Assembly (NCBI GenBank): GCA_963281255.1
Contig: OY725488.1
Span: 11,877,524-11,941,523, forward strand
Length of the DNA stretch: 64,000 nt
DNA from: Aphrocallistes beatrix
Taxonomy: Eukaryota > Porifera > Hexactinellida > Sceptrulophora > Aphrocallistidae
Direction of reading: 5' to 3'
Position 1 is the first letter of the stretch; the number at the start of each line of letters is the position of its first letter. Positions 1 through 64,000 of this stretch are shown here, one piece after another. The position numbers and the translations under genes are program-made. Under the pieces are notes generated by a model. The model had not been told where the DNA came from. It searched no databases and saw nothing but the letters and a program-made list of their open reading frames with translations.

Positions 1-1
1 A

Positions 2-1204
2 ACCCAATATCCAACGCTGCCACCCATAGATCTAACTCTAGCACCTAGTGAGATAACTTCACTATCTCCACTTGAAGAAACACTTGTGTCTCAGGACACT
101 TTATCTCCCACATCTTCTAAACGCAAAACAATTGAGTTGGAAGAGATACCAGCAGACAAAGGGTTCCCAAATGCTACATATTCACAAAGAAAACTCCCCT
201 TTCCAGAAAAAATGATTCATCGACAAATCCTCTCACCGGAAACTATAGTTTCTACAGTTAGAGAAAAGATCCCATCACCTGATGAAATTATTAAAACCTC
301 CGGAAAAGAACCTAGTGGAACCATTCAAGAACAGAGAACTATTACTCATCCACCACATACCACTCCTTCAGTCGATATGCCAAAAAACACCAGGAGGTGG
401 ATTCCAGATACAATTTCCCCAGCTGGAGAAAAGACCGAATTTCATGATGAGATATCTCCACCACCTAGAACCCAACCTCCAATATCTACTGAAATAACGC
501 TATCACCTACCCACCTAACTCCAGTACTTATTAAGATAACTCCATCATCTCCACCTGAAGAAACTACAAGGCCTGACGAAACTTTTAGGTCAAAGAAAAC
601 TGTTTTCTCTAGAATAGAGTTCTTATCACCTCAAATTATACAAAACAACAGAAAAGAATTTACGATGCCTAGTGAGACCATTCAAGAACAGAGAAGTAAT
701 GCAGTTCCACCACACACCACTCCTTCAGTCACTAGACCAATGCTTTACTCTGTAAGATATGCTGATGGAAAAACTTCCTCTAACGAAGTAAAACCTTCAC
801 AGAATGTTTCTCTGAGACCATTCATCAGATCTCCCTTTTATCCCAAACATCAAAATCTTGGGAAAAATCCTGAGACACTAGAAAGCATTAAAGTGGAAGA
901 GAGACATTCTCCTCCAATCGGACCTTCAGAAACTACATATTCAGACAGAAACCTCCCTTCTACGTCCAAAAGAATAATTTCTCAACAAACTCTCTCACTG
1001 GAAAGGGAAATATGTCCAGATATAAAACAAATGCATCCATCTATAGATGTTATCACCCCAGTAGGTGGAGAAATCCGTCACCAGCAGGAGGAATATAAAA
1101 GTCAGCGTAACACCAGGATTAATTCCATGATTGGTGTTTTCGTAGTCCTTATTTTAGCTCTAGGCCTACTATTGATAGCACTCCTCTTCACGCTAGTTCA
1201 GTAA
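2..1204 (+). CDS. Class A Ubc6/UBE2J-like E2, C-terminal part only (5' end outside window)
   Basis: The reading frame is open from base 2, so this is the 3' part of a gene that begins left of the window; no UBC domain is present in the visible 400 residues. The segment is a Pro/Ser/Thr-rich, probably disordered tail built from cassettes also found in the class A tails at 3500-4364, 15900-16958 and 25500-26738, such as SPDEII-KT, GTIQEQRT, THTTPSV and RPFIRSP. It ends in a strongly hydrophobic stretch of about 23 residues (IGVFVVLILALGLLLIALLF) followed only by TLVQ. That is the tail-anchor arrangement of Ubc6/UBE2J enzymes, which sit on the ER membrane with the catalytic domain in the cytosol. 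Assignment to the E2 family rests on the shared tail, not on a visible catalytic domain. Confidence 0.75.
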   Translation, partial: TQYPTLPPIDLTLAPSEITSLSPLEETLVSQDTLSPTSSKRKTIELEEIPADKGFPNATYSQRKLPFPEKMIHRQILSPETIVSTVREKIPSPDEIIKTSGKEPSGTIQEQRTITHPPHTTPSVDMPKNTRRWIPDTISPAGEKTEFHDEISPPPRTQPPISTEITLSPTHLTPVLIKITPSSPPEETTRPDETFRSKKTVFSRIEFLSPQIIQNNRKEFTMPSETIQEQRSNAVPPHTTPSVTRPMLYSVRYADGKTSSNEVKPSQNVSLRPFIRSPFYPKHQNLGKNPETLESIKVEERHSPPIGPSETTYSDRNLPSTSKRIISQQTLSLEREICPDIKQMHPSIDVITPVGGEIRHQQEEYKSQRNTRINSMIGVFVVLILALGLLLIALLFTLVQ

Positions 1205-1557
1205 TTTGTATCGAGTAGAATCATTTTATCCTTGTTCCCTTTTAAACAACGGAATTATTACCAGAACCCAGAGGAACAAGCTTGCTATACCTAATAGCAT
1301 CACTTTGAATGAAAATACATTTATCATCTATCCAAAACTTGCTCTGAAATCTCGACGAAACACCAAGAGGATTTATTTTTATCATAGCCTCCCTTTCCCT
1401 ACTCCTGCTATTGCAAGTACTGCTATTAACATTAACAAGAATTAATTATCAAGATACTCAATTTAAAATGTTGTATCATCTTCTCTTAAAATTGTTTTTT
1501 AAAATTTATTAGTTCTATTGAATTCTCTGCTAAATTTTAGAATATCAGCCTACATTA
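1205..1557. other. 3' flank of class A gene, duplicated at 16959-17180; possible membrane-segment relic
   Basis: This spacer is similar along most of its length to the spacer after the class A gene ending at 16958 (shared words include ATCACTTTGAATGAAA and AACAAGAATTAATTAT), so it was copied with the gene. In the frame starting at 1352 it encodes a short hydrophobic stretch (GFIFIIASLSLLLLLQVLLL) behind an in-frame stop at 1346-1348. The matching place at 17051-17161 has a complete 36-codon ORF with a similar hydrophobic end. No other gene is seen. Confidence 0.5.
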
Positions 1558-1705
1558 TAGGCTTAACACACTCAGGACAGCCAATCTCATATATCATGTT
1601 ACTTAACTAATCCCATTCCCGAGTTAGAATACAATCTGGACAAATGAAATGGGCACATCCCATTCGTAAACCGCCACTTTCATCATAGCAAGTAGTACAT
1701 TGACC
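1558..1705 (-). pseudogene. RBR-type E3 relic (RING1 fragment)
   Basis: On the minus strand this stretch encodes a fragment matching the RING1 region of the RBR gene at 20358-21169: a C-x2-C pair, then GGLRMGCAHFICPDC, a stop after about ten residues, and then YEIGCPECV. The same order in the intact paralogue is GGLRMECAHYICPDD followed by KYEINCAMCV. IBR and RING2 parts are absent and stops interrupt the frame, so it is a dead fragment. It shows that RBR genes were duplicated together with the E2 genes. Nothing indicates that it is expressed. Confidence 0.75.
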
Positions 1706-2180
1706 TTTTCATTGTTGACTCCAGTTGACCGGAGTCACCGGACCGATAAAATTTTGCCTCGACGGGGCCTGAACCTATAAATATAAATTGCGATCGGAAA
1801 CATGTCAAGTAGAAAGAGGATACTTCTTGGATGGCAAAAGTTGGAAAGCCAGATTCAAATGTTGAAAATTTCACCTTATCCCATTCCATTTCAGTTTCGG
1901 TAGCAACGAAATATGTACATGCAATGGGTGTAGTGCAAGGGAAACGGCACTCCCTTATTAATTTTCAAAGTGATACCACTTTTAACATTTTCCTTGACGG
2001 ATTGTTACACTATCTTTTTAATGACTGTAAATTATCTCTAATTTCTTGAGTTATCACAAAACCCTTTGTGACAACATTTACAGATATGTTTATGTCCTAC
2101 CGACATTTTGCAATAAAATACTAATTTACAAGCGCTCCCCACTTTACTTTTAAGTACTAAACCACTGAATACATATAAGT

Positions 2181-2299
2181 TTGTATTTAACGATTATATT
2201 TTTCTTTAAATTATTCTTACTTTTGAAAACGTCAATACGTTTACACATTAATTGTTAATAGATACTGAGAAAGGGTACAGTTGATAAATTAATTACAGA
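2181..2299 (+). promoter_or_regulatory. Conserved upstream region of class A gene 2300
   Basis: The 120 bases before the start are similar to those before the class A genes at 6619 and 15291, including the word ATACGTTTACACATT (2235-2249), which recurs 51-65 bases before the ATG in all three (variant ATACGTTTACGCATT at 6556). The rest is AT-rich with ATAGATA and GATAAATTA words. A shared promoter or 5' UTR is the simplest reading. No TATA box or start site can be fixed. Confidence 0.45.
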
Positions 2300-4364
2300 A
2301 TGAGTGATGATAAGTACAGGATAAACATTCATAGCCTGACCAATGCTACCAAACGATTGATCAGAGAGCTCAACATAATAGATAAAGACCCAATTCCTGG
2401 AATAGACCTACGCGCTAATGAAGACAACATCCTGGAATGGCATTTCGTTATACACGGAAAAGAGGATACTCCCTATTCTGGTGGGATGTATCACGGAAAA
2501 CTCATATTTCCTTCAAACTTCCCTTTCGGTCCTCCAAAGATTATATTATTCCTGACTCCGAACGCAAGATTTAAGACAAATGAAGGTATCTGTTTCGATT
2601 TGAGTGACTTCCATCCTGAAGAATGGAAACCAGAGTACTCAGTATCTACTGTGTTACAGAGGGTTCTGGACTTTAGGCATGATAGTACTGAGTCCATAGG
2701 TAGCATTGAGACCGGAGAACGGTCATCAGATGCTACAAATTCACAGAGAAAATTCCATTCTTCATATAAAGAAAAAATGTCTCGACAAATCACCTCACCC
2801 GAAAAGGTAATTTCTCCAGATGTAGAAAACATTCCAAAACAAGTTCATTCTTTTGAGGAATATATAACAGTACCTTCTCCCTCAATCAGATATCGAGGAG
2901 CTGCACATTCGCATAAAAACCTCCCTTCTTCCCCTAAAGAGATAATTTCTCAGGTTAAAACTGTTCATCCTTCCGGGATTACTCATTTCCAAAGATTGAG
3001 TGATGAGGAAAAGATGAACAGTTTTTACCAGCGTCAAGCTACAAAACGATTGAACAGAGAACTCACTATAATAGCTGAAGACCCAATTCCTGGAATAGAT
3101 ATACGTGCTAGTAAGGACAACATCCTAGAATGGCATTTTGTTATACATGGAAAAAGGATACTCCTTACTATGGTGGAATGCCCATCACGGAAAACTCATA
3201 TTTCCTTCAAACTTCCCTTTCAGTCCTCCTAGTATAATATTCCTGACACCAAATGGTAGATTTAAGACGAATGAACGCATATGCTTCAGCATAAGTGATT
3301 TCCATCCAGAGCAATGGAAACCCTCTTACTCAGTGGTGGATTTACTATATGGAGTTAGAGAGTTTATGCACGAGGATACTGAGACTACTGGAAGCATTGA
3401 GACGAGTGAGAGTGCGAAGAGACAACATGCTGAGAGTAGTCCCATCCACAATGGTAAAGATACAATTTTCTGTCACCTTTTCCCACAACTGTGCGGAAGA
3501 AAAGTAACAGGTTCAGAAGATAGTAAGAATACATTTACCTCAGTTGGAGAAAAGCCCCCACCGCCTGATGAGATTACTCCACTAACTAGAATCCAATCTC
3601 CAACATCTACTGAAATAACGCTACCGCCTACGCACCTAACTCCAGTACTTATTGAGAAAACTTCACTACCTCCACCTGAAGAAACACTTACGTCAAAGGA
3701 AAATCAAAAAGAGTCCTTATCACCTGATGAAATCATTAAAACCTTTGGAAAAGAATCTAGTGGAACCATTCAAGAACAGAGAACTAATACTCCTCCAACA
3801 TATACCACTCCTTCAGTCGATATGCCAATGTTCTACCCTGTAAGATGTTCTGAAGCACAACCTTCCTCAAGGGAAGTAAGACCTCCTTCACAGAAAGTGT
3901 CACCTCAGAGACCATTCATTAGATCTCCCATTAAATCCAAACAGCAAAATTCTGGAGAAAATTCCCTGAGACTAGAAAGTATTGAGTTGGAAGAGAGACC
4001 AGCACATTCCTTTGGTGAATATAGAAAGCTACCTTCTCCATCAATCAGATCTTCAGGAGCTACACATTCACAGAGAAACCGCCCTTCTCTGCCCAAAGGA
4101 ACAATTCCTCAAAAAACTCCCACACCGAAAATGGAAATACATCCAGATGTAGAACAAGCTCATCCATCTATAAGGGTTAGCACCTCAGTAGGTAGAGATA
4201 TTCTTAATCGCCAGGATGTAAATACACATTCATTACGTCATCATATGCTTCAACGTAACACCAAGAGGATTAATTTCACCATTTGTGCTCTCGTAGTCAT
4301 CTTTATTTTAATCCTAGGCCTACTATTGCTAGCATTTCTCTTCATAGTAACTCTACTAAATTGA
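2300..4364 (+). pseudogene. Class A double-domain Ubc6/UBE2J-like E2, frame broken inside the second UBC domain
   Basis: The first UBC domain (residues about 12-135) carries PNARFKTNEGIC with the predicted catalytic Cys98, followed by DFHPEEWKP. It has one extra residue (IILFLTP where sisters have IIFLTP). A linker of about 100 residues leads to a second UBC domain starting near base 2999. This runs in the first frame to about base 3155, then continues in the +1 frame from about 3182 to the stop at 4364, with its Cys in NERICFSISDFHPEQW. Compared with the intact copy at 6619, the break comes from loss of one base near 3152 and gain of two near 3172. The tail ends in a hydrophobic anchor (CALVVIFILILGLLLLAFLF). 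UBE2J enzymes are ER-anchored ubiquitin-conjugating enzymes. As written, the first frame stops at 3232 and would give one UBC domain, part of a second and no anchor. Sequencing error cannot be excluded. Confidence 0.85.
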
Positions 4365-4740
4365 TTTCAATCAAAACCGTCAGACAGGAAACAGCAGTGG
4401 GTAAGTGGGGGCGGTTAATGCAGCGTCATAGCCGCTACACTTTGAGGAACTTATGATGGTCCTGATTTTAATACTTCATTTAAAATATTAAAATATTATT
4501 TGTATGACTGCTTTTAATGCTAGTTTAAATTAATGCATAAGTTTTATTTATTTCCCTACGTACATCTAATTCTACTATGAAGTATTTCCAAAATCTAAGC
4601 CCATTACTATTGAAGCTTGTTTAGTTTTAATCAACTAGAATCATTGGATTCTTGTCATTTTATCTCCTGTTCAATTTATTGAGTTTGTGGAACGTATCTC
4701 CTAGGCTATACAGCAGATGGAGTACTAATGGATACTAAAA
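4365..4740. other. 3' flank shared with the class A gene at 24939
   Basis: Bases from about 4500 to 4700 resemble 26800-27000 after the class A gene ending at 26738 (for example TTTTAATGCTAGTTTAA then TTAATGCAT). This shows the two genes and their 3' flanks derive from one duplicated block. The first part (4380-4470), GC-richer than its surroundings, has no counterpart there and may be an inserted fragment. No gene is seen. Confidence 0.5.
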
Positions 4741-5745
4741 TTCTACCGCTTTCTTATAAAATTTATTTAAGATCTCCTTCACAGAATGTGCCACTTCTGA
4801 GACCATTCATTAGATCTCCCATTAAATTCAAAAAGCAAAATTCTGGAAAGATTTCCCAGATACTAGAAAGTAATGAGCTGAGAGAGAGACCAGCACATTC
4901 CTTTGGATATATAAAGCTACCTTCTCCACCAATCAGATCTTCAGGAGCTAGTACTGTCAGGTCAAAATTGGTCCGGGGGACCAGATTTGGGGGCCAAAAT
5001 TGGTCCGAGGGACCAGTTTTAGTTGCCAAATTTGGTCCGAGGGATCAGTTTTGGCTGCTAAATCTAGTCCGGAGGGCCATTTTTAGTGCAGTTTCTACAA
5101 AAAGATGCCCCTATGGCAAGGACGGTGTACCACATCCGTCCATATGTATGTATGTATCTCTGTGAAATTTTAGTTATCAAATATTTTCGTAGTCCCGATG
5201 TATTACAATATTCATATCTCACGTGCCAAGTCAGCTGCACTATCGGTTTACCGACAGACATTTTTTAATATGAATAATACCAACTTGAGCCATGATAAAA
5301 GCGGGGAGCAGCGTTGTAGTTTGCGGGAAATGGCGGGAAGCAATAGTAAAACTTCTACATACTTGTTGTAATGTCATCACATCCTATGGGGAGAGAACTA
5401 CTTTAGTGTACGTAATTAAATGACACAAAATTTAACCCGGACCAATTTTGGCAGGGGCGGACCAGTTTTGGCCTGCCTAAATTGGTCCCCCCGGACCATT
5501 TTTTTCGTGACAGTACCCATCCACTGAGAAACCTCCCTTCTCTGCCCACAGAAATAATTCCTCAACAAACTCCCTCAATGGGAAGGGAAATATCTCCAGA
5601 TGTAGAACGAGTTTATCCATTAATAGGGGTCAGCACATCAGCTTAATCGCCAGGATGTAGATACACATTCATTGCGTCATCATATGTTTCAACGTAACAT
5701 CAAGAGGATTGATTTCACGATTAGTGTTCCACTTAGAGCGTTTGT
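4741..5745 (+). pseudogene. Class A E2 tail relic without UBC domain, split by a MITE
   Basis: From about 4770 to 4951 the sequence encodes the tail cassette RPFIRSPIKFKKQNSG ... RPAHSFGYIKLPSPPIRSSGA known from the class A genes. It is then interrupted by an inverted-repeat element at 4952-5516 and resumes at 5517 with the expected next cassette (sense of RNLPSLP, then DVERVYP, then RQDVDTHSLRHHMF). The piece ends around 5745 within the approach to the membrane anchor. There is no catalytic domain, no start, and several frame changes. It is a non-functional duplicate, useful as a record of the MITE insertion. Confidence 0.8.
4952..5516. mobile_element. MITE with TACTGTCA termini, inserted in an E2 tail relic
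   Basis: The element begins TACTGTCAGG and ends in the inverse CGTGACAGTA. Just inside are long inverted stretches built on TTGGTCCGGGGGACCA on the left and TTGGTCCCCCCGGACCA on the right. Interior repeats of the same palindromic word occur at about 4970-5075. Removing the element restores the E2 tail cassette on both sides. No transposase is encoded. A TA or GTA target duplication is compatible, but the superfamily cannot be fixed from this copy. Confidence 0.8.
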
Positions 5746-5997
5746 AATTAGAAGATTGAATTCTTTTATTGCATACTGAAAATTCATATTATTTCGAGAA
5801 ACAAAAGTAACTCTAACAGATGGCATTTGTTTTGCTTGTTTCTATTCTACAGTAGATAAAGCAATGTGACTTATAAGACCATTTTTACTGGTGCGTTTCA
5901 TTGCTTGAACTCTCAATGGTTTTTAAATGTAGGTTTTAATTGTACTTCAAAAAATAATAGTTTAGACCCGCCGGAATGCACTTAAAGTATCCTATCT

Positions 5998-6459
5998 CAG
6001 TGGCGTAGCACTGACTCAAAAAGTGGTCCGGCTAATACAATGTAAACCATGAGTTGGACTCGGAATTTTGCTATATCATTTGTCCAATAAAAGTAAAATT
6101 AATAATATTAGAGAAATAATCACATAATTGATTATATAAATACTAAGTTACATGTCTTGACTTGAAAATGTACCAAAAATATCCATTCGGTGTTCGCTAC
6201 TACAAACTTTATTTGCTAAATCAATTATTGAAAGCTGATCAGTTTTTTCCTTGTGAATATGAAGCATAATCACTGCATTCAGCCGAGGCTGTCCCATTGA
6301 TGAACGCAGATACGTCTTCAATCGACGCATGGCAGAGAACGAACGTTCGGCCAAAAACCGGACCCGCCGGACCGGCTAAAAAAGAAGTCCGGCCAAAAGC
6401 CGGACCATCTGATCCTTGCTCAAAAAAATGGTCCTGCCGTACCTACTACTACGCCTATG
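5998..6459 (-). mobile_element. hAT-type element, internally deleted
   Basis: The left end reads CAGTGGCGTAGCACTGACTC, a typical hAT terminus. The right end at about 6447-6459 carries the inverse word CTACGCC in a decayed form. Near both ends are GGTCCGGC words in opposite orientation. Between them, on the minus strand, lies the transposase C-terminal fragment described separately. The total length is too short for an autonomous copy. The right boundary and target duplication are uncertain. Confidence 0.65.
6148..6354 (-). pseudogene. hAT transposase C-terminal dimerisation fragment
   Basis: A minus-strand frame of 68 residues reads MAERSFSAMRRLKTYLRSSM, then GQPRLNAVIMLHIHKE. This is the hallmark end of hAT-family transposases (the AERSFS-x-LRRLKTYLRS motif of the dimerisation region). 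The catalytic part and zinc finger are missing, so this is a remnant that cannot act on its own. It lies inside the hAT-type element at 5998-6459. Confidence 0.85.
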
Positions 6460-6479
6460 ATTATCTTATTTCATCTTAG

Positions 6480-6618
6480 GGTTGGTAACAACGAAATATA
6501 TATAATACAATTATTTATTTATTCTTCAAATTACTCATACTTTTGAAAAAGTTATATACGTTTACGCATTTTTTGATTCTAGATATCGAAAAGGATACCA
6601 TTGATAAATTAGTGAAGG
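6480..6618 (+). promoter_or_regulatory. Conserved upstream region of class A gene 6619
   Basis: This matches the upstream regions of the genes at 2300, 15291 and partly 24939: GGTTGGTAACAAC near 6480, CTTTTGAAAAAGTT at about 6540, ATACGTTTACGCATT at 6556-6570, and AGATATCGAAAAGGATACCA just before the start. The conservation of order suggests a shared promoter and 5' UTR copied with the gene. Confidence 0.45.
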
Positions 6619-8643
6619 ATGAGTGATGAGGATAGAATAAACATTTATATTCTGAGTCGAGCTACAAAACGATTGAACAGAGAACTCACCATAATATCTA
6701 AAGACCCAATTCCTGGAATTGACCTCCGCGATAATCAAGACAACATCCTAGAATGGCATTTCGTTATACACGGGAAAAAGGATACTCCCTATTATGGTGG
6801 AATGTATCACGGAAAACTCATATTTCCTTCAAACTTCCCTTTCAGTCCTCCCACGATTATATTCCTAACTCCAAACGGTAGATTCAAGACGAATGAACGT
6901 ATCTGTTTCAGTTTGAGTGACTTCTATCCTGAGAATTGGAAACCAGAGTACTCAGTAACGACTGTTTTACAAGGAATTCTGGACTTTATGCACGATAGCA
7001 CTGAGACCATAGGTAGCATTGAGACGAGTGAGAGTGAGAAAAGAGAACTCGCTGAGAGTAGTTCCATTCACAATGGTAAAGATACAATTTTTTGCCATAT
7101 CTTCCCCCAACTCTGTGAAAGAAATATAACAAATTCAGAAGATAGTTCGTTGAAAAATACAATTTTCCCAGTTAAAGAAAGGACACCATTGCCAGATGAG
7201 ATTACTCCACCACCTAAAACCCAATCTCCAACATCTACTGAAATAACGCTACCACCTGCAGATCTAACTTCACTACCTAGAAATTTTACTGAAAAATATA
7301 CATGTAGAAAGCTCCCAACTCCCTCAATCAGATATCGAGGAGCTGTACATTCGTATAAAAACCTCCCTTCTTTGCCCAAAGAAATAATTCCTCAACAAAG
7401 TCCTCCAACGGAAATGGAAACATCTCTAGAAAGAGAAAAAAACCCATTAGGTAATAGAAGCATTCTAAAACAGGGAAATATTGCTCTTCCATCACATACT
7501 ACTCCATCATTCAATAAAACATTCTATGACCATGGACTAGTTAGAACAAGACCTTCGAAGAGAAAGGTGAGATTTGAGACAAATTCCCAGACGCTAGAAA
7601 GTAATGAGCTGGATGTGAGACGAGCACATTCTTTTAGTGAATATGGAAAGCTACCTTCTACACCAATCAGATCTTCAGGAGCTACACATTCACAGAAAAA
7701 CTTCCCTTCTTCGCCCAAAGAAATATTTCCTCTGGATAAAGCTGTTCATCCTTCCGGGATCGCTCATTTCCAAAGAATGAGCGATGAGGACAGAACTAAC
7801 AGTTTCAACTTGCGTCGTGCCACAAAACGATTGAACAGAGAACTCACTATAATAGCTGAAGACCCAATTCCTGGAATAGACATACGTGCTAGTGAGGACA
7901 GCATCCTAGAATGGCATTTCGTTATACACGGGAAAGAGGATACTCCCTACTATGGTGGAATGTATCACGGAAAACTCATATTTCCTTCAAACTTCCCTTT
8001 CAGTCCTCCTAGTATAATATTCCTGACACCAAATGGTAGATTCAAAACGAATGAACGCATATGTTTCAGCATAAGTGATTTCCATCCAGAGCAATGGAAA
8101 CCCTCTTACTCAGTGGTAGATTTACTATATGGAGTTAGGGAGTTTATGCACGAGGATACTGAGACTACTGGAAGCATTGAGACGAGTAAGAGTGCGAAGA
8201 AGCAACTCGCTAAAAGTAGTTCCATTCATAATGGTAATGATACAATTTTCCGTCAACTATTCCCCCAAATGTGTGGAAGAATATTAAAAGATTCAGAGGA
8301 TGGTTCGAGTGAATCTATTCCGTCGAAGAATACAATTTTCTCAGTTAGAAAAAAGACTGAATTACCTGTTAAGACCACTCTATTACCTAGAACCCAATCT
8401 CTAACATTGACTGAAATAACACTACCACCGACAAATCTAGCTCCAGTACTTCATCCAACACATTCCACTCCTTCAGTCAATAGAACAATGTTCTCCCCTG
8501 TTAAACTTCCTATAGCACAACCTTCCTCGAGAGAAGTAAGACCTCTTTTACAGAATGTGTCTCAGAGACCACTCACTATATCTTCCACATATTCCACACC
8601 TCCCTCATTCACAAGTCCATACCTCGACACTAAGATATCCTAG
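6619..8643 (+). CDS. Class A double-domain Ubc6/UBE2J-like E2, tail anchor missing
   Basis: One uninterrupted frame of 674 residues contains two complete UBC domains. UBC1 (residues about 12-135) has Cys96 in NERICFSLSDFYPENWKP; Tyr replaces the usual His of DFHP. UBC2 starts at residue 387 with an internal MSDEDRTNSFNLRRATKRL, the same start as the single-domain gene at 15291, and has Cys482 in NERICFSISDFHPEQWKP. The two domains are of different subtypes, so the gene is best read as a fusion of two neighbouring E2 genes. The tail is Pro/Ser-rich and stops at TKIS with no hydrophobic anchor. After the stop, a second copy of the cassette GCACAACCTTCCTC...GAAGTAAGACCTC (8511-8550) recurs at 8643-8675, so the 3' end was rearranged. 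UBE2J relatives pass ubiquitin from E1 to ER-associated E3s; without its anchor this one would be soluble. Confidence 0.9.
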   Translation: MSDEDRINIYILSRATKRLNRELTIISKDPIPGIDLRDNQDNILEWHFVIHGKKDTPYYGGMYHGKLIFPSNFPFSPPTIIFLTPNGRFKTNERICFSLSDFYPENWKPEYSVTTVLQGILDFMHDSTETIGSIETSESEKRELAESSSIHNGKDTIFCHIFPQLCERNITNSEDSSLKNTIFPVKERTPLPDEITPPPKTQSPTSTEITLPPADLTSLPRNFTEKYTCRKLPTPSIRYRGAVHSYKNLPSLPKEIIPQQSPPTEMETSLEREKNPLGNRSILKQGNIALPSHTTPSFNKTFYDHGLVRTRPSKRKVRFETNSQTLESNELDVRRAHSFSEYGKLPSTPIRSSGATHSQKNFPSSPKEIFPLDKAVHPSGIAHFQRMSDEDRTNSFNLRRATKRLNRELTIIAEDPIPGIDIRASEDSILEWHFVIHGKEDTPYYGGMYHGKLIFPSNFPFSPPSIIFLTPNGRFKTNERICFSISDFHPEQWKPSYSVVDLLYGVREFMHEDTETTGSIETSKSAKKQLAKSSSIHNGNDTIFRQLFPQMCGRILKDSEDGSSESIPSKNTIFSVRKKTELPVKTTLLPRTQSLTLTEITLPPTNLAPVLHPTHSTPSVNRTMFSPVKLPIAQPSSREVRPLLQNVSQRPLTISSTYSTPPSFTSPYLDTKIS

Positions 8644-8933
8644 AGCACAACCTTCCTCAAGAGAAGTAAGACCTCGTGTACAGAGTGTGTCTCTTGTGTA
8701 ATATTGTGATAAATATGTAAATAAGTTAGTGAATTCACTATGTGCTTGTATTATGATAATTCTTTGGAGATAAAAGTACATTTTCAAAACACTGGAATAT
8801 AATTTTCGGATGCAAGTGGATTCAAGCTATTGTCCGAGAATGGATAGAATTTTAGTCACATAATTACTGATACTCTATGTAACAATGAGATGAGTGAGGG
8901 TGTGAAAAGATAGTTTGCTGATAGTGTTTCTAC

Positions 8934-9464
8934 CAGGGTTGGGTTTTGTCCGTCCAAAACAGGTTTTGGACAGGGCAGTGGACAAAACCTGGTTTTAACC
9001 GGTTAAAACCGGACAAAACTGGACAAAACCTAATAGAAACTGTAAATCATTGCAGTGGGTACGAAACAGTTTAGGATGGAAAGAGAGCGAGGACAATGAA
9101 TGGATTTCTTGCTAACGCCTGTTTATTACCATAACTATATTTTGTATTCGATTTATCATGGAAGACACGAACAACACTTGGACAAAACCTGGACAAAACC
9201 TGGACAAAACTTGGATATAACTTGGACAAAACCTGGACAAAACCTGGACAAAACTTGGACAAAACTTGGATATAACTTGGACAAAACCTGGACAAAACTT
9301 GGACAAAACGTGGACAAAACTTGGACAAAACCGTTAATGAGGAATATGAATTAAATTTTGAGGTTTTGTCCAGTTTTGTCCACCCAAGAGGTTTTGGACA
9401 GGACGGTTTTAACCTGGCTAAAACCACTAGGTTTTGTCCAAGTGGACAAAACCTGCCAACCCTG
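8934..9464. mobile_element. hAT-type MITE with perfect 8-bp target duplication
   Basis: The element starts CAGGGTTGGGTTTTGTCC and ends GGACAAAACCTGCCAACCCTG, a terminal inverted repeat of the hAT type. It is flanked on both sides by GTTTCTAC (8926-8933 and 9465-9472), an exact 8-bp target duplication as hAT elements make. It is 531 bp long, has no transposase, and carries an 11-bp minisatellite in the middle plus sub-terminal inverted copies of TTTTGGACAGG and TTTTAACC words. Confidence 0.9.
9178..9331 (+). repeat. 11-bp minisatellite, 14 units
   Basis: Fourteen back-to-back 11-base units of the form YTGGACAAAAC, including two variant units TTGGATATAAC spaced five units apart, so a higher-order period is present. 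The unit matches the inverted-repeat words of the surrounding MITE, suggesting the array grew by slippage within the element. Long open frames across it, on both strands, are by-products of a period not divisible by three. Confidence 0.95.
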
Positions 9465-9530
9465 GTTTCTACCCATAAATAATGGTCAGAGTGCTACTTT
9501 CTGTCACTTATTTCCTCAATCGTGTAAAAT

Positions 9531-10388
9531 AAAAGATCCTTTGATGCTCTGCTTATTAGTAAATTATTGTAATTTTAAGTCTATGCATCTGGGCTATTTT
9601 ACTATTTATTGCAATATGTCGCCGTCATAATCTGGTGATCTTGATTGCCACTATGAAGAAGTGCTTATCTGAAGAGATGCTTAATGATATCATACCAAAT
9701 CTCCATATGCGCTGTATTGGCTACATTTTCCACCAGTTAGTCCGTGTGAGTGTTTTAATTTAACTTAACTATCTTCTCACTGTTCCGTGGTTACCTTTGG
9801 GATACCAATCTACTCGCAAAATAGTGCTTTAATTCATAATATTCAGTCTAAGAAATTGAGTTTTTTTCGATCTGATAGTACATTATGATATGGCACGGAC
9901 AATAAGACTGAATAACACTATCATAAGTGGATTGAGCGGACAATCAGTGGCAAAACAAGTTCGTCTAACAAATCGGATAAGATTGTTGTGTTTGATTGTT
10001 TATTATTATCTAGCTCTAAAATTCGTAGTTCAATGTGTTCGCGGATTCTAGAATTGCATCCAAACAGACTTCTAAAGATGTAAGAGCCAAAAATAAAATT
10101 TCTTTGGTGGTATCTTCCCCAGACTCCCTCAATTTTAACGATCGCTCGGCGCACTCCCAACTTTTGGAAACAATGAAAATATGAATACTTATTTGAGATA
10201 ATGTAAAATTTTAATTGTTATTTGAATCAACTTTAGCCCATAGGCTTATATAGAATCAACACGAAACTTGAGCATCGAAAACTGGATTTCTTTCACCTAA
10301 AAATACAATAGAAAATGTCCAAAATGAATATTCTCCAGCAAATGCATGTACTTAAACGTTACCTTAACTGTGATCAAAATGCAGAATA
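9531..10388. other. Spacer with two short unexplained open frames
   Basis: No recognised gene. On the plus strand, 9890-10051 encodes 53 residues starting at an ATG, with a hydrophobic stretch (LLCLIVYYYLALKFVV). On the minus strand, 9921-10160 is open for 79 residues (for example GRYHQRNFIFGSYIFRSLFG) and is preceded in its own direction by TTCCAAAAG, a possible splice acceptor. The minus frame looks more protein-like and could be an exon, but I cannot link it to a neighbour. Confidence 0.3.
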
Positions 10389-12026
10389 TTAATGCGAAAA
10401 ATGAAATAATAATGCAAAAAATAACGCTAAAAATAATGCGAAAAAAGCAAAATAATAGTAACGCGTGGGAAAGAGGCGAAGTAGTGGAGGAGAGGTGGTA
10501 GGTGGCATAGGTGGTGAGACTAGAAAGGGAGGGTCACTTAGGATAACTGGAATCGAAGGAGCTAAAGTGATGATAAATTTGCAACATTTAGATTTCAAAA
10601 ATAGACTTTCTCAAGGAATATAAAAATACGAAATTACCTTCTTTTCTTGGAACCGGTTTGGCCGCATCTGCATTCAACTCAGAATTTCTAACTGGTAACG
10701 AAACAGACTCTAAGGAATTTAATCATAGTGATTATATAATGGCTAACATTAATCTTTCATTATTTTCATTTTCAACTAATCATAATTGCTTATGTATTTC
10801 AAACAATATATTTAAAGAATTAGAGAGTTTAAAAATACTTAAGTCACACAAAGTGTTTGCAAGGCACTGTTACGAATCGCGATTAAATGTATCGAGTTGA
10901 AATCAGAACAATAGACACAATTCTGTTAAACCTAGACACGATCTTACTAGAAAGGTTCGATGGCTTCACGGCAATTTTAGGTTTGGGTGGTGGCTTTGGC
11001 TTCATGATGTGACGATCTAAAAAAAGAAACAAAACACTCGATAAAAACCTATCAAGATAGTTACACTAGTGCAGCATAGGAGTGCAGAATAGGCCTACCT
11101 TGTACAAGTGTAGTTGTATCTGCTATAGGAAAGAGAGGCTTGTTGAATGGTCTGATCTGAGTGGACGCGGGGAAAGACTTGTGTTTTTTAAGTCTGAATT
11201 TCCCGAATTGAGATGATCCATCATCCTCTGTGATAGGAGAGAGTGCGAAGCTCTATAATTAGATATACGGTAACTCTATTAATAACTGTCAATAATGGTT
11301 ATCTGATATTTAGCTCATCCTAAACTCTTTTAACGTAACAAAATTAGAATAATGTATGCTTTAACCAAAAATATATAGAAAACTCACTGAAATATCGTCT
11401 TCATCAAATGTAGCGAATTTCCAAATACCTCTACTCGGTGCTCGCGTTAGAGGCTTCTTAGGCCGAGAAGCAGTCACATGTTCTAACTTAGGAATGTCAT
11501 CTACTATCGTAGCGAGCTATAAATAGATACAGTTGATATTATATATAGAACACATTAAGTTTACTCTGGTTAATAGGGACGAAATATCGAGACCAGATGT
11601 GTCCAGATTAAGGATTTCAACTGTATTACTAGTAGAAGTAGGCATTTCGCAGATAATTTTAATAGATGTAAATATACATTCTACTCACATCATCAAATGC
11701 AGAGGCGTCAGTGGGACATGAGCTAGTTCTGCCTAACTTGGTCACCAAATTTCTCTTCTGTGGAGTTGCAGGGCCCTATAAATACGTTTTATAAATAAAT
11801 ACGCTGTAAGAAATAATTCGGATTTTATCATAATAATAGATTTCCAATGACTTAGTGAACAGATTCCAGAAGTTTGAAAATGTAAATTTCTGCTCTCTAT
11901 TCTCTAATCAAAATCTAAAATAGTGCTCAACTTAACCTACTGATTGATTATTTAATCGTACAACCTATTAATCAATCGTTTAATTATATATATTACCTTA
12001 TCTTTGTCATTAGTCACTCGATTCAT
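10389..12026 (-). CDS. Unrecognised 231-residue predicted tail-anchored protein, seven exons
   Basis: A clean spliced gene on the minus strand. Exons in transcript order: 11997-12026, 11689-11775, 11388-11516, 11099-11252, 10948-11016, 10638-10691, 10389-10561. Each intron begins GT and ends AG (lengths 221, 172, 135, 82, 256 and 76), and the reading phase is kept across all six junctions, giving 232 codons including the stop. The protein starts MNRVTNDKDK, is basic and Pro/Ser-rich with a KPKPPPKPK stretch, and ends in a hydrophobic segment (FAFFALFLALFFALLF) followed by HFSH. It should therefore insert into a membrane by its C terminus. I recognise no domain or family. The gene shows what ordinary intron structure looks like in this genome; the single-frame E2 genes differ from it. 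Confidence 0.8.
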
Positions 12027-12188
12027 TTTATAATTCAAACCTAAAAATTCTCAATTTTTAATACATTAATCAACAGTTTAAGTATAATTCAAAATGGACA
12101 CTATTTTTACTCAGAATTTGACAAATCAACTTCGCCTTGCTTGGCAACCAAACACTAACATAACATCTTCAATCAATTTCCTTAGCAA

Positions 12189-12212
12189 CACACACACACA
12201 CACACACACACA
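12189..12212. repeat. CA dinucleotide microsatellite
   Basis: Twelve CA units in a row, about 160 bases upstream of the start of the minus-strand seven-exon gene. Confidence 0.95.
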
Positions 12213-13110
12213 TACATCAAAATGTTAAGCATATATCAGTTGAAATCAGCTGACTTTTATACTCAACAAATCATTTTACAGGTTTCAGACTTGGGACATT
12301 TAGTGGTAAAGTGTAGTTATCAACAGAGTTAGGATTTCTTACAAATACGAATCCATTGAATTATCACCCTTTTAAACTCTTTTAAGATACATTCCACAGG
12401 ATACCCTAGCAACGTTCGAATGGATGACCTTATTAGCATTTGAACAGTATCTTTATATTGAATAGCTAATGATATAACAGTAGTGTAATAATTAGATACA
12501 AAAAGTTTCCTTTCAAATAAAAAAATTATTAAAGAGTTAATTTGGTTAAAAATTCGCCGTGGATCCCGGAAATACTCGAATTATCGTATGATAATTGTTA
12601 TTCTAGACAGGGATTATTTGAACATGTAAATATGATATACGCGTAATAACTCACGAGGACATTATGTAGGTGAGTCGTATCCCCTGGTCTGGTTTCAACT
12701 AGACCACTTTTGACCAATTTCATCACCAAAAGACAACTTTGTAAGGTCTGACTGGATTCAACTGGGCCACTTCACGCCTGGTTCCTTGGGCGTGAGTAGT
12801 GCTTTTTAGTTCAATCATCATTGGATTAGAGGATAATTTAATTAGTTCTCAGCATTTATCTGAAGTTGAGTGAAGATTAATTCAGTTAGATTTCATGATA
12901 TATTTTTTGCTACTGATGGCACGCACGATTTCCAAGATATCCTTTTAAATTCGAATATAGAACTATGCAATTGTAATTACTGGATATAATTATCGGATTA
13001 CTAAAAAATGTCGGTCGACAGACCGAAGTGCAGCTCCAGGAAGTGACTCGAAGGAATATGAATGTAAATATCGGAATATGTCGGGAAACCTCATTTTAGG
13101 GCATTCTAAA
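12213..13110. other. Gene-free spacer with dispersed repeat fragments
   Basis: No coding region is supported. Around 12660-12800 there are copies of a word family GGTCTGGTTTCAACT / CTGGATTCAACTGGGCCA that recurs as GGTTGAAATCGGACC at 35820-35880, pointing to a dispersed repeat. At 13008-13030 a short palindromic word GTCGGTCGACAGACCGA is seen; related words occur at 5250 and 32863. Confidence 0.4.
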
Positions 13111-14530
13111 TGTGAAATTTGGAATCTACATATTCAAATATCCTATATTAGCCGTTGAGAACTCGCTTCTAGCTCAAAATAAGATTTTTTCCAAAAGGTG
13201 TGAAAATATGTATATATACATATGTTAGGAACTCATATAATACTTAGATTACCACTTTCTAAGTACGAAAATTGGAATCTACATATTCAAATATCCTATA
13301 TTAGTCGTTGAGAACTCGCTTTTAGCTCAAAATATAACTTTTTTTAAAAGGTGTGAAAATATGTATATATACAGGGTGGGCCAAAGAAAACAACACCGGG
13401 TTACATTTTGGCCCACCCTGTCTATAACTTTTGCTCTAACCCCACAAGATTACACTATTTTGGATCAAAATAGCAAGCAGTGACATGTGAAAGAAACATC
13501 TTGTTGTGTGAAGAGGTACTTTGAAGTTAGGAGCTATGTCAAAATTCAGGACGAGTTTTTGCATGTTTTTAAAATCGACAAAGCGCCTGATAAGAAGAGA
13601 ATAATTCCCAAAACAACATCTACTGGAGTACACAGCCCCCAAATGAGGTTGTAGAAAAGCCTCTTCACTCCCAGAAAGTCACGGCTTGGTGTGCACTCTC
13701 GACATTAGGCTGTATTGGTCCGTTCATTTTTGAAGCGAAAGGAGCCACAGTTACAATAGCCACTGTATGGTACATTGAGGTCCTGAATAAGTTATACAAA
13801 GAGCTGGAAACACGATTCCCAGGTTATTTACCAAAGCTATGGTCCCAACAAGATGGAGCGACACCACATACAGCTCTCATGACTCGTGACTGGCTCAAAG
13901 AACACTTTAAACGGCGAATCATCTCCAAAAACTTCCCGATCGAGTGGGCCCCCCATTCTCCGGACCTCATCCCCCCAGTTTTTTTTCTTTAGGGGTACTT
14001 GAAAGACAGGGTATACCAAAAGAAGCCTAGGAACATCACACAACTGAAGAAGAAGATTCGAGACGAAGTTAGAGCCATAAAACCGGAAGTTTTAAAACGA
14101 GTAATAAACAACTTCTGTGTGCGCCTCAAAAAATGCAAAAATTTGAAAGGGGCACATTTTGCGCATATCCTATAAGTCCAGGAAAAGTTCGAGATTCGAA
14201 CATTTCGTTTATTGCTATGTTTTCTAAATCTTTTGAACTAATTATCCACGAGTTTGGTTGATTCTACTAACTAAAACAAAAAAATGACAGCAAATTTTCA
14301 GCAGGTGGTGTTTTTTTTGGCCCACCCTGTACATATGTTAAAAACTAAAATATTCATATTATAACTTTCAAAATGCGAAAATCGGATCCTACGTGGTGAA
14401 ATACCCTGCATTAGTCGTTGAGATCTTACTTATATCTTTAAGCAAAGCTTTGCGGTGGGAGGTGTTAAAATATGAATATATACTCATAAAAACAAGTGAT
14501 GAGATTTTGCGAAAAAATGTCGACGGTGCA
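13111..14530. repeat. Tandem repeat of about 150 bp, three copies, one split by a mariner
   Basis: Copies begin near 13121, 13274 and 14383 with GGAATCTACATATTCAAATA-like starts, then a TAGTCGTTGAGA core, and end with AAGGTGTGAAAATATGTATA. The first two copies are close to identical. The second is interrupted at its TATATACATATGTTA part by the mariner at 13372-14329. The third is more diverged. Confidence 0.75.
13372..14329 (+). mobile_element. Decayed mariner-type transposon
   Basis: Termini are CAGGGTGGGCCAAA and its inverse TTTGGCCCACCCTG, flanked on each side by TA, the mariner target site; the empty site can be read in the neighbouring repeat copy. Inside, the plus strand encodes the C-terminal half of a mariner transposase: WSQQDGATPH with the second catalytic Asp, then WAPHSPDL with the third, 36 residues between them, closest to the DD37D (maT) spacing. 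The frame stops at the place of the usual FFLWGYLKDRV (Trp codon replaced by TAG), and upstream parts are frameshifted. An extra internal copy of the terminus lies at 13407-13421. It is inactive. Confidence 0.85.
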
Positions 14531-15179
14531 CATCTACACCATAAAGAGATCCTACATGCGAAATTTGGTAAAATTCGGACTGTTAGATACTCCGTCCATG
14601 CCATAAGGGCATCTCCCTATAGGAGCTGTTCTAAAAACTATACGTATTTAGAACGCTGTGTTCCTAGCCAATCTCAATACTTTTGAAGGAGAGTACTGGA
14701 ATATGATTTCATCTCCTATTATGCAAAATAAAATATTACGCTAGTATAGTAATAGTAATGACTTTTGAGTCAAATTTTGTTTACTCTGTGAAAGCATTGT
14801 CTGCTTAGCAATTGATATTAGTAATTCACATGTAATGACTTACAAGAATAGACACACCCTTATTTGCATATAAGCAAATGTACACACTTGAGAGTAATTT
14901 AAATATGAACTATGCAGTGATTCTGAGGACTATTGTGGAGTCTTCCTGTACAAGCCCGAAGTAAGCTATCAAATGTTGGTCAGGTTTTGTGTGTATATTT
15001 ACAACATTTGTATTAGCCTTTGAAAAATACGGTCAGGTTAAACCTGACCATCCTGATTGCTTGCTACGGCTGTGTATCATTGGAAAGGCTATTGAATTAT
15101 GAGTTATTAAAACTATCAGGAAATCAGGTTACAGTAATAGGAGTGCTTCTGAATATTGACGAATATCACCATATCCATA
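14531..15179. other. Upstream spacer shared with gene 24939
   Basis: No gene. Bases 14640-14900 are similar to 24140-24480, upstream of the class A gene at 24939 (shared words: CGCTGTGTTCCTAG, CAATCTCAATACTTTT, AATATGATTTCATCTCC, AATGTACACACTTGA). The duplicated block therefore reaches at least 650 bases upstream of these genes. Confidence 0.6.
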
Positions 15180-15290
15180 TTTCGTCTCATGGTTGGTAAC
15201 AGCCAACTACAAATAAGTCGTATTTTACAATTTGTTTCAATACGTTTACACATTCATCATTAATAGATATCGTTAGTGATTAATTAAAGA
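15180..15290 (+). promoter_or_regulatory. Conserved upstream region of class A gene 15291
   Basis: Contains GGTTGGTAACAGCC near 15191 and ATACGTTTACACATT at 15240-15254, in the same order as before the genes at 2300 and 6619. The word ends 36 bases before the ATG. Confidence 0.45.
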
Positions 15291-16958
15291 ATGAGTGATG
15301 AAGACAGAACTAACGGTTTCAACTTGCGTCGTGCCACAAAACGATTGAACAGAGAACTCAGTATAATAGCTGAAGACCCAATTCCTGGAATAGACATACG
15401 TGCTAGTAAGGACAACATCCTAAAATGGCATTTCGTTATACACGGGGAAGAGGATACTCCTTACTATGGTGGAATGTATCACGGGAAACTCATATTTCCT
15501 TCAAACTTCCCTTTCGATCCTCCTAGTATAATATTCTTGACACCAAATGGTAGATTCAAAACGAATGAACGCATATGTTTCAGCATAAGTGATTTCCATC
15601 CAGAGCAATGGAAACCCTCTTACTCAGTAGTAGATTTACTATATGGAGTTAGGGAGTTTATGCACGAGGATACTGAGACTACTGGAAGCATTGAGACGAG
15701 TGAGAGTGAGAAGAGACAACTCGCTAAGAGTAGTTCCATCCACAATGGTAAGGATAACATTTTTTATCACCTTTTCCCTTCTTTGCCCAAAGAAAGAATT
15801 AATCAACAAATTCCATCAGCGAAAAAGGAAATTTCTCTCGATGCAGTAAAATCTCCAAAACGTTTTAAGTCAATATTTTCAAGGAGAAAAGTAAAACCTC
15901 CTTCACAGAATGTGCCTCAGAGAATATCCCCCATTTATTCCGAGCAACAAAATTTTGAGGAAAATTTGACACTGGAAAGTATTGAGCTGGAAGAGAGCCC
16001 AGTATATTATTTTAGTAAACTTGGAAAGCTACCTTCTTCACCAATAGAATCTATTGGAGATACATTTTTACAGACAAAACCTTCTCCAGAAGAAACAATT
16101 CGGCAAATCCCCTCGCCGGAAACTTTTCTAGATGGAGAAAATACCTCATCATCTGATGAGATCACTCTACCACTTAGAACCCAATCTCCAACATCTACTG
16201 AAATAACTTCACCACCTACACACCTAACTCCAGTACCTATTGGTATAACTCCACCAGCTCCACCTGGAGAAACTGCGAAGCTTGAAGAAACATTTCTTAA
16301 GTCAAAAGAAATTGCTTTCTCTAGAAAAGAGTCCTCACCACTTGATGAAATTATTAAAACCTTCGGGAAAGAACCTAGTGGAACCACTCAAGAACAGAGA
16401 ACTAATACTCTTCCACCACATACCACTCATCCAGTCCCTAGGCCAATGTTTGACCCTACAAAACAAGAAAACAGAACAAGACCTTTAAAGGAAAAAGTAA
16501 GATCTCCTTTACAAGATATATCTCAGAGTCCCAAACAACAAAAGACAAATTTTCACATTCCAGAAAATAATGAGATGGAAGAGAGACCAATGCATTATTT
16601 TGGTGAATATAAAAAATCTTCTCCGGAAATCAGATACCGAGGATATTCACAGATAAACCTCCCTTCTTCGCCCAATGAAACAATTCCTCAACAAACTTCC
16701 TCACCGAAAATGAAAATATCTACAAATATAGAACAAGTTTATACATCTATAGGCGTTGTCACCCCAGTAAGTAGAGATATTCTTGATCGTCAGGAGGAAG
16801 AAAATTCCTTACGTCATTCTAAGTCTAACCTTGACACCAGGGAAAATTGTTCCATGGTTAGTACTCTCGTAGTTGGCCTTCTTCTATTTCTAGGGTTGGC
16901 ATTGCTAGCACTGCTTTTAACAAAGCTTAAAGTAATTTTAATCGACCAGAGTGAATAA
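15291..16958 (+). CDS. Class A Ubc6/UBE2J-like E2, tail-anchored, single domain
   Basis: An intact frame of 555 residues. The UBC domain (residues about 12-135) has the Ubc6-type active site TPNGRFKTNERIC with predicted catalytic Cys96, followed by SISDFHPEQWKP and the subtype-2 signature VVDLLYGVREFMHEDTETTG. Position 45 is Lys (ILKWHF) where every sister has Glu (ILEWHF). Residues 160-520 form a Pro/Ser/Thr/Glu-rich tail. Residues about 523-544 (VSTLVVGLLLFLGLALLALL) form a tail anchor followed by a short polar end. The expected role is ER-membrane ubiquitin or Ubl conjugation together with a RING-type E3, as known for UBE2J1/2. The ATG is supported by conservation of MSDE in all class A genes. 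This is the closest match to the second domain of the double gene at 6619. Confidence 0.92.
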   Translation: MSDEDRTNGFNLRRATKRLNRELSIIAEDPIPGIDIRASKDNILKWHFVIHGEEDTPYYGGMYHGKLIFPSNFPFDPPSIIFLTPNGRFKTNERICFSISDFHPEQWKPSYSVVDLLYGVREFMHEDTETTGSIETSESEKRQLAKSSSIHNGKDNIFYHLFPSLPKERINQQIPSAKKEISLDAVKSPKRFKSIFSRRKVKPPSQNVPQRISPIYSEQQNFEENLTLESIELEESPVYYFSKLGKLPSSPIESIGDTFLQTKPSPEETIRQIPSPETFLDGENTSSSDEITLPLRTQSPTSTEITSPPTHLTPVPIGITPPAPPGETAKLEETFLKSKEIAFSRKESSPLDEIIKTFGKEPSGTTQEQRTNTLPPHTTHPVPRPMFDPTKQENRTRPLKEKVRSPLQDISQSPKQQKTNFHIPENNEMEERPMHYFGEYKKSSPEIRYRGYSQINLPSSPNETIPQQTSSPKMKISTNIEQVYTSIGVVTPVSRDILDRQEEENSLRHSKSNLDTRENCSMVSTLVVGLLLFLGLALLALLLTKLKVILIDQSE

Positions 16959-17814
16959 TGTTTGTGCCCTTCAAATCTCCTTCAGACAAACGGAAATATT
17001 ACCAGATGAACCAACTACTATTACTTGTAGACCTGACAACATCACATTGAATGAAATACATGTATCATCTAACCAAAACTTACGAAGATCTAGATGAACC
17101 ACCAAGAAGATTTATTCTTCCCATAGCCTGCTTATTCATGCTAATTCCAGTACTGCTCTGATCATTTAACAAGAATTAATTATACATAATACTCAATTTA
17201 ATACGTTGTATCTAAATATTCTACTATTTCTATTGCATCTTTTGATGCATGTTTATTTTAAGCTTTGTTTTGTATGAATTTGCTTTATTTAATCTGAAAA
17301 AATCAACCATAAAGTTCAAGAGTAATATTCTGCTTTTTCTTTCATATATATATATATACACGTATATATATATAACCTAGGATACACATATTACATAGGT
17401 ATTTTGTTGGCAATTATCACAAAGTATAAGCCCGCTTTTCCTGTTTGCCCGTGTGAGGCTTAAGGATACTCTGTGTCTGCGCCAGCCGCCCTTTGAGTGA
17501 CTTTTGCCCATCAAATCATTTTGCTAATAAGATTATTATTCGAACAAAATATTCATCGAATTCTCTTTTCAAAATAGCAAGTATTTTTTAGGATTGTAAA
17601 GCTCAATTATTCAGCTTTTGGTTATTTCAATTTGAATTAGAGTATCTTCAAATTCCTCTTTTAAAATATAAAAATATAATCAATAAATTTTACTTTCAAA
17701 TACGTATGTATATCAAAAATAACATTATGAAACATAAAAAGAAGATAATGCAAACTTTAATCAAACAATGAGTAGTATATCTTAATCACTTATAAGGATT
17801 TTTAATGGAGATTT
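16959..17814. other. 3' flank with a 36-codon membrane mini-ORF
   Basis: The first 220 bases resemble 1205-1440. A small plus-strand ORF at 17051-17161 (starts MKYMYH) ends in RRFILPIACLFMLIPVLL and could encode a membrane segment; it may be an alternative last exon or a relic of an anchor. A TA-rich palindromic microsatellite lies at 17346-17374. Bases 17420-17500 are GC-richer than the surroundings. Nothing else is seen before the minus-strand gene ends at 17815. Confidence 0.45.
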
Positions 17815-19589
17815 TTAGAGGTAGGATAGTCGTTTTAATTTGTTCTTTGGCGCACTAGAAGTTTCTGTGGATCGAAAGTTACCTTTAATAAGATCTGTAC
17901 GATTAGAGTTTCGCAACTTGCTAGTAGTCAAGGATAAATTTGAAATTTTAGGTGGAGTTTGATTCACATATGATGGGGGATAATTTATAGGTCTGTTTAT
18001 GCAAAAATTTTGAGATAATGAGCTGTTATTCGAAGAAATAGGAGGATGTGGCTGAAATACATCTGCACTGCAAAATGGTGAATCTGTAGCATGATAATTT
18101 TGAGTATAGAATGGAGAACTTTGATGCTTTACTGTGGGTGTTTTTGCCTCCAGTGTTTTAGCACGTGGGTTGCAAGATAAAACATGAAGAGGTGGAAGAA
18201 CATAATTTCTAGAAGAATAACCAAGGTTAGGAATATTGTATCTCATTAGGTTCCTTTCTCGAGACTGTTTAACTTTTGCATCAGCTAAGGATTGGGAAAA
18301 TGGAATTAATGAATTATTTGGTACATAATAATTCTTCGAATAAAATGCAAGATCACTTTCACTCTCCACAGCATAGTAACGTGTACAATTGGGAGCGTGA
18401 AGAGGAAAATTCTGATATTGATTTGGATAGTTTGAATTTATTCCACTAATGCAACGCTGATTCACTGAAGATCTTTCTGAAGAGTGTTCCCTTGTTAAAT
18501 CCGTAACTGAACGTTCGTTCTTTGAAACTGAATAATCTTTGAAATTAGACATGAAATACTGAGAATTCTGAGATCTATCTATAGAATATTGTGCTGCTTT
18601 ATTCTTTGAATAGCGTTGTTCCCATAGAGATTTCTCTGAAGAGTGTCCTCTTTTTGAATCCATTATCATGACTTGCTTCTCTACGAATATATCTAGGCGG
18701 TTGTTGGTGGTGTTATCTTGTGTATATTTACGTTGATTACCACGAGTGCTTCCCTGAATATATCGTTTAGGTGTGCTCTTTGAATCATCTACTGATGTAC
18801 CTGCAATCAGTTCCTTTTCTTTGAATTTACTCTGCCTTTTGTTCTTGTTGTTACATCTGGAGTAGAAACCTGATTTAAGTGCGAAGGTTTTATTCTATTA
18901 TCTTTAAGAATGGGACTATTTAGAACAGGATTTGTAGATCGAACTTCTTTCCTACAATTTTGACGAGAGTATTGGATTATTTCGAATTTCTTTAGATGGG
19001 AATCAGCTGATTTAGTTGTGATTTCTTTTCTTTTAACCTCAGTATAGTTATAATTTGAAGGATGCTTAATGATTTCATGAACCTTTTCCTCAAACAACTT
19101 TTTATATACTTTATTCTTTTTATTAAATTCTCTGCTCTTCCTAGCTAGACTTTTAATATCATCCTCATCCATGCTCAAAATCCCCACTGTATCAGTAGTC
19201 TCTGTCATCATGAAGCTATACACTCCTTGTAACACTGCTGACACAGTGTACGCAGGTTTCTAACACTCAGGATGGAAATCACTCAAATCAAAGCAAACTC
19301 TTTCATCTGTTTTAAAACGTCCGTTAGGCGTAATGAATTGAATTGAGGGAGGAGTGAAAGGATAGTTCTCTGGAAATACAAGTACTCCCTGGTACTCTCC
19401 TTCTTCAAAGGGAGTACCTTTAAGTCCTATGAACAGGAAATGCCATTCTAAAATTAGATCTTCATTAAACTCGACTAGAATATTATCAGGAAGATTATTT
19501 GATATTTTTTTGAATTCATTAAGAAGTCGCTTAATCGTTCGATTGAGCCCATGTGAATTGAAGTTGGAGGTGGAATTAGGAGTTTGCAT
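17815..19589 (-). pseudogene. Class B Ubc6/UBE2J-like E2 broken by a nonsense codon and a frameshift
   Basis: This is the only class B copy on the minus strand. It starts MQTPNSTSNF (ATG at 19587-19589) and keeps the UBC signature TPNGRFKTDERVC (predicted catalytic Cys) and DFHPEC. The next codon, Trp in every sister (FHPECWKPAY), is TAG at 19260-19262: one G-to-A change. The same frame then continues with KPAYTVSAVLQGVYSFMM and the conserved DEDDIKSLARKSREFNKK helix to a stop at 18807-18809. An overlapping frame, open from about 18838 down to 17815, carries a Ser/Asn/Tyr-rich tail that ends KRLSYL without a membrane segment. So two lesions separate three coding blocks. The short first product would lack the C-terminal third of the UBC fold. 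Suppression of the stop or an assembly error is possible. Confidence 0.85.
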
Positions 19590-20357
19590 AGAGGCTAATA
19601 ACAATGAGGAATTAGTATATCAAGAGATTCCCGAATTTCTTGGGACGAATAAATGTTGCTCTATATCAGTACGAATTAATCGAATTAATCTTTAATGTAA
19701 TCTGAGAAATTTCGATGTAAAACTAACGAATTAATACCAAAGATGAGGTACATTTATCCTTTAGGTGCAAAATATACTAAAATAAACCAACTTTAACAGT
19801 TGTTGGTATAGACTATTTCGTTGTTAGCTTGTATTTCGTAACAATTTTGGGGAAGAATGGCTGAAGTATTAGGCCTTCACTCAGGAACCAATTTAGAACT
19901 AAATATATCAATGTAAAACATCCAAGGTACTAAGACTAATATTAAAATCGCTGTAGGAAATACTTACAAAGTAATTAGCAATTAGTATAGCTATACTACC
20001 TAAGACCTTTATTTGCTGTTTAAATTGATTTTGCCACTATATATATATGATACAAACAAACAGTATTTGGGCGGAGCTAAATCATTGTACGTATTTTGAC
20101 TAATTTATATACGTAGTGAATCATAGCTTGGAGATATATCTCTTAGAGTATATTTTCGCATTGAATGGCACCTTGGACACCAAACTTATGATCAGTGATG
20201 AATTATTCATTATACGAAATCTTTTCTAAATGCCTAATAGAGCAAAGTTTTATTATTGAGAGTACAGTAATCAAGATATAGGAATAAAAAGAGTAATATA
20301 ACACACAGTAAGTCCATAAAGGAAGCAATTTTTTGCTTAGCTATACTCACTAATACA
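19590..20357. other. Spacer, no gene seen
   Basis: AT-rich sequence between the start of the minus-strand E2 and the 3' end of the RBR gene. I find no supported exon, repeat family or relic in it. Confidence 0.4.
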
Positions 20358-21169
20358 CTATCTCAACTTGGTTTGGATGGGAGCAGAGCAGCATAGAATC
20401 CCTGGTGGAGTTGAGATGTTGCTCCTGCAGATTAAGAATCCACTCTTACTAGAGAGACAAATAATGCAAAATTCTTGTCTGCAGCTAGAACATTTTAATG
20501 AGTTACAACCGCCAGAATATTCAACTATGACCTGGCATCGGGGACAAGCTCTTCTTGTTGGAATTTTCACCTTTTTCCCTTGAAAATCTTGGATTTCTAT
20601 TATTGGAGAGGTTTTCAGTTTTTCGATTATCTCTCTGTTGCAATTCGCATTTCCGCACACTTGACAATCTGAAGGGTTCTTCCACTCGCGCAAACAGTAC
20701 CAGCAAAATTTGAAAGATTTCCTATCTTTATTTTGACACGTAGCGCAATCAACCTGTAGAGATCCTGGATTAATCCTCTGACAGAGAGTTAGACACTTGG
20801 GGCATTCCTGAATATCTTGACTCTCACAGAAATTAGTCGCTATGGTAGTGATGATGAATTGCTTTTCTTCCAGAGTTGGTAGACCAAATTTGATAATATC
20901 ATTATGAGTTTAACACACATAGCGCAATTAATTTCATACTTCATGTTTCTTAGCTGCCCCCATGTCCATTCTAGAAGATCATCTGGACATATGTAATGGG
21001 CACATTCCATTCGTAAACCGCCTTCATCAAAACATATGCCACATTCACCTCGTGGGTGAGGGAATGATACAGTCCTTCTTTCATCTCTTACAAAATATTG
21101 TCCACGACTTCTTGCATCAATAAATTTGATTCCTGCTTTTGAAAATGGATTTGATTCACATTCAGCCAT
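20358..21169 (-). pseudogene. RBR-type (RING-IBR-RING) E3-like gene with one frameshift
   Basis: The minus-strand gene starts MAECESNPFS. RING1 is complete: C-x2-C in GECGICFDEGG, then MECAHYICPDD and INCAMC. Just after it, at about 20891-20917, the frame is lost: one frame runs on to a stop at 20840-20842, while the paralogous sequence resumes in another frame as NDIIKFGLPTLEEKQF. It continues through an IBR-type domain (CWYCLREWKNPSDCQVCG) and RING2 (RACPRCQVIVEYSGGCNSLK ... FCIICL). The GGC cysteine of RING2 is the position that carries ubiquitin in RBR ligases. The protein ends APIQTKLR, as in the intact paralogue at 32911 (APVQTKLRD). A single small deletion explains the break. RBR E3s take ubiquitin from an E2 onto their own cysteine before transfer to substrate. 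Confidence 0.85.
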
Positions 21170-21687
21170 TTAACTTTGCTGCTAATACTTTAGAGACTGC
21201 TAATACTTTAGAAGACCTTTACTAATAATCAATTGAATATAACATTGAATAGTGGCGTATTTGAATTCGCAACCCTGGAATAGTTATACATGGAATCCAG
21301 AACTGGAAAAAAAGATTGTACGGATTTTATTTGTCCTACCGTTTACGTGCTACTTAATTATTTCCTCCTATTTAGATTTAGATTGATCGTGCAATATAAA
21401 ACCAAAACGAGTCTTCATCGAGTGATTTCCAGAAATATTTGACCATTTCAGGATCAGAATTTTCTTAATTTAACATGTCCGTTTCATCCAGAGTATTTAC
21501 ATACTACCTTTTATTTTCTTCAAAAAAAATTAAAAGGTAGTAAGTAGCAAGTAAAAGAAAAGTAGCAAGTAAATCCCTATATAGTTTCAACAGTTTCATA
21601 ATGTACCTATTTCGTTGGAATGTACAGGTACAATTTGTTGGATTCAAAATGAGATGTTTCGAATGAAATTGGTCACAATTCAAAGTA
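21170..21687. other. Spacer, no gene seen
   Basis: Upstream of the minus-strand RBR gene. It contains an inverted pair of TACTACCTTTTA / TAAAAGGTAGTA words at 21500-21542, a possible short hairpin. No coding feature is supported. Confidence 0.35.
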
Positions 21688-21877
21688 TAGTCGGCTCCGC
21701 TTAATAGGGTCACTGTTTAAATGGGTCAGCCGCTTAATCGGGTCACTTTTGGCAGGACCGGAATAGCTCTCACACATAGAGGCTAATACAAAATATTTTC
21801 AGTTAATAGGGTCCTCCGCTTAATCGGGGCAAAATGTCCCCTGACCGATGTGACCCTATTAAGCGGAGTCGACTGTA
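21688..21877. mobile_element. MITE of the CTCCGCTTAAT family
   Basis: Terminal inverted repeats: TAGTCGGCTCCGCTTAATAG on the left and the inverse of CAGTCGACTCCGCTTAATAG on the right, with TA at both edges. The interior has further inverted GCTTAATCGGG words. It is related to the outer MITE at 28314-28662, sharing the CTCCGCTTAATCGG ends and an internal GAGGCTAATAC / GAAGCTAATAC word. No coding sequence; TA targets suggest a Tc1/mariner-type source. Confidence 0.75.
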
Positions 21878-22779
21878 TATAGTCTTAAATTTCTAACATA
21901 TATAGCATTTCATGTTGTGCCACCAAACCAAGATTGTGGAGACATTTTCTCATCCAAATCTAACAGTAATCAAATTTTGCATTTAGGGTCTCTTTATGAT
22001 GTAGAAGTGCATTGTATATATTTTTGGAGAAATCTCATCACTTCAGGTTCTTACCATAAGTGCATATATATTTTTACGCCTTTTAGTAAAATATACTTTT
22101 TAACAAGAATCTATGGAATATTTCAATGTAGAACCCGATTTTCGCACTACAGAAAGTAATAACGTGAATATTTTATGAGTCATTAATTTTATTTTGACAG
22201 TTTGAGGTTGAACTCGATAAGAGTAAATACATACTATGCAGCTTAATTGGTTTCCTTAGAACCAGAAAGTTTCTGGATTCTTAATTAAATAGGTATTAGC
22301 ATCTGTAAATGATGCATGTAAAAGACACAAAGTGGATCAAGAAATTGAAAGCTGTAAAATATTACAGATAAATAACGTTTAATTAGATGATAGACCTATA
22401 AACCTGAACCTAAATGCCTGAAATCCTAACTAACTTTTGTAGAAATGCTATAAAGCCCCTCTTTTCCAATTGGGCGAATTTTTCCTTGTACGAAATATTG
22501 AAAACTCGAATTGATGTAAGGAACCGAGTCGAATAAATGAGAAGCGAAATTCGAGCTAACCTAGTATCCTCATACTTCCATGCAATGAGTACATCTCCGT
22601 ATAGAAGCTGCACTGAAAATTGAAAAGGTTTTGCATGAAAATTCTATGCAATTTTTTCTTTATTTTATATTGGTGTAACCGACTGAACGCTAGTATTTGT
22701 AGTAAATAAAAATGAAATATATTAACCAGCCCTAGGTCTGATAAGTTATCTCTTGTGGTGTTTGGGCTGTAAAATGAAG
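21878..22779. other. Spacer, no gene seen
   Basis: AT-rich. Around 22556-22640 there is a fragment (ATGCAATGAGTACATCTCC, then AGAAGCTGCAC) resembling the repeat near 14597-14632 and 5089-5115. No supported gene. Confidence 0.35.
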
Positions 22780-23205
22780 TATAGTGGAACCTGTATATAA
22801 CGGCCATCCAAGGGACTGGACAAAATTTGCCGTTATACACAGGTGACCTAATTTACAAATGAATGTCTTAATCATCAAAAGGTATCAACGTAGTGCAATA
22901 AATGTCAAGTTTTAGAAATCAATTGCTTAAAGTAATTACATGAAACTTGTTTATCGTTCGTAACAGGTTCTGTAAAAACACATAAAAAGGTGAAAAAGGT
23001 GATGGCCGTTATAGACAGGTGACGACCGTTATAAACAGTTATAGGGTCAGTAATGGATTACTAACGGGTGGCCGCTGGCCGAGTTAAACAGATGACTGTT
23101 ATACACAGGTTCAATATTATGGAATTTCGGATGGGACTGTTCATTGGTAACCGCTATAGACAGGTGACCGTTATATAGAGTGGCCGTTATAGCGGTTCGA
23201 CTGTA
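22780..23205. mobile_element. MITE rich in CCGTTATA words
   Basis: The left end TATAGTGGAACCTGTATATA and right end GGCCGTTATAGCGGTTCGACTGTA are imperfect inverted copies, with TA at each edge. The interior repeats GGCCGTTATAGACAGGTGAC-type words many times in both orientations. A Tc1/mariner (pogo-like) origin is likely from the TA target and termini; no transposase remains. Confidence 0.7.
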
Positions 23206-23344
23206 TTTATATTGGCAAGGTTATACGTACATTATTATATTATCACAAACCTTGATAACTAAACAAGATATTATAATACAAATGAAAATATTGTATTTGA
23301 AAATAGTTAAAGCAAGAATGTTATTTATACAACTGTAGATCACT

Positions 23345-24070
23345 CTATGATAAAGGATAACCACCTGGAAGCCTAGTTACTAGTACGATTGTTGCTCCAC
23401 CTGTGATTCCATAATCCTGAAATGTCATAGTTTTACCAGCATGAGTATCTTCAAGTTCTTTGGTTCCATAGAGTAGACGTTGATGTTCCAGACTGACTCC
23501 CATTCTATCTCTGATTAGTGCTTTCAGTTCTGAAACTTTAAAGCTCTAATGACACATACAGTACTTAAAATGTTTGTTTGCTCGTTTGTCTAGACGTTTG
23601 GAAAAACTGATAAAGCGCTTGTATACGTTTATTATACAAAATATTATAACGGTTGCAATATAAAAAGGATAGTTTAAATAGGTTAGCAATACTATTAATA
23701 AATTAAAGAGATATTTAGGCTAGGATCGATAAGCGTAATTCGTTAGTAAAGTTAATTGGTAATGATTAGTATAAAAACTTAGTCAGTATCAAGGAATTAT
23801 CTAGGAGCGCGAGACGCTCCTTTAGGCGTATGATTTTAAGCTGCAAAGTGTTTAGGAGCGTAGCGTATCTCTGGAAGGCTGTATAATACCCTGGTTAGTA
23901 TGTTTGGAGATTATTTCGTGTTAATTAAACCTTTACCTCCTTATGTATATTATTCAATATTGGAACTGGTCTGCTATAATATTATCAAACAAACCTACCT
24001 TTATTTTTGTTGATTGAATCGGAAAAGTTTTGGTTTTCCCTTCGAGTCCTGAAATGTAGATATTTTCCAT
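23345..24070 (-). CDS. Ubiquitin-like protein, two exons, RLPGG-YPLS C terminus
   Basis: Exon 1 is 23999-24070 (starts MENIYISGLEGKTKTF, 24 codons, donor GTAGGT). Exon 2 is 23345-23545 (acceptor ATTAG; VSELKALIRD ... EHQRLLYGTKELED ... VLVTRLPGGYPLS). The intron is 453 bp. The 90-residue product aligns along its length with ubiquitin: G-K-T near the start, QRL-x-x-G-x-x-LED in the middle, and a C-terminal RLPGG (Gly85-Gly86) followed by YPLS that would need removal by a protease. Relative to ubiquitin LRLRGG, the Arg at position 72 is kept and Arg74 is Pro. It is probably a conjugated Ubl for which the nearby E2 and RBR genes could be partners; that link is inference. It is similar in layout, intron position and length to the Ubl at 27696-28948. 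Confidence 0.85.
23797..23860 (+). repeat. Inverted repeat, left copy, with inner hairpin
   Basis: It reads ATTATCTAGGAGCGCGAGAC, then GCTCCTTTAGGCGTATGATT, and contains the hairpin GGAGCG-CGAGA-CGCTCC. It lies inside the intron of the minus-strand Ubl and is repeated in reverse at 24609-24674 with only a few differences. Confidence 0.8.
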
Positions 24071-24819
24071 TATTCTTCGTAGTACGTCTACTAGGGTTGA
24101 GTAGAATATGGGATAAGAGATGTAAGATAGAAATCTACTATTCAGATCGCTGTGTTCCTAGTCAATCTCAATACTTTTATATACTAGCACACATTATAGT
24201 ATTTGACTGAAATATGATTTCATCTCCACTCTGCAAAATAAAATATTACACAAGTATAATAATAGTAATGACTTTTGATTTTAAAAGCTCGATGTTTTAT
24301 AGTTTAAACTCTGCGATAGCATTGTTTGCTTAAGAATTCTGGTTCATGTTAGTCCAAAAATTAGTTATTTTTCTTTTCGTGCGTTATACATGTAAGTGAA
24401 GCTCTTGAAAATATGCATATCTTTTATACGCATAAAGGCGAATGTACACACTTGAAAGTAATTAAATACGAACTATGCCAATCAGCTGCAGAGTAATTTA
24501 TACAGCCATTCAGACATGCTCCTAGTCTCAGACTCATACATTTTCATACGCCTATTTCGATAAAAAACATTATAACATAGGGTAAATTGTGGAAAATTCA
24601 AAATTTTGACGCTCCTAAACACTTTCGGGCTTAAAATCATACGCCTAAAGGAGCGTCTCGCGCTCCTAGATAATCATTTGATGCCAGTGGTTCTCAAAAT
24701 GGAATACGGGCCCCTAGGGCGCTGAGGGATCGTTTGGGGCGCCGTAAAGTAAGACAAGGTGACGCTAGGTTTTGGGAAAAGCTGGAAGTTCAGATTTAAA
24801 TTTTGAAAATTTCCTATTT
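24071..24819. other. Spacer between Ubl start and class A gene
   Basis: Divergent intergenic region: the Ubl runs left and the class A E2 runs right. Bases 24140-24480 are shared with 14640-14900. At 24696-24720 stands CAGTGGTTCTCAAAATGG, the start of a hAT-type MITE related to 27922, without its right end. The GC-rich stretch 24706-24765 belongs to that fragment. Confidence 0.45.
24609..24674 (-). repeat. Inverted repeat, right copy
   Basis: Reverse-complement partner of 23797-23860. The two copies bracket about 750 bp that include exon 1 and the presumed promoter of the minus-strand Ubl. They may be two independent small hairpin elements in opposite orientation or the ends of one larger unit. 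Confidence 0.8.
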
Positions 24820-24938
24820 CATCTCAAGATTGGTAACAACCAAATACATGGCCTGTATTTTATTATTTATTTTATTTACTATTCAAATTACTCATGCTTT
24901 TGAAATAGCCCAATTTTTAGATATCGATAAAGGATGCA
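24820..24938 (+). promoter_or_regulatory. Upstream region of class A gene 24939, partly conserved
   Basis: Shares TTCATCTCAAGATTGGTAAC and AAATTACTCATGCTTTTGAA with the other class A upstream regions, then AGATATCGATAAAGGATGC before the ATG. The ATACGTTTACRCATT word present before the other three genes is missing here, with a deletion at that place. Confidence 0.4.
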
Positions 24939-26738
24939 ATGAGTGATGAGGAAAGAATAAACAGTTATAACCTGCGTCGAGCTACAAAACGATTGAACAG
25001 AGAACTCAACATAATAACTAAAGACCCAATTCCTGGAATAGACCTACGCGCTAATGAAGACAACATCCTAGAATGGCATTTCGTTATACACGGGAAAGAG
25101 GATACTCCTTACTATGGTGGAATGTATCATGGAAAACTCATATTTCCTTCAAACTTCCCTTTCGGTCCTCCAAAGATTATATTCCTAACTCCGAACGGTA
25201 GATTCAAGACGAATGAACGCATCTGTTTCAGTTTGAGTGACTTCCATCCTGAAGAGTGGAAACCAGCCTTTTCAGTAACCACGGTGTTACAAGGAATTAC
25301 AGATTTTATGCACGATAGCACTGAGACTATAGGTAGCATTGAGACGAGTGAGAGTGTGAAGAAACAGCTCGCTGATAGTAGTTCCATTCACAATGGTAAA
25401 GATGCTATTTTCTGTCACCTCTTCCCCCAACTGTGTGGAAGAAAATTAACAGATTCAGAAGATAGTTCGAGTGAATCTAGTCCTCCAAAGAGCCCAACAG
25501 CGACTTCAGATACCAAAATATCTCCCACACTTCCAGAGCGGGAGGTACTTATTAAGATAACTCCACCATCACCACCTCCACCATCTCTATTTAGAGACAC
25601 TCGATCTGGCGAAAAAGAAAAGGCAAAGGAAGCTGTTTTCTTTCGAGAAGAGTCTTCATCACCTCGTGGAATTGTTCAAACTTCTGGAGAAGAATCTCCA
25701 ATATCAAGTGGAACCATTATAAAACAGATTACTCCAACACATACCACTCCTTTACAGAATGTGTCTCAGGACTCCACAGATCCAATACCTAAAAGTCTTG
25801 ATACAAATTCCCAGATTCCAGAAAATATTGAGTTAGAGAAGATTCCAGCAGATATTCCTAGTGAAAATAGAAAGCTACCTTCTCTACCAATCAATATTCC
25901 AGATGCTGCGGATTCACAGAGAAGACTCCCTTCTTTACCCAAAGAAAAAATTCCCTCACCGGAAACTAAAGTTTCCCCAGTTAGAGAAAATATCCGATCA
26001 CCAGATGAGATCTCCCTACCAACTAGAACCCAATCTCAAACATCTACTGAAATAACTTCACCACCTACACATCTAACTCCAGTACCTAGTGAGATAACTT
26101 CACCTCCACCTGAAGAAACACTTACATCAAAGGACAATCAAAAAGAGTCCTCATCACCTGATGAAATTATTAAAACCTTCAGGAAAGAACCTAGTGGAGC
26201 CATTCAAGAACAGAGAACTATTACTCCTCCAACACATACCACTCCTTCAGTCCCTAAACCAATGTTCTACCCTGTAAAATGTCCTGAAGCACAACCTTCC
26301 TCAAGAGAAGTAAGACCTCTTTCACAGAATGTATCACCTCTGATACCATTCATTAGATCTCCCATTAAATCCAAAAAGCAAAATTCTGGGGAAAATTCCC
26401 AGACGCTAGAAAGTAATGAGCTGGATGTGAGACGAGCACATTCTTTTAGTGAATATGGAAAGCGACCTTCTCCACTAATCAAATCTTCAGGAGCTACACA
26501 TTCACAAAGAAACCTCCCTTCTTCGCCCAAAGATATAATTCCTCAAATTGGAACGGTAACATTTCAAGATATTGAACGAGCTCATCGCCAGGATGTAGAT
26601 ACACGTTCCTTACGTCATCATATGTTTCAACCTAACATCAGGACGATGGATTTCACCATTGGTGCTCTCGTATTTAGCCTTATTCTTATTTTAATTCTAG
26701 GCCTGCTATTGATAGCACTGCTCTTCTTATTACCTTGA
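24939..26738 (+). CDS. Class A Ubc6/UBE2J-like E2, tail-anchored, single domain
   Basis: An intact frame of 599 residues. The UBC domain (residues about 12-135) has TPNGRFKTNERIC with predicted catalytic Cys96, then SLSDFHPEEWKPAFSV and the subtype-1 signature TTVLQGITDFMHDSTETIG, matching the first domain of the double genes at 2300 and 6619. A conserved SSIHNGKDAIFCHLFPQLCG block follows, as in all class A genes. Then comes a disordered Pro/Ser/Thr tail with two rounds of the THLTPV cassette. The C terminus (IGALVFSLILILILGLLLIA then LLFLLP) is a tail anchor. As in UBE2J enzymes, catalysis would take place on the cytosolic face of the ER. The ATG follows AAAGGATGCA and is conserved among sisters. 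Confidence 0.92.
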   Translation: MSDEERINSYNLRRATKRLNRELNIITKDPIPGIDLRANEDNILEWHFVIHGKEDTPYYGGMYHGKLIFPSNFPFGPPKIIFLTPNGRFKTNERICFSLSDFHPEEWKPAFSVTTVLQGITDFMHDSTETIGSIETSESVKKQLADSSSIHNGKDAIFCHLFPQLCGRKLTDSEDSSSESSPPKSPTATSDTKISPTLPEREVLIKITPPSPPPPSLFRDTRSGEKEKAKEAVFFREESSSPRGIVQTSGEESPISSGTIIKQITPTHTTPLQNVSQDSTDPIPKSLDTNSQIPENIELEKIPADIPSENRKLPSLPINIPDAADSQRRLPSLPKEKIPSPETKVSPVRENIRSPDEISLPTRTQSQTSTEITSPPTHLTPVPSEITSPPPEETLTSKDNQKESSSPDEIIKTFRKEPSGAIQEQRTITPPTHTTPSVPKPMFYPVKCPEAQPSSREVRPLSQNVSPLIPFIRSPIKSKKQNSGENSQTLESNELDVRRAHSFSEYGKRPSPLIKSSGATHSQRNLPSSPKDIIPQIGTVTFQDIERAHRQDVDTRSLRHHMFQPNIRTMDFTIGALVFSLILILILGLLLIALLFLLP

Positions 26739-27695
26739 ATTAAATGTAATAATTCATTTTAAAATATTGTGTATATATATATATACATATATTCCATTAT
26801 TTTTATTGCTGCTTTTAATGCTAGTTTAATTTAATGCATGATTTTCTTATATTTTCACTAATTGATCTTAAACAATTGTACCTAGAAACATTTCCCAAAA
26901 TCTGAGGCTTTTATTATTGGAGTATGTTTATTTATATCGACTCTAGAATCACTAGCTTCTTCCTTCCGTTCGATTTATTGATTTTGGGGGACGAGAGAAT
27001 ATATCTTATATAAGCAAGTGAACTATGCTCATATCTCCCCAAACTGATTTAAAATGTACATTCAGGACAGAATGAATCTCTATTTTATCAAGTAAAGTCT
27101 TCATTCGATCCAGTTACGTATCCAGACCTGGCCAAATGGGAATGAACCACTAACTGTGTAGTATATAACAACTCTATGTGGAGTCATCGAATATACTCAT
27201 CAATAATAAATTCATAGCTACCTATCTCTCCATAAGAGATCAATAGGCTTTGAATATTTGATTAGGTGATGATGACTTACAAGTGTGTGTGGCTATTCTT
27301 ATCAGTTATCAATATCTATCTACTGCTATATTTATCTCTGAGAATGAATTACTGAACTTCGTTAATGCAAACACTGGACGGTCAAATTTGTTCGTATTGT
27401 CCTGGATTCGAACCAACTGGAGGAATCTACACATGTATTTTATTCCGTAGGGGATACAATATATATTCGTATTATCGTTCGTCTCAACGAGATTCTACTA
27501 TACTCGAGTTCTTCATCGAATTTAAGAAATCAATAAGACAGAACTGGAATAGAGAATAATGAATATGAATTTGCTTCAAGATTAAGAGGCAGACGTACCC
27601 TCTTCTCCAATTTAAGTTTCAAGCTTCTTTTAAACCTACATGCTTACACGTTTGTTTTATAATTAGACTTAGTTGGTAGTTACACTAGTATCAGA
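26739..27695. other. Spacer with shared 3' flank; no gene seen
   Basis: The first 260 bases resemble 4500-4700 after the class A gene ending at 4364. A TA microsatellite lies at 26771-26786. The remainder up to the Ubl start holds only short frames with no recognisable content. Confidence 0.4.
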
Positions 27696-28948
27696 ATGGA
27701 AACTATTTTTATCTTGGGACTTGAAGGAAAGACCAAAACTATCTGTGTAAAGAAAAAGCAAATGCAGGTAAGAGACCAAATTTAATGTTAGTGTTATTAC
27801 TAGATGCTAATAGACACATATATCCCTCATCATATTGCATTTGATAATACTATTGGGATTTGACCTAACAAAGTAACTCCACTATGTCCATTCAAGCACA
27901 CTACAAAACTACTATTTACTACAGTGGTTCTCAACCTTTCATGGTCCGTGGCCCCCTTACCGAGACCCTGAGTACTGTAGCCCCCTGCCCTTCAATAAAA
28001 AAACGTAGATTTCTATAGAATATTTAATTTCAATTGGACAGTATGTTTGAGTCAATACTTAAACATAGCCCCCTGGTGAAGGCCTCTGCTCGTGGCCCCT
28101 GGTTGAGAAACGCTGATTTGCTAGTTAAGGGTTAGTAGACAGGCCATAAGGAAGTAGCCTAACCAGTTTTGTTGCTGTACGTGCACTTTACTGTTTTTTC
28201 CAAGTTATTCGATCTGTGAATTCTGAGTGTTACGTTCCTGAAAATCAATGGCCAATTTGGGTTTTTCTTTTTCGCTTGCAGTATAGTATTCATAGAATAC
28301 ATATACTGTCAACTCCGCTTAATCGGGACAAGTCTCCAGGAACTGAATGGTTCCCTTACATAGAAGCTAATACAGTCGAAACCGGGTTTTTTTCTTACAC
28401 CGGGTTATCCTTACTGTTGTAAGAAATTTCAGGTTTACGAGTACATTCCATCGTATTTCTATTGCTCGCGGTTTATTCTTATAATCGGTTTATTATTACT
28501 TCGGTTGATCCTTATATCGGTTTATCCTTACTATATTTATCTGAAAAGAAGTAAGAAAAACCGGTTTCGACTGTACTAAATTCATTGGTTAATTGGGAAC
28601 TCCGCTTAATCGGTATAGAATATCCAGGAGCAAAGTGTCCCGATTAAGCGAAGTTACCTGTAATAGAAAAACGGCAGTAGTATCTAATTTTAAAATTGCT
28701 GATGTTAATTGTCGAGAGATTTTAAGTAATTCTATTTGTTTATGAATATTTTTTAGACTTACACAGTTAGTGAGCTTAAAGCTCAAGTGCTTTTAAGAAC
28801 TGGTATCGAAGCTGAAAATCAAAGATTGTTATTCGCGGGTAGAGACATTCTAGAAACCAGGAACGATCAGGTGATGAAGATCAGTGACTATGGAATCGTA
28901 GGAAATGTCACCATAGTTTTGGTGGTTCGTCTCCCAGGCGGTAGTTAA
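27696..28948 (+). CDS. Ubiquitin-like protein, two exons, RLPGG-S C terminus
   Basis: Exon 1 is 27696-27767 (METIFILGLEGKTKTICV, 24 codons, donor GTAAGA). Exon 2 is 28757-28948 (acceptor TTTTAG; VSELKAQVLL ... ENQRLLFAGRDILE ... SDYGIVG ... VLVVRLPGGS). The phase is kept and the product has 87 residues. QRLLFAGR corresponds to QRLIFAGK of ubiquitin (Lys48 position is Arg), and the diglycine is at 85-86 with one extra Ser, so a processing protease is expected. The intron is 989 bp, unusually long here, because it holds a hAT MITE and two nested MITEs. The paralogue at 23345-24070 has its intron after the same codon 24. No close named family is recognised (not SUMO, NEDD8 or URM1 by eye); it is a divergent ubiquitin-type protein. 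Confidence 0.88.
27922..28115. mobile_element. hAT-type MITE in the Ubl intron
   Basis: Starts CAGTGGTTCTCAACCTTTC and ends GGTTGAGAAACGCTG, the classic hAT (Charlie-like) termini. It is flanked by ATTTACTA (27914-27921) and ATTTGCTA (28116-28123), a target duplication matching 7 of 8. 194 bp, no coding capacity. Confidence 0.85.
28314..28662. mobile_element. CTCCGCTTAAT-family MITE carrying a nested MITE
   Basis: Outer termini are TACTGTCAACTCCGCTTAAT and the inverse GATTAAGCGAAGTTACCTGTA. The two halves are separated by the element at 28371-28575. With that removed, the rest aligns with the element at 21688-21877. It lies within the Ubl intron. Confidence 0.8.
28371..28575. mobile_element. 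Inner MITE (TACAGTCGAAACCGG termini)
   Basis: Begins TACAGTCGAAACCGGG and ends AAACCGGTTTCGACTGTA, a near-perfect inverted repeat with TA target, inserted at a TA of the outer element. The interior has repeated CGGTTTAT-CCTTA words. A younger insertion than its host. Confidence 0.85.
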
Positions 28949-30363
28949 TACCAATTAAAGAACACTTTATTATTTATACCAAGAAACATTTTCTAAATGT
29001 CATCGCTTAATTTATATGTACCTTTTATACAAGTAGGATAATTTATTCATAGAATTTTGTATTGAAATAGTTAATTAATAAGCCACATGGAATAGCGAAT
29101 GCAAATCTTATATATTAAAATGCTAGGATTTTTTTATTATTTTTTTGTGTTTGTCCGAATTGATTGAAGAATTGCGAAGTCATAGAGATGTGAAAATTTC
29201 CATATAGGTGTCAAATGATGAATCTACGATCCAGTTCTAAGATCTAAGCGAAATTTTCACATCTCTGGAAAAAAATGGAAAACAATTTTTCACACCTTTT
29301 TTCTATACAAAATAAATGACTACACTATCACAATAGAAATCATTGTACAAGTACGACACTACAATAAATCGTCATTATTATTATACTTCAAAGCCACAAC
29401 TTGTTTGATATCTTAAATGTATTAGAATGTATGGCAATAAAAAAAGATTGTCTGCATATTTTCACACAATTTGATGAATTTTGAAAATAATGCTAGAGAC
29501 TAGCTTCTAACGGGTGACATGGGGTTTTCAGGGGTATAGATTTCGAATATCATATTTTCGAGTCAATTTGACGATCAATTTGTTTACTTTTGTTTACAAT
29601 AGATACATAAAGTAAACAAATTACAAAAATATGCTAGAGACTAACTTTAAACGGTTGACATGGGGTTTAGTACTGTAGGTTTAGTACTGTAGATAAGTAC
29701 TGTAGATTTCGAATATTATATTTCGGATCCATATGAGAAGTTATTCGTTAACCTTTGTTTACAATATATATACTATAAGTGAAAAAAAAATCCCAAAATT
29801 GGTTAGATTGAGTAACTCCACGCGCCCGCAAGGCGAATCTGCGGACACACAGTGTCTGCAAGCCCCGCACGCAAGCAAGCGAAGCCGCTTGTATGAAGTT
29901 AAATTCTGCGATTTCAAAAAATTTAGGGCATTATTTATAAGGAATCCTGGCTGTCAAGGATGAATCTGTGGGCGGAAATAGGAACAGTGAACCATGTGTA
30001 TAATAATGTACAAAACCTTGTGTTAGTATGAATCCACGAAGTGAATGACTGGAATTATCTATTAGCTATGTAAACTCTTACACTATTAGTAAACACTTTA
30101 ATTTTAAGCTCAACGGTTCATATTGGGTACTTCACTATGTAGAATCTGATTTAAGCACTGAGATGGCTACTATAATGATGGGAATATTTAATAGGTTAAT
30201 GACACTTGTATTTGTATGTTACATCTCTGTTTGTTTCTTAATGAAACTGCACGATCAGTCAACCGACATTTGTAAAAGAAATATTTACTTTCATTTTTAG
30301 AATTTTTTAAAATGCGGATGTTAATTTTATAAAGGTAGATACTTATATAGTCTCCATTTCTAC
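28949..30363. other. Spacer dominated by an interspersed repeat
   Basis: Contains the repeat at 29107-29900. After it there is AT-rich sequence without supported genes up to the TRAF start. Confidence 0.4.
29107..29900 (+). repeat. Interspersed repeat, possibly Helitron-like
   Basis: It begins TCTTATATATTAAAATGCTA and includes GTGTTTGTCCGAATTGATTG, a word also found at 45238 in a second copy (45198-45740). The GC-rich end has a hairpin CAAGCGAAGCCGCTTG at about 29876-29891; a comparable GCGAAGCGCGC end stands at 35537. A TC start, a 3' hairpin and no inverted termini are Helitron features, but the canonical CTAG-type end is not seen, so the class is tentative. Within it, two partly similar stretches (29490-29600 and 29630-29760) form an internal duplication. 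Confidence 0.5.
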
Positions 30364-32213
30364 ATGGCAGCGAGAGAACATTTTGGTTCAGACACAGCGT
30401 CACAATTCCAAGATTGCGCATGCGTGAAGCTAGAAGACGGCGTGTATAGAGGATGGAAGCTAGATATTCTGTGTGAGGAACTGAGTCAATCAGAAAAGAG
30501 ATTGGTCACTTGTGGCCTATGTAAGGGACTGCTGAGAGAGGCGTGTGAGGTGAAGCTCATGGATAGACAGGTGATCAGATGCAAGAGTTGTCTTTCGAAA
30601 GAACATCCAGAGCGAAAAGCTGAGTACATTAGTGAGTTTATCGAAGAGAAAATGGTAAGTTTGAACTAATAGATTAATAAGTGGTTGATTGAACTTTTCA
30701 CGAAAGAATTATCCTGGACCAGGATACATGTTGAGGTATGGTGGAAATAGTTCCCAAAAAAGTGGAAATAGTTTGACTTTCCATAAAAACCACCATTAAT
30801 CCTCATGATAAAAAGTCGAACTATTTCTTTTTTCGAAAAGTCGAACAATTTCTGTATTACCACATGTTGAAGTCCTGGCCTGCCTAGGAAATCCTATACT
30901 TGATCACCCTAGCTATGCGTCATGTGTAAAAATCAATTTATGTCTATACCAGAGAAAAATTCGCTTCCATTTTAAGTTCATATATTTTCTAAAATTAGGT
31001 ATTTTGCCCATTGGACGATTGTAAATGGAGCGGCAAATTGAAGAACCTTGTATGGCATCTTGGGGAGTGTCCTTTCGTTAAGATTCCGTGTCCACTGAAA
31101 TGTTTCAGCGAAAGGGGAAATGTGGAGGAGACACGCAAGATAGAGAGGAGATTGATTGGACTCCATCAAGAAAGAGATTGTTCAATGAGATTAGTGACTT
31201 GCGAATTCTGTGATGAACGAATAAGGTCTTGTGAAGTTAATATGCACCTTGAGAAGTGTATATATTTTCCTGTCCCTTGTCCGAACGCGTGCACCTTTGG
31301 TGAAAGGAAACTGAAAAGGAAAGAACTTCCAACTCATTTAGAAACCGTATGTCCGTTGCAACATATTCCCTGCCTCTATTCACTGTATGGATGCAAAATT
31401 ACTGTCTTGAGAAAGGATTTGGAACAGCATGAAAAAGATGTGTGCTATCTTCACAATAGGATGATGAGTCAGCATCTTGAAAATAGGCTTGAATCAGTGC
31501 TGAGAATTCAAGAAAATACCGTCAAAGAGAACGTCGAACTAAAGAGCACTTTGAGCCAGATGAGCAAGAAACAAGAAGAGAATTGCTTTCTTATTGAACT
31601 GCTTGAAAACAGTAATATTAAGCTGAGACAGAAACTAAACAGCCCTACTCCCTCCCTCTCCATTCCGCATAAAGGTGTCCTGGACTGGACTTTAACTAAA
31701 GTGTCTCAGAAACTCCACAACGCAGGAATATCTCACAGCGAACCATTCTACGCTGGATTCTATAGATTCATGATGGATATCGACTGGAATACTGAAGATG
31801 ACCATGTCGGGATATTCACGAAATTAATTAGAGGTGAATGGGATGATCAGCTGCTTTGGCCAGTGAGGTACTGATGCAAATGCTCCATTTTAGATGAAGG
31901 AGAAGATATCATATACTCAAATGAATATGAAATTAGTCATCATGATATCAATCAATACCCTTAAACATTCTCAAATCCAAGCTGTACTACTGGTAATAAA
32001 GAAATTGGACTTCCAAAATATGCTCCACGTTCAACGATTATAATGTTAATCAATTTGGATAATTCTATGTCGTTTGAGGTCGCGGTTGAAATATTGTCAG
32101 ATGATTCAGATGACTTATCTCGTGTAGTACATTCAGATATTCCTTTACTGAGGAATGATATCATCCGACTAAATAAAGAGGTCTACGATTTGTCGAGAAG
32201 ACTCATCACTTAA
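30364..32213 (+). pseudogene. TRAF-like gene, two in-frame stops in the MATH domain
   Basis: Exon 1 (30364-30654, 97 codons) carries a reduced RING-like start (CGLCKGLLREAC ... CKSC). The intron 30655-30998 has GTAAGT and TTAG ends. Exon 2 opens with TRAF-type zinc fingers (CPLDDCKWSG ... HLGECPFVKIPC; CEFCDERI ... HLEKC ... CPNAC; GCKITVLRKDLEQHEKDVC). A coiled coil follows (ENRLESVLRIQENTVKENVE region), then a MATH/TRAF-C domain with DWNTEDDHVGIF and DDQLLWPVRY. TGA at 31872-31874 ends this frame, yet the same frame continues with CSILDEGEDI, a TAA at 31962-31964, and NPSCTTGNKEIGLPKYAP, which fits the last third of a MATH domain. So two nonsense codons truncate it. TRAF proteins are receptor adaptors and some are RING E3 ligases. 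The visible product would lose the C-terminal half of its receptor-binding domain. Confidence 0.85.
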
Positions 32214-32910
32214 GATAGCTCCGTAGCACTATTTGCTGCTCTATCTCACTTAATTATAGCTGGCTCAATATTATATTATAAAGTTATATAGGCATTATAC
32301 GTATATCTATAATTTCATGTTATACTCATTAGGTTAGGAATTAGTATTATTATCTGAATATTTTCCTTGATTCATGCTAGTCCAATTATTTATTAAACTT
32401 AGTCAATCCGTTACACATTCGAGTAGGGCATTAGTCGTATGTGAAAAAGAAGATCGCGATCTTAGCTGATATTATGATTTGCGATCCCGACCAAGATCAA
32501 ACTTTCGAAAAGGATCGTGATCCCAATTTGGATCATTTTTCCAATTGTTTTTGTTACTCGAATATATTTCTATCAAAACTAATATCCGAATACTAATTAA
32601 ATTTAGCTATAAGAACGCGTAATGTTTTTTTAGTGCTAGTGGAAGACTCAAATTGGTAACAGCTTGTAATGATGTTCGGGAGAGAAACAATACAATTTGC
32701 CAAAAATGATCGGACGAAAAAAGATCGCGATCTTCTATTCTATCATTGAATAAAAGATCGCCGTTCCTCATTCGAACGTCAAAGTACCAGTATATACAAT
32801 ATTTTTCAATCCTTGTTGATGTTTTCGACAGGTTGATAATGCAGGAGTTACACTATCAGTCTGTCGACCGACATTGTTTTATTTTATTAGATTTTTGGTT
32901 TAAACCTAGA
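32214..32910. other. Spacer with GATCGCGATC repeat
   Basis: No gene. Bases 32449-32735 are bounded by AAGATCGCGATCTT palindromes with further GGATCGTGATCC words between, a probable small element. The frame of the downstream RBR gene is open back to about 32746, but the conserved protein starts at 32911. Confidence 0.4.
32449..32735. repeat. Possible small element bounded by AAGATCGCGATCTT palindromes
   Basis: The word AGAAGATCGCGATCTT at the left and AAAGATCGCGATCTTCT at the right enclose AT-rich sequence with scattered GATCSTGATC words. No coding capacity; no clear target duplication. Confidence 0.45.
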
Positions 32911-33738
32911 ATGTCTGGGGGAGCGTGCAAATGTGCACTTGACACATATGATGTAAAGCTTTGGGATGTCAGAGTAGGAGCAAATTACTTCATAGAGAAT
33001 CGAAACGAGTCTAGAACAGTTCCATTCCCTCATCCTAAAGGAGACTGCTCCATCTGTGGTGATAGAAGTGGACTCAAAATGCAGTGCGGTCATTACATCT
33101 GTCCAGACGATTTGCTAGATCTTGCTTGGAATCAAATCGAGCATTTGAAGCATGAGATAAGCTGCGGCACATGTCCATCCATCATCTCTATTGATGACAT
33201 CATAACGTTCGGACTGCCTAATGATGATGAGAAACAGTTCCTACTGACTGCGGTTTCACTTAACTATTGTGAGAGTCAGGACATACAACAATGTCCTGGT
33301 TGTCTGACTTACTGTCAGAGGTTGAGGACTGACAGTCCGCAGGTTAAATGTACTGTTTGTACCAAAAAGAAAGGAAAGGATTTTGAGTTTTGCTGGGTTT
33401 GCTTGAAGCAGTGGAATAATCCTGACAACTATAAGGTTTGCGGAAATTTTGGTTGTAAAGGAAGAGATCTCGCTCAGCTACGGAATTGTGCGAAGAAAGA
33501 ATTTAAAGATCGGGAAGGAACAGTCGTATTTGTTCCTCAAATGAGAGCCTGCCCAAAATGCTTCACAATTTTGGAACATCTAAGTGGTTGTAATGAAATG
33601 ACTTGCAAAAAGTGCGAAGAAAAGTTTTGCTTCATTTGTCTTGCCAAGACAGAAGGAGGAAGTTTGATTTGTAGTGGAAGAACCTATAGGATCATCACAT
33701 GTACTCCAGCTCCTGTACAAACCAAGTTGAGAGACTAG
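32911..33738 (+). CDS. RBR-type (RING-IBR-RING) E3 ligase, intact
   Basis: An intact frame of 275 residues from ATG 32911 (MSGGACKCALDTYDVKLWDV). RING1 spans residues 46-88: CSICGDRSG, then MQCGHYICPDD and CGTC. An IBR-type zinc domain lies around 125-190 (QCPGCLTYC, then FCWVCLKQWNNPDNYKVCG). RING2 spans 214-243: RACPKCFTILEHLSGCNEMT, CKKCEEKFCFICL. Cys227 in SGCNEM matches the RBR catalytic cysteine that forms the thioester with ubiquitin. RBR ligases accept ubiquitin from an E2 and hand it to substrate. No extra ubiquitin-like or UBA domain is seen, so it is a minimal RBR. The protein starts near the RING, so targeting must come from partners. It is the paralogue of the broken gene at 20358-21169 and shares the APVQTKLR ending. 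It is single-exon, unlike the seven-exon gene in the window. Confidence 0.9.
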   Translation: MSGGACKCALDTYDVKLWDVRVGANYFIENRNESRTVPFPHPKGDCSICGDRSGLKMQCGHYICPDDLLDLAWNQIEHLKHEISCGTCPSIISIDDIITFGLPNDDEKQFLLTAVSLNYCESQDIQQCPGCLTYCQRLRTDSPQVKCTVCTKKKGKDFEFCWVCLKQWNNPDNYKVCGNFGCKGRDLAQLRNCAKKEFKDREGTVVFVPQMRACPKCFTILEHLSGCNEMTCKKCEEKFCFICLAKTEGGSLICSGRTYRIITCTPAPVQTKLRD

Positions 33739-34404
33739 GAACCCATAGAGAAAAATCACTTCTGATAACTTATAAATCCATAGTACCCTATACAATGACA
33801 TTTGATGGCTCTTAAAATTATTTTCTTTTCTTATATTCTATACTTTACTAGTCCACTTCTCTTAGTAGTTAGTATCAATAATGTGTATGTGATAAATGAA
33901 TCTTGAACATAGAAGAATATGCATTGTTTCGGGGTATGCCTAATTTCCGGGACGGGACGAGTCAAGATGCCTAATCTCCGGGGCGGGACAGAAAAAGTAC
34001 CTAATTTTCGGGACGGGATTCTGTCCCGTCCCAGAAATTAGGCATGCCCATTGTTTTGTTCGAAAATACATCCGGAAATTAAAAAAACTACATGCCAGTC
34101 ATGTACAGGGCATGTCAGGAACAAATTAATTTGTGGGAATATACAAAATTTATCACATCACCACATCCTTATATTCTAACTAGATGTGCACCACGTATTC
34201 ACACATTGTATGCATTGCTAGTCACTAATTACGAGACTCGTAATACAGATGAATGCCACCCGTAGGGAGCATTTTGATACGTAGATTGACAATACTAATA
34301 ATGGTTTGTGATTATTCCTTGTTAAATGAACCCGATAGACTTGACTAAACTTATCTAGGGTCATGTTTTATCTATTTTAATTTATCTACATTTATTGTTA
34401 GACT
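33739..34404. other. Spacer with one small MITE
   Basis: Besides the inverted-repeat element at 33932-34049 I see no gene or relic. Confidence 0.4.
33932..34049. mobile_element. Short MITE with GGGTATGCCTAATTT ends
   Basis: The left end GGGTATGCCTAATTTCCGGG mirrors the right end CCCAGAAATTAGGCATGCCC. Flanks are ATTGTTTCG and ATTGTTTTG, a likely 8-9 bp target duplication. Internal tandem copies of the CCTAATTTCCGGGACGGGAC word (three in all). 118 bp. Confidence 0.75.
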
Positions 34405-35130
34405 ATGCAGTCATCAACACTTAACGTTGATTCATATTGTCTCAATCGAGCAAAGAAACGCCTTCATAATGAATATGGAAAACTATTAAATAATCTCCCA
34501 AAAGATATTTCTGTTATTATTAGAGAAGATCTACTTTTAGAATGGCATTTTCTTTTCAAAGGAATGAAAGATACCCCTTTTGAAGGAGGAGAGTATCATG
34601 GAACACTTGTATTTCCAGAGAACTACCCTTTCTCTCCGCCCTCCATTCGGTTCATTACGCCTAACGGACGTTTTAAAACGAATGAAAAAGTTTGCTTTGA
34701 TCTGAGTGATTTCCATCCTGAGTGTTGGAAACCTGCGTACACTGTGTCAGCAGTGTTACAAGGAGTGTATAGCTTCATGATGAGTGAGACTACTGATACA
34801 GTGGGGAGTTTGAATGTAGATGAGGATGAGGTCAGAGAATTAGCTGGAAAGAGCAGAGAATTCAATTTAAAAGATGGTGCTTATAGTGATTTGATTAAAA
34901 CCTGTATGAACTATGATTCCGCTGATTCTTCAACAATTAATTCTACAAAAAAGAATAACTCGAAAAACCAAGATTCTCTCAAAAAAAAATCACTTACACC
35001 AGATGTTAATTCTGAGATCTCTTTAGAACGGAAATATTGTGAAACACCTCCAAATTCAAATTCCAGATCAATGCTAGAAAGAATCCGATCCGTTTTATGC
35101 TGTTCTAAGAAACAAGTAAAATTAAATTAA
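34405..35130 (+). CDS. Class B Ubc6/UBE2J-like E2, short soluble form
   Basis: An intact frame of 241 residues starting MQSSTLNVDSYCLNRAKKRL. The UBC domain has LEWHFLF, TPNGRFKTNEKVC (predicted catalytic Cys97) and FDLSDFHPECWKPAYTV, then the class B helix DEDEVRELAGKSREFNLKDG. Only about 70 residues of Ser/Asn/Lys-rich tail follow, ending RIRSVLCCSKKQVKLN. No membrane segment is present; the Cys-Cys near the C terminus could be lipid-modified, which is speculation. It is the smallest and probably the least altered class B gene. It shares the long N terminus of the minus-strand copy (MQTPNSTSNF...) rather than the shortened one of the later genes. The neighbour upstream is the intact RBR. 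Confidence 0.92.
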   Translation: MQSSTLNVDSYCLNRAKKRLHNEYGKLLNNLPKDISVIIREDLLLEWHFLFKGMKDTPFEGGEYHGTLVFPENYPFSPPSIRFITPNGRFKTNEKVCFDLSDFHPECWKPAYTVSAVLQGVYSFMMSETTDTVGSLNVDEDEVRELAGKSREFNLKDGAYSDLIKTCMNYDSADSSTINSTKKNNSKNQDSLKKKSLTPDVNSEISLERKYCETPPNSNSRSMLERIRSVLCCSKKQVKLN

Positions 35131-36422
35131 TATTTTATTTATAAAAAGTATTTCGATATTTGTTTTCTAGTGTAGTCCCTATGAACTGCACAAAAAATGG
35201 AAAATAGCTATAGTTATTTTGTGCATATATTGTTTCATTATATCTCGAAGGTATAAATAGTTAAGTGGAACAGCATAAACATTAAGTTTTTAGTGTGCTT
35301 CCTATACACTGCATGGGCAAATATAGGGTTTTTAGGGCGAAATTTCGAATATAATATTTTCGAATGTTTATAATGAATATTTTGTTTATTTTTATTTACT
35401 ATGGATACATAAAGTAAACAATTTCCAAAAACATCCTAGAGACACCAGCAATTGACTGGGGATATTAAATAATTCCCTATATTGATTACTTTTACCACCT
35501 AATTTAGTTTTTTTTAATATTTGTATTTAAATTGTGCGAAGCGCGCTTGTAATAATTTATAAGTTCGAAAGTAGATATATCCTACATATATATTAATTGA
35601 ATCTAATTATATAACAGAAAATTATACTCATATACTAGTATACTTGAGATTGATTAGATTCAAGCTAAATAGAATCTTATTGGACCACAGGAGATAGGCC
35701 CGATCTCGAACGCGTCTCAGGGCTGGCTTGCAGCCTCTACTATGCAAGGGCGTATGTAACAGGTACGAAATGGTCCGTTTGAGACTAAAATGTGATTAGG
35801 TTGAAGCCAGTCTGATTAGTACAGAATGGCCCATTTTGAGACAAAATTGGTCAGGTTGAAATCGGACCGGGTGGATACGGCCTTACACAGGGGTCGTATC
35901 CGTTTTGTTTTGTTTTATTTTTTTTTATTTTGGAGTCATATTGATTCTCATCCAATTTAAATCAAATAAATATATCCCTATCATATCTTAGTACAAAAGA
36001 TGAATTCAGCTTTAAAATAAAGGTATTTACTCCCTCGCTCCGATCTCATTTTGCTGCAGGTTGGCAGTTGGCACTATTGTACATATCTCTTCATAGACAT
36101 AGGCTAAGATTAGCAACTAGGCCATGGGCAAAGACGCCGAACCTGGGGCCTCAAACCCCCCCTGGAATCGAAGATGGCCTATAGCCGTAATACAAATTTT
36201 AGGGCTGAGCCCCCCTAGAGCGCCAAAATTACCCATAGATTTCGAAAAGTTCGGTTCCCCTTGCCATGGGTTTACCAATAATTAGTGTAGAAGTTTATTA
36301 TCTTCTATTGGGCAAAATAGCCCTACCAATCCTAGACCCTAACCCAGCGTCCTACCAATCTTCATCCCGAGTCTACTCCCGAGTTAACTCCATTAGATGC
36401 TATTATCTTGTTATTAGAGTAT
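35131..36422. other. Spacer with repeat fragments; no gene seen
   Basis: Bases 35160-35330 contain a diverged tandem pair (TAGTGTAGTCCCTATGAACT / TAGTGTGCTTCCTATACACT). Bases 35330-35440 and 35537-35560 match parts of the repeat at 29107-29900. Bases 35740-35900 belong to the dispersed family also seen at 12660-12800. Bases 36120-36245 are GC-richer with C and G runs and may be another element. Confidence 0.4.
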
Positions 36423-39400
36423 ATGCCAACATCTCATTCAACAGCCAACGCGAATGCACACTGGCTCATCCGAGCAAAGAAGCGACTACTCAGCGAATTC
36501 AAGAAAATATCCGATAACCCCTCTGACAATATTCGAATCAATTTTAAAGAAGATCAATTCTTAGAATGGCATTTCCTGTTCAAAGGCCTTAAAGAGACTC
36601 CATTTAAAGGAGGTGAGTATCATGGAATGTTAAAATTTCCAGAGAATTACCCTTTCTCTCCTCCTTCAATTCAATTTTTTACTCCAAACGGACGATTCAA
36701 GACAAACGAGAGAGTTTGCTTCATATTGAGTGATTTCCATCCTGACTGTTGGAAACCTGGCTACACTGTATCTGCAGTGTTGCAAGGAGCTTACTCATTC
36801 ATGATGGATGAGACTACTGAAACAGTGGGGAGTATGATAATGGATAGAAATGAGATAATTAATTTAGCTCGAATGAGCAAAGAATTTAATAGAGGTAATG
36901 ATACTTTTAATGAATTGTTTAATGAGAAGGCTGATGAAGATGTTAATATTCCTTTGAATAATTTAGATGATACAGATCGGATAAGTAATATTGAACGGCC
37001 CTCAAACTTGATTCCGATTCCTATGACAGAAACAACAAGACTGGCACAATCTGAATCAACCAATAAAACTAACGAACGACCATTACACCTTGCAAAAGTT
37101 CCCTTTTTAGATAAAGAGGAGCAAGCGATTGGACAAACTAGCCTTTTTCCAGCAAATATTTCTCGTAACATAACCAATAACCCATCTACTAATTCTGTTA
37201 AAGACAAGGGAAGTCACACTTCCAAATTGCTAGAAAGAACCTTACCAGAAAGATCTAATCCTATCCATAGTCGCAATACTACCACTGGGGTGTCACAACA
37301 GCCAGAAAGACCCGAGAATATTTCATTGCGATCATCTGATTATGTGGTTAATAATAACCCTCATGACGACCACTATAAAAGAGATACATCAGATAATTTC
37401 AAACCAAATAAAGAAGTTTCTTTTGAAAGAACAAACGATTTATCAATTGCTCAAATGCCCCAAACTGGTCACACACCTAGCTCTCTTCTTCACGATCAGA
37501 ACGGAATTACTTCCGTTGCTTCCGATTCATCGAAAGAATTATCTTTTAGAAAGTCTCAACCAAACCTGACCAGATCTATAAATGAATTTTCCGCTGATCA
37601 TTTAAAAGAACCTTCCAATTCTTCAACTGCGCATCAATCCTCCTCAATGATGCACATAGGTTCGTCTTATTCTCCCACTTCAAAGGATAGATTAATTCAA
37701 AACGCAACCAAGGATAATAGGCCAACTCACCTTTTAGAAAGCTGTGAGACTGATTCAATCCTCGAAGCAGATCACACACTTAACTCCCTCACTCACAATC
37801 AAGATGAAATCCCTTCTGTTGTACACGATTCATTAAAAGAGTTTTCTTCGAAAAAATCAGACCTGCATAGTGTCACAGATACATGGATCACTAATCATTC
37901 AAAAGAATCAGAAAAGGAATTTAATAGAGATAATAATACTATTAACCAACTGTTTAAAGAGAAGGCTGTTGAAACTATAAAACATCCTTTGGATAAATTC
38001 CAAACTGGACATAAGAAACATCAATCTACTTTAATTGCACCAGATTCTCGTATAAAACATTCAGAAATAATAGAACGCTCTAGTGAGGAGTTTAATAAGG
38101 ATGCACATGCATCAACTGACTCTATATTAATCCGTCCAAATAATGAAAAGAATAAAGACTCTCTGAACTTAAATCACGTTCAGGATAAATCAGTAAGTGT
38201 ACAACCTTACTCTTTCTATAAGGCTGAAGAACAGCCACCACAACATTCTAAAGTGTCTCCTTTAGAAAAGGCGAAACAGGTACAAGCAACTTCTGAAATT
38301 GGAGTACAGACAATCTCTGAGAAGGAACGAAATCAGAAAACTATTACAGATGAAAGGATGGTTCATCAGCCTCATCCTCCAGGAAAAACTAAGGATGATT
38401 CAATGCGAAAATCCTATCGTTCAACTAAATATCTTGTTGACGATCAAAGTAGAATAATTTCAATGACATCCGATTCAACAAATAAATTCTCTTCACAAAT
38501 ACCTGGACGTAATCAAAATAACACAGCAGATAAATTGTTAACTCATCCTCCAGGAGAATTTGAAAATGATCTAAGGCCCAAATTCGATCGCGCACATAAA
38601 TCTTTTGTTGGTAGTAGTGAAGGAGGAATTACGACAGATCCAACTGATAATTTAAAACAATCCCATCCGCAAATATCTCGACCTAATCTTGGCAATATTT
38701 TAAATAAAGAAGGAATTTACCTTCCAAAAAAATCGGAGAATTCTTCTACATTGTGCGAATTCGATCACACACCTAACTCTCTTGCTGATAAGAATATTCA
38801 TTCTGATTGTGCACGTCAAGAATCAAGTTATCTCCCTTCTACAATTTTAGTTAATTATGAGAATCCTGATACAATGCAAACATTTACAACTCCATCAAAC
38901 AATATCCCAAAAAATATTAATTCCAAACTTCAAGATTCTGCTGTTTCTAATCCAATTAAAAATAAATCACCTGAAAATACAAGTGTCAATAAAACTAGTG
39001 AATTTAACAGTAAATCTTCTCTAAATTTAAGTGATAGAAACACTTATAATAGACCTCTGTCTCATCCTCACAATTCTTCAACTAGAGGTAAATCACTTGC
39101 ATCAAAAGAATCTTCTTCAGAAATGTCTCGACATCAAATCAATACATTAGATAAACAAGTAGCTAACCCTTCTGGAAGATCTGAAAATGGTTCAGTGAGC
39201 AATTCCGATCGCATACCTAATTATCTTGCTGGTAATAAAGTAAGGATTCCAACTGTTCCATCTGATTATTTAGAGAAATTCTCTTCGCAAATGTCTCGCC
39301 CTCATCATAGCAAAACTATTGATACGTGGGTAACTCATCCTCCAAAGGAATCTGAGAATTCTCCAGTGTGCAACCTTGATCAAGTACGTCATTCTTTATA

Positions 39401-41462
39401 TGACAAGAAAAATGATTCTACATCTGATTGGTCAAAGCAGTTGGAGTGCATTCCTAACGTTGATGTGGATTCTGTTCCAGGTTTAAATTCAGGTCAATTT
39501 TTACCCTTAACTCCAATTTCAAATACTCAACCAGGTAAAGACTATAATCTGGGTAGAGAAAGGGATCCTATTCGATCTAATCCTATTCATTCTGATAATC
39601 CTCGAAGAGTTTTCTATTCTAAACCTATTAAAGTACCAGAAGCTCATTATGAAGATCATTTTATATTAAAAACAAGTCAAACCTCATCAGGTAATCATAA
39701 GGATACTGTTAGTATTAACACTGAGTTTCTTAACTTTCAAAGTCTTCCATCCTATCCGCCCCATTCTATAATTAAAGGTGTTTCACTTGAAAATTTAAGT
39801 AGTAAAACAACTAATGACAGACTTCCATCTCTTCTTCCTAATTCTTCAACTAGAAATAGATCCCCAGTAAGTTCAAGTGCTAAAAAAATGAATGAGAGAC
39901 CTCCGTCCAATCCTCACTATTCTTCAACTAGAAATATACCATCTCAAAACACAAGAGATGACAAATCAATAACAAGGTCTCCGTCCTTAACTTCTATAAA
40001 TAGATCACAAGGTCATGGAATCACGAATACATTAAATGTACCTCCAGAAAAAAATCGAGGAAATCCAAGATCTGATCAAGCACCTCTCTCTTTTAATGGC
40101 AATCGAAGTAGAATTATTTTAGATGAATCAATAGAATCTTGTTCACAAACATCTCGACATAATCAAGTCAATACTTTAGATAAACAGGTCACTAACCCTT
40201 CTGGAAGGTCTGAAAATGGTTCTGTGAGCAATTGCAATCGCATACCTAATTATCTTGCTGGTAATAAAGGAAGAATTCCAACAGTTCCATCCATTGATTC
40301 AGAGAAATTCTCTTCGAAAAATGACTCCACATCCGATTTGTCAAAGCAGTTGGAGTGCATTCCTAACGCTGATGTGGATTCTGTTCCAGGTTTAAATTCA
40401 GATCTATTTTTCTCCTTAACTCCAATTTTAAATACTCAACCAGGGAAAGACTGTAATCTGTCTAGAGAAATAGATCCTATTCGATCCAACATTTTTCATT
40501 CTGATAAGTCTCAAACAGTATTCCATTCTGCACCTTCTGAACTATTTCCTGAAGTTCAATATGAAGATCCTTTTACAATAAAAACAAATATAACATCACC
40601 AGGTAATATTCCTAGGGAAACTGTTAGCCTTAACACTGAACTGCATAACTTCGATAAACCTGATTCTTCATTTTATAATAAATCAACTCCTAATTTACGC
40701 ATCAGAAGGTTCATTGAAATTCCTCCGTCTAATCCTCCCAATTCTTCGGCTAAAAATAAATCACCTATAAATACAAGTGCTAAAAGAACTAATGAGATAT
40801 TTCTGTATCATCTTCCTAATTCTTTAACTAAACGTAAAATACTTCAGAACACAAACGGTAGCAAAGCTATATATAAGCCTCCATCTCATTCTAGTATAAC
40901 TTCCTCAAGTATACCACAAGATCATGGAAAGACGAAGACGCATATACTTAATCCTGATGGTTCGATTTTAATTCTGACAAGTAACAATTACAGGGATTCA
41001 AAGTGTACAGGTCCCATTAAAAGTGATCATGGGCCTTCTTCAGCAAATATTAGATCACATGACGACAAATTCAAGCAATTTTCCACCCCTACATCTAGGA
41101 TCAAATCAGCTGATAAAAGTATACAAGGTTCGAGGCATACTCTTCCTATACAAAAATCGCATTATTCCTCTTTCTCATCCAATAATCATGATCATGACGT
41201 TTTAAATCAACCTGCAAAAGGCAATAATCACAGTTTCAGTCGCAGCAAGGTTGAATATCCAAAATCTTTTAATTCCAATCTACCTCAAAAGGAGAAATTT
41301 AGCATAGATATGAAACCGTCTAAATATACAGATTCCAATTCGCTAAGGTATGAAACTCATCAAAGATTGATTCAAGCTAAGAATTATTCTAACTCCCTTT
41401 TATCTCGTAATGAACAGAGGATTAAAAATTTTAGTTTGAATGGATTTGGAAGTGAATGCTAA
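36423..41462 (+). CDS. Class B Ubc6/UBE2J-like E2 with a giant disordered tail (1,679 residues)
   Basis: ATG 36423 (MPTSHSTANANAHWLIRAKK) is chosen over an upstream TTG. The UBC domain occupies residues about 15-160 with TPNGRFKTNERVC (predicted catalytic Cys99) and ILSDFHPDCWKPGYTV. The remaining 1,500 residues are Ser/Asn/Pro/Thr-rich and free of any folded domain I can name. They contain a large internal duplication: the block at 39111-39740 (NPSGRSENGSVSNSDRIPNY, then QLECIPNVDVDSVPGLNS) recurs diverged at 40134-40640. The stretch EKEFNRDNNTINQLFKEK near residue 500 repeats the helix that ends the UBC region. The C terminus (ETHQRLIQAKNYSNSLLSRN) is a motif shared with the genes ending at 45045, 49359 and 54720. 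No tail anchor is present. A 5-kb uninterrupted frame in such simple sequence argues for selection to keep it open. Confidence 0.92.
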   Translation: MPTSHSTANANAHWLIRAKKRLLSEFKKISDNPSDNIRINFKEDQFLEWHFLFKGLKETPFKGGEYHGMLKFPENYPFSPPSIQFFTPNGRFKTNERVCFILSDFHPDCWKPGYTVSAVLQGAYSFMMDETTETVGSMIMDRNEIINLARMSKEFNRGNDTFNELFNEKADEDVNIPLNNLDDTDRISNIERPSNLIPIPMTETTRLAQSESTNKTNERPLHLAKVPFLDKEEQAIGQTSLFPANISRNITNNPSTNSVKDKGSHTSKLLERTLPERSNPIHSRNTTTGVSQQPERPENISLRSSDYVVNNNPHDDHYKRDTSDNFKPNKEVSFERTNDLSIAQMPQTGHTPSSLLHDQNGITSVASDSSKELSFRKSQPNLTRSINEFSADHLKEPSNSSTAHQSSSMMHIGSSYSPTSKDRLIQNATKDNRPTHLLESCETDSILEADHTLNSLTHNQDEIPSVVHDSLKEFSSKKSDLHSVTDTWITNHSKESEKEFNRDNNTINQLFKEKAVETIKHPLDKFQTGHKKHQSTLIAPDSRIKHSEIIERSSEEFNKDAHASTDSILIRPNNEKNKDSLNLNHVQDKSVSVQPYSFYKAEEQPPQHSKVSPLEKAKQVQATSEIGVQTISEKERNQKTITDERMVHQPHPPGKTKDDSMRKSYRSTKYLVDDQSRIISMTSDSTNKFSSQIPGRNQNNTADKLLTHPPGEFENDLRPKFDRAHKSFVGSSEGGITTDPTDNLKQSHPQISRPNLGNILNKEGIYLPKKSENSSTLCEFDHTPNSLADKNIHSDCARQESSYLPSTILVNYENPDTMQTFTTPSNNIPKNINSKLQDSAVSNPIKNKSPENTSVNKTSEFNSKSSLNLSDRNTYNRPLSHPHNSSTRGKSLASKESSSEMSRHQINTLDKQVANPSGRSENGSVSNSDRIPNYLAGNKVRIPTVPSDYLEKFSSQMSRPHHSKTIDTWVTHPPKESENSPVCNLDQVRHSLYDKKNDSTSDWSKQLECIPNVDVDSVPGLNSGQFLPLTPISNTQPGKDYNLGRERDPIRSNPIHSDNPRRVFYSKPIKVPEAHYEDHFILKTSQTSSGNHKDTVSINTEFLNFQSLPSYPPHSIIKGVSLENLSSKTTNDRLPSLLPNSSTRNRSPVSSSAKKMNERPPSNPHYSSTRNIPSQNTRDDKSITRSPSLTSINRSQGHGITNTLNVPPEKNRGNPRSDQAPLSFNGNRSRIILDESIESCSQTSRHNQVNTLDKQVTNPSGRSENGSVSNCNRIPNYLAGNKGRIPTVPSIDSEKFSSKNDSTSDLSKQLECIPNADVDSVPGLNSDLFFSLTPILNTQPGKDCNLSREIDPIRSNIFHSDKSQTVFHSAPSELFPEVQYEDPFTIKTNITSPGNIPRETVSLNTELHNFDKPDSSFYNKSTPNLRIRRFIEIPPSNPPNSSAKNKSPINTSAKRTNEIFLYHLPNSLTKRKILQNTNGSKAIYKPPSHSSITSSSIPQDHGKTKTHILNPDGSILILTSNNYRDSKCTGPIKSDHGPSSANIRSHDDKFKQFSTPTSRIKSADKSIQGSRHTLPIQKSHYSSFSSNNHDHDVLNQPAKGNNHSFSRSKVEYPKSFNSNLPQKEKFSIDMKPSKYTDSNSLRYETHQRLIQAKNYSNSLLSRNEQRIKNFSLNGFGSEC
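39111..40640 (+). repeat. Internal duplication in the giant E2 tail
   Basis: Two diverged copies, about 39111-39740 and 40134-40640, both coding in the same frame, with the order SGRSENGSVSN, IPNYLAGNK, IPTVPS, QLECIPN-x-DVDSVPGLNS, TQPGKD. The second copy lacks a piece of about 50 residues after IPTVPS. The same block is found in the tails at 47700-48260, 51530-52110 and 63700-63930. Confidence 0.8.
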
Positions 41463-42224
41463 TTTTATTTTCATATATGCTAAGCAATAAACTCATTAAA
41501 CTTTTGTATACTTAATCTAGCCTCTATGTATAATTTAGCATAACTGAGACTCGTTCCTCATCAGTCGATACAGCCTTAATCTTTTCTAGAAATTAATATC
41601 ATACTATAGTAATTATTCCACAATTTTAATACCGAAGCTTGAATATAATTATATAGATCCATATATATTACTGTCTCATGCCTGTTGATATTATTTTTTG
41701 GTGTTTTGCACTTGGTTTACTCACTTATAATCAGAGTTGCCGTGGGAGGAATCCCTTGGATGGGAATGGGAATTGAAATTTCATTCCCACGGCAACCCTG
41801 CTTATAATGGAGTAGTACATATAGTTAAGATGTTTGACATCCTATTAAAAAACTGAATTAGAGTATTTTTTCCACTGTTGAATTTTAGATAATTTATAGT
41901 ATAAAATTGAAAAGCAACTTGGAAATATATATCAGTGTTGCTGTGTGAGCATGCTCATGCTTAATTTTAAATTGAAAATTCGACCCAAAGGTTCGAGATA
42001 GATTAAATTTGCAGATCCTAGTGCAACGTAAAACATTGATATTTGTTGAACAAAATATTCAAAATTGGATAAAATGATGATTAATTGGTATTGGATTGCA
42101 CTTTTTTTGATAAAATATAATTGAAACTGTCGCCCCCAGTAAAGTTGTTTAATGAAAATATTTTTTAGCTTTTTGATTATAAACGCTTTTTTCATCTGTC
42201 CATCATGCAATCAAATAACCATTA
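41463..42224. other. Class B intergenic unit (3' flank, then 5' flank of next gene)
   Basis: The stop-proximal 130 bases (AATAAA, then the GCTGAGACT stem-loop word) recur after the tails ending at 45045, 49359 and 54720. The last 300 bases recur before the genes at 50333 and 55553 (TAATTTTAAATTGAAAATTC-like, then ATCATGCAATCAA). The tandem unit is gene plus both flanks. At 41740-41800 a short inverted pair (GCCGTGGGAGGAATCCC / TCATTCCCACGGC) may be a small insertion. Confidence 0.6.
41486..41491 (+). terminator. AATAAA polyadenylation signal, gene 36423
   Basis: AATAAA 24 bases after the stop codon, in the conserved 3' flank of class B tails. Confidence 0.6.
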
Positions 42225-42225
42225 A
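42205..42225 (+). promoter_or_regulatory. Upstream mini-ORF overlapping the E2 start (TAATG)
   Basis: ATG CAA TCA AAT AAC CAT TAA encodes six residues, and its stop shares one A with the ATG of the main frame. It corresponds to the N terminus MQ... of the longer class B genes at 34405 and 19589, so it looks like the old start cut off by a stop codon. Confidence 0.7.
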
Positions 42226-45045
42226 TGAAACGTGCAAAGAAAAGACTAGCTGACGAATACGAATCTTTTCAATCAATTCCCTCGAATTTTATTAAAGTCA
42301 ATTTCAAGAAAGAAACATTTTTAGAATGGCACTTCTTATTTATTGGGCAAAAAGGTACTCCTTTTGAGGGAGGTGAGTATCATGGGACATTAGTCTTTCC
42401 AGAAAGTTACCCTTTTTCTCCTCCCACCACTCAAATCATTACGCCTAACGGACGCTTCCAGACAAACGAGAGAGTTTGCTTTTCAATAAGTGATTTCCAT
42501 CCTAAGAACTGGAAACCAGCGTACACTATGTCATCATTTTTACTGGGAGTGTATAGTTTCATGATGACGGAGACTACTGATACAGTGGGGAGTTTGGAAA
42601 GAAATGAGAATGAGATAAGAGAATTAGCTGTAAAAAGCAAGGAATTTAATTTAAAAGATGGTTCTGCAGAGTTATTTCAAGATGAAATTAAAGTTGCACT
42701 AATTGAGAATTCTGACACTGATCCAATACCTTTACAAATCAATAAACCAGATATTTCATCTCAAAAGAGCCAATCCTGTTCTTCTCCAGATATGTTAGAG
42801 TCAGATGTATCTTCTAAGGAGGCTCAACCAAATGAGACTACTGACACAGTGGAAAATTCAGGAATGGATAAAAATAGTGAAACGGGACTAGCAATCAAGA
42901 GTAGAGAATACGGTGAAAAGGTTGGTGCATTAATTGATATATTTGAAAGCCAGTCTGACAATGTCAACTCTCCTTCAATTGAGAAGACGAAACATACCAC
43001 CAGTTTACAATCTAAGCAATCGCCTGTAATAACACAGCCATCCACACAAACTGTAGATCAATTTAGTTTACTTGATCATGTCATTGTTAATAACTCTACT
43101 GTGACCTCGGATTCAACTTCAGATCCATCTCAACAATCAGGTTCTAATAACTTTAGTAATAGTAAAGAAAAACGAGAGGATAACGTGGCCAGTACCTCGG
43201 AACCAGTAGAAGATAGGAAACACTTACCTACTGAGACAGTGTGGATTTTAGATATGGATGAAGATGAGATGAAATCACTAGTTAGAATGAGCAAAGAATT
43301 CGTTAAAAATGATGAGTCCCTTAACAAAATGTTTAAAGAAGAGATCGATGAAACTATTGGATCTTCTTTTATTAGTTTCCCAGCGAACAATGAAAGAGAG
43401 CACATTTTATGTGATGCTAAACATTATCATCAATTAAATACGATAAAATCCCTCCATAAAACCACCGAACCACCATCACACCTTGAAAAAGTAGATAAAG
43501 AAGAAATGATTGGACAAGCTAGCTTTTCACCAGGAAATACTTCTCATTACACTTCCAATTGTACATCTAGTTATGTTAGAAGCAAGGAAAACCACAGTTC
43601 TAAGTTGTTAGAAAGAACTTTACCAGAAGGATCTAAACCTATCCATAGTCACAATTCTGCTACTTATGTGTCTGAACATTCAGAAAGACCTGATAATATT
43701 TCAGCAGCAGTTGATAATATTGCTATTGACAACTATAATAGAGATACATCCGATATATCCAAACCAAATAAAGAATTTGCTTCAAAAAGATCTAACGATT
43801 CATTAAGTAAAAAAAACAGAAAGTGACAGGTCTCTGAATTCATCGAAGAAATGCTCATCAAGAAGGTCTCAACCAAAGGTGAGAAATAAGAAAAATAAAT
43901 ATTCCTCTATTCTTCCAAAAGGATCTGGGAATGTTCAAATACCCAAAACTGGCCACACACCTAACTCTCTTGCTCACGATCACAGCGGAATTCCTTCCGT
44001 TGTACCTAATTCATTGAAAGAATTCTCTTCGAAAATATATCAATCGAACATGTATAATGCAATATGGCGAAAGGCAAGCGATACCAGATCTATAAATAAC
44101 TCCTCGTTTCATCATTCAAAGTATTCAGCTACAGATGAACTTCCTAAAGACACAATTAGCGACTTTTTAACACAGAAACCCCTACATCATTCTTCTAAGA
44201 CTTCAACTAAACGGAGATTACTTGACAATACTAGTTGTAACAATCCAAGTCATATTACAAAAACTAAAGGAAGAACTCCGTCTTATCTTCCCAATCCTTT
44301 AAATACAAAGAAATCATCTGTAAATACAAATGATAAAAGACGGAATGAAGGAACTGCGTCTCATTCTCCTAATTCTCCAAATAAATCACCTGTAAATGCA
44401 AGTGCTAAAAGAATGAATGAGAGAGTCCATCCTCCCAATTCTTTAAATAAAACTTTTCAGAACACAAACGGTAAAGAATCTATAGATAAGTCTCCATCTC
44501 ATTCTATAACTTCCTCAAGTATACCACAAGATCATGGAAAGACAAAGAAACATATCCTTCTTCCTGATGGTTCGAGTTTAATTTTCACAAGTAACAATCA
44601 CAGGGATTCAAAATACACAAGTCCCATTAAAAGTGATTATGATCCTTCCTCAGCAACTATTAAATCACATAACAACAAATTAAAGCTATTTTCTAACTCT
44701 AGGACCAAATCAGCTGATAAAGGTTCGAGGCATACTCTTCCTAATGAAAACTCACATTATTCCTCTTTCACAACCAACAATCAAGATCATGATGACATTT
44801 TAAAACCGGCAAGATCTGATAATCAAAGTTTCAGTCATGAGAAATTTAAATATCCAAAATCTTTTAGTGCCAATCTCCCTACAAAAGAGAAAACAAGCAT
44901 AGATATGAAAGCATCTAAATATACACCTTTGAGTTCGCAAAGGTTTGAAACTCATCTTAAATTGCTTGAAGCTAAGAGTTATTCTAACTTCCTTTTATCT
45001 CGTAATGCAGATAGAATTAAAAAGTTTGCATGGATTTGGGAGTGA
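42225..45045 (+). CDS. Class B Ubc6/UBE2J-like E2 with long tail, frame broken at an A8 run
   Basis: Starts MKRAKKRLADEYESFQ. The UBC domain carries TPNGRFQTNERVC (predicted catalytic Cys85) and SISDFHPKNWKPAYTM. The tail holds two further partial copies of the segment that ends the UBC region (ETTDTVENSGMDKN at 42834 and ETVWILDMDEDEMKSLVRMS at 43232). The first frame stops at 43824-43826 (KKNRK), right after a run of eight A at 43809-43816. The gene at 55553 has seven A there, and with seven A the frame would read through SDRSLNSSKK into the second block, open to 45045, which ends with the shared ETHLKLLEAKSYSNFLLSRN motif. So one extra A separates a 533-residue product from a full-length one. 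A8 could also promote slippage. Bases 44064-44242 are a near-identical cassette shared with 51334-51512. Confidence 0.88.
44064..44242 (+). repeat. 179-bp coding cassette, copy 1
   Basis: Differs at only two positions from 51334-51512 while the sequence on both sides of the two copies is unrelated. It encodes WRKASDTRSINNSSFHHSKY and onward, in frame in both genes. Recent gene conversion or cassette transfer between two class B tails is likely. Confidence 0.9.
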
Positions 45046-45081
45046 TTATTACTTTTAAATTTATTTTCATATATACTATGT

Positions 45082-45087
45082 AATAAA
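45082..45087 (+). terminator. AATAAA polyadenylation signal, gene 42225
   Basis: AATAAA 37 bases after the stop; a stem-loop (CTGAG at 45138-45142 with CTCAG at 45163-45167) follows. Confidence 0.55.
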
Positions 45088-45197
45088 TTCATTACAAATT
45101 TGTGTAGCTAATCTACTCTATTTGCCATGTAGCATCGCTGAGACTAGTTCCTCTTCAGGGGACTCAGTCTAGTCTAACATCATATTTTTTGTAAATC

Positions 45198-45740
45198 CAT
45201 ATTTTATTATATATTAAAATGATAGGACATTTTTTGTGTTTGTCCGAATTGATTGAAGAATTGGGAAGTCATAGAGATGTAAAAATTGGCATGTAGGTGT
45301 CAAATGATATGACTACGATTAAGTTCTAAGATCTAAGTGAAATTTTACACCTCTGCAAAAAAAATGGAAAACAATTTTACACATCTTTTCTATACAAAGT
45401 AAATGACTACACTATCACAATAGAAATCATTGTATAAGTACGACACTACAATAAATCGTCATTGTTATTATACTTCAAAATCACAACTTATGTTTGCTAT
45501 CTTAAATGTATTATAGTGTATAGCAATAAAAAATATTATCCGCATATTTTCACCCCTTTCTATACATTAGTATTTTCACCATTAATTTTGAAAAATATGC
45601 TAAAGACTAGCTTCCAACGGGTGACATCGGGTTTTTAGGGGTGTAGATTTTCGAATATCATATTTTTGAGTAATTTTGATGATCAATTTGTTTACTTTTG
45701 TTTACTATAGATACTACATAAAGTAAACAAAGTACAAAAA
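45198..45740 (+). repeat. Second copy of the 29107-type interspersed repeat
   Basis: Similar to 29107-29620: TTATATATTAAAATG, TGTCCGAATTGATTGAAGAA, AGTCATAGAGATGT, and the CTTCCAACGGGTGACAT word. It lacks the GC-rich hairpin end. Copies are clearly diverged. Confidence 0.75.
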
Positions 45741-45792
45741 AATCCGATCTTCTCAATTTGAACATATCTTGATATACTATAGTATTCTTAAA

Positions 45793-48700
45793 TTGAGTAA
45801 TTCAAAAAACAAACAGTAACAGGTCTCTGAATTCATCGAAAGAATCCTCTTTGGAAAGGTCTCAACCAAACCTGATATACAAAATGACTGAACGTTCGAC
45901 TAATCTTCCAAAAGGGTCTGAGAATGCTCAAATGCCCAAAACTGACCACACATATATATCTCTTGCTCAAGATCAGGGTAGAATTACTTCCGTTGCTTCT
46001 CATTCATTGGAAGATTTTTATCCGAAAAATTCTCAACCCAAACTGAACAATACTGCAGATAACTATTCCGATAATCCTCCAAGAAGATCTGAGAATGCTC
46101 AAATGACCAAAACTGGTCCAACACTTATTTCTCTCGCACAAAATCAGAATAGAATTACTAGTACTTCCGTTGCTCCTCATTCATCGAAAAATTTATTTTC
46201 AAAAATCTCTCAATCTGAAATGTACCATACTACAGATAAATGGACTAATCATTCAAAAGAACCAGAGAAGGGATTTAATAGAGATAATGATACTTTTAAT
46301 CAACTGTTCAAAGAGAAGGTTGATGAAACTACTATAAAGTACCCTAATTTCCAAACTGAACATAAGAAGCGACAACCAACTTTGATTGGAACAGATTCTG
46401 ATTTAAAACAATCAGAAATAATTGGACGTGCTAGCGATGAGTTTAGTAAAAGTACACATGCACGACTATCAACTGACAAAACCTCTGAGCTATCAATAAG
46501 AACCTCTTTGATGGTATCTCACCGAAATCAGAACTCTATTAAAGATGAAAGGGTAGTTCATCAACCTCGAAATCCCTATCGCTCACTTAAATATTTGGTT
46601 GGCAATCAAAGTGGAAAAATTTCAATTGCATCCGATTCAACTGAAAAATTCTCTTCACAAATACCTCGACCTAATCAAGACAACACGGCCGATAATTTGG
46701 TAGCTCATCCTCTAGGAGAATTTGAAAATGATCCAAAACCCAAATTTGATCGCTCACCTGAATCTCTTGTTTGTGATAATAAAGGAGGAATTCCAACAAA
46801 TCAAACCGATAATTTGCATGAGTTCCATTTTCAGATATCTCGACATAATCATGGCAACATTATGGAGAAAGAGGGATTTCACCTTACAAGAAAATTTGAG
46901 AAATCTGCAGTGCGCGAAATCGATCGCACACCTCACTCTCTTGTTGACAAGAATCCCGATTCTGATTATTCACTTAGTTTTTCTCCTACAATTTTACAGG
47001 AAGTTCATAAAGAGAATCCTATTCCAATACAAACCTTTAAAACTTCTTCAGATAAGATTGTCCCTAGAAATACAAATTCTAAACTTCGAAATTCCGATAT
47101 TTCTAATTCAACTAAAAATAAATCACCTGAGAATACAAGTGTCAAAAAAACTAGTGAATCTTCTCTGCCCTATCCACTCAATTCTGTTAAAAGTAAATCT
47201 TCTCAAAATTTAAGTGTTAGAAGCACTTATAATAGACCTCTGTCTCATCCTCCCAATTCTCCAACTAGAGGTAAATCACTTGAAAATATGAGTGTTAAAA
47301 AGATTAATGACAGATTTCTATCTCATCTTCCCAATTCTTCAACTAGAAATAGATCCCCTGTAAGTTCAAGTGCTAAAAGAACGAATGAGAGACCTCTGTC
47401 CCAACCTAATTCTTCAATTAAAAATAAATCATCTCATGGCATATCAATAATGAGGTCTCTATCCTTAATTTCCTTAAATAGAACTCAAGGTAATGTCATC
47501 ACGAATACGTTATATGTGCCTCCAGAAAAAATTGGGGGGAATCCAAAGCCCAAATCTGATCAAGCATCCCTCTCTTTTGCTAGCAGTCAACGTGGAATTA
47601 TTTTTGATGCATCAAATGGATTATCTTCACGAATATCTCGACCTAATCAGATCAATACGATATATAAACGGATACGGATACCAAACCTTTTGGAAGATCT
47701 GAAAATGGTTCAGTGAGCAATTCCGATCGCGTACATAATTATCTTGCTGGTAATAAAGGAAGAATTCCAACTGTTCCATCCGATTATTTAGAGAAATTCT
47801 CTTCACAAATGTCTCACCCTCGTCAAAGCAAAACTGCAGATCAAAGAGTAGCTAATCCTCCGAAGGAATCTGAGAATTCTCCAATGCACAATCTTGATCA
47901 AGTACCTCACTCTATTTATGACAAGAAAAATGGATATACATCTAATTTGTCAAAGCAGTTGGAGTGTCTTCCTAACGTTGATGTGGATTCTGTTTCAGAT
48001 ATAAATTCAGGTCAATTTTTTCCTTCAACTCCAATTTCAAATGCTCGACCAGGTAAAGACTATAATCTGGATAGAGAAATGAATCCTTTTCGATCTGACC
48101 CTCTTAATTCTGACAATCCTCGAAAGGTGTTCCATTCTACACCTTTTAAAGTACTACCAGAAGCTCAATATGGGGATCTTTTTATAATAAAAACAGATCA
48201 AACTTCATCAGGTATTATTCTTAGGGATACTGTTAATAACACTGAGTTGCATAACTTCGATATTTCTGATTATTCAATTATTAATAAATCAACTCCTAGT
48301 AATTTAAGTGTCAGAAAATCTTTTCAAAATCTCCCACCTTATCCTCTCCATTCTTCAATTAGAGGTAATTCACTTGCAAATTTAAGTGGTAAACAAAAAG
48401 ACAGACCTCCGCCTCATCTTCCCAATTCTTCAGTTAGAAATAGATCACCTGTAAGTCCAAGTCATATTACAAAAACTAAAGAGAGAACTCCGTCTTATCC
48501 TCCCAATTCTTCAAATAAATCACATATAAATGTAAATTTTAGAATAAAAAATGAGGAAATCCCTTCCCATCTTCCCAATCCTTTAAATACAAAGAAATCA
48601 TATGTAAATACAAATGATAAAATAAAGAATGAAGGAACTGCGTCTCATCCTCCCAATTCTCTATATAAATCACTAAATAAATCACTTATAAATGCAAATG

Positions 48701-49359
48701 CTAAAAGAATAAATGAGAGAGTCCATCCTCCCAATTATTTTAATAAAGTTTTTCAGAACACAAACGGTAACGAATCTATAGATAAGCTTCCGTCTCATTC
48801 TATAACTTCCTCAAGTATACCACAAGATCATGGAAAGACAAAGAAACATATCCTTCTTCCTGATGGTTCGAGTTTAATTTTCACAAGTAACAATCACAGG
48901 GATTCAAAATACACAGATCCCATTAAAAGTGATCATGATCCTTCCTCAGCAACTACTAGATCATATGACAACAAATTAAAACAATTTTCTAACGCTAGGA
49001 CCAAATCAGCTGATAAAGGTTTGAGGAATACTCTTCCTATTGAAAACTCACATTATTCCTCTTTCACAACCTACAATCATGATCATGATGACATTTTAAA
49101 ACCGGCAAGATCTGATAATCAAAGTTTCAGTCATGAGAAAGTTAAATGTCCAAAATCTTTTAGTGCCAATCTACCTACAAAAGAGAAAACTGGCATAGAT
49201 ATGAAAGCATCTAAATGTCTAACTTTGGGTTCGGAAAGGTTTGAAACTCATCTTAAATTGCTTGAAGCTAAGAGTTATTCTAACTCCCTTTTATCTCGTA
49301 ATGCAGGTAGAATTAAATATCAAAGTTTGCATGGATTTGCGAGTGATTATTACTTGTAA
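45793..49359 (+). pseudogene. Class B tail copy without an E2 domain
   Basis: Two overlapping frames (open to 47716, then from about 47690 to 49359) encode only tail sequence: repeated EFNRDNDTFNQLFKEKVDET helix, LPNSSTRNRSPVSSSAKRTN cassettes, NGSVSNSDRVHNYLAGNKGR, the LECLPNVDVDSVSDINSGQF block, and the shared ending ETHLKLLEAKSYSNSLLSRN. No UBC domain and no credible ATG precede it. The upstream flank of a class B gene (45743-45790) joins straight to the tail at the A-rich place where the gene at 42225 is also broken, so the E2 part was deleted. A small indel near 47675-47700 changes frame. The 3' half is nearly identical to 44500-45045. The long open stretches suggest the loss is young, or that a tail-only product is still made. 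Confidence 0.8.
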
Positions 49360-50332
49360 GTTTTTTTCATATATACTATGTAATAAACTCATTACAGTTT
49401 TGTGTAGCTAATCTACTCTATTTGCCATGTAGCATAGCTGAGACTAGTTCCTCTTCAGCCGACTTAGTCTTAGCTAACATCTCATTTTTTAGAAATTCAT
49501 ATCATACTATAGTGAACCACCTACAATGCAAAGTTATGTTTAAAGATGCATGTGAGATCGCAATATAGAATCCAATTTTCACACTTTGAGAGTGATACTC
49601 TGAGTATTTTTCGAGTTACTAGCATACGTAGCTATATGTACAAATTCTCACCTCCTTTAATAAATTTTTTAGTTTAAACTTGAAGCGAATTCTCAACGGC
49701 TAATTAATATGAGTATTTTAATGTGTGGAATCCGATCTTCTTGATTTGAATGTATCTTGATATATTATGAGTATTCTTAAATTGAGTAATTCACGGGCAC
49801 TGTGTTACGATAATTATATCTCACGTGCAAAGTCAGTGGAGCTGCATTATTATCTGTCTGTTGATACACATTTCTTTTAGCGTTTTAGTAGAGTAGTGTG
49901 AATAGTCAAGATGTTTAAAATCCCATTAAACCTCCGTATCTGAATAAATTGTACTTCACTTTTTTTATAGAATTTATATGTACGCTTGTTTGTTAAAATC
50001 TCTTGTAGAAATATAAGAAAACAGTTATTCCTAAGTGGACACCGGTGTTACTGTGAATATACTCGCACTTAATTTCAGATTGAAATTTGAGTATAAATGT
50101 TCGAGATGTATCAAGCATTAAAACCTAGTACAACTTAAACATCTATTTTTGTTTGACTAAAGAATCAAAATTGTATTAAAAGATAATTAATTTGAATTGT
50201 AATACACTTCAAGCTTGATAAAATAAAATTGAAACAGCTGCAGTAAAATTTTGTGATGAAATACCTTCTTTAGCCTTTTTTTATTATAAACGCACTTTTC
50301 ATTTGTCCAATCATGCAATCAACTAACCATTA
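49360..50332. other. Class B intergenic unit
   Basis: The 3' flank with AATAAA (49382-49387) and stem-loop word (49438-49467), a middle part with TTTAGTTTAAACTTGAAGCG-type repeat sequence, the 49727-49790 segment repeated at 45743, then the conserved 300-base 5' flank up to the start at 50333. Confidence 0.55.
49382..49387 (+). terminator. AATAAA polyadenylation signal after tail copy
   Basis: AATAAA 23 bases past the stop at 49359, in the conserved 3' flank. Confidence 0.5.
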
Positions 50333-50333
50333 A
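50313..50333 (+). promoter_or_regulatory. Upstream mini-ORF overlapping the E2 start (TAATG)
   Basis: ATG CAA TCA ACT AAC CAT TAA, with the stop sharing its last A with the ATG at 50333. Same layout as at 42205 and 55533. Confidence 0.7.
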
Positions 50334-52465
50334 TGGAAAGGGCTAAGAAAAGACTAGATCACGAATACAAATCTTTTCCCTTGGATCATATTAAAGTCAA
50401 TTTCAAGAAAGAAACAGTTTTAGAATGGCACTTCTTATTTATTGGGCAAAATAGTACTCCCTTTGAGGGAGGTGAGTATCATGGGACATTATTTTTTCCA
50501 GAAAATTACCCTTTCTCTCCTCCCTCCATTCGGTTCATTACACCTAATGGACGCTTCCAGACAAACGAGAGAGTTTGCTTTTCAATAAGTGATTTCCATC
50601 CTGAGAACTGGAAACCAGCGTACACTATGTCAGCATTTTTACAAGGAGTGTATGACTTCATGATGAGTGAGACTACTGATACAGTGGGGAGTTTGGTGAT
50701 GGATGAGGAAGAGATTAGAGAGTTAGCCAAAAAGAGCAGAGAATTCAATAAAAGTGATGATTCTTATATTGAAATGTTTGAAGATAGGAACGATGGAGCT
50801 ATCAAGTGCCCTTTAGTGACATCCACTTCCTTTGACCCATTGATGAACATGTCTTTAGATAAATCTCAGTCAGATCACAGCTGCACTAGAAATAAAGTGG
50901 TGGCTCGTCGTCTTGGGATATTTCCGAGTGTTCCAGTGCACAAATCCGTTCTCGACTCTCGTGTTGACAATCAGTGGGATTTCGCATCTGGCCCATTGAC
51001 AAAGGTCTCTTTAGAAAGATCTCGGTCAGAAACCAGCTACACTACAGATAAAATGGTGACTTGTCGTCCTAAAGGATATACCGTTAATTCTCAAACTGTC
51101 AAACTTCAAATATCCGAATCACATGTTCCCAATTTCTCGACTGCGCATCGAACTTCTCCCATGAAGCATATTGTTCCCTGTTCTCCCTCTCCAAATTCAT
51201 TGATTGCCTCAAGAGATAATAGACCTGATAGAAACACTGCGGATTATCTTCTCACTCCTTCAGATACGAATCAAACATCTACTAAGCAGATAAACTCTAC
51301 TAATTGTCCCTATCATTTAGCTATTAAAGAACTATGGCGAAAAGCAAGCGATACCAGATCTATAAATAACTCCTCGTTTCATCATTCAAAGTATTCAGCT
51401 ACAGATGAACTTCCTAAAGACACAATTAGCGACTTTTTAACACAGAAACCCCTACATCATTCTTCTAAGACTTCAACTAAACGGAGATTGCTTGACAATA
51501 CTAGTTGTAACAGTTTTATGGGTAAACGGGTTGCTAACCATTCTGGAAGATTTGAAAATGGTTCAGTGAGCAACTCTGATCGCGTACCTAATTATCTTGA
51601 TGGTAATAAAGGAAGAATTCTAACCGTTCCATCTGATTATTTAGAGGAATCCTCTTTGCAAATGTATCACCCTCATCATAGCAAAACTATTGACAAATGC
51701 GTAGCTCATCCTCCAATGAAATCTGAGAATTCTCTAGTGTGCAATTTTGATCAAGTACCTCACTCTTCTTATGGAAAGAAAAATGATTCTACATCTGATT
51801 TTCCGAAGCAGTTGGAGAGTAACGTTGTTGTGGATTCTGTTTCAGATTTAAATTCAGGTCAATTTTTACCCTTAACTACTATTTCAAATGCTCGACCAGG
51901 TAAAGACTATAATCTGGGTAGAGAAATGGATCCTTTTCATTCTAACCTTCTTCATTCTGATAATCTTCGAAAGGTGTTCCATTCTACACCTTTTAAAGTA
52001 CCACCAAAAGTTCATTATGAAGATCCTTTTGCAATAAAAACAAATCAAACCTCGTCAGGTTATATTCCTAGGGATACTGTTATTAACACTGAGCTGCATA
52101 ACTTCGATATTTCTGATTATTCAATTTATAATAATTCAACTCCTAATTTAAGTGTCAGAAAATCCTTTCAAAATCTTCCACCTTACCCTCCCAATTCTTC
52201 AATTAGAGGTAATTCACTTGAAGATTTAAACGGTAGAAAAGCTAATGACAGACCTCCGTCTCATCCTCTCTATTTTTCAATTAGAAATAGATCCCCTGTA
52301 AGTTCAAGTGATATTACAAAAACTAAACAGAGAACTCCGTCTTATCTCTACAATTCTCCAAATTCATCACGTATAAATATAAATGTTAAAAGAACAAATG
52401 AGGGAACTCCTTCCCGTCTTCCCAATTCTTCAAGTACAAAGAATCATCTCTTATACAAGTGCTAA
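50333..52465 (+). CDS. Class B Ubc6/UBE2J-like E2 with 550-residue tail, truncated by a frameshift
   Basis: Starts MERAKKRLDHEYKSFPLD. The UBC domain has TPNGRFQTNERVC (predicted catalytic Cys82), SISDFHPENWKPAYTM and the helix MDEEEIRELAKKSREFNKSD. The tail includes two KVSLERSRSETSYT-like repeats, the 179-bp cassette at 51334-51512, and the SGRFENGSVSNSDRVPNY block. The frame ends at STKNHLLYKC: the sister sequences read AATACAAAGAAATCATCTG where this copy has one A fewer (about 52437-52447), so the stop at 52463-52465 follows a one-base deletion. Tail-like sequence continues to 54720. Catalytic function is probably unaffected, while the C-terminal motif is lost. No membrane segment is in the retained part. 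Confidence 0.88.
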   Translation: MERAKKRLDHEYKSFPLDHIKVNFKKETVLEWHFLFIGQNSTPFEGGEYHGTLFFPENYPFSPPSIRFITPNGRFQTNERVCFSISDFHPENWKPAYTMSAFLQGVYDFMMSETTDTVGSLVMDEEEIRELAKKSREFNKSDDSYIEMFEDRNDGAIKCPLVTSTSFDPLMNMSLDKSQSDHSCTRNKVVARRLGIFPSVPVHKSVLDSRVDNQWDFASGPLTKVSLERSRSETSYTTDKMVTCRPKGYTVNSQTVKLQISESHVPNFSTAHRTSPMKHIVPCSPSPNSLIASRDNRPDRNTADYLLTPSDTNQTSTKQINSTNCPYHLAIKELWRKASDTRSINNSSFHHSKYSATDELPKDTISDFLTQKPLHHSSKTSTKRRLLDNTSCNSFMGKRVANHSGRFENGSVSNSDRVPNYLDGNKGRILTVPSDYLEESSLQMYHPHHSKTIDKCVAHPPMKSENSLVCNFDQVPHSSYGKKNDSTSDFPKQLESNVVVDSVSDLNSGQFLPLTTISNARPGKDYNLGREMDPFHSNLLHSDNLRKVFHSTPFKVPPKVHYEDPFAIKTNQTSSGYIPRDTVINTELHNFDISDYSIYNNSTPNLSVRKSFQNLPPYPPNSSIRGNSLEDLNGRKANDRPPSHPLYFSIRNRSPVSSSDITKTKQRTPSYLYNSPNSSRININVKRTNEGTPSRLPNSSSTKNHLLYKC
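51334..51512 (+). repeat. 179-bp coding cassette, copy 2
   Basis: Two mismatches to 44064-44242; flanks unrelated. In frame with the surrounding tail. Confidence 0.9.
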
Positions 52466-54720
52466 AAGAATGAATGAGAGAGTTCTGTCCCAATCCTTCC
52501 AATTATTTAAATATGGCTTTTCAGTAACGAATCTATAGACAAGTCTCTGTCCCATTCTGTAAGTTCTTTAAATAGACCCCAAAGTTATCTCTCATGTTGA
52601 CATGTTGACAGTGAGGAGGATTTCGTACCTGATCCATTGCCTAAAGTCCCTTCGGAAAGAGTTCGGTCAGAAAACAGTTACGCTAGACGTAAACTGGTGA
52701 CTTGTCTTCCTAAAATATATGCTGCTAGCTCTCATACTATCAAACTTCAAATATCCGAGTCACATGTTTCCAATTCATCAACTGCGCATCGAACTTCTCT
52801 CATAAAACATATTTGCCCCTCTCGTCCTCCAAATCCTTCAGCTAGGGATGGATTATGTCAAAACACAAGCAAGAACAGCCATATGAATAGCTCTTCACTT
52901 TATTCTCCCACTTTTTTGAACAGGAGTAGATCAACTCATTTTCCAGAAAGATCTGAGACTTTTTCAATGCCCCAACCTGATTACACACCTAACTATCTTA
53001 CTCATCATCAGAGCGCGATTACATCCGTTTCTTCCGATTCATCAAAGAATTCTCTTCGAAAACGTCTCAATCAAACCTGAGTGCATTAACATCTACTGAT
53101 GTTAGTGCTGTTCAATTTTTGGATAAGTTTAAGGATTATGTTAGTTCTAATTATATCAAACTTAAGATTTCCTTACCGTTTGTTCCCAATTCTTCGACTG
53201 CCCATCAATCTTCTTCAATGTTTAATATAAGTTCGTCCTATTCTCCTACATCAGCTAAGGATAGATTAAATCAAAACACAGCTGAAGATGATAGTTTAAC
53301 TCATCTTTTAGAAAAATCAATGACTGTTTCAATCCCAGAAACTGATCACACACTTAGCTCTCTTACTTGCAATCAGAGTGAAATTCCTCCCGTTATACCA
53401 AATTCTTCTAAGGAAATCTCTCCGAAAAAGTCTCAACCAAACCTGAGCAACACCGTTAATCTTCCAAAAGGATTCATACCTCTTCCTACACATGTATTAT
53501 CTGAGGTTTCATAAGAGGATACTCTTACAATGAACTCAAATTTAACATCTTCAGGTAACCTTAGGGATGCTGTTAGCTTTAATATTGATGAACCTCAAGC
53601 ATCTTCTAATGCTCCTCTTACATCAACTACTCAACAAACATCCCCAATGATGCATATAAATTCGTGCTATTTCCCTACTACAGGTGAAAATATACTAAAT
53701 CAGAATTCGAGCAGTAACAATTTCTATTAATAGCTCTACAGTTCATTATTCTACTTCTTTGGCCGAAAACGCATTACCTCATATTACAAGACATGATTGG
53801 TCTGCGCATATAAGAATGTTTCAGTACTCCGATCACATACCTAAAGACAGAAAAAATGGTTATCCTTCCCAATTTTTGGATAATTTAATGTGTCCTACCA
53901 ATGTTGATGAGGTTCCATTTTTAGAAATGGATTCAGATTCTTTTCTTCATACACTTCAAAATTCAAATCCTCGCTTTACAAAGACCTTTGGCAGTAATGG
54001 ATCTTCCTCTTTCTGATTATCCATCTGAACTTCAGCCATCCCAAATAATACCTAAGATTTCACAACACAAACGATAACAAATCTATAGATTCCTTGAATA
54101 GATCCCAAGATCATGGGAGGACAAAGACATATGCACTTCAAACTGATTCTAACAATTTCATGGATTTAAAACACCCAAGCCCCATTAAAAGTGATCTTAT
54201 TCCTTCCCCAGCAACTACTAAGTCATACGAGGACAAATTGAAGCTATTACCCAAACCTTCTAACACCAAATACCCTGATAAAAATGTTCATGCTTCGAAA
54301 CATACTCGTCCGATTGAAAACTCGCATTATCCCTCTTTCTCAGCCAACAATCATTCTTACAATGACATTTTAAACCAAACAGAAAAATCTAATTATCAAA
54401 GTTTCGGTCATGAGAAGGTTGAATGTCCAAGATCTTTTGATTCCAATCTACCTCCAAAAAGGAAATCTAGCATAGATATGGAAGCATCTAGATATACAAC
54501 TTTCAGTTCTGATAAAGATGGAGATTGTAGCAAAATAAATCAAGGAGTTCATATGAATGCAATATCAAATAATTATTTATCTTCACACATTAGAAGTTTG
54601 CAAAGGTATGACACTCATCTCAGCTTGCGAGAAGCTAAGAGTTATTTTAACTCCCTTTTATCTCATTATGCACAGAGCATGAAACATTTGAGTTTGCATA
54701 GATCTGGAAGTGAATATTAA
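52466..54720 (+). pseudogene. Decayed continuation of the class B tail
   Basis: A chain of open pieces in changing frames (about 52600-53080, 53119-53514, 53530-53730, 53759-54016 and 54094-54720) with clear class B tail content: KLQISESHVSNSSTAHRTS, HTLSSLTCNQSEIPPVIP, EMDSDSFLHTLQNSN, and the shared ending YDTHLSLREAKSYFNSLLSH before TAA at 54720. The pieces match the tail of the gene at 55553 in the same order (for example 53400-53510 with 57620-57760), separated by stops and small indels. It is best seen as the eroding 3' half of the gene at 50333. Another reading is a separate E2-less copy like 45793-49359. Confidence 0.75.
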
Positions 54721-54803
54721 TTTTAAGTTCATTTTAATATTTACTATATAATAAGCTCATTACTGTCATGTATGCTTAATTCTTCTATTTGCCATATAGC
54801 ATA

Positions 54804-54830
54804 GCTGAGACTCATTCCAGTCGACTCAGC
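54804..54830 (+). promoter_or_regulatory. Conserved 3' stem-loop
   Basis: GCTGAGACT and AGTCGACTCAGC can pair around a short loop. The word recurs at 41543-41573 (weaker), 45138-45167 and 49438-49467, about 80-110 bases past the stops; in the 49438 copy one strand changes to CTTAG but pairing is kept through a G-T pair. It may act in 3' end formation or RNA stability; only the conservation is seen. Confidence 0.45.
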
Positions 54831-54842
54831 CTTAGTCTAACT

Positions 54843-55037
54843 CAGTGGATCCCAACTGGTGGTCCGCGAGCCCATGTGGGGTCGCAGGACTCAATGTATG
54901 GGGCCATTTGATCACTTAGGAATTTATCTGCAATAATACATATTCATCATATAAAATTGAAGATCACTTTTTGGGGCCATCAATATCGCTGCAGGTCCAA
55001 ATGGAGGCCTTCTGGTGGCGAACATGAGGAACCACTG
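54843..55037. mobile_element. hAT-type MITE
   Basis: Starts CAGTGGATCCCAACTGGTGG and ends GAGGAACCACTG. Flanks are GTCTAACT (54835-54842) and GTCTAACA (55038-55045), a target duplication matching 7 of 8. 195 bp, GC-richer than the surroundings, no coding capacity. Confidence 0.85.
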
Positions 55038-55532
55038 GTCTAACATTACTTTTTTTAGAAATGAACGTCATACTATTGTAATTATACGCCTTATTTTTAA
55101 TACTACAAGCTTGAATTACAGTTATAGTTCCATATATATATATATTACTGTCTCATGCTGTTGATATTATTAGTGCAGCTCCTAGTATAGGAGATCTTTT
55201 GAGAAAAGGTGAAAGTTTTTCAGAATTTGGACTCAGGTTCAAATCTCCGCCATATAAGAAATATATGGTCCAAATTTGGTGCAATTTTCAGTGCAATTGA
55301 AGCAACTATTCACTGCGAACATACTCGCGATTATTTTTAGTTTGAAAATTGGGCCCAAATGTTCAAGATGTACTAAGTATGTAAATTCGAGACAAATAAT
55401 CAAAATTGATAATTAATTGGTATTGTAATAAGCTTGATACAATATAATTGAAACAGTTACAGTAAATTTTGTTTAATGATAATACCTTCTTTAGCTTATT
55501 TGATTTTAAACGTATTTTTCATCTGTTCAATC

Positions 55533-55553
55533 ATGCAATCAAATAACCGATAA
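55533..55553 (+). promoter_or_regulatory. Upstream mini-ORF overlapping the E2 start (TAATG)
   Basis: ATG CAA TCA AAT AAC CGA TAA, with the stop sharing its last A with the main ATG at 55553. Third occurrence of the same layout. Confidence 0.7.
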
Positions 55554-58500
55554 TGGAGCGGGCAAAGAAAAGACTAGATCACGAATACAAATCTTTTCCC
55601 TTGGATTATATTAAAGTTAATTTCAAGAAAGAAACATTTTTAGAATGGCACTTCTTATTTATTGGGCAAAATGGTACTCCTTTTGAGGGAGGTGAGTATC
55701 ATGGGACATTAATTTTTCCAGAAAATTATCCTCTCTCTCCTCCCACCACTCAAATCATTACGCCTAACGGACGCTTCCAGACAAACGAGAGAGTTTGCTT
55801 TTCAATAAGTGATTTCCATCCTGAGAACTGGAAACCAGCGTACACTATGTCATCATTTTTACAAGGAGTGTATAGCTTCATGATGACAGATACTACTGAT
55901 ACAGTGGGGAGTTTGGTAATGGGTGAGGAAGAGATAAGAAAGTTAGCGAAAAAGAGCAGAAAATTCAATAAAAGTAATGATTCTTATAACGAAATGTTTA
56001 AAGATAGGAATGATGAAACTATCAATCCTTTAATCACATCCACTGCTTCTGACCCATTGATGAAAGTCCCTACAGAAATATCTCGGTCAGATCACAACTC
56101 CATTAGAAATACACTGGTAACTCGTCGTCCCAGAAGATCTCTGAGTGTTCCAGTACACGAATCCGATCGCGAATCTCGTGTTGACGATGAGAAGGAATTC
56201 ACATCCTCCATTGCATCTGGTTCGCTAACCAAAGTCCCTCCAAGAAGTTCTCGGTCAGATCACAGCGACACTAAAGATAAATTGGCGGCTCGTCTTTTTG
56301 GAAAGATTCTGAGTATTCCAGTGCCCAAATCCGATCGCGACTCTCGTGTTGACAATGAGAAGGAATTCGCAGCCATTGTATCTGACCCATTGACAAAAGC
56401 CCCTTCAGAAAGATCTCGGGCAGATCACAGCAACACTAGAGAGAAGCTGGTGACTTGTCCTCCTAAGAGACATACTGCTAGCTCTCATACTGTCAAACTT
56501 CAAATATCCGAGTCACAAATCCCCAATTCATCAACTGCGGATCGAACTTCTCCCATAAAACATATAGGCCACTCTTGTCCTCCAAATCTTTCGGGTAAGG
56601 ATAGATTAACTCAATACACAAACAAGAACAGGTTTATGAATAGCTCTTCACTTCATTCTCCTAGTTCTATTAAAGGCGAGGTAAGCTACACTTCGAAATT
56701 ATTAGAAAGAACCTTACCGGAAAGATCAAATTCTACCAGTCGTCACAGTTCTGCTACTAGTGTGTCTCAACATCGAGAAAAACATAATACAGTCCGATCA
56801 TCCGATTACGCAAGTAATAATATCGCTCGTGACAACTATAATAGAGTCACAACTGAAATTTCCAAACGAAATAAAGAATTTTCTCCAGAAAAATCTAGTG
56901 GTCGATTAAGTAAAAAAACAATCAGTAACAGGCCTATGAATAACTCTTCACTTCATTCCCGTACTTTTTTGACTGAAAGTACAATACCTCAAACTGCAAG
57001 ATATGATAAATCTACTCATTTTTCAGAAGAATTTAAGAAGAAAGAAAATGTTTCAGTACACAATTATCCAATACAATCTAAGGTTTTACACAAAAAATCC
57101 ACTACAGTGAAGTCAGACATGACATGTTCAGTTAGGGACACTGTTAGCTCCAAGTCTTCTAAACCTCAAGTGTCTCCACCTTTTTCTCTTACTTCTTCAA
57201 ATGCAGATCAAACTTCTTCAATGATAGATAGAAGTCAGTTCCATTCTATCAATTCTCCAGCTAAAGCTAGTTCTAATGATGGTAAAACTCCTCATCTTTC
57301 CACGTCTTCAGCTATACTAAATAAGTTCTTCCAAGGCACAACTGTTAATAAATTTGCATTTAATCCTCCGCTGAATTCTTCCAATTCATCTACTGCGCAG
57401 CCATCATCTCCCAATGCACAAATAGTAAATCAATCTCAATCTCTCAATACAGCTGAAGATGAATCAATTCAAAACACAAATAGTAACGAATCTATGACTA
57501 GCTCTTCACTCCTTTCTCCCACTTCTTTACATACGTGTAGATCTCAAACTACACGAGATAATGTTTCAATGCTCCAAACTGATCACACACTTAGCTCTCT
57601 TACTTGTAATCAGAGTGGAATTCCTCCTGTTATACCAGATTCATCAAAGGAATTCTCTCCAAAAAGTTCTCAACCAAACCTGACTAACACTTCAGATAAA
57701 TGGTCTGTTAATCTTCCAAAAGGATCCACACCTCTTCCTACACAAGTATTATCTGAGCTTTCACAAGAGGATACTCTTACAATGAACCAAAATGTAACAT
57801 TTTCAGGTAACCTTAAGGATGCTTTTAGCTCTAATACTGACGAAACTCAAGAATCTACCTCTAATGTTCCTATTTCATCAGCTATGCATCCAACCTCCAC
57901 AAAGATACATAAAGATTCGTCCTATTTCCCTACTACAACTAACAGAGTAAGTCAAAACTCGAGCAGCAACAGTTCTACTCATAGCTCTACAGTTCATTCT
58001 CCCACTTCTTTGGCCGAAAGTATATTACCTCAAACTACAAGATATGCTAGGACTACTCAACTTTCAGAAGAATCTAAGACTGTTTCATTACACAAAGCCG
58101 ATCACCTACCCAACTCTACAGATAGAGAAAATGTTGATGATGCTCCGTTTTCAGAAATGGATTCAGATTCTGTTCTTCATACATTTCAAAATTCAAATGC
58201 TCGTATAGACAAAGACCTTACTAGGGACAGAGTTTTAGATCTTGAGAATTCTAATCTTCCTCCTCCTAATTATCCATCTGAACCTCTACCATCCCAAGTA
58301 CTGACTACGGTTTCACATGAAGAATCTTTTACAGCGAGTTCAAATTTAAATTCTTCAGATGACCTCAGGAAGACTGTTTACCTTGGAGGTACTAAACCTC
58401 AAATGCCTCCACCTTATTCTCATAATTCTGCTACTACCTATCAAACCTCCTCAATGATGGATAGAAATCCGATATCTCCTGTTATGCTTGAAGTTAATAC

Positions 58501-59110
58501 GTCCCATTCTCCCAATTCTTCAGCTACAGTTAAACCAAGTACAGGCTCTAATAGTAACGAATCTATAAATGAATATTCACCTCATCTTCTTACTACTCCA
58601 GTTAAAAATGCAATATCTATCAATACAGAAGAACACAAAGTTACTTCCAATTTATTGAACAAACCTCAAAACTATGGATCCACAAGGGTAAGACATATAC
58701 CTCCATTTCCATCTCATATTCCTGATTCATTCTTGACTATTAACAATTGGAAGGGGCCAAAAGGGCCTAATTCAATAGAAAGTCATGGCAGTAGTTCTTC
58801 TGTAACTTCAAGATCACATAACAGCAAATTAAACCAGCAACACGACTCTTTCTATATTCCCAAAATTAAATATAAAGAGTTATATTTCGATTGTGTAGAT
58901 GAAATTTCAAAACCTGAAAAAATAGGCTCAGATCGATATTTAGGCAAAGCTACTGAAGTTTCGAACAGTTTTGAAGCAACAAAAGAATTTCCAAGAAACG
59001 AGTACGAACCTTCATTGTTTTCAGTAGATAAACTTTTTCATTTTATTATTGCCATTATTAGTATTTTTGTTTCTTTAATGAATCTATTTTATAGAAAGTT
59101 ACATAAATAA
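55553..59110 (+). CDS. Class B Ubc6/UBE2J-like E2 with long tail and a C-terminal membrane anchor
   Basis: An intact frame of 1,185 residues. The UBC domain (residues about 1-140) starts MERAKKRLDHEYKSFPLDYI, with TPNGRFQTNERVC (predicted catalytic Cys82) and SISDFHPENWKPAYTM. The tail begins with three rounds of a unit of about 55 residues (SDPLMKVPTEISRSDHNSIR; SGSLTKVPPRSSRSDHSDTK; SDPLTKAPSERSRADHSNTR). Further on come Ser/Thr/Asn-rich stretches shared with 52600-54000. It ends differently from its class B neighbours: in place of the ETHLKLLEAKSYSNSLLSRN motif there is a hydrophobic segment (FHFIIAIISIFVSLMNLF, residues about 1162-1179) followed by YRKLHK. That is a tail anchor as in true Ubc6/UBE2J proteins, so class B descends from, or regained, a membrane-bound form. 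AATAAA lies 10 bases after the stop. Confidence 0.92.
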   Translation: MERAKKRLDHEYKSFPLDYIKVNFKKETFLEWHFLFIGQNGTPFEGGEYHGTLIFPENYPLSPPTTQIITPNGRFQTNERVCFSISDFHPENWKPAYTMSSFLQGVYSFMMTDTTDTVGSLVMGEEEIRKLAKKSRKFNKSNDSYNEMFKDRNDETINPLITSTASDPLMKVPTEISRSDHNSIRNTLVTRRPRRSLSVPVHESDRESRVDDEKEFTSSIASGSLTKVPPRSSRSDHSDTKDKLAARLFGKILSIPVPKSDRDSRVDNEKEFAAIVSDPLTKAPSERSRADHSNTREKLVTCPPKRHTASSHTVKLQISESQIPNSSTADRTSPIKHIGHSCPPNLSGKDRLTQYTNKNRFMNSSSLHSPSSIKGEVSYTSKLLERTLPERSNSTSRHSSATSVSQHREKHNTVRSSDYASNNIARDNYNRVTTEISKRNKEFSPEKSSGRLSKKTISNRPMNNSSLHSRTFLTESTIPQTARYDKSTHFSEEFKKKENVSVHNYPIQSKVLHKKSTTVKSDMTCSVRDTVSSKSSKPQVSPPFSLTSSNADQTSSMIDRSQFHSINSPAKASSNDGKTPHLSTSSAILNKFFQGTTVNKFAFNPPLNSSNSSTAQPSSPNAQIVNQSQSLNTAEDESIQNTNSNESMTSSSLLSPTSLHTCRSQTTRDNVSMLQTDHTLSSLTCNQSGIPPVIPDSSKEFSPKSSQPNLTNTSDKWSVNLPKGSTPLPTQVLSELSQEDTLTMNQNVTFSGNLKDAFSSNTDETQESTSNVPISSAMHPTSTKIHKDSSYFPTTTNRVSQNSSSNSSTHSSTVHSPTSLAESILPQTTRYARTTQLSEESKTVSLHKADHLPNSTDRENVDDAPFSEMDSDSVLHTFQNSNARIDKDLTRDRVLDLENSNLPPPNYPSEPLPSQVLTTVSHEESFTASSNLNSSDDLRKTVYLGGTKPQMPPPYSHNSATTYQTSSMMDRNPISPVMLEVNTSHSPNSSATVKPSTGSNSNESINEYSPHLLTTPVKNAISINTEEHKVTSNLLNKPQNYGSTRVRHIPPFPSHIPDSFLTINNWKGPKGPNSIESHGSSSSVTSRSHNSKLNQQHDSFYIPKIKYKELYFDCVDEISKPEKIGSDRYLGKATEVSNSFEATKEFPRNEYEPSLFSVDKLFHFIIAIISIFVSLMNLFYRKLHK

Positions 59111-59119
59111 GATTATTTG

Positions 59120-59125
59120 AATAAA
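59120..59125 (+). terminator. AATAAA polyadenylation signal, gene 55553
   Basis: AATAAA 10 bases after the stop at 59110, within TTTGAATAAACTC. Confidence 0.5.
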
Positions 59126-59404
59126 CTCACTCCAATGTCAATGCAAATTCTCACTATGGGAACTCGGTGATACTAGTATTTAAGGTAGGAATGAAAAATG
59201 TCTCCAATATTCACCTCAATTTCATTTTTAAGTTATGGTATCGTTGTTTATTAAGAACTTCGTATATTTTAGAGTCTGTTGTTCTATTTTGAGTTTGAAT
59301 ATTTTTGATATACTATACTCTAGTTATTGATGATGATATTTTCCTTAGCTTATTTAACTATATACTGTTTCCTTCTGTTTATTGATACCATTAAATAACC
59401 ATTT

Positions 59405-60289
59405 ATGACACGGACGAAGAGAATACTAGAACACGAGTACGAAAGCTTTGTTACTTCTCCCCTCGATTATATTAAAGTTAACTTCGAAGAAGGAACATAT
59501 TTAGAATGGCACTTCTTGTTTATCGGGCAAATTGGTACTCCATTTGAAGGAGGTGAGTATCATGGAACACTAGTTTTCCCAGACAACTATCCTTTCTCTC
59601 CTCCATCCACTCGCTTCATTACACCTAACGGACGCTTCCAGATAAATGAGAGAGTTTGCTTTTCAATAAGTGATTTCCATCCTGAGAACTGGAAACCAGC
59701 GTACACTGTGTCATCATTTTTACAAGGAGTGTATAGCTTCATGATGACTGAGACTTCTGATACAGTGGGGAGTTTAGATATGGATGAAGAGGAAGTAAGA
59801 AAACTAGCTAGACTGAGTAAGGAATTCAATAAACATGATGAGTCTTATAACAAAATGTTTAAAGAAGAGATCGATGAAACAATTGAGTCTTCTTTGAATA
59901 TTTTACAAATGCCAAAAACGGGTGACACACCTAACTCTCTTACTCACGATAAGAATCGAATTACCTCCGTTGCATCCGATTCATTGAAAGAATTCTCTTC
60001 GAAAAAATCTCAACCAAACCTGAATGCAGATAAATATTACGATAATGTTTTTAAAATATCTGATAATTTTCAAATACACAAACCTAGTCATGCGTTTCAC
60101 TTTCTTACTGACAGAAAAAATCGTTATCCTCCTCAATTTTTCAATGTAACATGTTCTGCCGATCTTGTTGCTGTACCATTTTTAGATAACCTTAAGGATG
60201 CTATTAACTTTAATGCTACCAAACTTCAAATGCCTCTACCTTTTGCAGCCAATTCTTCAAGTACGCATCAATCTTCCATGGACACATAA
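59405..60289 (+). CDS. Class B Ubc6/UBE2J-like E2, tail cut short
   Basis: A frame of 294 residues starting MTRTKRILEHEYESFVTSPL. The UBC domain has TPNGRFQINERVC (predicted catalytic Cys85), SISDFHPENWKPAYTV and the helix MDEEEVRKLARLSKEFNKHD. About 130 residues of tail follow (GDTPNSLTHDKNRITSVASD, KSQPNLN, FAANSSSTHQSSMDT). The stop falls inside a cassette that in sisters continues SSMMHIGSSYSPTS; here bases are missing in CCATGGACACATAAGTTCG and the frame hits TAA at 60287-60289. After about 60320 the similarity ends, so the rest of the tail was deleted or replaced. The enzyme domain is complete. There is no membrane segment. It lacks the MQ mini-ORF upstream. Confidence 0.88.
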   Translation: MTRTKRILEHEYESFVTSPLDYIKVNFEEGTYLEWHFLFIGQIGTPFEGGEYHGTLVFPDNYPFSPPSTRFITPNGRFQINERVCFSISDFHPENWKPAYTVSSFLQGVYSFMMTETSDTVGSLDMDEEEVRKLARLSKEFNKHDESYNKMFKEEIDETIESSLNILQMPKTGDTPNSLTHDKNRITSVASDSLKEFSSKKSQPNLNADKYYDNVFKISDNFQIHKPSHAFHFLTDRKNRYPPQFFNVTCSADLVAVPFLDNLKDAINFNATKLQMPLPFAANSSSTHQSSMDT

Positions 60290-60964
60290 GTTCGTCCCAT
60301 TCCCCCACTCCAGCTATGGAAGCAAACTCAGGGTGGTTTAACAAAAATATTTTAAAGTGGTAAGGCAAAATTGTGATATACAATACCTGCAGTACAAATT
60401 CTATGAAAAAGTGCCAATTGCTTTATCTGTCGCACCTCTTCCCCCGGGCCTGCATTTATATTTACCGTGTTTGTACTAAACAAAAGATCAGAAATATATT
60501 TTCTTAGTTTTATTGATCGTCTAAAATATGATATGATAGATTGTTACTGTTATCATACTCCGTATTGCAATCAATTCTGCAAGTCTATTATATTTGTATA
60601 ATTATTGGGGTTGCAGAACAGAAACAGCATTTGAACACTCTAGAGTCTATAAGTTGGAACCTATGAATCTGATTTAGTTTAGATTATAGCAAAACTTGCA
60701 AAATTGAGATTATAAATTTAATTATATTGAAATGGTATGTTTTATGCAAATAATTAAGAATAAATTAATAAAAAATTAGTAGGTATCGTGGCCTTTTTCA
60801 AGAACGTTAAAAATGGAATTAAACTGTTAAATATTTCCACTATAGTCTTTTTTTGTTCTATATTTTCAAATATTTTATTTACTGCTCTCGTTATTGATAA
60901 TATCTTATTTAGCTTATTTGACATAATGCATCTTCAATCTGTCCATTTATATAATTAAATATTG
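60290..60964. other. Spacer, no gene seen
   Basis: About 30 bases of decayed tail, then sequence without recognisable content. The last 150 bases (TTCTATATTTTCAAATATTT, then CTCGTTATTGATAATATCTT) are a diverged form of the flank before 59405 (TAGTTATTGATGATGATATT). Confidence 0.4.
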
Positions 60965-63900
60965 ATGACACGGGCAAAGAAAAGACTAGAACGTGAATAC
61001 GAAAGCTTTGTAACTTCTCCTTTCGATTATATTAAAGTCAACTTCGAAAAAGGGGCATTTTTAGAATGGCACTTCTTGTTTATGGGGCAAATTGGTACTC
61101 CTTTTGAGGTAGGTGAGTATCATGGAACATTAGTTTTCCCAGACAACTACCCTTTCTCTCCTCCCTCCACTCGATTCATTACGCCTAACGGACGCTTTCA
61201 GACAAACGAGAGAATTTGCTTTTCAATAAGTGATTTCCATCCTGAGAACTGGAAACCAGCATACACTATGTCAGCATTTTTACAAGGAGTGTATAGCTTC
61301 ATGATGACTGAGACCACCGATACAGTTGGGAGTTTGGTGATCGCTGAGGAGGAGATAAGAAAGTTAGCTAAAATGAGCAAAGAATTCAATAAAAGTGATG
61401 AAGCTTATAACAAAATGTTTAGAGAAAAGATTGATGAAACTATTGAATCTTCTCTGAATATTTCCCCAGCTAGCAACAAAGGAGAGCACACTTCATGGGA
61501 AGAAGCAAAATTTTGTCATCAATTAAATACAGTAAATTCCCTGAGTGATGATTTCGAAACATTATCAACTGATTATACTATAGATAATGTCAGTGGTATA
61601 AAAGATAAAAGTCTCCAGCGCTTAAATCGCGTTCCTACTCCAAATAGGATTTTACCAACGCAATATTATTCAAAACATAAACCGACAGAACAGCTACTAC
61701 ACGTACATATAACGGACTTTTCAGAAAAATTAGAACATACAGAACAAGCAGTGAAGAATTTTATTTTCAACGGACAGAAAAAGGTAGAGAAAATATTTTC
61801 AAATTGCATCAAGCATACATTTGAAATAGAATTAACAGCTAATAAGATGGTCACACATACTCCAGTAAATCCATATGTAAACACATTTGGTCAGTTGTTC
61901 AGCTGTGTTAAGAAGGTAAAAAATAAACGAATACACACCTCTAATATATCGTTTAAAGGACTATATTTGGAAGAATCTAGATCAACTAAGAACTCTACTA
62001 CTACAGATAAACTGGTGACTCGTCCTCGAATAAGATCTAAGAGTGTTCCAGTACAAACATTCTATCACGCAATGAACTCTAACAATTGCAGAAAAATTTC
62101 ATTCGTTAAATCACTCTCTATGGAATCTCTAAATAAAAGCAATATAACAGATAAATGCTTTAATCATCCTCTGAAAAGATGTAAGAATATTCCATTACTG
62201 ACATCAGTTAATGGCGCACGTGAAAACTATAATAAAATTACAAGCTTGCCATCCAAAATACTAAAAGAATTTCCTTTGGAAATATCTCAATCAAGTGAGA
62301 ACAACGCTACTGATAAATGGTCCTTTAATCTTCCAAAAAGATCTGAGAATGTTCAAATTCCCAAAACTAGTTACGCACCTAACTCTCCTACTCACGATCA
62401 GAACGGAATTACTTCCGTTGCCTCCGATTCATCGAAAGAATTCTCTCTAAGAAAGTCTCAACCAAACCTGAGCTATGCTACATATAAATATTCTGCTTAT
62501 ATTCCAAAAAGATCTGAGTATGTAGTAAATGCTAGTGAACTGAATACACAAAATTCAGCTGAAAATTTAATAAACATATCTGATCACTCGCCCAGTGATA
62601 TTGCGGAGAAGCAGAGCAAAACGTCATTGACAAGATCCTCTTTGATGACATCTCAACGAAATCAGAACATGAAAAATGAAAGTGTTATTCATCAGCCTCA
62701 TCCTACTGGAAAATTTAAAGATGATCTAATACGAAATTCCTTTCGCTCACCTAAATTTCGTGGCAATCAAAGTGGGATCATTTCAACTGCATCCAATGCA
62801 ACAAACAAATTTTCTTCAAAAATACCTCGACCTAATCGAAACAAGACAACAGATAAATGTGTAGCTAATCCTCCGAGAAAATTTGAAAATAATCCAAAGC
62901 CCAAATTCGATTGCGCACATAAATCTCTTGTTGGTAGTAATGAAGGAGAAATTACAACAAATCCAATTGATTTTTTAAAGGGATTCCATTCGCAGATATC
63001 TCTACCTGATCATGGCAGCACTGTGGATAAAGTGAGAATTCACCTCCCAAGAAATTCTGAGAGTTCTACATTGCACGAATTCGATCGCACATATCACTCT
63101 CTTATTGATAAGAATCCTCATTCTAATAATACAAATGAAGTATTAAGTTCTCTTCCTTCTACATTTATACAAGAAATTCATTACGAGAATCCCGATACAT
63201 TACAAAAATTTACAACTTCAGATAAGATTGTCCCTAGGAATACTAATTCTAAATTTCAAGATTCCAATATTTCCATTTCGACTAAAATATATCACTTCAA
63301 AATACAATTGTCAAAAAAACTACTGAATTTCCTCGGTCCTATCTACCCATTCCTTCAGTTAAAAATAAAAATTCTCAAAATTATGTTAAAAGCATCAATA
63401 ATAATCCTCCCAATTCTTCTATTAGAAATGGACTATCACAAAGCACAAGAGATGACGAATCAATAACTAGTTCCCCATCCTTCACTCCCTTAAATAGATC
63501 TCGAGGTAATAGAATCACGAATACATTATATATGCATCCAGAAAAAAATTGGAAAAATTCAAGATCCAAATCTGATCAAGCACCTCTCTCTTTTGCTGGC
63601 AATCGAAGTCGGATTATTTTTGTTGCATCAAATAAATTTTCTTCACAAATATCTCTACATAATCAAGCCCCCAAAACGATAGATAGACAAGTAGCTAAAC
63701 CTTCTGGAAGATCTGAAAATGGTTCAGTGAGCAATTCCGATCGCTTACCTAAATATCTTGCTGGTAATAAAGGAAGAATTACAACTGTTCCATCAGATTA
63801 TTTGGAGGAATTCTCTTCGCAAATGTCTCACCCTCATCAAAGCAAAACTATTGATAAATGGGTAGCTCATCCTCCAGGAAAATCTGAGAATTCTCTAGTG

Positions 63901-64000
63901 TGCAATCTTGATCAGGTACCTCACAGTCCTCCATCCTATTCTTCAATTGGAGGTAAATCACATACAAATACAAACGCTACTAAAAGAACGAATGAGAGAA
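60965..64000 (+). CDS. Class B Ubc6/UBE2J-like E2 with long tail, one-base frameshift, runs off the window
   Basis: ATG 60965 (MTRAKKRLEREYESFVTSPF). The UBC domain has TPNGRFQTNERIC (predicted catalytic Cys85) and SISDFHPENWKPAYTM; FEVGEYHG replaces FEGGEYHG. The tail at residues 165-330 is less simple than in sisters (for example EQAVKNFIFNGQKKVEKIFS, CIKHTFEIELTANKMV) and unique in the window. The frame then follows the common cassettes up to about 63284. There ACTAAAATATATCAC has one A fewer than the sister ACTAAAAATAAATCAC, and the original frame ends in a non-homologous stretch with a stop at 63464-63466. The homologous frame (NTIVKKTTEFPRSYLP onward, with SGRSENGSVSNSDRLPKYLA) is open from there to base 64000, so the gene continues beyond the edge. 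The anchor state is unknown. Confidence 0.87.

Follow-up and report, generated by a model that had tools for sequence, protein, structure and literature searches.

Within the 64-kb stretch of DNA analysed here (the window), from the glass sponge Aphrocallistes beatrix, genes for ubiquitin-like proteins (Ubls), E2 carriers and RBR-type E3 ligases lie side by side (Table 1). The original prediction had placed two small diglycine-ended Ubl genes, three E2 loci, two RBR genes and a TRAF gene in one cluster, and we recovered both Ubls (Ubl1, 23345-24070 on the minus strand; Ubl2, 27696-28948 on the plus strand), all three E2 loci and the TRAF gene. Both RBR loci are present too, but RBR1 is frameshifted. 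The predicted count of 14 UBC domains in the window was reproduced by 14 matches, and the third RBR, described as a relic at 1558-1705, was found with the limits given in Table 1.

Table 1. Genes and gene remnants of the conjugation cluster, in window positions.
Feature	Position	Strand	Basis or remark
RBR relic	1502-1711	-	One TGA and two TAG inside
b-type E2, frame broken	2288-3232	+	
b-type E2, next frame	3129-4364	+	UBC end and predicted membrane tail
b-type E2	6616-8643	+	Two UBC domains
b-type E2 with predicted membrane tail	15288-16958	+	
a-type E2 after RBR1, broken	17815-19589	-	One in-frame TAG inside UBC domain
RBR1, partner of Ubl1, broken	20358-21169	-	Two frames, stops inside
Ubl1 exon 2, C-terminus RLPGG-YPLS-stop	23345-23545	-	Arg72, Gly75 and Gly76 kept
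Ubl1 exon 1 (predicted), MENIYISGLEGKT...	23999-24070	-	Likeness to Ubl2 exon 1
b-type E2, UBE2J-like, predicted C-terminal membrane segment	24939-26738	+	
Ubl2 exon 1	27696-27767	+	
Ubl2 exon 2, C-terminus RLPGG-S-stop	28757-28948	+	Arg at Lys48 position
TRAF-like gene between Ubl2 and RBR2	30364-31874	+	Pfam zf-TRAF, partial MATH
RBR2, intact RING1-IBR-RING2	32911-33738	+	275 aa from ATG at 32911
a-type E2, Ubc6/UBE2J-like, without predicted membrane tail	34405-35130	+	Active-site Cys, W-K-P loop 7
a-type E2, very long C-terminal tail	36336-41462	+	1708-aa frame
a-type E2	42219-43826	+	
a-type E2	50327-52465	+	
a-type E2	55547-59110	+	1187-aa frame
a-type E2	59399-60289	+	
a-type E2	60959-63466	+	

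The cluster is larger than first noted, with 14 Ubl, ~30 RBR and ~27 UBE2J-like E2 loci in 0.6 Mb of contig C1, and the window is best explained as part of a glass-sponge genome island built from conjugation units that were copied in tandem. By genome-wide matches, 38 of 40 RBR family members fall within C1:11402343-11990201, ~0.6% of the 100.5-Mb genome, and 30 of 65 E2 family matches are inside the island. The description of the module as self-contained does not hold: as predicted for the window, no E1 was found there or anywhere on C1 (the nine E1 SCCH matches in the genome lie only on C14, C4, C7 and C6), and the single frame detected for an OTU protease (C1:11778285) was rejected as a dedicated deconjugase because the OTU domain has at least 149 matches genome-wide and therefore probably belongs to a mobile element. 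Similarly, the TRAF gene was rejected as part of the repeated unit, its only tblastn match in 284 kb being the gene itself. A viral origin was rejected since neither RBR nor Ubl has a relative in IMG/VR. In the protein database, the RBR and Ubl relatives that bear an organism name come only from Oopsacas minuta, in which the one Ubl found is on a contig other than that of the three RBRs found, a point against linkage; in favour of it, four Ubls and seven RBRs among the database proteins are on contigs of equal size (1,739,404).

The exons of Ubl1 are separated by an intron that we place, from the sequence, at 453 bp with a GT donor and an AG acceptor, and splice sites are conserved in all ten island Ubls read, of the 14 present. 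Divergence from ubiquitin at Lys48 and Arg74 with retention of Arg72 had been proposed for both window Ubls; Pro occupies position 74 and Arg72 is kept in both, but the Lys48 equivalent is lost only in Ubl2 (Arg), and is Lys in Ubl1. All ten Ubls keep Arg72 and Gly75-Gly76 and stop 0-4 residues further on, and nine of them have the Arg42 equivalent; a C-terminal Gly-Gly is also found in database proteins P0023, P0024, P0025, P0027 and P0028. Modelled with AlphaFold2 (pLDDT 80), the O. minuta homolog P0023 has the beta-grasp fold shared by ubiquitin, ISG15 and NEDD8, and its best Foldseek matches are to ubiquitin (probability 1.00, best E 1.3e-3, with none at <=1e-3). The precursors of ISG15 and NEDD8 carry a short C-terminal extension, as do those of the island Ubls, while the Arg72-x-x-Gly-Gly tail is shared with ubiquitin. 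Compared with ubiquitin and conjugated Ubls such as ISG15 and NEDD8, the island Ubl is a single domain with ~4 extra residues before helix 1 and ~5 before the TLSDY-like segment, mostly has Pro74, has lost Lys63 and occurs as many paralogs in one island. The Ubls are under purifying selection (dN/dS 0.16-0.38 in the 12 of 45 pairs with dS<1.5), as are the RBRs (15 of 55 pairs under the same limit, with a median of 0.24).

The RBRs share RING1-IBR-RING2 and the RING2 catalytic Cys with ARIH1 and ARIH2, their best profile and fold matches; the profile match to ARIH2 spans positions 31-257, and each of the 24 PDB fold matches with E<=1e-3 is an RBR ligase. The catalytic Cys is present in 11 of 11 loci read, including broken RBR1, and in 20 of 21 database proteins (all except P0006). 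Unlike ARIH1/ARIH2, the island RBRs are single-frame genes of ~275 aa in a tandem array, with no C-terminal Ariadne domain (only ~25-40 residues follow the last RING2 Cys pair) and no RING1 loop-II insertion. This two-residue insertion and an acidic residue, mostly absent here as well, both meet Lys96 of the E2 in HHARI, which counts against the cascade proposed below. The ten intact frames have their own ATG, with 45-70 residues ahead of RING1; for RBR2, an alternative in-frame ATG 24 codons upstream would give 299 aa. RBR1, split over two reading frames, is probably decaying, as is the E2 that follows it, and RBR copies broken by stops or frame changes lie on C1 at 11785655, 11870749, 11872262, 11879025 and 11974472.

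The E2s have a UBC fold in which TPN replaces HPN ahead of the active-site Cys. The TPNGRF motif is shared with UBE2J2 and Ubc6, the best PDB matches, and the active-site motif is found in 22 of 25 UBC entries; in one of the three exceptions it is missing solely through a break in the frame. The UBC domain of L048 has Ser in place of the active-site Cys. The membrane tail of UBE2J2/Ubc6 may persist as a hydrophobic C-terminal segment (mean hydropathy >=2.5 over 19 residues) in 7 of 12 b-type frames, whereas none of the 12 a-type frames reaches 2.5 (top two 2.11 and 2.35), and these copies have probably lost the anchor; they often carry long tails. The island E2s also differ from UBE2J2/Ubc6 in their tandem arrangement and in having Lys in loop 7 in place of Asn or Glu: W-K-P was found in 23 of 23 UBC domains in 284 kb that have the TPNG motif and the loop in frame, and L048 has it too. 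The only two E2 matches above 60 bits outside the island (C16:4038812, 141 bits; C1:5443211, 127 bits) have W-N-P and W-E-P, and the island Lys may be one founder change. It occupies the position of Lys96 in UbcH7 (UBE2L3), the RING1-docking Lys of the W-x-P-A loop (PMC5462532) and a published specificity determinant for HHARI (PMC5548887, PMC5462532), and was probably gained independently of UbcH7 because the island E2s are UBE2J-derived. Lys alone is insufficient, as UBE2L6 has it and works poorly with HHARI (PMC5548887).

The prediction of a linked Ubl/E2/E3 module is strongly supported by gene order, by matched divergence and by the RBR-type Lys of the E2s. Downstream of each of the 14 Ubls, the next family gene is an RBR on the same strand, intact or broken (one partner is frameshifted and one is a relic). 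Label shuffles gave a mean of 5.0 such pairs and reached 14 of 14 in 0 of 20,001, and Ubl-RBR-E2 triplets number 5 of 14 (shuffle mean 1.6; 268 of 20,001), although the unit copies are related and hence not independent events, and tandem duplication of a pair can alone keep the order. The gap between RBR2 and the a-type E2 behind it is 666 bp. Distances among Ubls and among RBRs are correlated (Mantel r 0.78, 9 pairs, 36 of 20,000 permutations). No shared 8-mer was found in the 300 bp upstream of 10 Ubls, 10 RBRs and 12 a-type E2s, and a common promoter word was rejected as the best 8-mer was reached by 99 of 100 controls.

Together, these features suggest, with somewhat better than even confidence on our part, a lineage-specific Ubl cascade running from a host UBA1-type E1 to local E2s and on to paired RBR ligases, in which the linkage is observed and conjugation is inferred. 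The observed order along one strand is Ubl followed by RBR ligase, with a probably soluble E2 of UBE2J descent coming third in 5 of 14 units. A hydrolase would trim the tail of 0-4 residues from the Ubl precursor, after which the host E1 could recognise and activate it by way of the retained Arg42 and Arg72, the latter being named as the primary determinant for UBA1 in PMC9378703. Local E2s would then carry the Ubl, and the RBR would bind the E2 through RING1, accept the Ubl on the RING2 Cys and transfer it to a substrate. As entire Ubl-RBR pairs are duplicated, parallel and diverging tags and ligases would arise.

The linkage could instead reflect duplication history, with E2s and RBRs that handle ordinary ubiquitin and a separate, host-charged Ubl, all travelling together because the founding segment already had them side by side. 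Tandem copies of an adjoining pair keep their order automatically, the b-type E2s have no Ubl-RBR pair directly ahead, 16 of 30 RBR loci are not immediately preceded by a Ubl, and scattered Ubls, named in advance as evidence against a module, were found in part: ten further matches, of which two score no higher than ubiquitin does, lie off the island on C20, C12 and C16, unaccompanied by RBRs of the island family. However, in four B-type units that we compared, the aligning stretches (>120 bp) are all coding, so the flanks diverged while the order was kept. Every island Ubl has an RBR, and the RBR-type Lys of the island E2s is missing from their closest relatives elsewhere in the genome. We regard this explanation as rather unlikely.

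Much less probable is that the Ubl acts as a non-covalent switch of its RBR, like the parkin Ubl domain moved to a separate gene. Strict pairing and matched divergence are as expected, but docking needs no free diglycine, which the Ubls read retain together with Arg72 and a nearby stop, and the RBRs are closer to ARIH than to parkin, a single chain that combines a Ubl, a RING0 and an RBR; the residues before RING1 are too few to leave room for RING0. Splicing of a Ubl exon to the RBR as a single parkin-like gene was rejected, as the Ubl has its own stop just past the diglycine (10 of 10). Very improbable, too, is an ISG15-like antiviral system in which the Ubls mainly tag foreign or viral proteins or act as free decoys. 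Units duplicate and decay within one lineage, and one contains a TRAF gene, but dN/dS never exceeded 1 among 27 retained pairs (12 Ubl, 15 RBR), with 73 further saturated pairs dropped and pairwise averages able to mask site-wise selection. That the island is mostly a dead, neutral duplication patch, as the broken RBR1, its E2 and the other interrupted RBR copies might indicate, is scarcely credible given the low Ubl dN/dS and the conserved splice sites and diglycine.

It is rare for a new ubiquitin-like modifier to come with ligases of its own, and in animal genomes the genes concerned usually lie scattered. Here a modifier, a probable carrier and a probable ligase occur together in ~14 diverging copies, so that the assembly of a cascade from old parts, such as a UBE2J enzyme with an RBR-docking Lys, and the co-divergence of tag, carrier and ligase become testable questions. 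Among the matches listed for Hexactinellida and ubiquitin, no title concerned such an island, and the word ubiquitin was not found in the main text of the genome papers on O. minuta and A. vastus. The archaeal Ub-E1-E2-RING operons of Caldiarchaeum also place tag, carrier and ligase side by side (PMC5654768, PMC6043591), whereas the island is in an animal genome, has RBRs instead of a small RING and has no E1; nor was an Rpn11-like gene noted in it.

The island may have a role in immunity or self-recognition, as raised in the original prediction, and it would offer a starting point for work on how syncytial glass sponges recognise or defend themselves. A bolder form, which we think unlikely, is that the units are operons: spliced-leader (SL) trans-splicing would cut a single transcript into three mRNAs, and the tag, carrier and ligase of a unit would react together but not with those of other units. 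One animal would then have many parallel systems, possibly serving immunity, or else fusion and self-recognition of its syncytial tissue. For hexactinellids, SL trans-splicing has been reported and operons have not (PMC7986045). Of the 12 a-type E2s, 5 have a YAG acceptor-like site no more than 5 nt from the ATG, compared with 381 of 10,662 ATGs (3.6%), an excess whose p of 4e-5 is optimistic because the copies are related; the same site is found in 2 of 10 RBRs and 0 of 10 Ubls. Over 80 nt, the acceptor-like score is raised alike in Ubls, RBRs and a-type E2s, and therefore only the 5-nt comparison tells the three apart.

In the window, which we placed at C1:11877524-11941523 of a 100.5 Mb genome in 28 contigs, all of the gene content of the original prediction, in which Ubl, E2 and E3 genes are clustered as a possible conjugation module, was recovered (14 UQ_con matches, two Ubls, two RBRs plus a relic, and a TRAF-like gene). 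The principal genes form two units of Ubl, RBR and UBE2J-like E2, diverging in orientation with one on the minus and one on the plus strand. Ubl, RBR and E2 of the plus unit have open frames. In the minus unit Ubl1 is whole, but RBR1 changes frame and the E2 has a TAG inside its UBC domain, and so this unit is probably decaying.

Positions (in the window) and strands of the genes of the two units
Feature	Position	Strand	Unit or placement
Ubl1	23345-24070	minus	minus unit
RBR1	20358-21169	minus	minus unit
E2 of minus unit	17815-19589	minus	
Ubl2	27696-28948	plus	plus unit
TRAF-like gene	30364-31874	plus	between Ubl2 and RBR2
RBR2	32911-33738	plus	plus unit
E2 of plus unit	34405-35130	plus	

Genome searches place these units within a larger island on contig C1. 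Of 40 RBR matches, 38 fell at C1:11402343-11990201 and the remaining two were weak; the island also took 30 of 65 E2 matches, and just two of the others, C16:4038812 (141 bits, 42% identity) and C1:5443211 (127 bits, 43%), exceeded 60 bits. The 37 Ubl matches comprised 18 in the island (14 loci, four matches being first exons), nine to ordinary or poly-ubiquitin, and ten off the island on C20 (5), C12 (3) and C16 (2), among which C12:148283 and C20:483170 scored no higher than ubiquitin itself. The five C20 matches (C20:483170-491776) lie in frames of 236-280 aa, and in one C20 locus (L047; C20:485340-486060) an island-family Ubl shares its frame with a Cys-rich C-terminal stretch following LLGGGG. 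By hand-grouping of matches, the island holds 14 Ubl, 30 RBR and 27 E2 loci, relics included. In the locus list its orientation switches between window positions 24070 and 27696, Ubl/RBR loci up to Ubl1 being on the minus strand (with one exception) and all from Ubl2 on being on the plus strand. Torsin-like AAA ATPase frames also occur in the island (C1:11866683-11867075 and 11869206-11870075).

For all 14 island Ubls, the next family gene downstream on the same strand was an RBR, including a frameshifted partner (Ubl 11900871) and a relic (Ubl 11971658); with shuffled labels the mean was 5.0, and none of 20,001 arrangements reached 14. An E2 came next after the RBR for 5 of 14 Ubls (shuffle mean 1.6; 268 of 20,001 reached 5). 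Within-strand shuffles agreed, with means of 5.2 for Ubl-RBR and 1.4 for the subsequent E2 (0 and 121 of 20,000, respectively). These statistics show that the Ubl-RBR pair is a unit that was copied and kept; they fall short of showing joint function because related copies are not independent.

Divergence was analyzed in a contiguous 284 kb (C1 from 11677524 to 11961523) which contributed 10 of the 14 island Ubls, 10 intact RBR frames and, for the broken RBR1, its larger piece. Ubl dN/dS was 0.16-0.38 (12 of 45 pairs with dS<1.5; 33 dropped as saturated) and the RBR median was 0.24 (15 of 55 pairs kept; 40 dropped), with no value above 1 among the pairs kept. Ubl distances correlated with those of partner RBRs (r 0.78 over nine pairs, one using the larger piece of broken RBR1; 36 of 20,000 permutations as high). 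Between the four B-type units, alignments over 120 bp covered coding stretches only, and therefore gene order outlived the flanks; A-type units have more in common, including non-coding repeats.

All ten Ubls read consist of two exons, the first of 24-28 codons and carrying a GLEGKT-like sequence, separated by a phase-0 intron (61-999 bp) bounded by GT and AG; first exons were located in genomic sequence only, by likeness to that of Ubl2, the one for 11944148 being chosen by eye below the top score. Lys11, Arg72, Gly75 and Gly76 are common to all ten, Arg42 and the Lys48 equivalent are each kept in nine, and Lys63 is absent from all. Position 74 is Pro in six (Arg, Gln, His or Ser in the others), and a Pro there may slow general deubiquitinases. 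The residues after GG are YSS, Q, YLSS, YPPS, YA, YPLS, S, ICS, nothing and CVS, and in this conserved diglycine with a short variable tail the Ubls resemble precursors of conjugated modifiers. Using seven Ubls as queries (three with exact words in common with ubiquitin were omitted), we found 15 relatives among 424 candidates in the protein database, the best being a 91-aa Oopsacas minuta protein named Polyubiquitin-like with the C-terminus RLPGG-NRYFH. A structure model of the O. minuta homolog has a predicted beta-grasp fold, and Foldseek matched it to ubiquitins with a probability of 1.00; the lowest E-value was 1.3e-3, so none reached 1e-3.

The island RBRs are about 275 aa long, with an uncertain start in RBR2 (a second ATG lies 24 codons upstream). 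Pfam detects just the RING2 region in RBR2, and a 21-sequence RBR profile matched ARIH2 from RING1 through RING2. All 24 fold matches of the RBR model (pLDDT 78) at E<=1e-3 were RBR ligases, led by ARIH2 at 1.5e-6; TM-scores were low, probably owing to a different placement of the domains. All 11 RBR loci read have the RING2 catalytic Cys; relics and the divergent copy 11950576 are outside this count. An intact RBR as query found 21 relatives among 154 candidates, three of them from O. minuta, a hexactinellid sponge; together with the best Ubl relative, these make a glass sponge the most likely host.

The nearest PDB relatives of the island E2s are Ubc6 and UBE2J2. A C-terminal membrane segment occurs in 7 of 12 frames of the b-type (UBE2J-like), while 0 of 12 frames of the UBE2J-derived a-type, to which the E2s of all five triplets belong, have a hydropathy of 2.5 or more. 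Across the 284 kb, W-K-P occurs in 23 of 23 UBC domains with a TPNG motif and in-frame loop; the UBC domain of locus L048 has W-K-P too, but its active-site Cys is replaced by Ser. The two nearest off-island E2s, which look like ordinary UBE2J enzymes, have W-N-P and W-E-P. UbcH7 Lys96 (the W-S-P-A-L position) docks RING1 of the RBR ligase HHARI, and a Lys put into UbcH5b at this position raises activity (PMC5548887, PMC5462532). Such a Lys is not sufficient, because UBE2L6 carries it yet works poorly with HHARI (PMC5548887). The loop-7 Lys is the most specific hint that island E2s may serve RBRs. The RBRs themselves give a less clear picture: the RING1 loop-II insertion of HHARI is missing, and the residue following the second loop Cys is variable. 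Because the Lys is inherited, it may reflect one founder event.

Gene content, order, motifs and constraint are the observed part of a probable cascade in which the Ubl tail would be trimmed and the product activated by UBA1. PMC9378703 describes Asp591 of yeast Uba1 contacting ubiquitin Arg42 and Arg72, present in 9/10 and 10/10 island Ubls read. The candidate E1s are the SCCH domains on C14 (complete) and on C4, C7 and C6 (partial). The activated Ubl would pass to a local E2, whose loop-7 Lys would dock on the RBR; a Ubl thioester would then form on RING2, and the RBR would transfer the Ubl to substrate.

By hand calculation, the gap between RBR stop and E2 start measures 666 bp in the plus unit of the window; unit 11946132-11947608 has one of about 650 bp. 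An acceptor-like YAG lies <=5 nt upstream of the ATG in 5 of 12 a-type E2s, 2 of 10 RBRs and 0 of 10 Ubls (background 3.6% of 10,662 ATGs). Spliced-leader trans-splicing is reported for hexactinellids (PMC7986045) and for Aphrocallistes vastus, in the latter in only 4% of long reads. The sites at a-type E2 starts remain a lead towards trans-splicing or an operon, because cis-spliced 5' UTRs would give the same picture.

Other arrays occur elsewhere in the genome. A second array at C7:223564-390021 has 18 E2 matches, 13 of which lie in frames about 900-1150 aa long, and E1 SCCH matches (C7:357536-359344) are interspersed. Several dozen diverged, polyubiquitin-like ubiquitin repeats lie at C15:555014-584647 (frames mostly 270-680 aa), and a Ubl-domain array at C7:589268-595792 has frames up to 838 aa. 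Ubl and UBC matches at C11:323848-326439 and C1:7376577-7379024 share same-length frames (1162 and 1144 aa) and are apparently one protein each. The OTU domain has at least 149 matches genome-wide, spread across many contigs and often within frames of 175-260 or about 1040-1100 aa, and these probably represent a mobile element with an OTU protease.
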